A stretch of 30,357 nt of DNA, taken from a virus. Both the position numbers and the translations under genes were made by a program. The first letter of the stretch is position 1; each line of letters opens with the position of its first letter. The stretch is from the IMG/VR virus record IMGVR_UViG_3300017991_000311, positions 1 to 30,357 of that record; one strand, written 5' to 3'. The notes under the pieces are model-generated. The model was not told where the DNA came from. It was given only the letters and a program-made list of their open reading frames with translations, and did not search any database. Positions 1 to 30,357 of the stretch are shown here, piece after piece.

Positions 1-488
1 CGCTGTCGTTCAGCAATGGCAGGATAGTTTTCCGGCGTCAGTTCCTCAAATTCGTCTTCTTTCGTGTGCGGGTCCTGACCGGCCTGGGACAGTATTTTTT
101 CTTTTGGAGTTGGAGCGGCTTGCTTTACGGAAGTCTGCTCTGCAGCGGGTTGCTCCGGTGCAGGTGAAGCCTTTTTTTCTGTCGTATCGACAAAATCATC
201 TTCTTCGTAAAACCCCTCTTTTTCCCCAGGAAACATATCTTTTTCTTCGTATACCGAAGGTGTTTCTTGGGGTTTTTTCGGCACAGGTCTTGACTCTGAA
301 ACATCAGCCTTGGGAGACAGTTTTTTCCTTCCGGGCGCTATGATTTCAAGCAGTTTTCCCTTTGTGTCTTCATTGTCAAGAAGTTTCATAAACTTGTCTT
401 CGTCAAACCAGACCTTCTTACCGTCTATGGTAACACCGATACTTCCCCCTTGCGACTTTTTTAAAGCGTTTCTTAAATTTAAAGCCAT
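1..488 (-). CDS. Acidic/proline-rich phage protein, C-terminus cut off by window edge
   Basis: An open frame begins with ATG at 488 and is still open at base 1, so at least 162 residues are present and the C-terminus is missing. A good ribosome site (AGGAG) lies just upstream. The first 55 or so residues look folded (MALNLRNALKKSQGG, then IDGKKVWFDEDKF). The rest is a disordered stretch rich in Lys, Glu and Pro, with segments such as KKPQETPSVYEEKD and EQPAAEQTS. It follows the 246-residue virion-like gene by about 15 bases in the same direction, so it is probably part of the same late operon and may be an internal virion or tail-associated protein. I do not recognise a family, and no function is assigned. 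Confidence 0.75.
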   Translation of the reverse strand, partial: MALNLRNALKKSQGGSIGVTIDGKKVWFDEDKFMKLLDNEDTKGKLLEIIAPGRKKLSPKADVSESRPVPKKPQETPSVYEEKDMFPGEKEGFYEEDDFVDTTEKKASPAPEQPAAEQTSVKQAAPTPKEKILSQAGQDPHTKEDEFEELTPENYPAIAERQ

Positions 489-502
489 GATTAGTTCTCC
501 TA

Positions 503-1243
503 TTAAAAGCTTCTCGTTCTAGCCCTTGTGAACGGCCTGTCCCAAAACTCTTTTTCTCTTCCTCTCCGGTCTATCTGGCTTTGAGTTAAGGAAAAGCCAC
601 CGCCCCCGCCGCCACCCGAAGCCTTTTCGCCATAAAATTTACGAAAAGCGTCGTACGGGTCTTTGTATTCATCTTCCCAATACTTTGCCCGACCCATAAG
701 CCAATCCTGCGATCTTACCGAATATTCTTGGGACTGTCGGTTTAACGCAGCCTGATAACGAGCCATAGCCGCGCTTACGCTGGTGGAGTATTCCGTATTA
801 TACTCCGCCCTAGCGGATGATCCTGCCCCGGATATCACCCCTTCAAGACCGGTCCCGTATCCGGCAAGGGCTTCCCTGACCGTCATTCGTTGAACGTTCG
901 GGTTTTCGTGTGTGGTGGAAAGCGCCCGCTGGGTAACGTTTCTTAGTCTCCTGATTCCCGGAGCGGCCTTTTTTTGCGTAAGGGCGGATACCTTTTTCTC
1001 GTCATATTCCGGCATTTCAAGTTCAGGGGTTTCGCCCATTGTTGGCGCTCCCGAAGACCCTTCCCCGTCTGAAAAACCGGGATTATTCCAGTTCGGATCG
1101 CCCGATCTCAATCTTGACTTTGCATCAGACATTCGCATAGACCTATCGTGAAGACTGTATCGTTGTCTTTTGAAAATGTCAGCCCCCAACCTTGCGTTTT
1201 GTCTCGCTCTGGTGTAGCCAGCTGTCGGTCCTATTGTTGCCAT
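503..1243 (-). CDS. Putative internal virion or tail-associated protein
   Basis: This is a 246-residue protein. The frame is open from 1291, but the ATG at 1243 (MATIGPTAGYTRARQNAR) is preceded by an excellent AGGAGG site, so that start is chosen. The middle contains an Ala/Gly/Tyr segment (REALAGYGTGLEGVISGAG, about residues 125-145) followed by a long Gln/Ala-rich helical stretch. This pattern is common in small podophage proteins that travel with the DNA or line the tail. A run of seven glycines (GGGGGGG) lies near residue 217. There is no signal peptide or membrane segment. It sits downstream of the fibre gene and the 138-residue structural protein, which supports a virion role, but the assignment is inference. 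Confidence 0.75.
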   Translation of the reverse strand: MATIGPTAGYTRARQNARLGADIFKRQRYSLHDRSMRMSDAKSRLRSGDPNWNNPGFSDGEGSSGAPTMGETPELEMPEYDEKKVSALTQKKAAPGIRRLRNVTQRALSTTHENPNVQRMTVREALAGYGTGLEGVISGAGSSARAEYNTEYSTSVSAAMARYQAALNRQSQEYSVRSQDWLMGRAKYWEDEYKDPYDAFRKFYGEKASGGGGGGGFSLTQSQIDRRGREKEFWDRPFTRARTRSF

Positions 1244-1253
1244 AATTATCCTC

Positions 1254-1670
1254 CTATCCTTGCTGAAGCGTAAATATTCCGTCAGCGTCAAACCTTATTT
1301 CAAAAGTAATTCCAGAGGCTTGCTTGTTTTCCGTATGATCAATCAAACAAACTAACCGGTTAGATGATGAAGTGTTGTAAATTGCCGCATATCTTGAGGT
1401 AAAATTCGCCCCCTCCCATTGCGGATCGTCCGCATCAAAGGTTGCCACTTCACCCGTTTCCGTCCAGGCAATATTGGCAAGCGTTGCCCCTCCTGTGGTG
1501 TACCCGTTTCCGTTGCTGAGTTCATCCCCGCTTATGTCTGCATAGGTGGAGTGTGCGGAGTTAGGCGTGTGGCCATCGTCTAAAAGACAGATCTTGAACG
1601 TATCGTTCACCATGTCGTGCAATTCTTTACCAAGATCATCAATAAAATCGTTATAAATTATATCAGCCAT
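1254..1670 (-). CDS. Phage tail/virion-associated structural protein, small beta-rich family
   Basis: This 138-residue protein starts at the ATG at 1670, a few bases after the fibre gene ends. It matches the pattern of a common phage structural family: an N-terminal helix, then DTFKICLLDDGHTPNSAHSTYADISGDEL, GYTTGGATLANI, a TFDADDPQWEG turn and an ARYAAIY-like strand (here SRYAAIYNTSSSNRLV). Members are usually 120-150 residues and lie close to tail fibre or adhesin genes, as here. The fold is probably beta-rich and the protein is a virion component. Its exact place in the particle is unknown. The family resemblance is from memory of the motif order and was not searched. Confidence 0.8.
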   Translation of the reverse strand: MADIIYNDFIDDLGKELHDMVNDTFKICLLDDGHTPNSAHSTYADISGDELSNGNGYTTGGATLANIAWTETGEVATFDADDPQWEGANFTSRYAAIYNTSSSNRLVCLIDHTENKQASGITFEIRFDADGIFTLQQG

Positions 1671-1683
1671 TTTTGCTCCTTTA

Positions 1684-4600
1684 TTAATACCCCGATACTA
1701 ATATTTTTGCCCCGGATCCCTCACAGTCAACATATGCTTTTGATCCCTCGCAAATAACTTTTGGCTTGCTTCCCGTTATTTCTGGTTGCCCCATCCTGCC
1801 ATATAAAGGATATGTGGCCGTCCCCATGGAAAGCGTGAGAGACATTGCCGATCCAGTGACATAGCCGGCATATGTAGGAGAATGAGGGGTTATGTTTAAA
1901 CGCATGACCGTTGCGTGAACAATCGGATCGTGCGACGATGAACTGCTTGAAGCACTGACAGACGTGCTTGACGACGACTCACTTGACGAGCTGACGCTCG
2001 AACTACTGAACGACGTGGATTCCGAGCTCGACGACGAAACCGATTCAGATTGCGAAGATGCAGAAGTTGACTCCGAGCTGGAAGATGAAACCGATTCAGA
2101 TTGCGAGCTTGAAACAGACTGAGACAAACTTTCCGAGACACTGGAAGACGAAAAGGAAGTTGATTCAGATCCTGAGCTTGAAACCGATTCCGAAGAAGAA
2201 CTTTCAGAGGTTGACTCTGAGCTGGAAACAGAAGCGGAAACCGATTCCGAAGAAGCCGATGTGGATTCCGAGCTTGAAGATGATTGCGATGTGCTTTCCG
2301 AACTGCTGGAAGATGAAACGGAAACAGATTCGCTTTCAGAGCTTGACGAACTCGAAACGGATGTACTTTCAGAGCTTGACGAACTCGAAACGGATGTACT
2401 TTCAGAACTTGAAGACGATACTGATGTAGATTCGGAGCTGGAACTGCTATATCCTCCGCAGCTATCGCCAATCCTGACATAATCTACATAAGATAGTCGG
2501 CCGTTGGTAGTCACGCCCCTTTGTAATAAATGGATCTCTCCATTCGTAAAAGAGCCTGTGTGCGAACAATCAACCGAAGTGGCAACTCGTGCATCGTTGC
2601 GATATACATCACAGGTGGCCGACGCAGGAGTGCTAAAATCAATATCAAACACCCATTTTTGCCAGGTGTCCTGAGCAACCAAATTTAACCCGACCTCGTT
2701 CCAATCCGATCCGTCGTAAATAAATAAACCGTCTGAAGCAAAAGACACATGGAGCAGAACTAAACTGTGTCGAACTTGAAACGTAACCTCGTCGCTGTCC
2801 GAAATCGTTCCAATAGCGTCACAATACAGCATTAATTCGGCAACAACCCTGTCGCCGAACTTTCCGACATCTCTGTAAACATGGGACCAATTATTAGGCG
2901 CTGCGGTATTGCCGGCCATTTTCAGGCAGCTTTTTGAGTCAAACGTTTCCTGGGTGCTTTCAGCGTTAATATTGTCGTCGTCCGTCCAATCAGTAATATC
3001 CGCCATATTTTCGTTTAGATATGACGCATTGCTTTCGCATTGTGAAGAGTCAAGCGAGCTTGAACTGCTGGAAGCTGATACGCTGGTGCTTTCTGACGAA
3101 CTGCTGCTGCTGGAAACAGACGTTGACTCGGATAAAGAAGATGAGCTTACACTCGTACTCTCGGAACTGCTCGAGCTGCTTTGAGATGTTGATTCCGAAC
3201 TGGAACTGCTGGAAACACTTGTTGAGGTTGATTCGGAGCTGGAACTTGACGAAACCGACGCTGATTCGGAAGAAGAGCTTGAAGAAACGCTTACACTTTC
3301 AGAGCTGGAACTGGACGATATTGAAACCGACTCTGAACTCGAACTGCTGGAAACACTTGTGCTCTCCGATGAACTTGAGCTGGAAACGCTCTCGGATTCC
3401 GAGCTGCTGGAACTGGAAACTGATGTTGACTCAGAACTGGAGCTCGACGAAACTGACGTTGATTCCGAGCTAGACGAACTGCTGGCGGATAATGATTCTG
3501 AACTGCTGGAAACGGATGTGCTTTCGGATCTGCTGCTACTGGATACGCTTATTGATTGGCTCGACGAACTTGAGCTGATAGATATAGAGACAGATTCGGA
3601 GCTCGAACTTGACGAAATAGACGTTGACTCCGAGCTGCTTGAGCTCGATACCGAAGTTGACTCAGAAGATGAGGAAGACGATGCTGACGCAGACTGAGAG
3701 CTGCTTGAACTCGAACTGCTGTACCCGCCGCAACTGTCTCCAACCCTGATGTAGTCTATATAGGACAGCATGTCGTTTGATGTCTGTCCGTACTGCTGTA
3801 AGTCTATATTTCCATCTGTAAAGCTTCCCGTATATGAACAATCTACGTCGCTTTCTACAAGATTATCATTAAGATGAACATTAACAGTGGCGCTTGCAGG
3901 AGTGCTAAAATCAATATCAAACACCCATTTTTGCCAGGTGTCCTGAGCAACAACGTTCGTGCCGATCTCGTTATATGAAAGACCATCAAAAACCCAAAGA
4001 CCATCGCTTGCAAGAACTAAAACCAGACTAACATCATCTCGCTGCACCCTGATTCTAAAATAGTCATTCTGGCCCAAAGTACCAATGGCATCGTGATATA
4101 TACTAAACTCAACAACAACCCTATCTCCAAAAGACCCGACATCTCTATATCTATAGGCATAATTTGGAATGGTTGCTGTATTGGTATCAAACCGCATACA
4201 GCTCTTTGAGTCAAAGGTGGTCTGGTCGCTTACGCCGTTTCCAGTGTCCCCATCTGTCCAATCGGAAATATCGGCCATATCCTCATTAAGATACGATCCG
4301 CTGCTTTCGCAACTGGGGAAGGTCGAGCTTGAACTGCTGGAAGACGATACGCTGGTGGATTCTGAACTTGAACTGCTGGAAACAGAGGTTGATTCGCTAT
4401 CACTCGTGGACTCGCTCGAGCTGGATTGCGAGGTTGATTCCGAACTCGAAGAAGAGCTGACCGACGTTGATTCGGAGCTTGAGCTACTGGATACGCTGGC
4501 CGACTCCGAACTGCTGCTACTCGAAACGGATGTGCTTTCAGAACTTGAACTTGAAGAAACGCTCGTGCTTTCAGAGGTGGAGCTTGATGATACGGATGTT

Positions 4601-6057
4601 GATTCTGACGAGCTGCTGGAAGACACACTCGTAGACTCGGAAGAACTGCTGCTTGAAACAGAAATTGACTCGCTCGAACTTGAGGACGAAACACTCTCCG
4701 ATGAACTGGATGAGCTGACGCTGGTGCTTTCAGAACTCGAACTGCTTGATATACTTTCAGATTCGCTGGAGCTGGAAGAGGAAACCGATTCAGATTGCGA
4801 ACTGCTGGAAGAACTAGAGCCTGCCGGTGTAAATTCTATTGTTAAATCACCGACACCCTCTGACCAATAGGTCTCGGAGTCTTCTGCTCCACCAACATGA
4901 TTCCATATAATAGCTATTTTATCGCCACTTTCAAATGCACCAGCTGAATCATCCCCATCTATTCTTGCTTGGATTAAATTATGAAGGCCTGAAGGACTTA
5001 CTTGAACCCCTGTATTTGGTTCATTCCATGTTAGAGTATCTGGGTGTATTGTTTGTTGTGAAGGCCGATTACTCGATCCCCACGTTCCCGGCGAGCGGTC
5101 ATCGACGATAGTTAGCTCACCTTGAGCACCTCCATTATAAATGCCTGTAACGTTAATTTCAATATCTGTTCCTGCGTCTGCTATTGTAGCCCCTGGTAAA
5201 TCAGCATCCGTAACTGTCCACATCCAGCCAACATCGAGTGGAGCACCACCATAATCACCTACATAAATATTGCCACTGCTATCATCATACCAAGTGGTAT
5301 TATTATGCTCAAATCCATCATCAGCGTCTGTTACGGTACTTGGCCCCCAGGTATCAGGCTTGATACTCACAGAAGCAACGGTACTATAAACCTTTTCCTT
5401 GAGATAAACTTCTGTTTTATCTGTTTCCAAAGATACTTTATGGTCTATATCCTCAGATTTTTCCCACAACCAGTAACTCTTGCTGTCTTTAAAAACATAT
5501 TTGGTTCTTCCGGAAAGATTAGGAAGCGCAGGTTTAGCTAATGTTGCTTCCTGGTCAAATTCTAAGGTTGTGCGTTGTAACTTATCTAAGGTTTTGGCCG
5601 TGCCTGTATAGCCAAAAGTAATCTGCTTTGCCCCGCCCATCTCAAACGTAATGTTTGATTTAAAATCTTCGGTTTCGACATTGTATGAGATTTCAAGCCT
5701 ATCCGCAGAATCTTCATTCTCGATAACCTTTGTTGTCAGACCGGACACAGTCGCCGTTTTCCGGTCAAACTCTCCGGGTGTGAGTTCTTTTTCAATCTCA
5801 GGGTGTGCGCCAAAACCGATTAACTTAGTGTTCTTTTCCCATATTTCCACACCCTCAGTAACAAAGCGCAACTCATAGCGATTAAACTTACATATCTTTT
5901 TCTCAGCATCCCACACATAAGGTTTATAATCTTTACCGTCTAAGACGTTGACCTGGCCTATTCCTCCCTTATAGACTTTCTGGCCTGTAGGTTTACCGTC
6001 TTCGGTAACGTTAAACTTTCGCCCGGTAAGGGTATATTTTGTGTGTTCTAATGCCAT
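1684..6057 (-). CDS. Giant serine-rich fibre/adhesin with two duplicated globular domains
   Basis: This is a 1457-residue protein. Residues 1-410 form a beta-rich, probably virion-attached head. Three serine-rich tracts follow at about 411-578, 779-1002 and 1204-1375, built from units such as SSSSSSESTSVS. Between them lie two homologous domains of about 200 residues (579-778 and 1003-1203). Both contain SYLNE(D/N)MADI(S/T)DWTD, TFDSKSC, a shared VAQDTWQKWVFDIDFSTPAS core, and end in RIGDSCGGY or RVGDSCGGY, which resembles a lectin/LamG-like jelly roll. A compact domain of about 80 residues closes the protein. The start codon overlaps the stop of the upstream glycosyltransferase gene (TAATG), so translation is probably coupled. 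It is likely an extended host-binding fibre whose stalk is O-glycosylated. The architecture is seen directly; the glycosylation is inferred from the neighbouring genes. Confidence 0.85.
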   Translation of the reverse strand: MALEHTKYTLTGRKFNVTEDGKPTGQKVYKGGIGQVNVLDGKDYKPYVWDAEKKICKFNRYELRFVTEGVEIWEKNTKLIGFGAHPEIEKELTPGEFDRKTATVSGLTTKVIENEDSADRLEISYNVETEDFKSNITFEMGGAKQITFGYTGTAKTLDKLQRTTLEFDQEATLAKPALPNLSGRTKYVFKDSKSYWLWEKSEDIDHKVSLETDKTEVYLKEKVYSTVASVSIKPDTWGPSTVTDADDGFEHNNTTWYDDSSGNIYVGDYGGAPLDVGWMWTVTDADLPGATIADAGTDIEINVTGIYNGGAQGELTIVDDRSPGTWGSSNRPSQQTIHPDTLTWNEPNTGVQVSPSGLHNLIQARIDGDDSAGAFESGDKIAIIWNHVGGAEDSETYWSEGVGDLTIEFTPAGSSSSSSSQSESVSSSSSSESESISSSSSSESTSVSSSSSSESVSSSSSSESISVSSSSSSESTSVSSSSSSESTSVSSSSTSESTSVSSSSSSESTSVSSSSSSESASVSSSSSSESTSVSSSSSSESTSQSSSSESTSDSESTSVSSSSSSESTSVSSSSSSSSTFPSCESSGSYLNEDMADISDWTDGDTGNGVSDQTTFDSKSCMRFDTNTATIPNYAYRYRDVGSFGDRVVVEFSIYHDAIGTLGQNDYFRIRVQRDDVSLVLVLASDGLWVFDGLSYNEIGTNVVAQDTWQKWVFDIDFSTPASATVNVHLNDNLVESDVDCSYTGSFTDGNIDLQQYGQTSNDMLSYIDYIRVGDSCGGYSSSSSSSSQSASASSSSSSESTSVSSSSSSESTSISSSSSSESVSISISSSSSSQSISVSSSSRSESTSVSSSSESLSASSSSSSESTSVSSSSSSESTSVSSSSSSESESVSSSSSSESTSVSSSSSSESVSISSSSSSESVSVSSSSSSESASVSSSSSSESTSTSVSSSSSSESTSQSSSSSSESTSVSSSSLSESTSVSSSSSSSESTSVSASSSSSSLDSSQCESNASYLNENMADITDWTDDDNINAESTQETFDSKSCLKMAGNTAAPNNWSHVYRDVGKFGDRVVAELMLYCDAIGTISDSDEVTFQVRHSLVLLHVSFASDGLFIYDGSDWNEVGLNLVAQDTWQKWVFDIDFSTPASATCDVYRNDARVATSVDCSHTGSFTNGEIHLLQRGVTTNGRLSYVDYVRIGDSCGGYSSSSSESTSVSSSSSESTSVSSSSSSESTSVSSSSSSESESVSVSSSSSSESTSQSSSSSESTSASSESVSASVSSSESTSESSSSESVSSSGSESTSFSSSSVSESLSQSVSSSQSESVSSSSSESTSASSQSESVSSSSSESTSFSSSSVSSSSESSSSTSVSASSSSSSHDPIVHATVMRLNITPHSPTYAGYVTGSAMSLTLSMGTATYPLYGRMGQPEITGSKPKVICEGSKAYVDCEGSGAKILVSGY
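1930..2448 (-). repeat. Serine-rich coding repeat tract 3
   Basis: This tract encodes about 170 residues dominated by Ser with regular Glu, Thr, Val and Gln (units like SSSSESTSVS, plus SESVSSS variants). It lies between the second lectin-like domain and the C-terminal cap. Serine codons of both the TCN and AGY types are mixed, so the DNA repeat is much less exact than the protein repeat. Confidence 0.9.
2450..3050 (-). repeat. Duplicated lectin-like domain, copy B (copy A at about 3722-4320)
   Basis: Copy B encodes about 200 residues and is a homologue of copy A. Conserved blocks include the SYLNE..MADI start, FDSKSC, VYRDVG/RYRDVG, FGDRVV, LASDGL or FASDGL, an exact VAQDTWQKWVFDIDFSTPAS block and a DSCGGY end. 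The DNA of the exact block is also nearly identical between the copies, while the flanks have diverged. This indicates an internal duplication with local conservation or recent gene conversion. Confidence 0.85.
3050..3720 (-). repeat. Serine-rich coding repeat tract 2
   Basis: This central stalk segment of about 224 residues separates the two duplicated globular domains. The period is roughly 10 residues (SSSSSSEST plus a variable hydrophobic and Ser). Small variants include SISISSSS, SASVS and a STSTSVS insertion. It is encoded on the minus strand inside the giant fibre gene. Confidence 0.9.
4320..4825 (-). repeat. Serine-rich coding repeat tract 1
   Basis: This tract of about 168 residues follows the N-terminal region. 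It opens with a run of Ser followed by QSESVSSSS and passes through repeated ESTSVSSSSSS units before the first lectin-like domain begins at a Cys near residue 582. Confidence 0.9.
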
Positions 6058-6944
6058 TACCTAATATCTGTACTCCATTTTTCGAACTCGCCCTTGAGTA
6101 AATTCCAGCTATCCTTAGCGCCCTTTAAGCATTTAGGGGCATTTCCCCTTTGAGTATTGCAATATTTATCCATATTTCTTAAAATTCCGTTTAACCATCC
6201 CTCTTGCCACCACTTCCCATGCACCATAAGAACTTCAAGGCCGTCATGCGTAACCAACTTATCGTGTTTTAGGAAAACTCTTGTGTCCGGTTTTAATTGA
6301 AATTCGTGCAGGCCTGTGACCTGTTGGGCCGGTAATATGAGTATTTTGTCAGGCTTGCGGTCATCAATTTCGATGTTTTGTATGATATGAATGTTTACTA
6401 ACTCAAAATCACAAAAGGCATTGCTTTTTATCTTGGATTCGTAAATATTTCTCCATATATACCCGTACTTATCGACATCCATCCAAGTAGGCACACTTCC
6501 CATGGTTTTAGGCCAGAAACAGTCTATTGGTTCGCCCAATCTTTTGGCAAAATCCTTTCCAAAATAAAACGTACTTCCGTTTGCGCCGCCTACGATAATC
6601 CCGGTTTCGGCTATATCAAAAAACATTTCCATATTTCTGCAAAAGAACATATCGGCATCACACATCATAACAACGCCTGAAAGCTCAGATGCAAACTTAA
6701 ACCTTGGAATCTTGGTGCTCCAGGCCACGTTAGGTTTCCCTGGGTTATTATCCCACCCAAGAGCTACCACTTCAACGTATGGCCTATGCCTGACGTGCTT
6801 ATCGAGCCAAGCTTCATCAAGGTCTAAGCCCAATAAATATACCTTTATGTTGCTGTTTTTATGGTAGTATTCAAAGCTATTTAAAAATGCCAATACGCCG
6901 GGTTGGAACCCGTTTGATGCGGATACGACTATTGATCGATTCAT
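6057..6944 (-). CDS. Glycosyltransferase, GT8-like (GT-A fold)
   Basis: This 295-residue protein has an N-terminal Rossmann-type start (SIVVSASNGFQPGVLAFLNS) and a nucleotide-sugar binding DxD motif in VVMMCDADMFF (Asp96 and Asp98). The layout resembles glycosyltransferase family 8 and related GT-A enzymes that transfer a sugar from a nucleotide donor using a divalent metal. There is no membrane anchor, so it would act in the cytoplasm. The start overlaps the upstream methyltransferase stop by four bases (ATGA), and its own stop overlaps the start of the giant serine-rich gene. That makes the serine-rich protein the most economical substrate, although host surface sugars cannot be excluded. 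The DxD is seen; the family and substrate are inferred. Confidence 0.8.
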   Translation of the reverse strand: MNRSIVVSASNGFQPGVLAFLNSFEYYHKNSNIKVYLLGLDLDEAWLDKHVRHRPYVEVVALGWDNNPGKPNVAWSTKIPRFKFASELSGVVMMCDADMFFCRNMEMFFDIAETGIIVGGANGSTFYFGKDFAKRLGEPIDCFWPKTMGSVPTWMDVDKYGYIWRNIYESKIKSNAFCDFELVNIHIIQNIEIDDRKPDKILILPAQQVTGLHEFQLKPDTRVFLKHDKLVTHDGLEVLMVHGKWWQEGWLNGILRNMDKYCNTQRGNAPKCLKGAKDSWNLLKGEFEKWSTDIR

Positions 6945-7501
6945 GTTTTCCTCACAATTCCCATGCCGGACCGTTCTTTCAATTCCATGGTTTCAGGAAA
7001 CTCAGACTTAACTTTCGCCCAACCTTCCTTTGAAGATGTGTAAATGTCGTGGATAAACACATAACCCTTGCCGTCATTTCTTATGTGTGGCCACAGTGTC
7101 GTTATTTCATGCCAAATCGCTTCTAACTTGTGGCTTCCGTCCAATAGAACAAAATCAACCCTTCCGATATTTTCTTTTATAAAATCACTGGTCAGGTTCA
7201 TGCTGTTCATGTTCCATATCTGATGATTAATATCAGCTTCGCTCATTATTTCTATTAAAGCGTTTACGGCTCCTATACGCAGCTCAATACCAAAATACTT
7301 ACCTCCCATTTCTTTAGCTGCGTGACCCAACCAGTAAGCCGAACTTCCCGACCCTATACCTACCTCAAGGATGTTTTTAGCATCCATCTGCTTTGCCCAG
7401 GTATACATAATCGGTGCGGTAAAAAGAGAACCCGATCTATGTGTGTGGTTTCCCTCAACTACCGACTCAAAGTTTTGGTCTAAATCTAAAATTCCTCTCA
7501 T
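6941..7501 (-). CDS. Class I SAM-dependent methyltransferase, paralog 2
   Basis: This 186-residue protein has the SAM-binding glycine loop ILEVGIGSGSS (about residues 44-54), an acidic motif in KYFGIEL, a catalytic-type segment VDFVLLDGSH and a late FIHDIY motif. This set fits the Methyltransf_24/cephalosporin hydroxylase-like group, whose members often methylate sugars. It is clearly paralogous to the gene just upstream: both share HRSGS(L/F)F, APIMY, GGKYFG, FIKENIGR, EAIWHEITT(L/I)WPH and GYVFIHDIY. Both junctions are four-base ATGA overlaps, so it is translated as part of a tightly coupled cassette. Methylation of sugars on the fibre is a reasonable guess. Confidence 0.82.
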   Translation of the reverse strand: MRGILDLDQNFESVVEGNHTHRSGSLFTAPIMYTWAKQMDAKNILEVGIGSGSSAYWLGHAAKEMGGKYFGIELRIGAVNALIEIMSEADINHQIWNMNSMNLTSDFIKENIGRVDFVLLDGSHKLEAIWHEITTLWPHIRNDGKGYVFIHDIYTSSKEGWAKVKSEFPETMELKERSGMGIVRKT

Positions 7502-8067
7502 ACTTTCCTCACCATTCCCAGGCCAAACCCGGCTTTTAATTCAAACGTTTCTTTATAGTTCGCCTTAACCTTCGCCCAACCCTCTTTTGAGTCCGAATAA
7601 ATATCGTGGATAAAGACATACCCGCTCCCGTCACTTCGCATGTGCGGCCAGATTGTCGTTATTTCGTGCCAAATCGCTTCCGTACTGTGATCACCGTCTA
7701 AATAAGCGATATCAATTCTTCCGATGTTTTCTTTTATAAACTCGTCTGTCATTTCCCGGCTGCTCATACACCATAATTGATAGTTAAGATCGAACTGAGC
7801 CATCAACTTTTCCAGGCCATTAACACGTCCATGGTCAATCTCCATGCCGAAATACTTGCCACCGTTTTCTTTAGCCGCATGGCTAAGCCAAAAACCGGCA
7901 CTCCCAAAGCATGTCCCAATCTCAAGTATGGTCTTGGCTTTCATTTGTTTTATAAAGCAGTACATAATCGGGGCCATAAAGAACGAACCCGACCTATGGT
8001 TATGAACCCCCGATAGATTTTCTTTAAACCCCTGTTCCAGGTCTATAACGCCTTTGTGTTCAGCCAT
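7498..8067 (-). CDS. Class I SAM-dependent methyltransferase, paralog 1
   Basis: This 189-residue protein carries the SAM loop ILEIGTCFGSA (about residues 47-57), GGKYFGMEID, the acidic YLDGDH motif (about 122-127) and FIHDIYSDS near 153. The His/Asp-rich late motifs are typical of sugar-modifying methyltransferases of the cephalosporin hydroxylase-like type. The start lies inside the end of the upstream GT9-like gene (about 25 bases of overlap) with an AGGAAG site. Its stop overlaps the next paralog by four bases. Two adjacent copies may modify different hydroxyls or successive sugars, but this cannot be told from sequence. Confidence 0.82.
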   Translation of the reverse strand: MAEHKGVIDLEQGFKENLSGVHNHRSGSFFMAPIMYCFIKQMKAKTILEIGTCFGSAGFWLSHAAKENGGKYFGMEIDHGRVNGLEKLMAQFDLNYQLWCMSSREMTDEFIKENIGRIDIAYLDGDHSTEAIWHEITTIWPHMRSDGSGYVFIHDIYSDSKEGWAKVKANYKETFELKAGFGLGMVRKV

Positions 8068-8849
8068 TCTTTTACGCTTCCTTTTTGGTAATTATTAATA
8101 TCAACCACCGCAATGTCCTGTTTTGTATAGCATTTTACTAAATACTCTTTTTCTAAATATAAAGTCCTGTCCGGCATAACAGCCATGCTTATATGGAAAT
8201 TACCCGAATCCACGCAGATGGAAGCCGCGCAGCGCTGGTACAGTGAAATTAACGTTTTAATTGATGGTTTGGCTCTTCGTATGCTGCAGTCAATAAAGCC
8301 AAATTTGGCATTGACCGGATTGTAGTATTTATGCTGAAAGAAGGCTTCTATCGGAATAAAACCTGCTTCTATGATTTCTTTCCAGATTTGCTCTGCGGTT
8401 TCCTCAGAGGGATTTATCGGGTCCGGCAATGCGGTTGCCTGGAAATGGCAGGCTACTAATTTGCTCGGACAATTCTCAAGTTCTGGATAATCGTCAACAG
8501 GATCAATCCCCAATTCCTGAACACAGCACCACCCCTGCTTGGTGTATGCTCCGTTAAGATGTTCGGACATGGGAAAGTGAATCTGAAAGGTATAGTCGTA
8601 GCCTTCGATGGCTTCATTGGGGGTGTCGATTAGCAACCCATCGGGAAACAGCTCTTCCTGGCCGACTCCGTTTTGAAGGGCAATATCAATTTGTGTCCCC
8701 GGAAAAAGCGCTTTTAGCTTTGAAAGCGGGGACATAAACATGATCACATCACCGAGGCCATGCCAGAATATCAGGCATACTTTCTTGGGTGAGTTTTTGA
8801 TCAGGTAGTCCGCTACCTTCATTCCGGCATAGTCGGTGATTAATTCCAT
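8043..8849 (-). CDS. Glycosyltransferase, GT9 (heptosyltransferase-like)
   Basis: This 268-residue protein resembles the ADP-heptose:LPS heptosyltransferase (GT9, GT-B fold) family. The N-terminal acceptor-side motif is FWHGLGDVIMFMSPLSKLK (about 29-47), followed by LFPGTQIDIAL. The donor-side motif is ICVDSGNFHISMA (about 211-223), which corresponds to the DSG..H motif of the family. It is somewhat short compared with the usual 300-350 residues. It lies five bases after the 86-residue gene and overlaps the methyltransferase paralog downstream. It probably transfers a heptose or other sugar; the real donor and acceptor are unknown. Confidence 0.8.
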   Translation of the reverse strand: MELITDYAGMKVADYLIKNSPKKVCLIFWHGLGDVIMFMSPLSKLKALFPGTQIDIALQNGVGQEELFPDGLLIDTPNEAIEGYDYTFQIHFPMSEHLNGAYTKQGWCCVQELGIDPVDDYPELENCPSKLVACHFQATALPDPINPSEETAEQIWKEIIEAGFIPIEAFFQHKYYNPVNAKFGFIDCSIRRAKPSIKTLISLYQRCAASICVDSGNFHISMAVMPDRTLYLEKEYLVKCYTKQDIAVVDINNYQKGSVKEWLNTKAL

Positions 8850-8853
8850 TTAT

Positions 8854-9114
8854 TTATTCCATTGGTTTAAACCTGCGAACCTTCCCCGGTAAATTGTATG
8901 CCGATGGTGCAAGTTTCAGTTGTTCTCTCAGGCTGTGGGCCACATCCTCTTTAGGAAAATTGATATACCCCTGCCAGTGAGAAAGTTTATCTTCCTTTTT
9001 AGTGGTAATGGTAATCAGAAAGCTGCCGACTTTCTCTGCATCGGCCAACTTTTCGTTCATATCGTTGAGTGTTTTTGTCGTTGACGAAATTGCCTTTACT
9101 TTTCCATCTTTCAT
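8854..9114 (-). CDS. Small conserved-looking protein of unknown function
   Basis: This is an 86-residue, mixed-charge protein beginning MKDGKVKAISSTTKTLNDMNEK. It has a strong GGAGG site eight bases before the ATG and ends four bases before the GT9-like gene. There are no cysteines or membrane segments. It contains HWQGYINFPKEDV and SLREQLKLAPSAYNLPGKVRRF, which suggest a small alpha/beta fold. It is the first gene after a 188-base gap and so may open the second half of the glycosylation cassette. I do not recognise a family. Confidence 0.7.
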   Translation of the reverse strand: MKDGKVKAISSTTKTLNDMNEKLADAEKVGSFLITITTKKEDKLSHWQGYINFPKEDVAHSLREQLKLAPSAYNLPGKVRRFKPME

Positions 9115-9302
9115 AGCTGCCTCCTTTTTTCATGCAATATGGTCATAATATGAACATATTACATAACCCATGCTTTATTGTTTACTATTTGGCTAATTCT
9201 CGCTTGTATAACGCCATATTGGCGGCCTAATTCGGTTTGAGTATAAAGTAACTTTATGTTTTCCTGTTTTATCCAACTTGGTTCCTATTTTTTTTATATA
9301 TA
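9115..9302 (-). promoter_or_regulatory. AT-rich intergenic gap with small dyads
   Basis: This 188-base gap splits the sugar-modification cassette. It is very AT-rich. It contains an odd palindrome TCATA-A-TATGA at 9143-9153, repeated CATATT-type words around it, and a small hairpin CGCCA-TAT-TGGCG near 9212-9224. I cannot find a convincing -35/-10 pair and no run of U follows the hairpin, so a promoter or operator is only suggested by position. Confidence 0.3.
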
Positions 9303-10166
9303 TCAAAATGAAAGAATGCCTCCAGAATAATATAAAAGTACGTTCTTGGCGACTTCCTGAGGGCTTATCATTGCAAAGCACCTTGGAACACCGCCTACCC
9401 TTGACTTGCAATCCTGATACTTGGCCGTCCAGCAGCCGTTACCCGGAGCGCATTTCAGGCACCCGCACACAGACAGATACCTGTGATAGTTATACATCTG
9501 CCACCTGGGAGGTTCTTTCCCCCCTGCAACGATTACAGATGGCTTATTAAACGCTGTTGACAGTACAAACTGACACGACACAGGTCCGATTGTCCCTTCA
9601 GACCGATAGATAACCTGTATCAGCTCTCTCAAATTGGTTTTTCCCACCAAGTTAAACGCGCCATCAAGGTCGTTGTGAACATCGCTATTTGAACCCACCT
9701 GAACGATCTGAATCTTGTTTTTAAGTTCCTCCACAACCTCCTGCCAGAAAGGATAATACTTTAATATCGCATCGGCCTTGTACCCGGCATTTAACACCCA
9801 ATATTTACCGGAATAGCTTGTTTGTTCCTGGACAATATTTCTCTTTTTTTCCTCGGTAGTGAGATGAAGATCAATATTCATATTGGTAAAAGGGATATCA
9901 ATTCCCAACTGCTTGGCTAAATCGAGCCGGAAACCGTCTGAAAACGACATGGAACCCGGTTTCTGAATCAGCGGATATCCGAGATCCAACTCTCTCCCTT
10001 CTTCAAGCTCGGTAATATACGGATTGTTTTCCCACAGTTCCGGCCATCTGGTGCGAACGTCCGTTTGATATTCTCCCGGGTGCGATAGGTGTAAATCTCG
10101 AACCGCAATGGTCATCATGGCCGTGTCGCCCACATCAAGGCCGTGTTTTAATATTAATTTTTCCAA
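9303..10166 (-). CDS. Glycosyltransferase, GT9-like with C-terminal cysteine cluster
   Basis: This 287-residue protein has a GT9-type N-terminal loop (DVGDTAMMT, residues 11-19) and a donor-site region LVGKTNLRELIQVIYRSEGTIGPVSC (about 173-198), where heptosyltransferases have their GKT.L..L and DSG motifs. This is followed by AFNKPSVIVAGG. The usual Asp of DSG is replaced here (IGPVSC), so activity or donor choice may differ. A cysteine cluster, CGCLKC and GCW (about 234-246), may bind metal. The start is one base after the upstream methyltransferase stop. It probably acts with the other transferases on the fibre or the host surface. Confidence 0.75.
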   Translation of the reverse strand: MEKLILKHGLDVGDTAMMTIAVRDLHLSHPGEYQTDVRTRWPELWENNPYITELEEGRELDLGYPLIQKPGSMSFSDGFRLDLAKQLGIDIPFTNMNIDLHLTTEEKKRNIVQEQTSYSGKYWVLNAGYKADAILKYYPFWQEVVEELKNKIQIVQVGSNSDVHNDLDGAFNLVGKTNLRELIQVIYRSEGTIGPVSCQFVLSTAFNKPSVIVAGGKEPPRWQMYNYHRYLSVCGCLKCAPGNGCWTAKYQDCKSRVGGVPRCFAMISPQEVAKNVLLYYSGGILSF

Positions 10167-10679
10167 TTATTTCCTCTTAAACAGAAAAGATCCGATATCC
10201 TGCCTTATCCCACACTCAGGGTTGCCCTTTTTAACGAGCTTATAACCCCGCCTGTCAAAAAATTCCTCAATAGACGCTTCGGTAAATGTGGTAATATGCT
10301 CACCGGGTTTATAATGATGCCACCTATACAACAGTACCCCTTCGGGCAAAATAGGCACTGTCACCGCCGCCCATTTTGCATGATGCAGCATGAAGTTTGC
10401 CAGGTTGAGATCTGTTAAGTGCTCAAGCACGTCCCAAAAGGTAATCAGGTCGTATTTTTCCCTCCTGATCCCGGTTTGGGGCGCAACACCGACATCGTAA
10501 GTGTCAACTTCAACATCCGGCGGTCTGAACACCCTGAACCAGGGAACCCCGGCCCCAAAGTCCAATACTGTTTTTGCCTTGGCTTTTTTGACAAAATCCC
10601 ATCTGATATTGGCAATCTTTTCGGACGTTACGCTGTTCAGGTACAATGTTCGCTCGTAATAATCTAAGTCGTATTTCAT
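10167..10679 (-). CDS. Class I SAM-dependent methyltransferase (type 11/12-like)
   Basis: This 170-residue protein has SAM motif I VLDFGAG (about 38-44), an acidic turn VDTYDVGV and the post-motif block YDLITFWDVLEHL (about 77-89), typical of Methyltransf_11/12/23 enzymes. The C-terminal HHYKPGEHITTFTEASIEEF resembles the part of these proteins that follows the substrate cap. It begins the cassette just after the Ig-like gene and is followed without a gap by the GT9-like gene. It differs from the two tandem methyltransferases at 6941-8067, so the cassette holds two methyltransferase types. Confidence 0.82.
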   Translation of the reverse strand: MKYDLDYYERTLYLNSVTSEKIANIRWDFVKKAKAKTVLDFGAGVPWFRVFRPPDVEVDTYDVGVAPQTGIRREKYDLITFWDVLEHLTDLNLANFMLHHAKWAAVTVPILPEGVLLYRWHHYKPGEHITTFTEASIEEFFDRRGYKLVKKGNPECGIRQDIGSFLFKRK

Positions 10680-10680
10680 G

Positions 10681-11022
10681 TTATAATATCTTTATTGGTA
10701 TGATGGTAAAAGTTGATTCATCGTTAAGTGGCAGTCCTGCACCGAAATCCGATGATGTATAGGTCCCTTCAAAAGTTATTTTTCTTTCAACCGGATCGTC
10801 ACCGTCCACGGCAAGGTCATCCCCCTGTAACAGAAAACTCTCTTCTGAGGTTGGCGAACTAATAGACACATCTTCCCGGCTATTAATCACAGAACCGTCC
10901 ATGTCTGTTAATGTCCACGTCATTGTATCCGGCGCAGCAGGGTTGCCGGATTCATCATAAAAGGTTGCCGTTACCTTGAAGCTACCCTGCTCTATGGCTG
11001 TTTCTTCGATTACCCCGGGCAT
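10681..11022 (-). CDS. Ig-like beta-sandwich virion protein
   Basis: This 113-residue protein has a beta-strand pattern like a bacterial or phage Ig-like domain: FKVTATFYDESGNPAAPDT, TWTLTDMDGSVI, a Ser-rich loop and a final strand STFTIIPIKIL. It has an AAGGGGG ribosome site close to the ATG. Ig-like domains of this size are common as decoration or tail-associated proteins that bind carbohydrate weakly. It sits between the tail-tube-like gene and the sugar-modification cassette. The fold is inferred from the strand pattern and composition, not from a search. Confidence 0.7.
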   Translation of the reverse strand: MPGVIEETAIEQGSFKVTATFYDESGNPAAPDTMTWTLTDMDGSVINSREDVSISSPTSEESFLLQGDDLAVDGDDPVERKITFEGTYTSSDFGAGLPLNDESTFTIIPIKIL

Positions 11023-11143
11023 GTTTCCCCCTTTTGATTTGAATACCGTGTTTGACGGGTTGGATTATCTTTTCTCCCGGCTGTGCCTCAATCTCTTTGC
11101 ACTCGATGAATTGAGTTTTCCAGTTTTTTATCTGTTTTCCCAT
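10982..11143 (-). CDS. Possible small basic protein bridging two genes
   Basis: A 53-residue frame fills the gap between the tail-tube-like gene (which it overlaps by 16 bases) and the Ig-like gene (which it overlaps by about 40 bases). It begins MGKQIKNWKTQFIECKEIEAQ and continues GEKIIQPVKHGIQIKRGKHAR. The first 40 residues look protein-like, but no convincing ribosome site is placed before the ATG and the long overlap counts against it. It could be a real small gene or open by chance. Confidence 0.4.
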   Translation of the reverse strand: MGKQIKNWKTQFIECKEIEAQPGEKIIQPVKHGIQIKRGKHARGNRRNSHRAG

Positions 11144-13566
11144 ACGCTCGTTACCAATCCTATCTCAACAAGGTTCATTTTTGTGTTATGCTCCCCGCAG
11201 CCTATTTTAACGGATATGTTCTGATCTGTTAAATTGACCTGAAAGCGCTCTCTTTTGATTATTTGCCCGGCGGTTTCTGCTAACATTGAGATTGTTCGAC
11301 TCGGACCGGATAGGTTGTTTTTAAAAAACTCTAAAAGAACCCGCCCATGCTCTTGAGCAGCGAATCGAATAAGGAATTCGTTGAGTTCTATCACTTCTCC
11401 GCCGTAATTAAGCTCGATCTGAACATAAGAGCTGATTGCCTTACTGACATCGTTAAGACCGTAATTTAATTGATAAACAGTACCGTCAGCCTGCCCCCCG
11501 CCTATCTGAACGTTGGGAATGTTTTCAGAACCGGCCTCAACTTCGGACATGCAGGACAACTCCTGGCCCAAAACGTCAAAAGACCAGGTTTTATCGGTTA
11601 AATCGTATACGGGAAAAACGTTCGGTTTGGTTGCCAGAGCTCCGGTTACAAGCCCGAGCCTTAAAACGTTATAGGCTGAATCGTATTTGAGCCACATTTT
11701 ATCTTCATACCCGCGCCGGATACATTCGTCCTTGGTCTGATCGAAATAATTCTGAATATCGTCCGAAATAATGGATATGGTATATCCGTTGGAGACGCAC
11801 ACACCGGAAGACGATAAAAAGAACGCCAGGGTTGCAATCTTTTCTTCAAGTGCCGTGGCTTTATCTGCCGTTGCTGTTTCCACCCCTTCGACCACTTCAA
11901 CGCATTTGGAGTTCATTGCGCCGATTCGGACCGAAAGAACGCTCCGGGTAATATTTGTTGGGGAAGATCCGGAAAAAACAGTCACGCACCCGCCGCCCAC
12001 GCCCTTTTCCTCCTGCCAGACCATTACCTTGTCCTTATAAGGTTTCATGTTTACGATTTTGTTGCTGCGCCCGTCCCCGGCTCGGAGTATGCCGTAGTCG
12101 GAACCGTTTAACACAAGCGGTTGAGCAACCTTGGACAAATAAATGTATGATCCGTACTCGTCAAAAGAATACAGCGCCCGGTCCTTCCAAACGGTATTAC
12201 ACTGGCTTATTCCCAGCTCGGATATGTCAAAATACGGCATGGTATCGATTGAAAGAACGGTATTGGCATCAATCGCACCGGTATAGTTGATTTCGTACCA
12301 ATAGGCATAATACTGTGTGGTCTGGAATTGGTGGGGTTGTGCATCTTTGCGGGCAAACGTGATCCATCCGGGACGACTCAGGGCAATTGTTCCAGTTCCG
12401 TTTAAAGTGCCGTCATTTACCGCTCCCACGGTCGCAAACGATGAACCGTTGTAATATTTAATGGTGTCTATTACGAGCAATGTGGAATTGGGTGTGTTTC
12501 CCGGATCAATATAAATAGCCTCTATCGGATCGGCAGAGGCAATCATGAGTCTTTCGTTGGTATGTAGACCTCCAACATCGACGGCCCCCGATCCGTAAGT
12601 TGACCATGTTTGATTTTCGCTGTCTTCAACCTGGCATTCAACAGCAGCTACCGGGATACCGTCCCACACATTTACAATGTCCTGAAACTCGGTCTGGAAA
12701 GTAACCGATTTAAGCCTTACCGTGGCACTGAGCTGGACGGAAAATCTTAACTGATACCAGAACCCGCAGGATCCGTACTGATATTTTGGAATAATATCTG
12801 ACTGTGCGTCAAAGGTGATATAGCCGTCTTGGGCCAGGGTTGCACCGCCAGAAGCAGTTCCATCAGAAACATTTGTCGCCTGTCCCCATGCCCCATTCCA
12901 GTATCCTATGGATAGATCACTCACCACGGCGTTTGCCGTGTCCACATCAACATAAAACCCGATCACAGGGACAGGGGTACGGATAAAAACACAATTATAA
13001 TTCGTGTATGTGTCGATGGCGTCAAGGATGGCAACATCAGACCTGGCATTGGATATTTCTGTCGAGTAATCCTCGCCCTTGGTCGGGATGGTTTCAAGAC
13101 TTCCCACCCCTTTATAAACGATAAATTTTTCAATAAAACTTGAATTGCCGCAAAAAATCTGGTGCTGATCTACCCCGTTGGACATTAAAAGCTTGTCCGC
13201 CACGGTGGACCATGATGCAGGGATCTGATCAATGCTACCGTCAAAAACTTCACTGCCGAAAACTCCGGTAGTTACGGTCGGCGGATCGTTGGTGGCTTCA
13301 AGAATATCCCCATCGGACATCTGAGCAAAAAGATGCTTTTCGTCCACCCGGGATTTACGGTATTGAAATAAAGACAAGACCTCATTTGATCCGTCTGCTG
13401 TGGTATGGAGTTTTCTTTGGCCCGGTCTGGTAACAAAATCAGGGTGTTTGCCGCGAATATTCTGAACCATGGAATAAGCGCCGAACGGTAGTTGCGCGGC
13501 TGGCCGAACGGTAATTGCACCCCCCCGAAACGGTTGGCCTTTGATTTGTGTAAGTGGAATTAGCAT
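11128..13566 (-). CDS. Large tail-tube/stabilisation protein (podovirus tubular-B-like)
   Basis: This 812-residue, strongly beta-rich protein begins MLIPLTQIKGQPFRGGAIT. The opening with a QNIRGKHPDFVTRPGQRKLH segment and later propeller-like repeats (SSFATVGAV, ALYSFDEYGSYIYLS, KDKVMVWQEEKGVGG) matches the large podophage protein that forms the lower tail tube or nozzle next to the adaptor. The length agrees with T7 gp12-like proteins of about 800 residues. It follows the adaptor candidate by seven bases. The gene position (after capsid and adaptor, before fibres) is a strong part of the argument. I did not match specific domains. Confidence 0.7.
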   Translation of the reverse strand: MLIPLTQIKGQPFRGGAITVRPAAQLPFGAYSMVQNIRGKHPDFVTRPGQRKLHTTADGSNEVLSLFQYRKSRVDEKHLFAQMSDGDILEATNDPPTVTTGVFGSEVFDGSIDQIPASWSTVADKLLMSNGVDQHQIFCGNSSFIEKFIVYKGVGSLETIPTKGEDYSTEISNARSDVAILDAIDTYTNYNCVFIRTPVPVIGFYVDVDTANAVVSDLSIGYWNGAWGQATNVSDGTASGGATLAQDGYITFDAQSDIIPKYQYGSCGFWYQLRFSVQLSATVRLKSVTFQTEFQDIVNVWDGIPVAAVECQVEDSENQTWSTYGSGAVDVGGLHTNERLMIASADPIEAIYIDPGNTPNSTLLVIDTIKYYNGSSFATVGAVNDGTLNGTGTIALSRPGWITFARKDAQPHQFQTTQYYAYWYEINYTGAIDANTVLSIDTMPYFDISELGISQCNTVWKDRALYSFDEYGSYIYLSKVAQPLVLNGSDYGILRAGDGRSNKIVNMKPYKDKVMVWQEEKGVGGGCVTVFSGSSPTNITRSVLSVRIGAMNSKCVEVVEGVETATADKATALEEKIATLAFFLSSSGVCVSNGYTISIISDDIQNYFDQTKDECIRRGYEDKMWLKYDSAYNVLRLGLVTGALATKPNVFPVYDLTDKTWSFDVLGQELSCMSEVEAGSENIPNVQIGGGQADGTVYQLNYGLNDVSKAISSYVQIELNYGGEVIELNEFLIRFAAQEHGRVLLEFFKNNLSGPSRTISMLAETAGQIIKRERFQVNLTDQNISVKIGCGEHNTKMNLVEIGLVTSVWENR

Positions 13567-13573
13567 AAATACC

Positions 13574-14434
13574 TCACGAAGTTGCTATGATTCCATAAGA
13601 AGCGCTTCCAATCTGGTATTCGGAAAACAAGTCGTGCATATCCACATCCTCGCTCGATCCTGCAAACGCCCGGAGGGTTTCAACCAGATCTTCGTTGAAC
13701 ATTTCTTTTTCATCTTTGGTAACTCTGTTTTTGGCTAAAGGACTTGACGCCCTGAGCAACATTGACGCCCTGGGAGCAATCAGGTGATGAAACGGTTCAG
13801 GCAAATCGGGAACCAGACCAAAATAATCGTCCTTGGCCGCTGTTTCGCTGATGGTTGCCACCCTCGCGGTTGAATAATCGTCAATGGTGTCCACCCAATC
13901 CTTAGTTATATTTTCGATTGTCATGTCGTTGTAATAATCAGCAACCTTAGAGGCAGTATCGGGAAAGGTGATAGATGCGGATCCGCCGCCAGCAGCTTTA
14001 CCGGAAAAGATTTTCCTGGGTTTCCAACGGTAATATAAGGTATAGGTCTTGGTAGAACCGGATTTTTCCAAAACAAGCGTGTTGCCCTTCCGATAATACA
14101 ATAAATCAGATATGCCGTTTAAAGTAATATCTTTTGTGCCTATCGGATGAACTTGAACCCCGTTTTCATTTTTAAACCATTCCAGTTCTCCAAAATCAGC
14201 CGGAAGGGTAAAAACAGAATTAACCGCAGTTAAATCAACCTCTTTTCTGAAATGATGTGGCTTTCGTTTGAATAGCAGGTTGTACAGATAAATTTGAGCT
14301 ATATTAATTTTCTGGGTAATCAGCTCGTTTGAAAAGGCTGGATCACCAGAGCCCTGAACATATGACTCGCTATATTCGTTTATATCACGCCGAATATCGG
14401 CAATAATATCGTAACAGTTATAATATGTCCCCAT
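13574..14434 (-). CDS. Head-to-tail adaptor candidate (tubular-A-like)
   Basis: This protein has about 286 residues if started at the ATG at 14434, which has GAGGGG just upstream and lies ten bases after the previous stop. An upstream start at 14476 is possible. The N-terminal helices (NCYDIIADIRRDINEYSES, ELITQKINIAQIYLYNLLFKR), the FTLPADFGELEW block and the C-terminal helices with HHLIAPRASMLLRASS resemble podophage adaptors that bind the portal. It lies immediately before the 812-residue tail-tube protein, as in T7-like and related phages. The role is inferred from size, helix pattern and order. Confidence 0.68.
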   Translation of the reverse strand: MGTYYNCYDIIADIRRDINEYSESYVQGSGDPAFSNELITQKINIAQIYLYNLLFKRKPHHFRKEVDLTAVNSVFTLPADFGELEWFKNENGVQVHPIGTKDITLNGISDLLYYRKGNTLVLEKSGSTKTYTLYYRWKPRKIFSGKAAGGGSASITFPDTASKVADYYNDMTIENITKDWVDTIDDYSTARVATISETAAKDDYFGLVPDLPEPFHHLIAPRASMLLRASSPLAKNRVTKDEKEMFNEDLVETLRAFAGSSEDVDMHDLFSEYQIGSASYGIIATS

Positions 14435-14444
14435 AAACCCCTCA

Positions 14445-15182
14445 TCATTCCGGCACAGATTCGGGGAACGGCTCACCGAATAACTTTTCGTGCCGTTCGT
14501 TAATTTCAGTTTTTATTTCATCGGGATACGTTTGAATTGCATCCCAATTTTTCTTAACCCAGATTTTAAAATGTGATTTGTTTAGCGTTCGGAATTTAAT
14601 CGCTTCATCATCAACATCAGGACCCTTTTTGTCCTCTCCAGCTGATTTCATCATATCGATAAATTGTTTCATCTGGCTACTCAGCTCTGTAACCTGCTCC
14701 TGAAGATCAAAAACTTGCTTTTTCTGCTCTTTGATGAGCCCGTCCTTCTTTTTCAGTTCGTTTGTCAAAGCCCCAATCTTTTCCTGCCCTTCGTCTGGAT
14801 CTGTATAGGGTTCAACGAGCTTAATACCCACCTCGTCGGCATACTCCTTAAGATGTTTTGCCGGGTGTAAGTATCCAATTTTATTATCCTTGTTGCTTAT
14901 GTTGAGCTGGTTGAACTCAACCACCTGTTTTCTTTTAAAATCTAAGTTGCGCTTTACCCCGGAAGCGGCTTTTTCTTTCTTTATCTTACCATCCTGCCGA
15001 TCATCTCCATACTCAAGGGTTGTAAGACCCCTCGGAGCCAAAACGTTAAGAACGTGCCTTGCCCTCTTATCGTCCACCTTTAATACGTGACCGTCTTCTG
15101 GATACGGCTTTAAAATCACATCAACGCCCTGGTGTTGCGTTCTTAGTTCTTCATTGGTCGGGTTAAATAATACAGTAGCCAT
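14445..15182 (-). CDS. Coiled-coil phage protein, head region
   Basis: This 245-residue protein has an N-terminal folded part (MATVLFNPTNEELRTQHQG to about residue 60), a charged stretch and a clear coiled coil at about 140-185 (IGALTNELKKKDGLIKEQ onward to SSQMKQFIDMMKSAG). An Asp-rich linker and a Lys/Trp helical tail follow. No membrane segment is present. It lies between the 145-residue gene and the adaptor candidate and is preceded by two hairpins. A role in head completion or connector assembly is possible; no family is recognised. Confidence 0.7.
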   Translation of the reverse strand: MATVLFNPTNEELRTQHQGVDVILKPYPEDGHVLKVDDKRARHVLNVLAPRGLTTLEYGDDRQDGKIKKEKAASGVKRNLDFKRKQVVEFNQLNISNKDNKIGYLHPAKHLKEYADEVGIKLVEPYTDPDEGQEKIGALTNELKKKDGLIKEQKKQVFDLQEQVTELSSQMKQFIDMMKSAGEDKKGPDVDDEAIKFRTLNKSHFKIWVKKNWDAIQTYPDEIKTEINERHEKLFGEPFPESVPE

Positions 15183-15251
15183 AATTTCTCCTTTCCCTTA
15201 AAGTAATGTTCTGTGTCAGAGCATTAAATAAAGGTGTATAATGTTGTATAA

Positions 15252-15298
15252 GGTTGGGCGAACAAGCGACCGCAACGCAGTTCTTTATCCGCCCAACC
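15252..15298 (-). other. Long-stem RNA hairpin between genes
   Basis: A nine-base perfect inverted repeat (GGTTGGGCG paired with CGCCCAACC) encloses about 30 bases, and an inner GAAC/GTTC and GCG/CGC can also pair. On the minus strand there is no run of U after it, so it is not a standard terminator. It could be a processing or stability element in the leader of the coiled-coil gene. Confidence 0.45.
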
Positions 15299-15306
15299 CG
15301 CCAAAG

Positions 15307-15321
15307 GAGGCAAAATGCCTC
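15307..15321 (-). other. Short perfect hairpin at a gene end
   Basis: GAGGCA-TTT-TGCCTC forms a six-base stem with a three-base loop that overlaps the stop codon of the 145-residue gene. Only a short CTTTGG follows, so termination would be weak. Together with the longer hairpin just downstream it makes a tandem structured spacer. Confidence 0.45.
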
Positions 15322-15757
15322 ACGCGAGACCCTTAACGGTAGTGCCTTTTGGTTTAGGCTCTATTCGCCTGAAAGCGGAGTTGCCCTTGCCTGCCCCGGC
15401 CAAGCGTCCGATAGCCCTCGCCAATTGAATCTTATCGTCTTTGGTTGCACCCCGGATATTTTCTCTGGCGTCTTTGCGCTTTTTTTCCCTTACCTTCTCC
15501 ATGTAAAGAGCAGACTTTTGAATTTTGGTCTTCATGTCTTCATTGTTCAGATCCCCGGACTTGAGAAATTCCAAATCTCTCTTATCCGGCTGTCTGAATT
15601 CGCCGTTATCACCCTTAACCATGAAAATAGGAACGCGCCCACCATAAGGTCTTTTGTAGTTCACCACAAAATGACCGTGGCCCGGTACATACTCACAACC
15701 CAAGCGCCTGTCCAAAGTCTTCAAATCTTTTACAAAAACTCTGTCTGGTTGATACAT
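15320..15757 (-). CDS. Basic phage protein, head region, unknown role
   Basis: This 145-residue protein begins MYQPDRVFVKDLKTLDRRLG. Its start lies one base after the stop of the 58-residue gene. The N-terminal 70 residues look like a small beta domain (CEYVPGHGHFVVNYKR, VPIFMVKGDNGEF). The remainder is strongly basic and helical (MEKVREKKRKDAREN). Proteins of this type occur near the capsid genes of other podophages, but I cannot name the family. The context suggests a virion or assembly role. Confidence 0.72.
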   Translation of the reverse strand: MYQPDRVFVKDLKTLDRRLGCEYVPGHGHFVVNYKRPYGGRVPIFMVKGDNGEFRQPDKRDLEFLKSGDLNNEDMKTKIQKSALYMEKVREKKRKDARENIRGATKDDKIQLARAIGRLAGAGKGNSAFRRIEPKPKGTTVKGLA

Positions 15758-15758
15758 T

Positions 15759-15935
15759 TCAGTTCCATTTGATTTTATCGTAGTTATCCCTGTAGGAATC
15801 GCTTACCCTGCCATGCTTCCAGTCGTCGGCATCGCAGGCATCAGAATTCCACTTCTCCCATATTTTGGGATTAAACTGCATATCCTTACCCTGGCCGACA
15901 ACCAAGGGATCATTACTTTTTGTTTGATTTTCCAC
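15759..15935 (-). CDS. Small acidic/aromatic protein, GTG start
   Basis: A 58-residue frame starts with GTG at 15935, with AAGG six bases upstream, and overlaps the previous small gene by about 23 bases. The sequence from LVVGQGKDMQFNPKIW through NSDACDADDWKHGRV to DNYDKIKWN is rich in Trp, Asp and Lys and looks like a genuine coding sequence. The next gene starts one base after its stop. No function can be assigned. It is too short to be found by length-based calling. Confidence 0.65.
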   Translation of the reverse strand: MENQTKSNDPLVVGQGKDMQFNPKIWEKWNSDACDADDWKHGRVSDSYRDNYDKIKWN

Positions 15936-16041
15936 TGCCGGCCTTGTTTTCTTTTCTGATTTTTTTAAGTTCTTCGCAGACCGTACAGGGTTCGCCTACA
16001 ATGTGCTTCGCATTGCATTCTTTACAAAATGTCGTTTCCAT
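15913..16041 (-). CDS. Small zinc-ribbon-like protein
   Basis: A 42-residue frame begins METTFCKECNAKHIVGEP. An AAGGAGG site sits seven bases before the ATG at 16041. Two CxxC pairs (FCKEC and CTVC) can bind one zinc, and the C-terminus is Lys-rich. The ribosome site and cysteine spacing make it a believable gene. It is the first gene after the hairpin at 16071-16094 and starts a run of three short overlapping genes. A role in nucleic acid or protein binding is plausible but unproven. Confidence 0.65.
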   Translation of the reverse strand: METTFCKECNAKHIVGEPCTVCEELKKIRKENKAGSGKSNKK

Positions 16042-16070
16042 TCATCATCCTCCTTCTTTTTTTATTCTCG

Positions 16071-16094
16071 GGGGTTATACGTTTGTATAACCCC
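16071..16094 (-). other. Ten-base-pair hairpin after the beta-helix gene
   Basis: GGGGTTATAC and GTATAACCCC form a perfect ten-base stem with a four-base loop. It starts seven bases past the stop codon of the beta-helix gene. In the direction of transcription it is followed by CGAGAATAAAA rather than U, so intrinsic termination is doubtful. Protection of the upstream mRNA 3' end or partial attenuation is more likely. Confidence 0.5.
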
Positions 16095-16100
16095 GTTTGT

Positions 16101-17099
16101 TTAAGCTGCATCTGAGATTTCAGTTACTAAGCCACCAGCCGCATTAGCAACCGGCATAGTCCCAACAATAGTAGCATTTTCAGCATCCTGCCACGCATCA
16201 CAACCGTTCAGGCTGCAATTATCCAGCACGATCTGTCTGTCTCCGATGGAGTTGGATGCACTCTCGTAAAAAGCCTGGTTCATCTTGGTTCCGGTGGTAT
16301 AGTTGTTAAAGTCACAGTTTCTGAATGTCCAGCCCCTACCAAGTTTGTTAGCCCCCACGACAGAGACGAACGCACAGGTAGCCGTCTCGGACCGGCTCAA
16401 TATCTGGCAATCTCTGAAAATTCCGCCGTTGGTCTGACCGTCCTTGAACAAAATGACGCCAGCATTGGCACCGGTTCGAATGCTCCACACATCCTGACCG
16501 ATAATGCAGTGGTCAAAGATGGGATACATACCGTCAAATTCGATCTGCAGCGAGCAGGCCAAGGCCGCAGCCGACTGAGTGGCCGCCATGGTTCCGGCAA
16601 TATGACAGTCTTTAAAAACACAGCCATACTTATCCAGTTTAACGGCAGCCACGTTGTCAGCATCAGCCCCTGCGTTATTGTAGATCATACCGTTAAATAT
16701 GCACCCCTGACCGGTAATGTTAAGAACCTCTGCTACATTTGCAGTAGTGGTATACATGGCACAACCGTATTCGGAATAATCGCCACCGACATTCGGTCCG
16801 GCCATACCGAGCATATGAGTAAATGCCTTATCCCATGCCAGCGAAGCGGTCTGAACATAAGCCCCGGGAGCCACCAGCATAACATCGTTTCGGTAGGCCA
16901 CCATAGAAGCTTCGGCGGCGGTAGGTGTGGCAAAAATACTGCCATTTTTAACACCCATTGACTCTAACTGTGTTTTAAACTGTGAAGTCGCACTTGCAGT
17001 CGGTGCAACATAGAATATCTCACCAACGCCGGGCCCTAAACCGGTCTGAGACATAATCCACTGGATCAAGCTTGAGTCTAAATTTCGTTTTTTAATCAT
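16101..17099 (-). CDS. Right-handed beta-helix protein, possible head fibre or decoration
   Basis: This 332-residue protein has a good AGGAG site before the ATG at 17099. After an N-terminal part of about 100 residues it shows regular turns typical of pectate-lyase-like beta-helices: VLNITGQGCIFNGMIYNN, KYGCVFKDCHIAGT, YPIFDHCIIG, GGIFRDCQILS, WTFRNCDFNNYT and RQIVLDNCSL. Repeated F.(D/N)C turns build a Cys/Asn ladder. It directly follows the capsid gene, separated by a terminator. The context suggests a head-associated fibre or decoration protein. Enzymatic sugar cleavage is possible but no catalytic set is evident. Confidence 0.75.
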   Translation of the reverse strand: MIKKRNLDSSLIQWIMSQTGLGPGVGEIFYVAPTASATSQFKTQLESMGVKNGSIFATPTAAEASMVAYRNDVMLVAPGAYVQTASLAWDKAFTHMLGMAGPNVGGDYSEYGCAMYTTTANVAEVLNITGQGCIFNGMIYNNAGADADNVAAVKLDKYGCVFKDCHIAGTMAATQSAAALACSLQIEFDGMYPIFDHCIIGQDVWSIRTGANAGVILFKDGQTNGGIFRDCQILSRSETATCAFVSVVGANKLGRGWTFRNCDFNNYTTGTKMNQAFYESASNSIGDRQIVLDNCSLNGCDAWQDAENATIVGTMPVANAAGGLVTEISDAA

Positions 17100-17123
17100 T
17101 TGTCATTCTCCTTATAGTTTGCC

Positions 17124-17135
17124 CCTCTTAAGAGG
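17124..17135. promoter_or_regulatory. Perfect 12-bp palindrome upstream of the beta-helix gene
   Basis: CCTCTTAAGAGG is a perfect palindrome 25 bases upstream of the beta-helix start codon and just after the capsid-gene terminator. It could be an operator or a small hairpin. The evidence is only the symmetry and position. Confidence 0.3.
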
Positions 17136-17143
17136 ATACTGAG

Positions 17144-17167
17144 AAAACCCCCTGGTTTTCCAGGGGG
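17144..17167 (-). terminator. Intrinsic terminator after the major capsid gene
   Basis: On the minus strand an eight-base stem CCCCCTGG/CCAGGGGG with an AAAA loop is followed by TTTTCTC. It starts nine bases after the capsid stop codon. The strong GC stem and short U run suit a partial terminator that would raise capsid mRNA relative to downstream genes. Confidence 0.8.
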
Positions 17168-17175
17168 AGTCTGTT

Positions 17176-18492
17176 TTAGGTGTAAAGATTAGGTTCTATA
17201 AGGTCGGTCAGCAGGGTTAAGCAATTTCTCTGCTCACACCCAAGCTGAGTATAAATCCTCATGAACCTGTCATACTCATCGTAACCCGATCTCTGTTTCA
17301 AGCCGGAGTCGATATTCCCAAAGCCAAGTGGGGCCATTTCGTATTTCTTGATGATTCCTTTAGGCTCAAAGAATATTTTGTTTGGCGGTAGTGCCGGATC
17401 AATAATCATTTTCACGGAACCGTCGCCACCCTGAAACGAAAGCGTTTCATACCCGCCCTCAAGTTTGGTCGGTGCAAAACGGACATCAGGAATGAGCAGG
17501 TTGGCGTATTTTCTCCGCTGGCCGAGACCCATTCGAATAATGTTAACTTTTTCGCCGGACTTGGTTCGGGTAAGGTCAAGACATTGGAGCATCAAGTTAA
17601 GAGTCAGCTCTCTATTGACGCTGGAATTTGAAAGAACGTTCGCCTGCCAATCCGGGTAATCTCCGGTATCGATATTCTCAAACGACGCAAGCAGAGTGTC
17701 GTTATCGTAGATACCTTCAAGTCCCATCATTTCCCTTGCAGTTGATGCAGTGGTCCATGAAGCAGCCCTTGCGCCGATACGGGTCATTACCGCATCTGCG
17801 GCAATGGTTGCCGCGCTTTGGTTGCCCTGATAGGCAGATCCAAGCGGATGGCTGGCGTTATAAGTACCGTCGTTCTGTTCAAAGGTGATGATGTTAGTCA
17901 CCGGGTCTATGCTGGAAATGCGCGAACCGGCTGAAGTTACGTCCACAGTACCCGACTCGCAAAAGTCAACAATCATACCGGCAATACACCTGGATACGCC
18001 AAGATCGTTGTCAAAAGTGCCTGTCCATGTGGCATCGGTGGCAAGCGTGTCTGACGTGGCGGAAAGAGTCGCCAGCTTCCCATGACTGTCACCACAGGCT
18101 TGCCGGTTAAGATCAACAACAATACTCTTGTAAATATCGTCAATCTTGTCTGACAGGTTGTCCACGAACGCCGCTACATTACCTTTCGCTGCATGAATTG
18201 AAGGCCCGGTTAAACGGATCGAACCATACACATAGGCAGGTTTGATCTTGCCCTTGTCGAACTTGGGCACGACAGGATCGGGCAGCCTTCCGCTTTCAAG
18301 CGCACCACCCACGCCCTGCCCCCTTGCATACCTGATACTAAACTCATAACCCAAACCTTTGGGGTTGCGGTCAGACTTGGGAAACAGGTTGTAAGTGGTG
18401 GTTTCGTCGGCGAACTGGTTGTGAATCATATCGCCGTAGACGTACTTTAAAGTATCGTCAATTGCTGTTAAGTCTACATAATCAATAGCCAT
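17176..18492 (-). CDS. Major capsid protein, HK97-like fold
   Basis: This 438-residue protein begins MAIDYVDLTAIDDTLKYVYG. The size and order (just after a scaffold, followed by a strong terminator) match a major head protein. Family-like features are a spine-helix-like region TGPSIHAAKGNVAAFVDNLSD, a central A-domain-like part with Thr/Asp-rich loops, and a C-terminal stretch NKIFFEPKGIIKKYEMAPLGF followed by DRFMRIYTQLGCEQRNCL. The ribosome site GGAGG lies before the ATG. It would form the icosahedral shell with the scaffold's help. The fold is inferred; the role is supported by context. Confidence 0.85.
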   Translation of the reverse strand: MAIDYVDLTAIDDTLKYVYGDMIHNQFADETTTYNLFPKSDRNPKGLGYEFSIRYARGQGVGGALESGRLPDPVVPKFDKGKIKPAYVYGSIRLTGPSIHAAKGNVAAFVDNLSDKIDDIYKSIVVDLNRQACGDSHGKLATLSATSDTLATDATWTGTFDNDLGVSRCIAGMIVDFCESGTVDVTSAGSRISSIDPVTNIITFEQNDGTYNASHPLGSAYQGNQSAATIAADAVMTRIGARAASWTTASTAREMMGLEGIYDNDTLLASFENIDTGDYPDWQANVLSNSSVNRELTLNLMLQCLDLTRTKSGEKVNIIRMGLGQRRKYANLLIPDVRFAPTKLEGGYETLSFQGGDGSVKMIIDPALPPNKIFFEPKGIIKKYEMAPLGFGNIDSGLKQRSGYDEYDRFMRIYTQLGCEQRNCLTLLTDLIEPNLYT

Positions 18493-18510
18493 AATATTAT
18501 CCCTCCAAGG

Positions 18511-19302
18511 CTATTTATTTAGAGAGCGATTAAACCTTTCTAAAGCCATAGCCTTCACGTTTTTTCTGGTTATTTTTTTGGGTTCTTCAGAGGGAGTTTC
18601 GGTAGAGGTCGTTATTTTGGGAACGCTTTCCTTGCCTTTCAGGTAACGCTTGATAACTCGCTGATTATGTTCTTTCAGCTTTTTAACAGAAGCCTTGGCA
18701 ATTCTTTTAATTCCAGCTTTATCAGCCAGATCCACTTCGTTAATTTCATTATTAACGCCCAAAAACTCGCTCAAAAAGGCGTGGTCTTCTGCCGGGAGAT
18801 CCTTGGTGGCTTTAACAACAGAAGTAACAGTCTTATTGAACGACTGTAATAGACGTGTATTTTCCTCCTCTTCGTCCCTGTTTGCCTTTTGCGCTTCCAG
18901 TTGCTTTTTAAGTTCTCTGTTTTCCTTGTTTTTCCGCGCAATGGTTTCTTCCGGCGTTTCGTCCTCTTGCCTTTTCCGTTCTTCCTCCTTTTCCCATTGT
19001 TTTTGATAACGATCCAAGGTAGCTGCTTTTTTCTTCAGCTCCTCGATATCGCTATCGCCTACCCTGTTGTTGAGGTCGGACAGGTTTTTTAAAAACCCCT
19101 TCAAGTCCTCTGGAGAGTCGAGTCCGTACTCATCCAAAACACTCTGGATTGCCTGATCCGGTTTTTTATCCTCATCCGATGGTGCGCCTTTTTCGTCGGC
19201 CTTTTTATCGGCCACCTCATCAGCATTCTCGCCAGCTTTGTCACCGTCAGGTGGTGTGGTTTCCTCAATTACCTCTGTGGTATCGTCTTTGATTTCATTC
19301 AT
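18511..19302 (-). CDS. Capsid assembly scaffolding protein
   Basis: This protein has 263 residues when started at the ATG at 19302, which has GGAG seven bases upstream. The longer frame from 19326 would add eight residues. It is very rich in Lys, Glu and Asp, with an acidic disordered N-terminus (TTEVIEETTPPDGDKAG), a long charged coiled coil (KKKAATLDRYQKQWEKEEER) and a basic helical C-terminus. This composition and its position directly before the capsid gene are typical of internal scaffolds, which guide shell assembly and leave before DNA packaging. No serine-protease motif was seen. Confidence 0.82.
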   Translation of the reverse strand: MNEIKDDTTEVIEETTPPDGDKAGENADEVADKKADEKGAPSDEDKKPDQAIQSVLDEYGLDSPEDLKGFLKNLSDLNNRVGDSDIEELKKKAATLDRYQKQWEKEEERKRQEDETPEETIARKNKENRELKKQLEAQKANRDEEEENTRLLQSFNKTVTSVVKATKDLPAEDHAFLSEFLGVNNEINEVDLADKAGIKRIAKASVKKLKEHNQRVIKRYLKGKESVPKITTSTETPSEEPKKITRKNVKAMALERFNRSLNK

Positions 19303-19370
19303 GGTTTTTCTCCTTTTTTTTGTCATGCCGCATAGTCAACTTGTGAATATGTGGAATAACCGGTTTGTGA

Positions 19371-19418
19371 ATAAAAAAAGGCCAAGGCAAACTCGTTTTG
19401 AGTTCACTCTTGGCCTTT
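19371..19418 (-). terminator. Intrinsic terminator upstream of the scaffold gene
   Basis: On the minus strand AAAGGCCAAG pairs perfectly with CTTGGCCTTT over ten bases, with an inner AACTC/GAGTT helix, and the stem runs into a tract of T (TTTTTTTATT). This is a textbook intrinsic terminator for transcripts arriving from the portal and Com-like genes. Confidence 0.88.
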
Positions 19419-19470
19419 GAAAGACTCTGTATTGTTTAGACGCTTGAAGCGTTCTTATTTTTTTTTAGAA

Positions 19471-19495
19471 TCCTGGCCGCTCTACACAGCCAGGA
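19471..19495 (-). other. Seven-base inverted repeat in the scaffold leader
   Basis: TCCTGGC and GCCAGGA flank eleven bases. In the direction of transcription it is followed by TTCTAAAAAAAAA, so it is not a normal terminator. It could be a protein-binding hairpin, for example for the small zinc finger encoded just upstream. Confidence 0.4.
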
Positions 19496-19541
19496 CACTA
19501 TTAAAAAACCCTGATGGGCATATTGTTGCTTTATTTAAACG

Positions 19542-19730
19542 TTATAACCTTCCAGACCTCACCGCCCGACCTTTCGGCTCATAATCAGCCACGGCCATTT
19601 TAAATTTATTCAGATGCTTACAATTTTTGCACTTAATTTCTATGTTTATGCGGCCCCCTGCGCTGAACAGCCAGGCTCCGCATTTTTTACACCTTATTTT
19701 CTCCATACCTGAATTTTGTAATTTTGTCAA
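19542..19730 (-). CDS. Com-like zinc finger protein
   Basis: This 62-residue frame starts with TTG at 19730. An ATG at 19706 would give the more typical start MEKIRCKKCG but has no well-spaced ribosome site, whereas AAGGA lies ten bases before the TTG. Cys14, Cys17, Cys34 and Cys37 form IRCKKCGAWL and EIKCKNCKHLN, which closely follow the zinc finger of phage Mu Com. Mu Com binds an mRNA hairpin and stimulates translation of mom. No mom gene is seen here. It is the last gene before the structured scaffold leader, so it might bind one of those hairpins; that is inference. Confidence 0.75.
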   Translation of the reverse strand: MTKLQNSGMEKIRCKKCGAWLFSAGGRINIEIKCKNCKHLNKFKMAVADYEPKGRAVRSGRL

Positions 19731-19761
19731 TAGGTTTGTATCCTTTTATTAAAGTATTGCT

Positions 19762-21831
19762 TTATGCCGCTTTGTTTTTTCCTTCCATAGCCTCCTGCCT
19801 CTGCATTTCTTCGGCAATCTTTTGCTGCATTAGCGTATGGTGGATATCGGTATGAGCAATTAATATATCCTGAGCGTCCGGGTCCATATCCTTAAACCCT
19901 TCGCTCAGAATTTCCTCTCGATGGGTGTTGTAATGAATAAAATGGTTATCATATTTAAATTTGGGGTCTTCGCTCAATACAATCGGTTCCAAGGGTTGTT
20001 CGCGAGTGCTTTTGGGATTGTTCATCTGATAGAATATGCCGGGAATATAAGGTATTTCCAATATGCCGTTTGGTGTTTCCACTTCGGTTTCTCTATAAGC
20101 CCCGCTTTCTGCAGCATGAGAAATCATCGAGTTTTCGCCCTGTGCCCTGAGCACATCTGTGTTCTTATGGTCCGCAAACCCTGAAAGTCCCATCCTTCGC
20201 ATCAGTTCTTCCCGAAATTCCGGTTCAAGATCGGACTGAGCTGAGAATAGTCCCGCTTCTATTAACTTGAGAAACATCTGTACCTGGCCGGTCTTAGTAG
20301 ATGATATACCGGAGCTTAACTCAAGCCTGACATCTGTGTTGTCCCTTAAGTCGGCGCCAGTGAATGAGCGTATTAGAATCTGTTTACCCTTGCCCGATAT
20401 TTTGATCATTCGCTCTTCGGTGTAAACGTTCTTAGCAAGGATGAGCTGTTTTCTTTTTACCCTTTTGAGCGACCTGTAAAACCGCTTCACATCGGGCTCA
20501 TGTCCCTGTGAAGCAGCCTCTCTGAGTGTATCCACCATCACGCCTGAAGCCTGTGCGCTGGGTGCTTGGCCTCTCATAACGTTTTTGGGATCTCCTGCGG
20601 CCTCCTGGGCCACTTGCCGATGGATATTTCTTTCGTCCAAGATTTGGTTCGGTAACTGAAGACCCTGCCTGAATTCCGGTTTCATACCACCCATCAACAT
20701 AGCGTCATATTTAAGAACAAGAAGCTGTTCTCCGTATTTGGTCATCCTTTTGAATTCGGGCTCTGCGCCGGTAAGAACCATATTCCTTCCCAGCGATTTC
20801 CGGTTAATCTCAAGCGCCTGGTCGATCTGGTTAATAGTGTTCTGGGGGCTGATCAAGTCATTAATCCCAGCATCGGACCAGAACCGTCCCGGAACATGGT
20901 AATAATGAAAATCAGTAATGGAATATTCCCACTTCCCCTCTTCGTCCACAGGGATCGGCATTCTATCGTGTGCAAAGCAAACCTGACCGCAGCAGGTGGC
21001 CACAAACCGACCGTTTTGATACTGAGCGTCAGGTTTATATTCGATCTCCTTGAATATCACCATGTCATCGTTTTCGAGGTCGGAAAGAGTCTCAAGTCCA
21101 TTCCCTTTCCATGGTGACACATTTGCCATGATTTTCATCAGCCTTTTCTGATAGTTGGTGGCCTGTTCTTTCTCATCCGTACTTAAAGATACCTTGAAAG
21201 TATCCTCGACCCACTCTCGCGGCTTCGCTGATTGAATGCCAATGGCGCGTTTCTTATTAAGCCGATCACCCATTAAATCAACAAAAACGTTAAACATCGG
21301 TATATTTTCGGCAACCACTTCGCCGGTTCGAGTTAAATCGCCTTTTGCATCCAAAAACCACTCTCCCCGGTCCAGTTCGGGAAATACCCGCATAAAACCG
21401 TTCCCAGCCATAACAACCCACATAGCCACCTTTTCTTTTTCGTCCAGGAATTCCTCGTCGTTGGCGTTTTCCATGTCTTCTAAAAGAAGCTCTCCCAGCT
21501 TGGCCGCTTCAGCATCCTCTGAATCTTCACTGTTCGGCCATATTGACACGGAAAAGTCTTTATTTAAGATAAGAGACTTCATTGACCGCACATAATCTCG
21601 GATAATATTCGATACCGGCGTAGGTTCAGGATTCTTGCGGGTAACAATAGATACGAATTTCTGAGCATTTGGTAGCCATTTCATCCATTGCTCGCCCATG
21701 TAATAAAGAATGTTCCGGAAAACGATTCTGTGCAACATCTGGATAGAAATGTCCTGGTCAATGTTGAAAAAATCATTAACTGATTTGATCACATAGTCGT
21801 TTGCGAGCTTGTCTGTTTTATCTTTTTTCAT
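19762..21831 (-). CDS. Portal protein (podovirus type)
   Basis: This 689-residue protein follows the terminase genes and precedes the scaffold. Motifs fit large P22-like or related podophage portals: an N-terminal helical region with YYMGEQWMKWLPNAQK, NIIRDYVRSMKSLIL (about 75-90), a wing region MWVVMAGNGFMRVFPELD, and a long helical stretch with INQIDQALEINRKSLGRN and RGQAPSAQASGVMVDTLREA. The C-terminus is Gln/Glu-rich (EEMQRQEAMEGKNK). Twelve copies would form the ring through which DNA enters and leaves. Its start overlaps the stop of the 51-residue gene (ATGA). Confidence 0.85.
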   Translation of the reverse strand: MKKDKTDKLANDYVIKSVNDFFNIDQDISIQMLHRIVFRNILYYMGEQWMKWLPNAQKFVSIVTRKNPEPTPVSNIIRDYVRSMKSLILNKDFSVSIWPNSEDSEDAEAAKLGELLLEDMENANDEEFLDEKEKVAMWVVMAGNGFMRVFPELDRGEWFLDAKGDLTRTGEVVAENIPMFNVFVDLMGDRLNKKRAIGIQSAKPREWVEDTFKVSLSTDEKEQATNYQKRLMKIMANVSPWKGNGLETLSDLENDDMVIFKEIEYKPDAQYQNGRFVATCCGQVCFAHDRMPIPVDEEGKWEYSITDFHYYHVPGRFWSDAGINDLISPQNTINQIDQALEINRKSLGRNMVLTGAEPEFKRMTKYGEQLLVLKYDAMLMGGMKPEFRQGLQLPNQILDERNIHRQVAQEAAGDPKNVMRGQAPSAQASGVMVDTLREAASQGHEPDVKRFYRSLKRVKRKQLILAKNVYTEERMIKISGKGKQILIRSFTGADLRDNTDVRLELSSGISSTKTGQVQMFLKLIEAGLFSAQSDLEPEFREELMRRMGLSGFADHKNTDVLRAQGENSMISHAAESGAYRETEVETPNGILEIPYIPGIFYQMNNPKSTREQPLEPIVLSEDPKFKYDNHFIHYNTHREEILSEGFKDMDPDAQDILIAHTDIHHTLMQQKIAEEMQRQEAMEGKNKAA

Positions 21832-21983
21832 ATTGTCCTTTTATTCGGCTTCCAACCATGCTTTACCCCTCTCAAAAGCCTAACTTGAGCCAAAGCTTTT
21901 CTCAAGGTAGTTCCTTTAGCTTTGATTCCGTGGGGGCTGCTTACCTGGTATTTTTTACCCTTCTTTTTTAGCTTGTATGGCAT
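21828..21983 (-). CDS. Small basic phage protein upstream of portal
   Basis: This 51-residue frame begins MPYKLKKKGKKYQVSS, continues PHGIKAKGTTLRKALAQV and ends GVKHGWKPNKRTI. The pattern (basic start, GKKY strand, then a helix LRKALAQVRLLRGV) is that of a recurring group of tiny phage proteins found near terminase or portal genes. It overlaps the previous gene by about 29 bases and the portal start by four bases, which suggests translational coupling. The function is unknown. Confidence 0.72.
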   Translation of the reverse strand: MPYKLKKKGKKYQVSSPHGIKAKGTTLRKALAQVRLLRGVKHGWKPNKRTI

Positions 21984-22191
21984 CTTTCAACCCATTATCC
22001 CAATCGTCACAAATTCCATAAGATTGAACATCTCTACCCGGAGACCATTTGCTTAATGAAGCACCCAAATAACCGTCTACTTTCACGTCCTTTTTACAGA
22101 TATACCTTTCAATACCTTTATGGTAAGAAGATACAGTATATAGGTTTATACAATTATGACAGCCGTTTTGAAGTCTGTAATTTTCCATCAA
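21955..22191 (-). CDS. Small cysteine-containing protein of unknown function
   Basis: This 78-residue protein begins MMENYRLQNGCHNCINLY. Four cysteines (CHNC, YICKKD, GICDDW) could bind a metal. The aromatic and glycine content (GYLGASLSKWSPGRDVQSYGI) suggests a compact fold. Its start overlaps the stop of the membrane protein gene before it. The motif order resembles short phage zinc-binding proteins, but no family name can be defended. Confidence 0.7.
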   Translation of the reverse strand: MMENYRLQNGCHNCINLYTVSSYHKGIERYICKKDVKVDGYLGASLSKWSPGRDVQSYGICDDWDNGLKDAIQAKKEG

Positions 22192-22442
22192 TTTACCGGA
22201 ATCCCCTCTTCCTCAAGATCGTCATCCTCTTCATCTTTCTTAGAGCCTATCTTACCAAGAAATTCATGCTTTTTACTTACAGTCGCCATCCTGACCCTGT
22301 TCATGGTGTAATCATCATGGGATCTTGACATTAACCGGTCAAGCAGGTCGTTCTCTCTTTTTGAGGCTTTCCACCGGTCAACGTGGTGTATGATAAGCAA
22401 GTAGCCGATAATAGCACAAAGTATAAGAATCTCTATTTCCAT
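22188..22442 (-). CDS. Small single-span membrane protein with acidic tail
   Basis: This 84-residue protein has an N-terminal transmembrane segment (IEILILCAIIGYLLIIHHV, about 2-20), a basic helix (DRWKASKRENDLLDRLMSRS) and a very acidic C-terminus (KKDEEDDDLEEEG). It overlaps the preceding Gly/Lys-rich gene by one base (TAATG) and the next gene at its stop. It probably sits in the inner membrane with the charged part inside. The role in a block between terminase and portal is unknown. Confidence 0.72.
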   Translation of the reverse strand: MEIEILILCAIIGYLLIIHHVDRWKASKRENDLLDRLMSRSHDDYTMNRVRMATVSKKHEFLGKIGSKKDEEDDDLEEEGIPVN

Positions 22443-22573
22443 TACTTTTTTCTCCCTGTGCCTTTACCTCTACCTCCACCCTTTCCGTGTCCGGGACCGC
22501 CTTTTTTACAACCACCGGTGTTTCTTCCAAGCCCTCTGCCCGGGCCTCTTGAAGTTGTTGATTTCTTTGCCAT
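22442..22573 (-). CDS. Tiny Gly/Lys/Arg-rich protein
   Basis: A 43-residue frame begins MAKKSTTSRGPGRGLGRN and then contains repeated GG/KG units up to GRGKGTGRKK. It has an ideal AAGGAGG site seven bases before its ATG, which lies on the stop of the previous gene. The composition suggests a disordered nucleic-acid-binding peptide. No ordered domain is visible and the role is unknown. Confidence 0.7.
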   Translation of the reverse strand: MAKKSTTSRGPGRGLGRNTGGCKKGGPGHGKGGGRGKGTGRKK

Positions 22574-22740
22574 TATAAAACCTCCTTGATCGTTTTAACC
22601 TCAAATATCTGAGGAAGTTCGTTAATTTTTTTAATTTGTATAACTGTTTTTTCGGGGATCCCCTTAAAGATTTTTATTTCGGTCAGATCTTCCCCGCATT
22701 GCTCAATTACTCTATAATTTTTTACCTCTTTAATTATCAT
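22573..22740 (-). CDS. Small protein following the large terminase
   Basis: A 55-residue frame begins MIIKEVKNYRVIEQCGED, continues TEIKIFKGIPEKTVIQIKKI and ends VKTIKEVL. It looks like a small alpha/beta protein rich in Ile, Lys and Glu. Its stop overlaps the start of the Gly/Lys-rich gene. The upstream spacer carries AGCTAAA three times, with AAAGGAG inside it about 14 bases before the ATG, which is an unusual spacing. Confidence 0.65.
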   Translation of the reverse strand: MIIKEVKNYRVIEQCGEDLTEIKIFKGIPEKTVIQIKKINELPQIFEVKTIKEVL

Positions 22741-22765
22741 TTTAGCTTTTTTAGCTCCTTTAGCT

Positions 22766-24235
22766 TTACCATTCTTCCTCTTCCAGCTCTTCCTTTAGCT
22801 TATCCAGTTCATCCCATGCAGCCTGAGCGACAGCTCCAATCTTTTCCCTTTTGGCTGCGGTCTGTTTGGCTGACTCAGTCTTCTGAACTTCTGACGGAAC
22901 CAGGCTTAAAGGCCTGGCCATGCAAATATGACACGCTTCGTCATAAATATGATCCTCTTGTTGGGTATCGATATCTTCCGGATTATCATCATCCATACAT
23001 AAAGCAGGTATTGTCCTGATGAATTGCTTACAGGTGTCGTAAATCATCATCATTGGCATGGTATCTTTTGGGATAACGAGTCTTTCCCTGAACTGTCTGA
23101 TCTTAAGCGTTCTTTTCTCATCCGCTGGCCTTAATATTAATCCAGCACCCCTAAAAACTTCCGCAGTACTCGGCCCCTGCCCTCCGCCCCTATAGTCCGG
23201 TTTTTTATTGAAACAATCTGTCCCGGCAATCCGAATAATTTGCCTGTTCTCAATCCCCAGGTTTTTTTCTCGTTCAATAATCTTTTGAGCTATAATAGAA
23301 TCCTCAATTCTTATCCCCTCGTTTGGCGTTCCGTTCCATCCGTACCATTCTGCAAACCGATAAGCCCTGTTGTCCGCATCTATCCACCACCATCCAACCG
23401 AAAAAGGCGCTCCAAAACCCCAATCAAATGTCATATAAATGGGAGCATAATCAGGTATTGGCGCCGGGGGAATGATATGATAGTCTCTGGTAAGATTAAA
23501 AGCCTGACCTATAAACACGTCCCAATCTCCTTTAATCCATGCTTTTTTGAGCGCCGGATCTTTAATCGATAACAGTCGAGCCACATAAAGCGGATCGTTT
23601 TCGCATAAAATTTTATTATCGTGTAAAAAAGAGGGAATAAATATCCGAGATTCTTTAAACCCGCCTTCCAGCTCGTGATACATAATTGTTTTAGGTTCTA
23701 CGCCTGCCGAACCGAGCTGAAAATACTCTTTGACTTCGTTGTGACCGGGGCCGCCGGGATTACCTGTACCGAACATATGACACGGCACGGCATGCGGTGA
23801 TCTGCAGGACCCTTTTAGCTTGTCCACCATCTTGGTAAAAAACGGAAATGTCGTACACTCATCAATACCTATTTCCGTATATTGCTGGCCTACATGATCG
23901 TTCACCTTTTCGAGTCGGTCAATGGCAGTCATTACAGACTGAGCGCCGTTCTTAAAACGTAAATAATTTGTCTGCTGATCCCCTCCAACTCGTTCGGCAG
24001 GCAAACCACTGGAAATTAAAGAATCAACCCTTCTTCGCATTTCAGCGAATTCTTTATACTTTCGCCTTACCATCAGACCGTTCCAGTGCTCTTTATAGAG
24101 CTCAGAGCCTCTAATCTGTCTCCCGAGCAAACAGTCAGACTTACCTCCACCCCTGGAACCGCCAAAAAAAGTAAAATCAACCGGACAGGTTGCCGCTTCT
24201 ACCTGTGGCCCGGGTTGTGGCATCCAGAAAGCCAT
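22766..24235 (-). CDS. terL: Terminase large subunit
   Basis: This protein has 489 residues from the ATG at 24235, which lies five bases after the small-subunit stop with GGGGA upstream. A longer frame from 24280 is less likely. The ATPase motif GGSRGGGKS (about residues 25-33) is the Walker A, IGIDE (about 122-126) is the Walker B, and GTGNPGGPG (about 156-164) is a coupling-type motif. The nuclease domain begins with MTFDWGF (Asp at about 271), followed by IAGTDCFNKKPDYRGG. This is the DNA packaging motor and headful or site-specific nuclease. It acts on the portal with the small subunit. Confidence 0.92.
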   Translation of the reverse strand: MAFWMPQPGPQVEAATCPVDFTFFGGSRGGGKSDCLLGRQIRGSELYKEHWNGLMVRRKYKEFAEMRRRVDSLISSGLPAERVGGDQQTNYLRFKNGAQSVMTAIDRLEKVNDHVGQQYTEIGIDECTTFPFFTKMVDKLKGSCRSPHAVPCHMFGTGNPGGPGHNEVKEYFQLGSAGVEPKTIMYHELEGGFKESRIFIPSFLHDNKILCENDPLYVARLLSIKDPALKKAWIKGDWDVFIGQAFNLTRDYHIIPPAPIPDYAPIYMTFDWGFGAPFSVGWWWIDADNRAYRFAEWYGWNGTPNEGIRIEDSIIAQKIIEREKNLGIENRQIIRIAGTDCFNKKPDYRGGGQGPSTAEVFRGAGLILRPADEKRTLKIRQFRERLVIPKDTMPMMMIYDTCKQFIRTIPALCMDDDNPEDIDTQQEDHIYDEACHICMARPLSLVPSEVQKTESAKQTAAKREKIGAVAQAAWDELDKLKEELEEEEW

Positions 24236-24239
24236 AAGG

Positions 24240-24914
24240 CTAATCCCCAGGATTGCTATCTTTAGTGCGTTTTGAATCATTTACCTGCTTTTCCCATTCT
24301 GCGATTGTTAAGGGACCTGACGGATATAAGGTTAAACCACCTTCTCCCTCACCCGGGGGTTTTGGTGGCTCATCATCTAAATTGTACGATTGCCTTTCCA
24401 GTGGAATTAAACGACTGACTGCTAAAGAAACGGAATTGAATAGTGTTGATTTTTGCGCTGGGGGTATTTTAATATAAATTTTCTTTCCTTTATCTGTGAC
24501 CTTGCCTACAATTTTATCTTTTTTTAATTCATCTATAAAACGCACAGCCGTTTCCCTGCACCGTTTAATGAGGTTTCGGTGGCTTGTAATTATTCTAACA
24601 CCCTCTTCCGCAGCTTCTTCAATGGCTTCTTTTTCGAACTTTTCTTGCTCTTCCTTGGTGTTCACTATTTTAGTGTTCACTTTTGGTTTTTTGTTCACTA
24701 ATTTGGCTCGTACACTCTGCCGAACCCTTTTAGACAAATCTCTTTCTATCTTCTGCTCTTCTTTTATTTTGCAAACATACGCCGGTGAACACGCATGTTT
24801 TCGAGCAACTTCTCTTAAAGTCAACATTCCTGCAGCAATGTCTTTTGCAATGCCTTCAATGTCAAACCGAGACTTTTTTTTATTCTTGCCTTTCTTTTTC
24901 ATTTCTTTAAACAC
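24240..24914 (-). CDS. terS: Terminase small subunit candidate
   Basis: This 224-residue protein (GTG at 24914, or ATG at 24902) lies directly upstream of the large subunit. The N-terminal 25-60 region IEGIAKDIAAGMLTLREVARKHACSPAYVCKIKEEQ is a helix-turn-helix, as expected for DNA recognition at the packaging site. Helical oligomerisation-like regions follow, then a Pro/Gly-rich C-terminus (DDEPPKPPGEGEGG) that would contact the large subunit. The assignment rests on context and the HTH rather than a family match. Confidence 0.75.
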   Translation of the reverse strand: MFKEMKKKGKNKKKSRFDIEGIAKDIAAGMLTLREVARKHACSPAYVCKIKEEQKIERDLSKRVRQSVRAKLVNKKPKVNTKIVNTKEEQEKFEKEAIEEAAEEGVRIITSHRNLIKRCRETAVRFIDELKKDKIVGKVTDKGKKIYIKIPPAQKSTLFNSVSLAVSRLIPLERQSYNLDDEPPKPPGEGEGGLTLYPSGPLTIAEWEKQVNDSKRTKDSNPGD

Positions 24915-25176
24915 CCGCTTCTGTTAAAAACTGTATGAATGGCAACATTCTGTATTTGTACTTTCTGGCTTCTTTAATGCTGCCGGTTGAATGCTTTGCC
25001 ATGATCTGCTCGTAATATTCGGGGTAAAGAGTTTTAACTGTTTTCATAGATATTTGTTTAACTCTTGTGTTTGTAATGCCGTATATTGAAGCAACCTGAT
25101 TAAGCGTCCATCCTCGCAATACAGCAGATAGTATTACTCTGTTTCTTCTTGAACAAAAGTAGGGTTCTTTTCCCAT
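24907..25176 (-). CDS. Sigma-70 region 4-like helix-turn-helix protein
   Basis: This 89-residue protein has a centre that reads like sigma factor region 4: VILSAVLRGWTLNQVASIYG then ITNTRVKQISMKTVKTLYP, matching the G.TL.EVA...G.T..RV.QI...A...L pattern of the -35-binding helix-turn-helix. It has no region 2, so it cannot be a whole sigma factor. It may act as a late-gene activator that contacts RNA polymerase or DNA near -35. It overlaps the small membrane protein upstream and the terminase small-subunit start downstream. Confidence 0.65.
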   Translation of the reverse strand: MGKEPYFCSRRNRVILSAVLRGWTLNQVASIYGITNTRVKQISMKTVKTLYPEYYEQIMAKHSTGSIKEARKYKYRMLPFIQFLTEAGV

Positions 25177-25301
25177 TTATCTATAACCGACATTATCACA
25201 TTAATGATTTTTATAACGTAAACGAACATGAGAATTAAAACTGCAACGATTGCAGCCGCTATGATAAAGATTGCGTTTTCTGCTGTAATCGCTGTTTGCA
25301 T
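25134..25301 (-). CDS. Small single-span membrane protein
   Basis: This protein has 55 residues from the ATG at 25301 (GGAAG just upstream). A frame from 25316 adds MAGRK. A long hydrophobic segment (AIFIIAAAIVAVLILMFVYV then IKIINVIMSVI) is followed by a charged tail DKWEKNPTFVQEETE. It could be a holin-like or membrane-anchoring protein, but its place beside the terminase genes gives no clear role. It overlaps the sigma-like gene by about 40 bases. Confidence 0.6.
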   Translation of the reverse strand: MQTAITAENAIFIIAAAIVAVLILMFVYVIKIINVIMSVIDKWEKNPTFVQEETE

Positions 25302-25534
25302 TTTTCTTCCAGCCATCTGTACTGCCGCCAGGGTAGCTTTAGCTCTCTCGCTGCATGCTTTCTCTCCGACCTTGGCTTCCTGAGCATTGCCAAAACCCTG
25401 ATAATGAGAGGCGACATTTCGGGTTTGCTGGGAACCTTTATGTTGGTCTGCTTATCCCCACCATTCTGAATGTTATTCTTTTCACTTTGGGTATGATTCT
25501 CTGCAGCTTCCATATAATTTCCCTCATCCTCCAT
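25259..25534 (-). CDS. Basic protein, possible -1 frame extension of the upstream gene
   Basis: This 91-residue frame begins at the ATG at 25534: MEDEGNYMEAAENHTQSEKN. The frame is open from 25612, but the earlier part looks less coding. The C-terminal part (RVLAMLRKPRSERKHAAREL then PWRQYRWLEEKCKQRLQQ) is basic and helical, possibly nucleic-acid-binding. The ATG has no good ribosome site but lies exactly on a T TTA AAA slippery heptamer in the frame of the preceding gene, so it may be made as a -1 frameshift fusion. Confidence 0.5.
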   Translation of the reverse strand: MEDEGNYMEAAENHTQSEKNNIQNGGDKQTNIKVPSKPEMSPLIIRVLAMLRKPRSERKHAARELKLPWRQYRWLEEKCKQRLQQKTQSLS

Positions 25535-25710
25535 TTTAAATAACGCTTTATCTTTATCCTTGCCGGTGCAGCCTCGTACTCGTCCTGCCACCATTTTGGC
25601 ATTTGGGACCATAGCGGAATAACCTGAACGGACCGAATATCAACATGATTTGTTAAATTATCGTTTTTTTTACCGATTTCGCTCTTTTTAGACTCGCTCA
25701 GATGCTCCAT
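25438..25710 (-). CDS. Small protein overlapping a -1 frame
   Basis: This 90-residue frame begins MEHLSESKKSEIGKKNDN. The first 60 residues (through VQVIPLWSQMPKWWQDEY and APARIKIKRY) look genuinely coding. After about residue 60 the sequence becomes basic and less certain (MREIIWKLQRIIPKVKRITF). A slippery heptamer at 25534-25540 could move ribosomes into the -1 frame, where the more convincing sequence continues. No function is recognised. Confidence 0.5.
   Translation of the reverse strand: MEHLSESKKSEIGKKNDNLTNHVDIRSVQVIPLWSQMPKWWQDEYEAAPARIKIKRYLKWRMREIIWKLQRIIPKVKRITFRMVGISRPT
25534..25540 (-). other. Candidate -1 slippery heptamer T_TTA_AAA
   Basis: Read in the frame of the 90-residue gene the codons are TAT TTA AAA TGG. 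This fits X XXY YYZ, and a -1 slip enters the downstream frame exactly at ATG GAG GAT. No strong downstream hairpin was identified. Confidence 0.4.
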
Positions 25711-25758
25711 ATTGCGTTATCTCATCATGGTGAATGGTTTAATAAACGTGTTTTTTAG

Positions 25759-25845
25759 CTATTTCCCGGTATATTTACGCTTTGCGTATGAGAACGCAGC
25801 TAAAGCAAAAACAACGGTAACAAATAAAATAATAAAACCTTCCAC
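25759..25845 (-). CDS. Possible micro-membrane protein, GTG start
   Basis: A 28-residue frame starts with GTG at 25845, ten bases after GAGGGG and right behind the stop of the 69-residue gene. It is almost entirely one transmembrane helix (EGFIILFVTVVFALAAFSYA) ending in a basic tail KRKYTGK. Its size makes chance possible, but the ribosome site and positive-inside topology support it. Confidence 0.42.
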   Translation of the reverse strand: MEGFIILFVTVVFALAAFSYAKRKYTGK

Positions 25846-25846
25846 C

Positions 25847-26056
25847 TTAATCTTTCCCCTCGGCTATGCGTTTCATCTGCTTTTTCTTTCTTCGCTGATT
25901 TCTGACAGCTTTGTGGCCCAACTTTTTGCCGTATCGTGATTGCCTCTGAAGCTTTTTAGCTTCCCTGAGCTTCATGCGCTTTTTAGCTGTTTTTTCGTCC
26001 CGGTCCAGACCTAACTTTCTAGCCCAATAGTCAACTGCTGTTTCGACTACTCTCAT
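25847..26056 (-). CDS. Small highly basic protein
   Basis: This 69-residue protein begins MRVVETAVDYWARKLGLDRD and then becomes a long Lys/Arg-rich helix (KKRMKLREAKKLQRQSRYGK, RNQRRKKKQMKRIA). GGAAG lies just before the ATG, and it overlaps the end of the zinc-finger frame by about 26 bases. The charge suggests nucleic-acid binding. No family is recognised. Confidence 0.65.
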   Translation of the reverse strand: MRVVETAVDYWARKLGLDRDEKTAKKRMKLREAKKLQRQSRYGKKLGHKAVRNQRRKKKQMKRIAEGKD

Positions 26057-26209
26057 CTTCCATTACCTCTCCGGTTCCGTTACACTCAGGACATGGCTCA
26101 AAAGGAAATTTCTTGCCCTTTTCCCAATCCGGCATGTCTGATGGATATTTCCTGAGTATATTCTTTTTACCTTTGCAAATCGGACAAGTTTTTTTTTAGG
26201 GATATTCAT
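26031..26209 (-). CDS. DnaJ-type zinc finger protein requiring a -1 frameshift
   Basis: An ATG at 26209 overlaps the previous stop (ATGA). The zero frame reads MNIPKKK and then a sequence without recognisable features that stops at 26063. Shifting -1 on the nine-A run (26189-26197) gives TCPICKGKKNIL, continuing to EPCPECNGTGEV and a stop at 26031, about 59 residues in all. The CPICKG and CPECNGTG pairs are the hallmark of DnaJ-like zinc fingers. In that frame there is a TAA and no start codon, so expression needs ribosomal or transcriptional slippage. A missing A in the sequence would also explain it. The site fits A_AAA_AAA followed by C. Confidence 0.6.
26189..26197 (-). other. A9 slippery run
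   Basis: Nine A on the coding strand directly follow ATG AAT ATC CCT. The zero frame reads AAA AAA AAA CTT and the -1 frame reads on as ACT TGT, entering the zinc-finger sequence. Both -1 ribosomal frameshifting and RNA polymerase slippage are well known on such runs. Confidence 0.55.
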
Positions 26210-26691
26210 GCGGCCCTTCTCCGATCATAATTCTTGCCGTACATCTGAACGGTTTTACATTCCGGATCCAGAGCTTGGTAATAATCTGATAAATGAAATA
26301 CCCTGCCGCCGATCTCTTTTGTTGATTGATAAGCATGGCCACCCCAATGAGAAACCATAAAATAGTAAAGATCCGCCTGGGAAAGCCTTAACCTGGTCAA
26401 CCATTGCCATTCGGTCGAAGCAATGATGATGATTTTCATGTTCTGTAAGAATCGATCATCCGCTTCTTTCTTCGGTACGCCCACGGCATACTCCCAATCA
26501 TGGATCCGTCACGCCCGCTTTATTGACAGACCGCCCCAAACCGTGTCGGGGACAATCCAGTCCCCATACTTTCCCGGGCCTCATCCCCCTGCAACAGCGT
26601 CTATTTCCTCCTTTGTGGCTGTCCAAAAAGATTCAATCGCGTGTAGGGGGACGTCGGGGCCCTCAAACCTTATGCCGAGCTTTCGAAACAT
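26206..26691 (-). CDS. Phospholipase A2-like phage protein with two in-frame UGA codons (candidate selenoprotein)
   Basis: One continuous frame of 161 codons starts at the ATG at 26691 (AAGGA upstream) and is broken by TGA at codons 37 and 61. Around them the sequence reads AGG-U-GPGKYGDWIVPDTVWGG and LSIKRA-U-RIHDWEYAVG, followed by EADDRFLQNM. This is the pattern of phage/viral PLA2-like proteins, which carry GCGPG in the calcium loop and AC.IHD..Y at the His-Asp catalytic site (here His64, Asp65, Tyr68). Both TGAs stand exactly where I expect the conserved cysteines. Each is followed at 15-17 bases by a stem-loop with G in the loop, whereas the true terminal TGA is not. Standard calling would report only a 92-residue fragment starting at GTG 26484. 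Selenocysteine insertion is the favoured reading; a pseudogene is the alternative. It lies next to the holin in the lysis-like block. Confidence 0.65.
26475..26491 (-). promoter_or_regulatory. SECIS-like hairpin after UGA codon 61
   Basis: GTATGCC-GTG-GGCGTAC gives a seven-base stem with one G-U pair and a three-base loop starting with G. It begins 17 bases after the second UGA, so the loop is about 25 bases downstream. The spacing matches that of the first UGA. Confidence 0.5.
26548..26565 (-). promoter_or_regulatory. SECIS-like hairpin after UGA codon 37
   Basis: GGGGAC-TGGATT-GTCCCC gives a six-base perfect stem (seven with a flanking U-G) and a six-base loop with G in positions 2 and 3. 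It begins 15 bases after the UGA, which places the loop G about 22 bases downstream. This is within the range described for bacterial SECIS elements. Confidence 0.55.
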
Positions 26692-26698
26692 TTAGCGT

Positions 26699-26953
26699 TT
26701 ATATCCTTCGAGCCATCTCCCGCGCTTTTTTGACTTCGCTTCGGCCGGTTATGTATTTATACGCCGCCACGATCATGCTACCGAATGCAATCACATCAGT
26801 TATAATCTTTTGCGCAAGCGCTCCCATCTGTGGAATGTCCGTGTTCAGCATCGCTGACTGTTCTGGAGTAAACCCTCCAAAAAGGGCAATCAGTCCGACA
26901 ACCTCAATGGCTGCCGTTACCCAAAATTCTGATGTCAAAAATCCTGGTTTCAT
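26699..26953 (-). CDS. Holin-like membrane protein
   Basis: This 84-residue protein has two hydrophobic segments, EFWVTAAIEVVGLIALFGGF (about 9-28) and IITDVIAFGSMIVAAYKYI (about 50-68), separated by an amphipathic loop, and ends in a basic tail (VKKAREMARRI). A good ribosome site (AGGAGG) precedes the ATG. Size, topology and place in a block with lysozyme and lipoprotein fit a phage holin that opens the inner membrane. It could also be an unrelated small membrane protein. Confidence 0.7.
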   Translation of the reverse strand: MKPGFLTSEFWVTAAIEVVGLIALFGGFTPEQSAMLNTDIPQMGALAQKIITDVIAFGSMIVAAYKYITGRSEVKKAREMARRI

Positions 26954-27028
26954 TTTTACCTCCTGTTAATAATTAAAGTTTGCTTTCCGCCACCTTATTA
27001 CCGGTAATTTTTGTGCATGAGCTTTTTG

Positions 27029-27481
27029 TTATTTGAGGTATTTCGGCACAAACCTTGGCGTCGCCAGGGTTAAGCCGTCCCGAAATGCCTTGATAAACAA
27101 ATCAAGTCCAGCTCGGTCGTAACCTTCAATAAAGTCAATCGTTTCACCCTTGACCACCAAACCCAAAAGTTTGGTCGCCTTCGATAACAATATTGCGGTT
27201 TCTGCGTTGTGGCCGTATTTTCTGTAAATATAGACATATGCGACCTCCAGTGCGGCTTGTTTCAAATTCTCGTTCGTTTCGTTAAGCAGCTGGTCACAGT
27301 ATGCGATGTGTTCCTCAATTTTAGTCTGGTCTTCAAACCCGACAATGGTTCCGGCGATCTCTCCTGCTTCCTGGACAACGAGCTGGCCGGTTTCGGTCGC
27401 TGCATAATCAGCTAAACCTTGGAAGAACGTACATCCGAAAAATATAAAAATAATTGATAATATTACAGATAGCCTTTTCAT
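27029..27481 (-). CDS. Lipoprotein in the lysis block
   Basis: This protein has 150 residues from the ATG at 27481, which has GGAGG seven bases upstream (a frame from 27508 would add nine). The N-terminus MKRLSVILSIIFIFFGCTFF is a lipoprotein signal with a lipobox-like FFGC. The mature part is helical, with ETGQLVVQEAGEIAGTIV and LKQAALEVAYVYIYRKYG. It would be anchored by Cys near residue 17. A spanin-type role (outer-membrane subunit) is suggested by location only; the length and sequence are not typical of Rz1. Confidence 0.7.
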   Translation of the reverse strand: MKRLSVILSIIFIFFGCTFFQGLADYAATETGQLVVQEAGEIAGTIVGFEDQTKIEEHIAYCDQLLNETNENLKQAALEVAYVYIYRKYGHNAETAILLSKATKLLGLVVKGETIDFIEGYDRAGLDLFIKAFRDGLTLATPRFVPKYLK

Positions 27482-27494
27482 AGTGTTGCCTCCT

Positions 27495-28337
27495 TTAGTT
27501 TCCTCCAAATATTAATCTTGAGTCTATCTCCCTTCCATTAAGCTGGGGATTCTGACTAAACCCCTGTGATTTGATAGTTTTTTGCACACCCTGATTGATT
27601 TTTACTGGTGTTTGGCTTGGATTTAAATTTTTTCTGAGTGCTGCGGTAAAAGCTCCCTGCCATTTTCCGTCGATATAAGCGTCAGCTGATGTCTGATGGT
27701 CCTGACATCCTGAAAAAATAACATGGTTAAGACAGGATTTGCTGCCCATTTTTCGGTTCTGAAAGTCCCTGTTCGCCGACCTCATAATTATGTCTCTCGG
27801 GGGAGCTAAAAATCTCGGTTTAGCTTTTTTTAGGTTTCTTGACATGGTTGCTGAATGGCAGGCGTCACAGATGAAAGTAAGAAATGAGTTTTCTGGAAGG
27901 TCCCTGAAGATGTTGTCTAAAAGGTCGTCGGTGAAGGGATAGTCAAAGTCCATGTCATACGGACAAAGTATTTCGTCAAGTTCATCATCCAGCTCGTCGC
28001 CGTTTCGGTCCCGTACCTGAGAACCATGGCCGGAGTACTGGAATACAAGCTCGCTGTTGTCGTGATCGATTAGCCATATCAGGCGGTCTATGATATTATT
28101 TTTGGTTGCTCTGGAATTTGTTAAGACGCGAATATTGTCAGGATGGAAGCCAAATATATTGATCAGATCAGAGCGCAATCCCTCAACGTCGTTCACGCAT
28201 CCGTTCAGATTGCAATTCCAATCGGGTGGGTATTCGTTAAGGCCGACCAGGAGCGCATATTTTTCGGTCTTTTCTTCCGGAATGATGATTTCCTGATCCG
28301 GTTTGGATGGTTTGAAGAAGTCGCAAAGTTTACACAT
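27495..28337 (-). CDS. Metacaspase/caspase-like C14 peptidase in a lysis cassette
   Basis: This 280-residue protein has a clear caspase-like p20 domain: YALLVGLNEYPP (about 27-38), LNGCVNDVEGLRSDLI, FQYSGHGSQ with catalytic His104, and FICDACHSAT with catalytic Cys160. Acidic DRNGDELDDELDEILCPYD (about 110-128) resembles the calcium- or substrate-binding region of metacaspases. A C-terminal extension from about residue 170 contains HVIFSGCQDHQTSADAY, also typical of the family. The start has GGAGG six bases upstream and overlaps the lysozyme stop. Such proteases cleave after Arg/Lys and act in cell-death systems; here it lies between lysozyme and holin. The target is unknown. Confidence 0.88.
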   Translation of the reverse strand: MCKLCDFFKPSKPDQEIIIPEEKTEKYALLVGLNEYPPDWNCNLNGCVNDVEGLRSDLINIFGFHPDNIRVLTNSRATKNNIIDRLIWLIDHDNSELVFQYSGHGSQVRDRNGDELDDELDEILCPYDMDFDYPFTDDLLDNIFRDLPENSFLTFICDACHSATMSRNLKKAKPRFLAPPRDIIMRSANRDFQNRKMGSKSCLNHVIFSGCQDHQTSADAYIDGKWQGAFTAALRKNLNPSQTPVKINQGVQKTIKSQGFSQNPQLNGREIDSRLIFGGN

Positions 28338-28752
28338 GGCCTGCCTCCATCATCTTTGATAGTTTAATTGCCCTTTTCCCCACCTGTTGGGCCCATAAAG
28401 AATCAAGCATTTCCTCCGCAGCTTTAGAATATACTTGCGCTTCCAGCGCTGCTAAAAACTTTTTAAACCCATAAACCTTGAGCAAGCCCATATTAAAAAG
28501 CATATCGATCAATACTGCCCTTCGGACCGGATTAAGTTTTAGATTGTAATTTTTTATTAGGATTTCGTAATCAGATAGAGCGCCTTTATAATCCTGCTCG
28601 AATAATAAAGCCGCTACTTTGAAAGGAATTCTGCTGCCGACATGGAGGGCGTGGCCATATCCGACTGTAGGAACACCAAGACTGTCAAGATAGACCCTAT
28701 CTCGATAGCCTTCATGCTTTTGAATCATTGATTTTATTTCACTGTCTTCCAC
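28330..28752 (-). CDS. GH24 lysozyme (T4-type endolysin)
   Basis: This protein has 140 residues from a GTG at 28752 (GAGG seven bases upstream). The frame is open from 28887, but the extra 45 residues derive from a GC-rich inverted-repeat region and are unlike lysozymes. The catalytic triad follows T4 lysozyme spacing: Glu14 in KHEGYRD, Asp23 in VYLDSLG and Thr29 in VPTVGYGH. A long helical domain follows (AVLIDMLFNMGLLKVYGFKKFL) and the end is GKRAIKLSKMMEAG. It cleaves the glycan backbone of peptidoglycan. It has no signal peptide, so it needs the holin. It is the first gene of the lysis-like block. Confidence 0.88.
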   Translation of the reverse strand: MEDSEIKSMIQKHEGYRDRVYLDSLGVPTVGYGHALHVGSRIPFKVAALLFEQDYKGALSDYEILIKNYNLKLNPVRRAVLIDMLFNMGLLKVYGFKKFLAALEAQVYSKAAEEMLDSLWAQQVGKRAIKLSKMMEAGHV

Positions 28753-28773
28753 CCGTTTGCCTCGTGTGGGTTT

Positions 28774-28804
28774 TGCGGAGCGCGGGTGCGGACCGCACTC
28801 CGCA
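28774..28804 (-). repeat. GC-rich nested inverted repeat in lysozyme leader
   Basis: TGCGGAG and CTCCGCA form a seven-base outer stem around GTGCGG/CCGCAC, which can form its own hairpin. The block is strikingly GC-rich compared with its surroundings. No U run follows. It may hide or set the ribosome site of the GTG start 22 bases downstream, or be an inserted palindromic unit. Confidence 0.5.
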
Positions 28805-28878
28805 GGGTCAAAGTGATGTGGAAAGGAATGATGAAGTAGAAAATATTTTATCGAAGTGTGTAAAGTACTTTTTTGTGG

Positions 28879-28907
28879 ATTTCGCACATAGCGGCTATAT
28901 GCGAAAT
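28879..28907. promoter_or_regulatory. 29-base near-perfect palindrome upstream of the lysis block
   Basis: Fourteen-base arms (ATTTCGCACATAGC on the left, GCTATATGCGAAAT on the right) are separated by one G and differ at a single position. No U run follows on either strand near the stem. It is a good candidate for a dimeric repressor or activator site, or a strong RNA hairpin. Confidence 0.55.
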
Positions 28908-28981
28908 TTAAGTGAAAAAAGTTTGTTTTTTGGGTAGTAAAAGGAGTATTTTTGATTTAATAAAAGTTTAGGTACGGTTTT

Positions 28982-29125
28982 CTATTTCTCTTTTGAATCA
29001 ATTGATTCGGTTGTTGTCCAAGTAATTTTACATTTTAGGCACCTTCTTACTCTCTTAACATCATCACGATGCTTCCATGTTGTTATAATCTTTTGTTTTT
29101 CAAACCCGCAGTTCTTACATTTCAT
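28982..29125 (-). CDS. NrdR-like zinc ribbon miniprotein
   Basis: A 47-residue protein overlaps the previous stop by four bases (ATGA). Cys3, Cys6, Cys29 and Cys32 (MKCKNCGFEK and VRRCLKCKITWTTTES) reproduce the zinc ribbon of NrdR, whose ribbon has RRRR.C..C..RFTT.E. The ATP-cone that senses nucleotides in NrdR is absent, so it is a stand-alone ribbon. It could bind DNA as a small regulator. It is the last gene before the regulatory palindrome. Confidence 0.72.
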   Translation of the reverse strand: MKCKNCGFEKQKIITTWKHRDDVKRVRRCLKCKITWTTTESIDSKEK

Positions 29126-29436
29126 ATTTTCTTACCCTTATTCAGACTTAAAAATTCGTTGATGAATTCCAAACAACGCTGCTTTAAATCTTCCCCCTCC
29201 CAAAAATCAGGGTCCCGGTGTTCTTCCTGGTGCTCTGAGTGTAAAAGTGGGACGGTGAAAATATCAGGACTCTTTATTGCTTTTCCTGCCATTCCAAAAG
29301 TTTGATGTGCCGCTACCATAGGATCGTATTTCGTTCCTACCCTGCCCGATTTCAACGAAGATTTAGACCGGATAAACTTAAGGTATCTTTCTGAGCGGTA
29401 GTTCTTTATTTTCGGGATAGGATTCAATTCACCCAC
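29122..29436 (-). CDS. HNH-like / DUF968-like protein
   Basis: This 104-residue protein starts with GTG at 29436 and overlaps the upstream gene. The middle KYDPMVAAHQTFGMAGKAIK then SPDIFTVPLLHSEHQEEHR and FWEGED follows the pattern of phage DUF968/Ref-type HNH-like nucleases (A.H....G.G.K..D....PL...HH...H). The cysteines often present in that family are missing, so the metal site may be reduced. The Ref proteins act on DNA with RecA. The family call rests on the His pattern and is moderately secure. Confidence 0.6.
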   Translation of the reverse strand: MGELNPIPKIKNYRSERYLKFIRSKSSLKSGRVGTKYDPMVAAHQTFGMAGKAIKSPDIFTVPLLHSEHQEEHRDPDFWEGEDLKQRCLEFINEFLSLNKGKKI

Positions 29437-29819
29437 CCTTCAACCTCAGGTAATGGCCGATCCAAACTTTTTAAAAACTTCTTAAGCATAACCTCTGCAA
29501 TTTTCTGCTCCCTCATGTGCGATATTCTTTTGGGTTCTTTTTTATCTTTTTCTACCCGCCCGTTCCTCTGTCGGGTTCGGTTTGCTTTCCGTGTTTTTCT
29601 GTCCGCGCACCCCTGACAACGTTTTTTGTTCCAGCCTATCAGTGGGGTTGTTTCAATCTTTTTCCCGCAACTTAAACACCAAAGCGTGATGCTTTTTTTA
29701 TACATCTTATGCTCCGGGCATTTAATATGATTGAACAATATGCGCTTATCTGGATCCAGAATAAAGACATATCGACACCCGCATTTATACTCAATTATTT
29801 TATATGGAGTTTTTTCCAT
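29424..29819 (-). CDS. Cysteine-rich zinc-binding phage protein
   Basis: This 131-residue protein starts MEKTPYKIIEYKCGCRYVFI. Cys13, Cys15, Cys34, Cys48, Cys51, Cys68 and Cys71 (KCGCR, KCPEHK, CLSCGKK, CQGCADRK) suggest one or two zinc sites. A basic stretch TRKANRTRQRNGRVEKDKK and a C-terminal helix follow. The middle reads like a zinc ribbon used in DNA or RNA binding. Its end overlaps the HNH-like gene. The 185-nt RNA element ends about 50 bases before its start, so that element lies in its leader. Confidence 0.68.
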   Translation of the reverse strand: MEKTPYKIIEYKCGCRYVFILDPDKRILFNHIKCPEHKMYKKSITLWCLSCGKKIETTPLIGWNKKRCQGCADRKTRKANRTRQRNGRVEKDKKEPKRISHMREQKIAEVMLKKFLKSLDRPLPEVEGWVN

Positions 29820-29869
29820 AATGTATTAAGGCTTATCATCCCTTAGTTTGGGTATGATACAGCCGTTTG

Positions 29870-30054
29870 TTATGTAGTTAGGTCGTGCGTTCATGGTCAA
29901 TAAGGGGCCTAGGTCCTCATTTATTCCCCGGCTGGGAGGACTCCACGGTACACTTTTATGTGTTTCGCTTTTGCTCATCAGCCGATCTTTAAGATGCCGG
30001 GCCAGATGTTCCCAATGTCAGCCCCTTTGGGGAACCAACGGCCTAACTACATAA
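29870..30054 (-). ncRNA. Structured RNA element enclosing a hammerhead motif
   Basis: The ends TTATGTAGTTAGG and CCTAACTACATAA form a perfect 13-base-pair stem spanning 185 nt. Inside are nested complementary blocks: CGTTGGT with ACC..AACG (three-base bulge), AAGGGGC with GCCCCTT, and CCCGGC with GCCGGG. These lead to the hammerhead core in the middle, so the whole can fold as a rod. No convincing reading frame covers it, although the 5' strand of the stem overlaps the last codons of the upstream gene. The overall class is not one I recognise. Confidence 0.6.
29946..29984 (-). ncRNA. Type I hammerhead ribozyme motif
   Basis: The minus strand contains the full conserved core: CTGATGA (29981-29975), stem II GC-AAAA-GC with the canonical G10.1-C11.1 pair, GAAA (29966-29963), stem III ACAC-ATAAAA-GTGT, then U16.1 and A17 (a GUA cleavage triplet), followed by CCG, which pairs with CGG before the core (stem I). 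Predicted cleavage is between 29949 and 29948. Stem I continues after an internal loop. All core bases are present, so chance is unlikely. The short two-base stem II is the weak point. Confidence 0.75.
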
Positions 30055-30214
30055 TGGGTTGTTCAACAGAGCAGGCATCGCCATTGTCAAAATACTCGGA
30101 GGTAAATTTCTCTATAAGTCCTAAACCTCTTTCAGCCCCACTGTTATCACCAATAACACCAGAATAAATCACACCCAACCAAAGACAATGTATCTGAAAC
30201 TGTTTTTTATCCAT
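30047..30214 (-). CDS. Small protein of unknown function upstream of the RNA element
   Basis: A 55-residue frame runs from the ATG at 30214 (AGAGG five bases upstream) to a TAG at 30047. It begins MDKKQFQIHCLWLGVIYSGV and continues with GAERGLGLIEKFTSEYFDNG, ending EQPIM. The sequence resembles a small alpha/beta protein, but no family is known to me. Its last codons lie within the first strand of the 13-base stem, so translation and RNA folding could interfere. Confidence 0.6.
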   Translation of the reverse strand: MDKKQFQIHCLWLGVIYSGVIGDNSGAERGLGLIEKFTSEYFDNGDACSVEQPIM

Positions 30215-30268
30215 ATTAACCTCTGCTTCTGTTGAATGTATTAGGATCATCACACAAGCGGTGTATTA

Positions 30269-30357
30269 TTATATATCCATTTCGCTCATTGCTTGTTCCA
30301 TGTGTTCTACTCTTTCTATTTCATCACACTCTGGACATATGGGGCGGCACTGCTTAC
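30269..30357 (-). CDS. Zinc-finger-like protein, N-terminus outside window
   Basis: The frame is open at the right edge and ends with TAA at 30269. The visible 28 residues read KQCRPICPECDEIERVEHM followed by EQAMSEMDI. The Cys pattern C...CPEC suggests a zinc knuckle, followed by an acidic helix. The start and length are unknown because the gene begins beyond base 30357. Confidence 0.6.
   Translation of the reverse strand, partial: KQCRPICPECDEIERVEHMEQAMSEMDI

Follow-up and report, generated by a model that had tools for sequence, protein, structure and literature searches.

A recurrent glycosyltransferase and methyltransferase cassette beside a putative serine-rich tail protein in uncultured phages

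A cassette of predicted glycosyltransferase and methyltransferase genes precedes the gene of a serine-rich protein in an uncultured phage, and recurs in three other uncultured phages; sequence comparison indicates that it is a genuine and mobile unit. We propose that it serves virion glycosylation, with the serine stretches of the neighbouring protein as main acceptor in this phage, a reading to which we give roughly even odds (about 0.5).

The cassette and its genomic setting

The stretch analysed, hereafter the window, spans the whole of an IMG/VR virus record (30,357 bases), with all main genes on the minus strand. Its gene content points to a P22/SU10-type phage with a short tail, as judged from the following predicted genes:

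22766-24280, minus strand: terminase
19762-21831, minus strand: P22-like portal
18511-19326, minus strand: scaffold-like protein
17176-18492, minus strand: SU10-like major capsid protein, MCP (Pfam below cut-off; PHROG major head protein, E 1e-36)
13574-14476, minus strand: SU10-like adaptor
11128-13566, minus strand: nozzle, 812 residues (identity taken from position)
directly upstream of the cassette, minus strand: Ig-like protein, 113 residues (Pfam below cut-off)

The gene order is adaptor, nozzle, Ig-like gene, cassette and then serine-rich protein. Contig 3300018080_002449 is 100% identical over the stretch compared (window 12518-28492) and stops short of the cassette, so that the assembly of cassette and fibre has no independent copy. 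Elsewhere in the record, a caspase/metacaspase-type peptidase (27495-28337, minus strand; PF00656, E 4e-28) is encoded in the lysis region beside lysozyme and lipoprotein genes; its 56% identical copy in the related record G002 (817-1668) retains the SGHGSQ and DACHS motifs. The capsid gene adjoins that of a 332-residue protein (16101-17099, minus strand) with weak pectinesterase/beta-helix similarity (E 0.0035) and a 47% identical counterpart in another relative, G006.

Between positions 1684 and 10679, open reading frames and coordinates are as an earlier note on this DNA had given them. Toward the serine-rich protein, the cassette runs in the order MT23, GT9, small protein, GT9-like, two MT24 and GT8-like:

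10167-10679, minus strand: MT23-type SAM methyltransferase (PF13489, E 2e-10; phrog_6564, E 1e-16)
9303-10166, minus strand: GT9 glycosyltransferase, GT9a, 287 residues (PF01075, E 9e-7, 28.9 bits against a gathering score of 22)
8854-9114, minus strand: small conserved cassette protein, 86 residues (57% identical in G002, 41% in G004)
8043-8849, minus strand: GT9-like putative glycosyltransferase, GT9b (PF01075, E 0.013, 15.3 bits, below cut-off)
7498-8067, minus strand: MT24-type SAM methyltransferase a (PF13578, E 7e-15)
6941-7501, minus strand: MT24-type SAM methyltransferase b (PF13578, E 3e-13; 64% identical to G002)
6057-6944, minus strand: GT8-like (GT-A, D-x-D) putative glycosyltransferase (no direct family match)

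The cassette lies directly upstream of the fibre gene, as the note had said, and the three methyltransferases it named are borne out by these matches, two to PF13578 and one to PF13489. It had missed the small gene, which sits between both GT9 genes in the window, G002 and G004. Of its two GT9-like and one GT8-like enzymes, GT9a holds; GT9b is below cut-off and has 83, 77 and 62% identical counterparts in three other phages; the GT8 label is indirect. No Pfam, PHROG or NCBIfam match was obtained for the 6057-6944 protein. D96 and D98 of its D-x-D motif are invariant in five of five aligned sequences (alignment A8), and PF01501 is reached by a single aligned homologue out of the five (E 3e-4). 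A firm GT8 assignment was rejected. The PF01075 match of GT9a spans residues 82-227 of 287, and its fold model has a pLDDT of 33. Searching the PDB by sequence, we found no convincing relative of the two GT9 proteins or of the GT8-like protein, and only weak O-methyltransferase matches for the MT24 pair, which are paralogues (60% identical); PPR matches in this search were judged spurious. When the cassette enzymes of the window and G002 are compared, synonymous sites are near saturation and pN is 0.10-0.24, which indicates strong purifying selection.

The overlaps reported earlier were confirmed on the sequence (4-nucleotide ATGA at 7498-7501 and 6941-6944, one-nucleotide TAATG at 6057), with a further one of 25 nucleotides at 8043-8067. 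Several overlapping starts are preceded by GAGG/AGG-type ribosome sites, and translational coupling of the last cassette genes and the fibre is plausible.

What would such enzymes act on? None of the seven cassette proteins has a strongly hydrophobic segment (maximum KD19 1.57); by hydropathy the enzymes look soluble, so a cytosolic target fits. One alternative is that they modify host surface glycans, resulting in a superinfection block or a changed receptor: PF01075 is the LPS heptosyltransferase family, and there are weak NCBIfam matches to heptosyltransferases I/II. However, the cassette has neither the flippase nor the membrane glycosyltransferase of Gtr-type systems, nor any strongly hydrophobic segment. 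Its genes are moreover located among tail genes, which as a general rule are expressed late, and we regard this alternative as quite unlikely. Glycosylation of phage DNA against restriction, proposed for other phage glycosyltransferases (PMC12619734, PMC10202952), is far less probable still: no base-hypermodification gene was seen among the window proteins scanned, in a record from which replication genes are mostly absent, and a tail-gene position with three methyltransferases of small-molecule/O-methyltransferase type fits poorly. A virion protein is favoured as target over LPS or DNA because of the lack of membrane segments, the location among tail genes, the conserved order and the mobility of the cassette.

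Distribution of the cassette among related phages

We listed the open reading frames of seven distinct related records, window included (a 5-kb record, L019, was left out, and the listing for G001 covers 20,000 of its 20,352 bases). The cassette is present in four of them: the window, G001, whose contig ends inside it, G002 and G004. It is absent from G005 (partial, 16.9 kb), G006 and G008, and no serine-rich open reading frame occurs in any of these three. The order MT23-GT9-small-GT9-like-...-GT8-like is common to the window, G002 and G004, and G001 has its first part. A serine-rich protein accompanies the cassette in two of the four carriers, the window and G004; there is none on the G002 contig, and that of G001 ends before this point. 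The informative counts are two of three phages with the cassette versus none of two long contigs without it, too few for statistics.

The strongest support for the pairing comes from G004, where it recurs with different sequences and a nearly unrelated terminase (27% identical to that of the window, versus 72% for the cassette GT9 and 63% for the GT9-like protein). A serine-rich protein starts 63 nucleotides past the last GT8-like gene of G004, with a GH130-like repeat and a serine-rich tail (poly-Ser with Phe/Leu), in sequence unlike the window protein. In its C-terminal part, a methyltransferase of the G004 cassette (L025:3093-3908) resembles ParB_N, with a match that narrowly misses the cut-off (E 1e-5).

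The strongest objection is G002, whose MCP is 82.6% identical to that of the window. Its cassette is enlarged to ten genes, and its 29,977 bases hold no serine-rich open reading frame; the homologous place is taken by a 253-residue protein and a 513-residue protein with He_PIG and weak beta-helix similarity. The contig is incomplete: it breaks off inside an open reading frame some 3.2 kb beyond the GT8-like gene, and a serine-rich gene may follow further on. One G002 cassette protein (L010:13433-14071) has a Cys-rich N-terminus (CSMCGSTC...CNWCG), then a methyltransferase-like part, and no Pfam match. In the three informative cases, the next or second gene after the cassette encodes a jelly-roll, GH130-like or beta-helix protein, with serine stretches only sometimes.

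In two backbone relatives, G006 and G008, a fused GT8+GT9 protein (PF01501, E 7e-6 and 4e-4; PF01075, E 7e-10 and 4e-7) is encoded near the tail adaptor (L027:7695-9488 and L031:4364-6094), and G006 additionally carries a methyltransferase. No serine-rich protein was found on their 48.9 and 43.7 kb. These fusions show an association of GT8-type with GT9-type enzymes in the lineage, where the glyco-enzymes may be older than the serine stalk.

Together with G002, they lend weight to another explanation, that the cassette glycosylates a lineage-wide virion protein, such as the 113-residue Ig-like protein or the nozzle, the serine stretches being unmodified flexible linkers. An Ig-like gene (71-78% identical) indeed precedes the cassette in the window, G001 and G002. 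However, on the incomplete 11-kb contig of G004, cassette and serine-rich protein occur together and homologues of the Ig-like protein and the nozzle are lacking; nor does this explanation account for the serine-rich genes that, in two phages, lie right behind the cassette. We consider this explanation unlikely, if not strongly so. The serine stretch as acceptor is the simplest reading for the window and G004, while the machinery also occurs where no such stretch is seen. The synteny with serine-rich genes that the earlier note had put forward as a check is found in the window and G004, not in the incomplete G002 contig or beside the fused enzymes. The note had named related phages with the cassette and no serine-rich protein as grounds for refutation, and G002 in part supplies such a case. 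Its proposal that the phage glycosylates and methylates its own fibre gains from the conserved order, the tail-gene location and the serine-rich genes next in line in two phages, and loses from G002; given G002 and the fusions of G006 and G008, it is plausible, not established.

Wider searches added little. The GT8-like protein, the fibre N-terminus and the MT24 pair found no relatives in viral sequence scans, nor did a genome scan with the GT9a alignment give a match. Nothing among GenBank phages matched the fibre N-terminus, the lectin domain, the GT8-like protein, GT9a, GT9b, the nozzle or either of the fused GT8-GT9 proteins; for an MT24 there were two matching records, at 26%, and three phages with terminase or MCP similarity have no annotated glycosyltransferase. 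Serine-motif scans returned three T4-like viral contigs, with no such serine-rich protein among their listed open reading frames of at least 90 residues, and one Aliicoccus genome stretch, antisense to an acidic protein; all were judged chance matches.

Architecture and codon usage of the serine-rich protein

The protein has an N-terminal part of about 407 residues, three serine stretches alternating with two globular domains, and a C-terminal part of about 76 residues:

1684-6057, minus strand: serine-rich multi-domain protein, 1457 residues, predicted tail-associated from operon position
4285-4836, minus strand: Ser/Thr-rich stretch 1, residues 408-591 (137 Ser or Thr of 184)
3739-4287, minus strand: predicted jelly-roll (ConA/LamG-type) domain 1 (AF2 model, Foldseek, VIA)
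3028-3738, minus strand: Ser/Thr-rich stretch 2, residues 774-1010 (176 of 237)
2470-3027, minus strand: predicted jelly-roll domain 2 (58% identical to domain 1)
1915-2469, minus strand: Ser/Thr-rich stretch 3, residues 1197-1381 (129 of 185)

With stretches defined over 20 residues at 60% Ser or Thr or more, the Ser/Thr-rich part amounts to 606 residues, 442 of which (73%) are Ser or Thr. The region had been described as one stalk of about 560 residues in a giant fibre; the composition is right, the stalk is split in three by the two domains, and 'giant' overstates 1457 residues. The two domains are paralogous, and both are predicted to fold as jelly rolls, the first from its model and the second by its identity to the first. 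The model of domain 1 is of moderate quality (pLDDT 61, pTM 0.66), with a best Foldseek E of 4e-6, a best VIA Z of 11.9 and a VIA Z of 10.4 against the central fibre of mycobacteriophage Douge. Such domains are putatively lectin-type; a shared fold is no proof of sugar binding.

The serine residues of the repeat units look constrained, in an array that appears old and not a fresh product of slippage. The unit ESTSVSSSSSS occurs fourteen times without any change in protein, and the DNA identity among these copies averages only 59%. Among 24 units of period 11, chosen by Glu spacing of 11, 8 of 11 positions are invariant in all 24, and codon differences are 2026 synonymous versus 306 nonsynonymous (counted pairwise, so that shared changes are counted many times), whereas 25% of random changes would be synonymous; 831 of the 2026 are switches between TCN and AGY. 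An exact 41-nucleotide DNA repeat in stretch 3 points to some recent duplication as well. Adjacent serine codons belong to the same set in 90 of 236 pairs, versus 126.0 (sd 7.5) in synonymous shuffles, none of 500 being as low, and versus 114.9 (sd 6.8) when shuffling is confined to the same unit place. The serine-rich gene of G004 (L025:1-171) behaves likewise, with 9 same-set neighbours versus 19.7 expected, partly from one repeated DNA unit. This pattern would be consistent with avoidance of triplet slippage, and stretches so constrained yet codon-scrambled offer a handle on what stabilises such repeats. The constraint on serine fits an unmodified flexible linker as well.

As to enzyme activity, acceptor, sugar and effect of the glycan, we infer the following for virion glycosylation on the serine stretches. 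Genes 10679 to 6057 would form a late module, in which the GT9 and GT8-like enzymes, being soluble, assemble a short glycan for capping by the MT23/MT24 enzymes, possibly with a sulfotransferase in one relative (the G001 cassette has an extra gene that resembles sulfotransferases and matches PF13469 below cut-off, at E 2e-4). The glycan would be placed on tail host-recognition proteins before assembly, most likely, in the window phage, on the three serine stretches spacing the two lectin-type domains. These linkers would thereby gain stiffness, hydration and protection. More tentatively, the mobile module might produce a receptor-binding fibre that is an O-glycoprotein, mucin-like and capped with methyl groups, in which serine-rich stalks space lectin-type domains. 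Its modification would take place in the host cytosol, through a GT9/GT8/methyltransferase pathway dedicated to it and passed between unrelated phages with interchangeable serine-rich adhesins; we see this fuller version as possible, and somewhat doubtful.

Comparison with known systems

Cellular serine-rich repeat adhesins (GspB, Fap1, PsrP) carry long serine-rich stretches beside binding domains and have adjacent, dedicated Gtf loci that include GT8-type enzymes. The window protein shares the long serine-rich repeat region, but it has no KxYKxGKxW signal, LPxTG anchor or strongly hydrophobic segment and is encoded in a tail region; no GT4 GtfA/B pair appears among the Pfam matches of the cassette, whose glycosyltransferases are GT9/GT8-like. 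As export and anchor motifs are absent, membership of this family was rejected, and the parallel drawn earlier survives in its logic only. The jelly-roll domains recall phage tail proteins with ConA/LamG-like domains, such as the Douge fibre; unlike in those, the two domains are set apart by serine-rich stretches. We found no phage serine-rich fibre with a glycosyltransferase cassette in the open-access literature searched.

GT9a gave no match at E <= 0.1 to the NCBIfam autotransporter heptosyltransferase model, which we take to be that of AAH/TibC. TibC/AAH enzymes, GT-B proteins of the heptosyltransferase type, act on serine residues of an adhesin; TibC has an N-terminal beta-barrel of about 97 residues and, in the C-lobe, a metal (iron) finger of four cysteines (Cys-339/342/358/370, spacing x2, x15, x11; PMC4358343). 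GT9a, 287 residues in total, also has a late cysteine cluster (C239, C245, C253 and C263, invariant in four of four sequences of alignment A7), but with a spacing of x5-x7-x9. On cysteine spacing and family model, we rejected its membership of TibC/AAH, and the likeness stands as a resemblance.

Mycobacteriophage virion glycosylation uses phage-encoded glycosyltransferases. Its glycans are on structural proteins, at capsid and tail-tube C-termini (Freeman et al. 2023, as cited in PMC12619734), which by analogy makes it the closest precedent. The window phage differs in its putative acceptor, a serine-rich lectin-type protein, and in its GT9/GT8-like enzymes and methyltransferases. Beyond mycobacteriophages, protein glycosylation by phages has received little study; if true, the pairing of a conserved and transferable cassette with tail adhesins that can be exchanged would be a compact and testable system for dedicated O-glycosylation of receptor-binding proteins, and would also be relevant to the protection of long flexible fibres in phages.

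Follow-up and report, generated by a model that had tools for sequence, protein, structure and literature searches.

How a phage gene interrupted by two in-frame TGA codons could still yield one protein, and which residue would stand at those codons, is the question raised by a 30,357-bp virus record in IMG/VR (the whole stretch analysed, here called the window) that contains terminase, portal and capsid genes. In the minus-strand frame from 26691 to 26206, codons 37 and 61, both TGA, are the only interruptions; the terminal TGA is a true stop and shares bases with the ATG that starts the following small ORF (ATGA). The frame reads MFRKLGIRFEGPDVPLHAIESFWTATKEEIDAVAGG U GPGKYGDWIVPDTVWGGLSIKRA U RIHDWEYAVG..., with U marking the two internal TGAs. 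The original prediction, made from the sequence alone, had described this single interrupted frame as a PLA2-like gene with a hairpin after each internal TGA and selenocysteine (Sec) at both; the description of the frame was confirmed on the sequence. The gene and its key codons are:

26206..26691, minus strand: PLA2-like ORF, 161 residues if TGA37 and TGA61 are read through
26581..26583, minus strand: in-frame TGA at codon 37 (putative Sec37), a Cys column in relatives
26509..26511, minus strand: in-frame TGA at codon 61 (putative Sec61), a Cys column in relatives
26497..26502, minus strand: His64-Asp65, invariant in 55/55 aligned relatives and matching the prokaryotic PLA2 His-Asp

A separate IMG/VR record (3300018080_002449) shows 100% identity over 9,149 bp, both TGAs included, which makes a single-base sequencing error unlikely.

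Searched singly against Pfam, PHROGs and NCBIfam, the window protein matched no significant family; PF09056 is matched by 13 of 55 family members, and the window protein alone is unmatched. A profile of the whole family, searched against the PDB, retrieved 1faz (E 1.1e-7), 4aup (6.5e-6) and 7ygk (1.5e-5). The best fold matches of an AlphaFold model (pLDDT 77, pTM 0.72) are four PLA2 structures (Z 8.3-6.2, with 8.3 to 4aup and 6.7 to 1faz), and the next unrelated row scores 3.6. His64 and Asp65 align with the HD of 1faz. The calcium loop differs in length from that of 1faz, and model confidence is lower around residues 31-50. The fold of the family is that of prokaryotic phospholipase A2, as shown by the model, with phospholipase activity itself inferred; the predicted PLA2-like identity held at the profile and fold level. 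The two TGA columns correspond to a Cys on the calcium-loop side and a Cys three residues before the catalytic His, and their counterparts in 1faz form the C45-C61 disulfide. Prokaryotic secreted PLA2 proteins (PF09056; 1faz, 4aup, 7ygk, 8k1w) share with the family the core helices, the C-x-x-H-D active-site motif, and a Cys pair with one member on the side of the calcium loop and the other ahead of the catalytic His. Unlike them, the window family is phage-encoded, lacks an obvious signal peptide, has a longer GPG(K)-x-G-D loop, and uses UGA codons for the Cys pair. A Vibrio phage 1.097.O "phospholipase A2 domain protein" (AUR87155.1) and loci L005-L064 belong to the same family over residues 13-126, but use standard Cys codons, which no excess of hairpins follows.

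Scanning viral contigs by alignment yielded 61 loci, and across the approximately 60 viral relatives TGT or TGC (Cys) stands at both columns in nearly all. Distant relatives from Vibrio phage and Vibrio plasmid sequences, detected by tblastn, also have Cys at both. Pattern and protein scans tolerating TGA were used to find L066, L067, L068, L090, L123 and L126; together with L009, these make seven more distinct phage relatives with TGA. Five of the seven (L066, L067, L068, L123, L126) carry it at both columns, while L009 has TGA at 37 only, with TGT (Cys) at 61, and L090 has TGC (Cys) at 37 and TGA at 61 only. The eight distinct genes, window gene included, thus contribute 14 TGA sites, all in the two Cys columns, and the TGA-carrying relatives have no other in-frame stops. 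L066, L067 and L068 are 65-71% identical to the window protein, and L123 and L126 are divergent relatives. A clean exchange separates the close sisters L066 and L090 (dS 0.58, dN 0.05), which have TGA and TGC, respectively, at column 37. Because homologues have Cys at both columns and other phages have TGA at the same columns, the TGA pair is beyond chance.

These results bear directly on what the original prediction had proposed. Homologues do have Cys at both columns, as it had expected, and the accumulation of nonsense and frameshift changes in relatives that would have refuted it was not seen, the TGAs being kept in clean frames. The exchange of Cys and TGA at each column also supports its inference of Sec at both UGAs, with Sec insertion itself remaining an inference. 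One relative, L015, is alone in having Ala at both columns (L015:2419-2814), an observation indicating that the conserved pair can disappear jointly.

Searches with a TGA-IHD pattern returned 23 and 18 matches, with a sensible reading only in the family members L065, L067, L068, L123 and L126; the remaining matches were rejected for having several stops or no family motif. In a maximum-likelihood tree, all TGA genes fall in one 17-row clade (support 97/84), where they are intermixed with Cys genes. The minimum number of label changes on that tree is three; a single origin is not excluded, and L123 and L126 lie on long branches. A protein scan of genomes for TGA-bearing relatives found no relative. 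The 11 matches of a genome DNA-pattern scan were dismissed as chance, and that pattern was limited to the longer spacing seen in the window clade, so genes like those of L009, L123 and L126 were not covered. A search of 400 Chloroflexota and 396 Acidobacteriota genomes found nothing and was uninformative.

Selection on the frame indicates that it is read to its end. Across the compared TGA genes overall dN/dS is ~0.06-0.2, and for the pairs L067/L068 and L066/L090, in which synonymous differences predominate before, between and after the TGAs, it is 0.06-0.09. Past the second TGA, L067 and L068 differ at 2 nonsynonymous versus 12 synonymous codons, and because synonymous differences predominate there, this segment appears to be translated and under selection. 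Selection is purifying before and after each TGA. Gene decay or an artefact of sequencing could be proposed, as TGA is a stop codon and expression of the protein is undemonstrated. However, the identical second record and the presence of the same TGAs in seven more phages, with clean frames and purifying selection, make this explanation very unlikely. A second alternative treats the UGAs as stops that are leaky or regulated, with a near-cognate tRNA (for Trp, for example) letting a fraction of the product reach full length. Precedent exists: both phages and RNA viruses have proteins extended by read-through, which hairpins 3' of stops can promote. Against this, TGA is confined to the two Cys columns and trades places there with Cys codons (L090, L009), and this identifies the residue required. 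Moreover, two leaky stops in succession would yield very little product, and products ending at 36 or 60 would lack the His-Asp site. We consider this alternative, too, highly improbable.

A code in which UGA has been reassigned and is sense everywhere (tables 4 or 25) has precedent, as such codes exist in phages, but it is all but excluded here: 10 of the 35 window genes end on TGA, and only the PLA2-like gene has internal TGAs. A six-phage comparison likewise revealed no convincing conserved internal TGA in any other gene; the candidates it produced were rejected as antisense frames, gene ends or Ser-rich repeats.

What distinguishes the two internal TGAs from ordinary stops at the RNA level is the sequence that follows them:

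26548..26565, minus strand: bSECIS-like hairpin 1, 6-7 bp stem, GGGGAC-TGGATT-GTCCCC
26475..26491, minus strand: bSECIS-like hairpin 2, 7 bp stem, GTATGCC-GTG-GGCGTAC

Hairpin 1 begins 15 nt past the first TGA, with its loop (UGGAUU) beginning 21 nt past the UGA; hairpin 2 begins 17 nt past the second, with its loop (GUG) beginning at 24 nt. A comparable hairpin was sought downstream of the terminal TGA of this ORF and none was found. The predicted positions of both hairpins, and their absence after the terminal TGA, therefore held. The claim that G starts the loop held for hairpin 2, G being the second loop base in hairpin 1, and the claim that both are stable held in part, strongly for hairpin 1 and only modestly for hairpin 2 by itself.

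Bacterial SECIS elements are constrained to a loop of 3-9 nt, a stem of 4-16 bp, a G among the first two bases of the loop, a spacing of 16-37 nt and an MFE <= -7.5 kcal/mol (PMC13188914). A hairpin of this published geometry at <= -5 kcal/mol follows 13 of the 14 TGA sites, both window sites included, at a spacing of 21-27 nt; the L009 site is the one without a consensus bSECIS. By the same criterion, only 13 of 106 Cys codons of these columns are followed by a hairpin (Fisher p 1.5e-9 versus TGA sites), although the rows share ancestry and p-values overstate their independence and significance. All 13 loops have G then G or U near the loop start (UGGAUU, GUG, CGGG, GGUU, AGUUG, UGGUUU, GGCU, CGGU, AGUU, GGUC). 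The bare stem-loop energies in the window, -12.1 and -7.6 kcal/mol, both pass the -7.5 cut-off, which is met at 7/14 TGA sites by the bare stem-loop and at 14/14 by the MFE of 55 nt. Under a synonymous-codon-shuffle null, mean z is -1.81 at UGA sites versus -0.17 at Cys sites (p 1.4e-6), with window values of p ~0.01 for hairpin 1 and ~0.2 for hairpin 2; the latter draws its weight only from relatives. Hairpin 1 keeps 97% of its pairs and changes only one-sidedly (G-U type), without double compensations. Hairpin 2 shifts register between lineages and, in one fixed register, does no better than shuffling. The RNA support is hairpin conservation, not formal covariation, as strict covariation is weak. 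An Rfam search of the window detected no SECIS or other RNA family. The expectation that bSECIS-like hairpins would recur in related phages is supported, since they follow the TGAs across divergent phages. In L090 (L090:2402-2800), hairpin 1 persists after the Cys codon, as if loss of the TGA were recent.

The hairpins also bear on a further alternative, that UGA is read as ordinary cysteine by a host or phage tRNA-Cys with a UCA anticodon, giving a normal disulfide. UCA-anticodon tRNA-Cys variants have been reported in nature, and Cys would suit the protein, as relatives have Cys at both columns. However, UGA is a normal stop in the same phages, elsewhere in the window Cys is always encoded by TGT or TGC (122 codons), a single gene is affected, and no tRNA gene was found in the window. 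The excess of hairpins at UGA and not at Cys sites would moreover serve no purpose. This alternative is unlikely, less firmly so than those above. Recoding machinery was not detected in the phages either: eight phage records, five of them with TGA genes, yielded no tRNA-Sec, and selA was not found in the window record. The absence of tRNA-Sec from the eight records means that recoding would depend on the host. An attempt to infer the host from terminase and capsid relatives failed, as these are too distant (best 22-34% identity).

The best explanation is that the gene likely encodes a phage selenoprotein of PLA2 fold, in which a diselenide replaces the conserved disulfide (a selenylsulfide in single-TGA members). 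Computation establishes the equivalence of Cys and UGA, the conserved recoding, the hairpins and the fold family; Sec insertion, the diselenide and a part in lysis are inferred. We hypothesize that host SelB and tRNA-Sec machinery would recode both UGAs as selenocysteine, with a separate in-frame bSECIS hairpin, starting 15-17 nt downstream, directing each. Sec37 and Sec61 would then occupy the conserved Cys pair linking the calcium-loop region to the catalytic His-Asp helix, and because they occupy these positions they would most likely form a diselenide staple. The joint Ala/Ala replacement in L015 fits a bonded pair, from which a diselenide is inferred, and a selenylsulfide in its place in the single-UGA relatives L009 and L090. 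The diselenide foreseen by the original prediction is thus kept as the most likely reading, without direct proof. Since diselenides resist reduction better than disulfides, such a bond could form and persist in the reducing, probably anaerobic, host cytoplasm. A point against the selenoprotein reading is that the Cys pair here is structural and not catalytic, which is unusual for Sec.

Bacterial selenoproteins such as E. coli FdhF likewise have UGA at the Cys position of homologues, followed 16-37 nt downstream by a small hairpin with G in its apical loop (PMC13188914). Unlike these, the window gene is phage-encoded, does not belong to a known redox enzyme family, and carries at a structural Cys pair two UGAs that are 24 codons from each other and have a hairpin each. 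SelL-type selenoproteins carry paired Sec that forms a diselenide and thus offer precedent for the pairing, but their family is unrelated and their UxxU arrangement differs from the 24-residue separation seen here. Poxvirus glutathione peroxidases are known viral selenoproteins (PMC8310308), again of an unrelated family, and animal viruses use eukaryotic SECIS elements. To our knowledge selenoproteins are not known in phages. None was reported in the literature searched, which did not cover subscription papers and preprints, and the selenoproteome literature searched, including a 2026 prokaryotic selenoproteome review, mentions neither phages nor phospholipases and treats viral diversity at most in passing. 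Within that scope, and with Sec inferred, this is likely the first family of selenoproteins to be reported from bacterial viruses; what is new is probably a selenoprotein of bacterial type that is phage-borne and placed at a structural Cys pair. If true, it would provide a natural example of Sec at a conserved Cys pair without a catalytic function, a model in which natural diselenide bonds could be tested, and a phage protein directly dependent on host selenium metabolism. Phage selenoproteins may be generally overlooked, as standard annotation cuts such genes short.

The genes upstream of the PLA2-like gene offer suggestions about its role:

26699..26953, minus strand: small hydrophobic ORF directly upstream, holin-like by appearance only
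27029..27481, minus strand: lipoprotein-like ORF (MKRLSVILSIIFIFFGC...), kept in L066/L093 and L068/L091
27495..28337, minus strand: caspase-like (Peptidase_C14) ORF, retained close to the PLA2 gene across the clade
28330..28887, minus strand: phage lysozyme/endolysin ORF

The surroundings of the gene are similar in related phages: judged by eye, their ORFs include a candidate endolysin, amidase- or peptidase-like (L009, L093, L123), and a lipoprotein that is fibronectin-like (L009, L091, L123). Because endolysin, holin-like and lipoprotein genes adjoin, an attack on host membrane phospholipids at lysis is suggested, and these would be the target of the enzyme. The inferred role in lysis could as readily prove wrong as right, and a virion or entry role remains possible. 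A bolder reading, towards which we lean only narrowly, is that this is a lysis-associated phage PLA2 with a diselenide or selenylsulfide encoded in several lineages by way of host selenium machinery, Sec serving as a reduction-resistant structural staple, and the first phage selenoprotein family. Were this so, the enzyme might mature in the reducing cytoplasm of anaerobic hosts, or lysis might depend on host selenium.

Several other features of the window were observed. The caspase-like gene at 27495-28337 (minus strand; Peptidase_C14 E 4e-28) lies in a phage lysis neighbourhood and is conserved in related phages; a relative was found in only one phage record, LR745208 (uncultured phage, 485 kb). 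The ORF at 26208-26056 (minus strand), which overlaps the stop of the PLA2-like gene, begins with MNIPKKK, where nine A stand in a row. Slipping by -1 at this run would give TCPICKGKKN...FEPCPECNGTGEV, a DnaJ CxxCxGxG-type zinc finger (weak Pfam match), and the run is also present in L001; slippage or a frameshift is possible. At 1684-6057 (minus strand) a 1457-aa protein contains long Ser-rich repeats (SSSSSSESTSVSS), and a similar Ser-rich protein occurs in L009. Finally, the region 6057-10679 (minus strand) holds a glycosyltransferase-like cluster, with a family 9 heptosyltransferase match at 9303-10166 and methyltransferase-like genes recognized by eye, perhaps for surface or virion glycan modification.

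Follow-up and report, generated by a model that had tools for sequence, protein, structure and literature searches.

A predicted hammerhead ribozyme at the repeat boundary of an intertwined two-repeat phage RNA

The described elements closest to the one analysed here are the type I hammerhead ribozymes (Rfam clan CL00010), with which, as they are described in PMC3088659, it has the invariant core, the order of the stems and the NUH cut site in common; unlike them, it occupies a fixed site in a conserved RNA that supplies one of its stem I strands. The hammerheads of phages PaP3 and Bcep176, which appear in that source, lie like ours in phage intergenic regions. PaP3, however, lacks the conserved elements of our RNA family, and neither PaP3 nor Bcep176 was matched by CM R1, the covariance model described below; after comparison, the PaP3 hammerheads were set aside as another kind of element.

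The RNA around the hammerhead was compared with other known systems as well. ROOL and GOLLD are structured phage RNAs, often placed beside tRNA genes and several times longer than the two-repeat RNA described here, which is likewise a structured phage RNA often near tRNA genes and had no match in Rfam scans. Type III antitoxin RNAs consist of short pseudoknotted repeats, each forming its own pseudoknot, and are cut at their boundaries by the toxin; in our RNA, in contrast, the hammerhead would cut and the loops pair between repeats. Tandem H-type pseudoknots beside a toxin gene were not found, the pseudoknots here running between the repeats, and no toxin family appeared in tallies of 53 upstream and 53 downstream ORFs (PHROGs only, best 25 families each). 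Permuted tmRNA is composed of two pieces held by base pairing, has a permuted gene order and is processed to separate ends. Its sequence and fold are unrelated to those of our RNA, in which the cutter would be a ribozyme within the RNA; we detected no tRNA-like domain, tag reading frame, or ARAGORN or Rfam match of the tmRNA kind, a 9.8-bit edge match to tmRNA in one locus (L082) being the 3' end of the upstream tRNA. PMC10085705 mentions a circularly permuted two-piece tmRNA, and PMC3475682 reports a phage RNA that mimics ToxI.

The hammerhead core in the window

The window is the whole stretch of DNA that was analysed, 30,357 nucleotides of the virus record IMGVR_UViG_3300017991_000311. Its minus strand carries a type I hammerhead with every core residue and the following parts, read from the sequence where no other evidence is named:

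29946-29984, minus strand: type I hammerhead (core residues, descriptor scan, sub-threshold Rfam match, comparison of relatives)
29984-29982 with 29948-29946, minus strand: stem I, its 3' strand being the first three bases of repeat 2
29981-29975, minus strand: core CTGATGA
29974-29967, minus strand: stem II
29966-29963, minus strand: G12 to A15.1
29963-29960 with 29953-29950, minus strand: stem III
29948-29949, minus strand: predicted self-cleavage site between A17 (29949) and C1.1 (29948), directly 5' of the first base of repeat 2 (descriptor; relatives)

Read 5' to 3', the minus strand shows CGG (29984-29982) followed by CTGATGA, then stem II as GC-AAAA-GC with only 2 bp, then GAAA, CAC-ATAAAA-GTG (29962-29951), T 29950, A17 and finally CCG (29948-29946). 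The CUGANGA...GAAA core, the A15.1-U16.1 pair and the NUH cut site of the type I class are thus all present; each core position that the first-pass annotation had named on this strand was found in the sequence, and its predicted cut, 29949/29948, is also the position that we read from the core.

A descriptor comprising the core, 3 bp of stem I, 2 bp of stem II with G10.1-C11.1, 4 bp of stem III and NUH, drafted after the site had been seen, gave a single hit when both strands of the window were scanned; in 400 first-order Markov windows of matching composition there was none. A chance motif is ruled out by these simulated windows and by the existence of the RNA family described below. An Rfam 15 scan of the window gave no match at the gathering threshold; for the hammerhead models this also held in 17 other loci of the family. 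The covariance scan that the earlier annotation had proposed as a check accordingly fell short, the best sub-threshold model (Hammerhead_HH9, over 29946-29984) scoring 15.5 bits against a cut-off of 52. These scores lower the case for membership in those Rfam models and not in the core-defined hammerhead class; it is by its core that the predicted ribozyme is filed as a hammerhead.

Predicted fold energies disfavour the hammerhead core in the window: the nearest-neighbour optimum for a 76-nt segment was -22.3 kcal/mol with the hammerhead not formed, while the fold in which it was enforced reached -17.6 kcal/mol, that is, 4.7 kcal/mol costlier.

Two intertwined repeats around the hammerhead

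Judged by comparison of relatives, the hammerhead is not a lone ribozyme and appears instead as a 47-nt insert in a structured phage RNA of ~95 nt. The structured RNA spans ~29902-30041, with a flanking helix reaching 29869-30055, so the frame of the first-pass annotation was too small; it had placed the hammerhead correctly in a phage intergenic region, a description that leaves out the conserved non-coding RNA into which the hammerhead is inserted and which has hammerhead-free versions too. The parts are as follows:

29902-30041, minus strand: whole two-repeat RNA with hammerhead insert, from the N of repeat 1 to the end of the helix B 3' strand
29996-30041, minus strand: repeat 1, comprising N-CGUUGG, the helix A hairpin, AUCU and a tail that forms the helix C 5' strand
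29949-29995, minus strand: 47-nt insert between the repeats carrying the hammerhead core, absent or short in 27/99 relatives
29902-29948, minus strand: repeat 2, comprising N-CGUGGAGU, helix D and a tail that forms the helix B 3' strand
30035-30030 with 30013-30008, minus strand: helix A, GUUCCC/GGGAAC; 99.0% of cells paired, 5/6 pairs change on both sides
30027-30021 with 29908-29902, minus strand: helix B (pseudoknot), AAGGGGC/GCCCCUU; 86.4% of cells paired, 7/7 pairs change on both sides
30001-29996 with 29932-29927, minus strand: helix C, CCCGGC/GCCGGG; 99.7% of cells paired, 6/6 pairs change on both sides
29941-29936 with 29918-29913, minus strand: helix D (pseudoknot with C), GUCCUC/GAGGAC; 99.8% of cells paired, 3/6 pairs change on both sides
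29920-30037, minus strand: tertiary pair U30037-A29920 (positions 8/80), G-C in 79 and U-A in 20 of 99 relatives
30055-30038 with 29886-29869, minus strand: outer closing helix P0, 16/18 paired, overlapping a 23-nt inverted repeat
29948-30041, minus strand: first bases of repeats 1 and 2, C30041 and C29948, the same here and in nearly all relatives

Each unit reads N-CGU-GG-(A)-GU, a hairpin, AC and a tail. The helix A hairpin loop of repeat 1 carries the helix B 5' strand and the helix D loop of repeat 2 carries the helix C 3' strand and AAUAAAUG, with each loop pairing to the tail of the other unit, the unit 1 loop through B and the unit 2 loop through C; this layout suggests that the two units arose by duplication.

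All 25 helix pairs are Watson-Crick in the window. Only helices A and C guided the alignment; the pairing in the pseudoknot helices B and D played no part in building it. The proportion of paired cells is 93.8% in the 27 hammerhead-free sequences and 95.8% in the 99 distinct rows of all kinds; in both sets 21/25 pairs vary on both sides. The covariation score of the 99 rows was 0.636 versus 0.152 when shuffled and at most 0.128 when slid, with 0/500 shuffles as good. Moreover, an unbiased mutual-information scan recovered the four helices, together with the position 8/80 pair and a link of identity between positions 4 and 52. The inverted repeat that overlaps P0 (29870-29892/30032-30054) flanks the RNA region, and at least 14 complementary flank bases were counted in 42/99 members versus 9/293 mismatched-flank controls.

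The first bases of the two repeats (N) are equal in 96/99 members: 71/73 of those with a hammerhead (32.7 expected) and 25/26 of those without (8.7 expected), a rule also followed in 28/29 further loci and 16/16 permuted loci. On a tree built without the N columns, N changes at least 32 times; well-supported branches alone gave 8/8 independent pairs the same way for C (sign test p ~0.008). An ordinary pair does not explain bases that are the same and not complementary; a contact across the pseudo-symmetry axis, or one shared partner, would. Pairing of the first base of repeat 1 within P0 was considered and rejected, since it holds for G while C often faces A, C or T, the complementarity being often missing when the first base is C. 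Covariation by identity is something that ordinary base-pair covariation tests do not look for.

Relatives, permuted forms and gene neighbourhood

CM R1 was built from the 27 hammerhead-free relatives only. It matched the window at 29888-30044 on the minus strand (93.5 bits, E 4.5e-26), treating the hammerhead as a plain insertion, and gave hits at 100 places in 100 sources; among 190 genomes belonging to a single bacterial class, it matched one, the genome of its own origin. When the window was searched by sensitive blastn against phage records, 29907-30041 alone matched, at 80% identity, in Arthrobacter phages Constance and Karkharias, where hammerhead stems II and III are altered and still paired; blastn on plasmids gave no related sequence. 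Pattern scans of viral contigs and GTDB genome contigs produced a large family, with at least 119 stretches in one viral-contig scan and 15 in the GTDB contigs (14 the two-repeat RNA, one, L238, the permuted form). A first pattern, TGACATTNNNNNNCATCTGGC, was abandoned, its 54 matches being mostly chance. After removal of double counts, 99 distinct members remained in the fetched loci.

Carriers include phages of Actinobacteria, Enterobacterales, cyanobacteria and uncultured hosts; named two-repeat carriers are Mycobacterium phages Gaia and phiGD24-3, and Microcystis phage Mwe-JY26 carries the RNA without a hammerhead. One phage contig has two tandem hammerhead-free copies (L063 269-425, plus strand). 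Membership of an Rfam family was discarded, as Rfam 15 scans gave no match of the RNA. No description of it was found in a literature search largely confined to papers outside subscription, and the supplement of PMC3088659 may list members as plain hammerheads. This is an RNA family of phages with no Rfam 15 entry, which we treat as a separate kind unless a match turns up.

We defined the insert as the stretch between the conserved CAUCU and CGNGGAGU. Its length in the 99 members is 44-104 nt in 72, 10-14 nt in 23 and 25-38 nt in 4; a hammerhead core was present in 72 (71 canonical, one with a U3/A8 change) and absent from the other 27, which indicates that cleavage is not essential to the RNA. 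Because some of the searches and the member regex required the hammerhead core, the count was redone with a core-independent pattern. That pattern listed 145 distinct matches, 120 of them with CAUCU and helix A upstream; 88 of these 120 have inserts of at least 36 nt, comprising 82 canonical cores, 3 with U3/A8 and 3 broken or lost (L132, L272, L276). The U3/A8 double change was proven active in vitro according to PMC3088659. Mycobacterium phage Gaia carries a core with this compensatory change (L250 3032-3128, plus strand).

Within the 72 hammerhead members the first pair of stem I is G-C in 35, C-G in 34, A-U in 2 and U-A in one, and stems II and III differ with pairing kept. The compensatory changes in the three stems across the 72 relatives, stems that had been named in the first-pass annotation, are comparative support for a type I hammerhead. 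Position 17 is C, A or U in 72/72. The 10.1-11.1 pair is neither G-C nor G-U in 34/72 (A.A 20, T.T 6, C.A 4, A.C 2, T.C 1, A.T 1), and activity may thus vary among members. As first stem II pairs, A.A (20/72) and T.T (6/72) are unusual for the hammerhead class.

A circularly permuted class comprises 16 loci, several of them near-identical, with the order hammerhead, repeat 2, hairpin, repeat 1; carriers include Pectobacterium phage Pappous and Enterobacter phage SDFMU_EhYP. Helices A, B and D are kept in all and helix C in all but one (L273), and the position 8/80 pair is G-C in 15 and U-A in one. The hammerhead is present at the 5' side of the RNA, where its cut would trim off the leader and leave the RNA whole. 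The predicted cut immediately 5' of repeat 2, rather than the neighbouring genes, appears to be the constant element of both gene orders.

Same-strand tRNA genes lie at most 500 nt from the RNA in 34/99 members, corresponding to 34/36 of those whose locus has any tRNA (12.7% for random positions). A tRNA was found at most 80 nt upstream in 19/127 members scanned, and in 7/19 there are 0-3 nt from the tRNA end to the N of repeat 1, exactly 0 nt in four members; tRNA processing would then give repeat 1 a 5' end like the one that the hammerhead would give repeat 2. Downstream, a tRNA at most 100 nt away was present in 19/127, 8/19 starting 12-15 nt after ..ACC, where helix B ends. Where a tRNA is absent, P0 often closes the RNA. 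The non-coding RNA around the hammerhead has the look of a matured one.

An uncontrolled PHROGs tally of hand-picked neighbouring ORFs covered 53/79 upstream and 53/88 downstream. Upstream, transcriptional regulators were commonest, with 7 and 4 members, followed by large terminase and sigma factors with 3 each; downstream, the commonest were HNH endonucleases, with up to 6 members in a family, and small terminase, with up to 3. This picture fits the start of late operons. The neighbouring genes point to no single function; they are too varied for cis-regulation of one gene type, which was discarded. TerL lies at most 500 nt from the RNA in 4/9 loci with TerL detected, versus 0.286 expected at random; this is not significant, and an association with packaging genes is not claimed.

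In the window itself, the RNA has small genes on one side and the lysis/late block on the other, being upstream of a DUF968/HNH-like gene, a lysozyme gene and a caspase-domain gene; terminase and portal genes follow at a greater distance. Other features of the minus strand were observed alongside. The caspase-domain protein (27495-28337, 280 aa, Peptidase_C14, E 3.7e-28) adjoins the lysozyme gene, and a 47-aa protein (28982-29125) is an NrdR-type zinc ribbon alone. The large-terminase ORF (22766-24280) opens with a hydrophobic, signal-peptide-like stretch before the P-loop, and its true start may be further in. A 1457-aa protein (1684-6057) has long Ser-rich repeats of the SSSSSESTSV type, and a gene run that resembles glycosyltransferases and methyltransferases, read from translations, stands amid structural genes (6057-10679).

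Possible roles of the cut at the repeat boundary

What sequence comparison establishes is a family with four helices, in which a hammerhead with an intact core has a defined insertion site and cut position, and of which a permuted order exists. The explanation that we favour, with a probability of about 0.7, is that of a stand-alone two-repeat RNA with the hammerhead as a built-in maturation device at the repeat boundary. The locus would encode a stand-alone phage non-coding RNA in which two related repeats form one intertwined body; the hammerhead between them would take one stem I strand from the start of repeat 2, and its cut exactly 5' of repeat 2 would give that repeat its own 5'-hydroxyl end, the 5' end of repeat 1 being made by tRNA processing or defined by the outer helix P0. 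In the window, the product would be an RNA nicked into two pieces that helices B, C and P0 keep together, and the ribozyme most likely processes a trans-acting late-phage RNA at the repeat boundary. Cleavage in the phage, the nicked form as the working form and trans action late in infection are what we infer from these comparisons. More specifically, the working form may consist of two pieces in a pseudo-symmetric arrangement, their 5' ends (N-CGUGG) being equivalent and arising from tRNA or P0 processing in one case and from the hammerhead in the other, a proposal to which we give somewhat less than even odds; if true, the two first bases would touch across the pseudo-symmetry axis, giving their near-constant identity in hammerhead-bearing, hammerhead-free and permuted members.

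The first-pass annotation had supposed that self-cleavage separates the transcript of the upstream small genes from the HNH, zinc-protein and lysis genes. The position of the window RNA between the small genes and the lysis/late block agrees with such an uncoupling of a long transcript, and operon processing has been proposed for clustered prophage hammerheads in PMC3088659; however, a cut of the window type would leave both ends paired in one folded RNA (helices B, C and P0) and the 16 permuted loci would be trimmed instead, which weakens that role. Furthermore, within the RNA family the hammerhead occurs only at the repeat boundary while the neighbours vary, and hammerhead-free versions occupy the same kinds of places; we regard a transcript separator as very unlikely. 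A natural aptazyme, with the double-pseudoknot RNA as sensor and the stem I hammerhead as an output switched by ligand or protein, seems quite improbable to us: stem I does join the hammerhead to the most conserved part, CGNGGAGU, and the first bases of repeat 1 (NCGU), which equal the stem I 3' strand, could compete for its 5' strand, but hammerhead-free members keep the same first bases (25/26) with no stem I strand to compete for, and the permuted order and the placement between tRNAs and flush with them fit a matured RNA gene better than a leader.

The hammerhead might also be a loop passenger that does no harm, since the RNA would keep its fold when cut, much as with cut insertions in rRNA. 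Its scattered presence, for which the best tree needs no fewer than 16 switches between presence and absence, 3 of them forced by branches with good support, and the remnants or replacements in the three loci with broken or lost cores are what one would see of a tolerated insert. Against this, the core is intact or compensated in 85/88 long inserts, the cut falls at the exact position (9 nt before the end of GGAGU) in 72/72 parsed members, and the hammerhead is present in 16/16 permuted loci, where it is no longer internal; from these counts we argue for selection and consider a passenger improbable. As to the RNA body, it could be a packaging RNA, like phi29 pRNA, or a defence decoy such as a type III antitoxin mimic; either is compatible with the maturation reading, and we hold them together to be unlikely. 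The RNA stands between TerL and portal genes in three loci (L114, L132, L188), small terminase and HNH proteins are among the downstream neighbours, and type III antitoxin RNAs come to mind in view of two pseudoknotted repeats with a predicted cut between them; yet the proximity to TerL is not significant, neither the phi29-type pRNA model of Rfam nor ToxI gave a match in the 20 sources scanned, and the pseudoknots join the two repeats rather than lying within each.

In this family the ribozyme is seen at one fixed place, present or absent, intact or decayed and in two gene orders, which makes its role directly testable, with phages Constance, Gaia and phiGD24-3 as cultured carriers. The RNA body itself occurs widely in phages, is strongly conserved, belongs to no Rfam family and has an unusual fold in which two repeats are intertwined.
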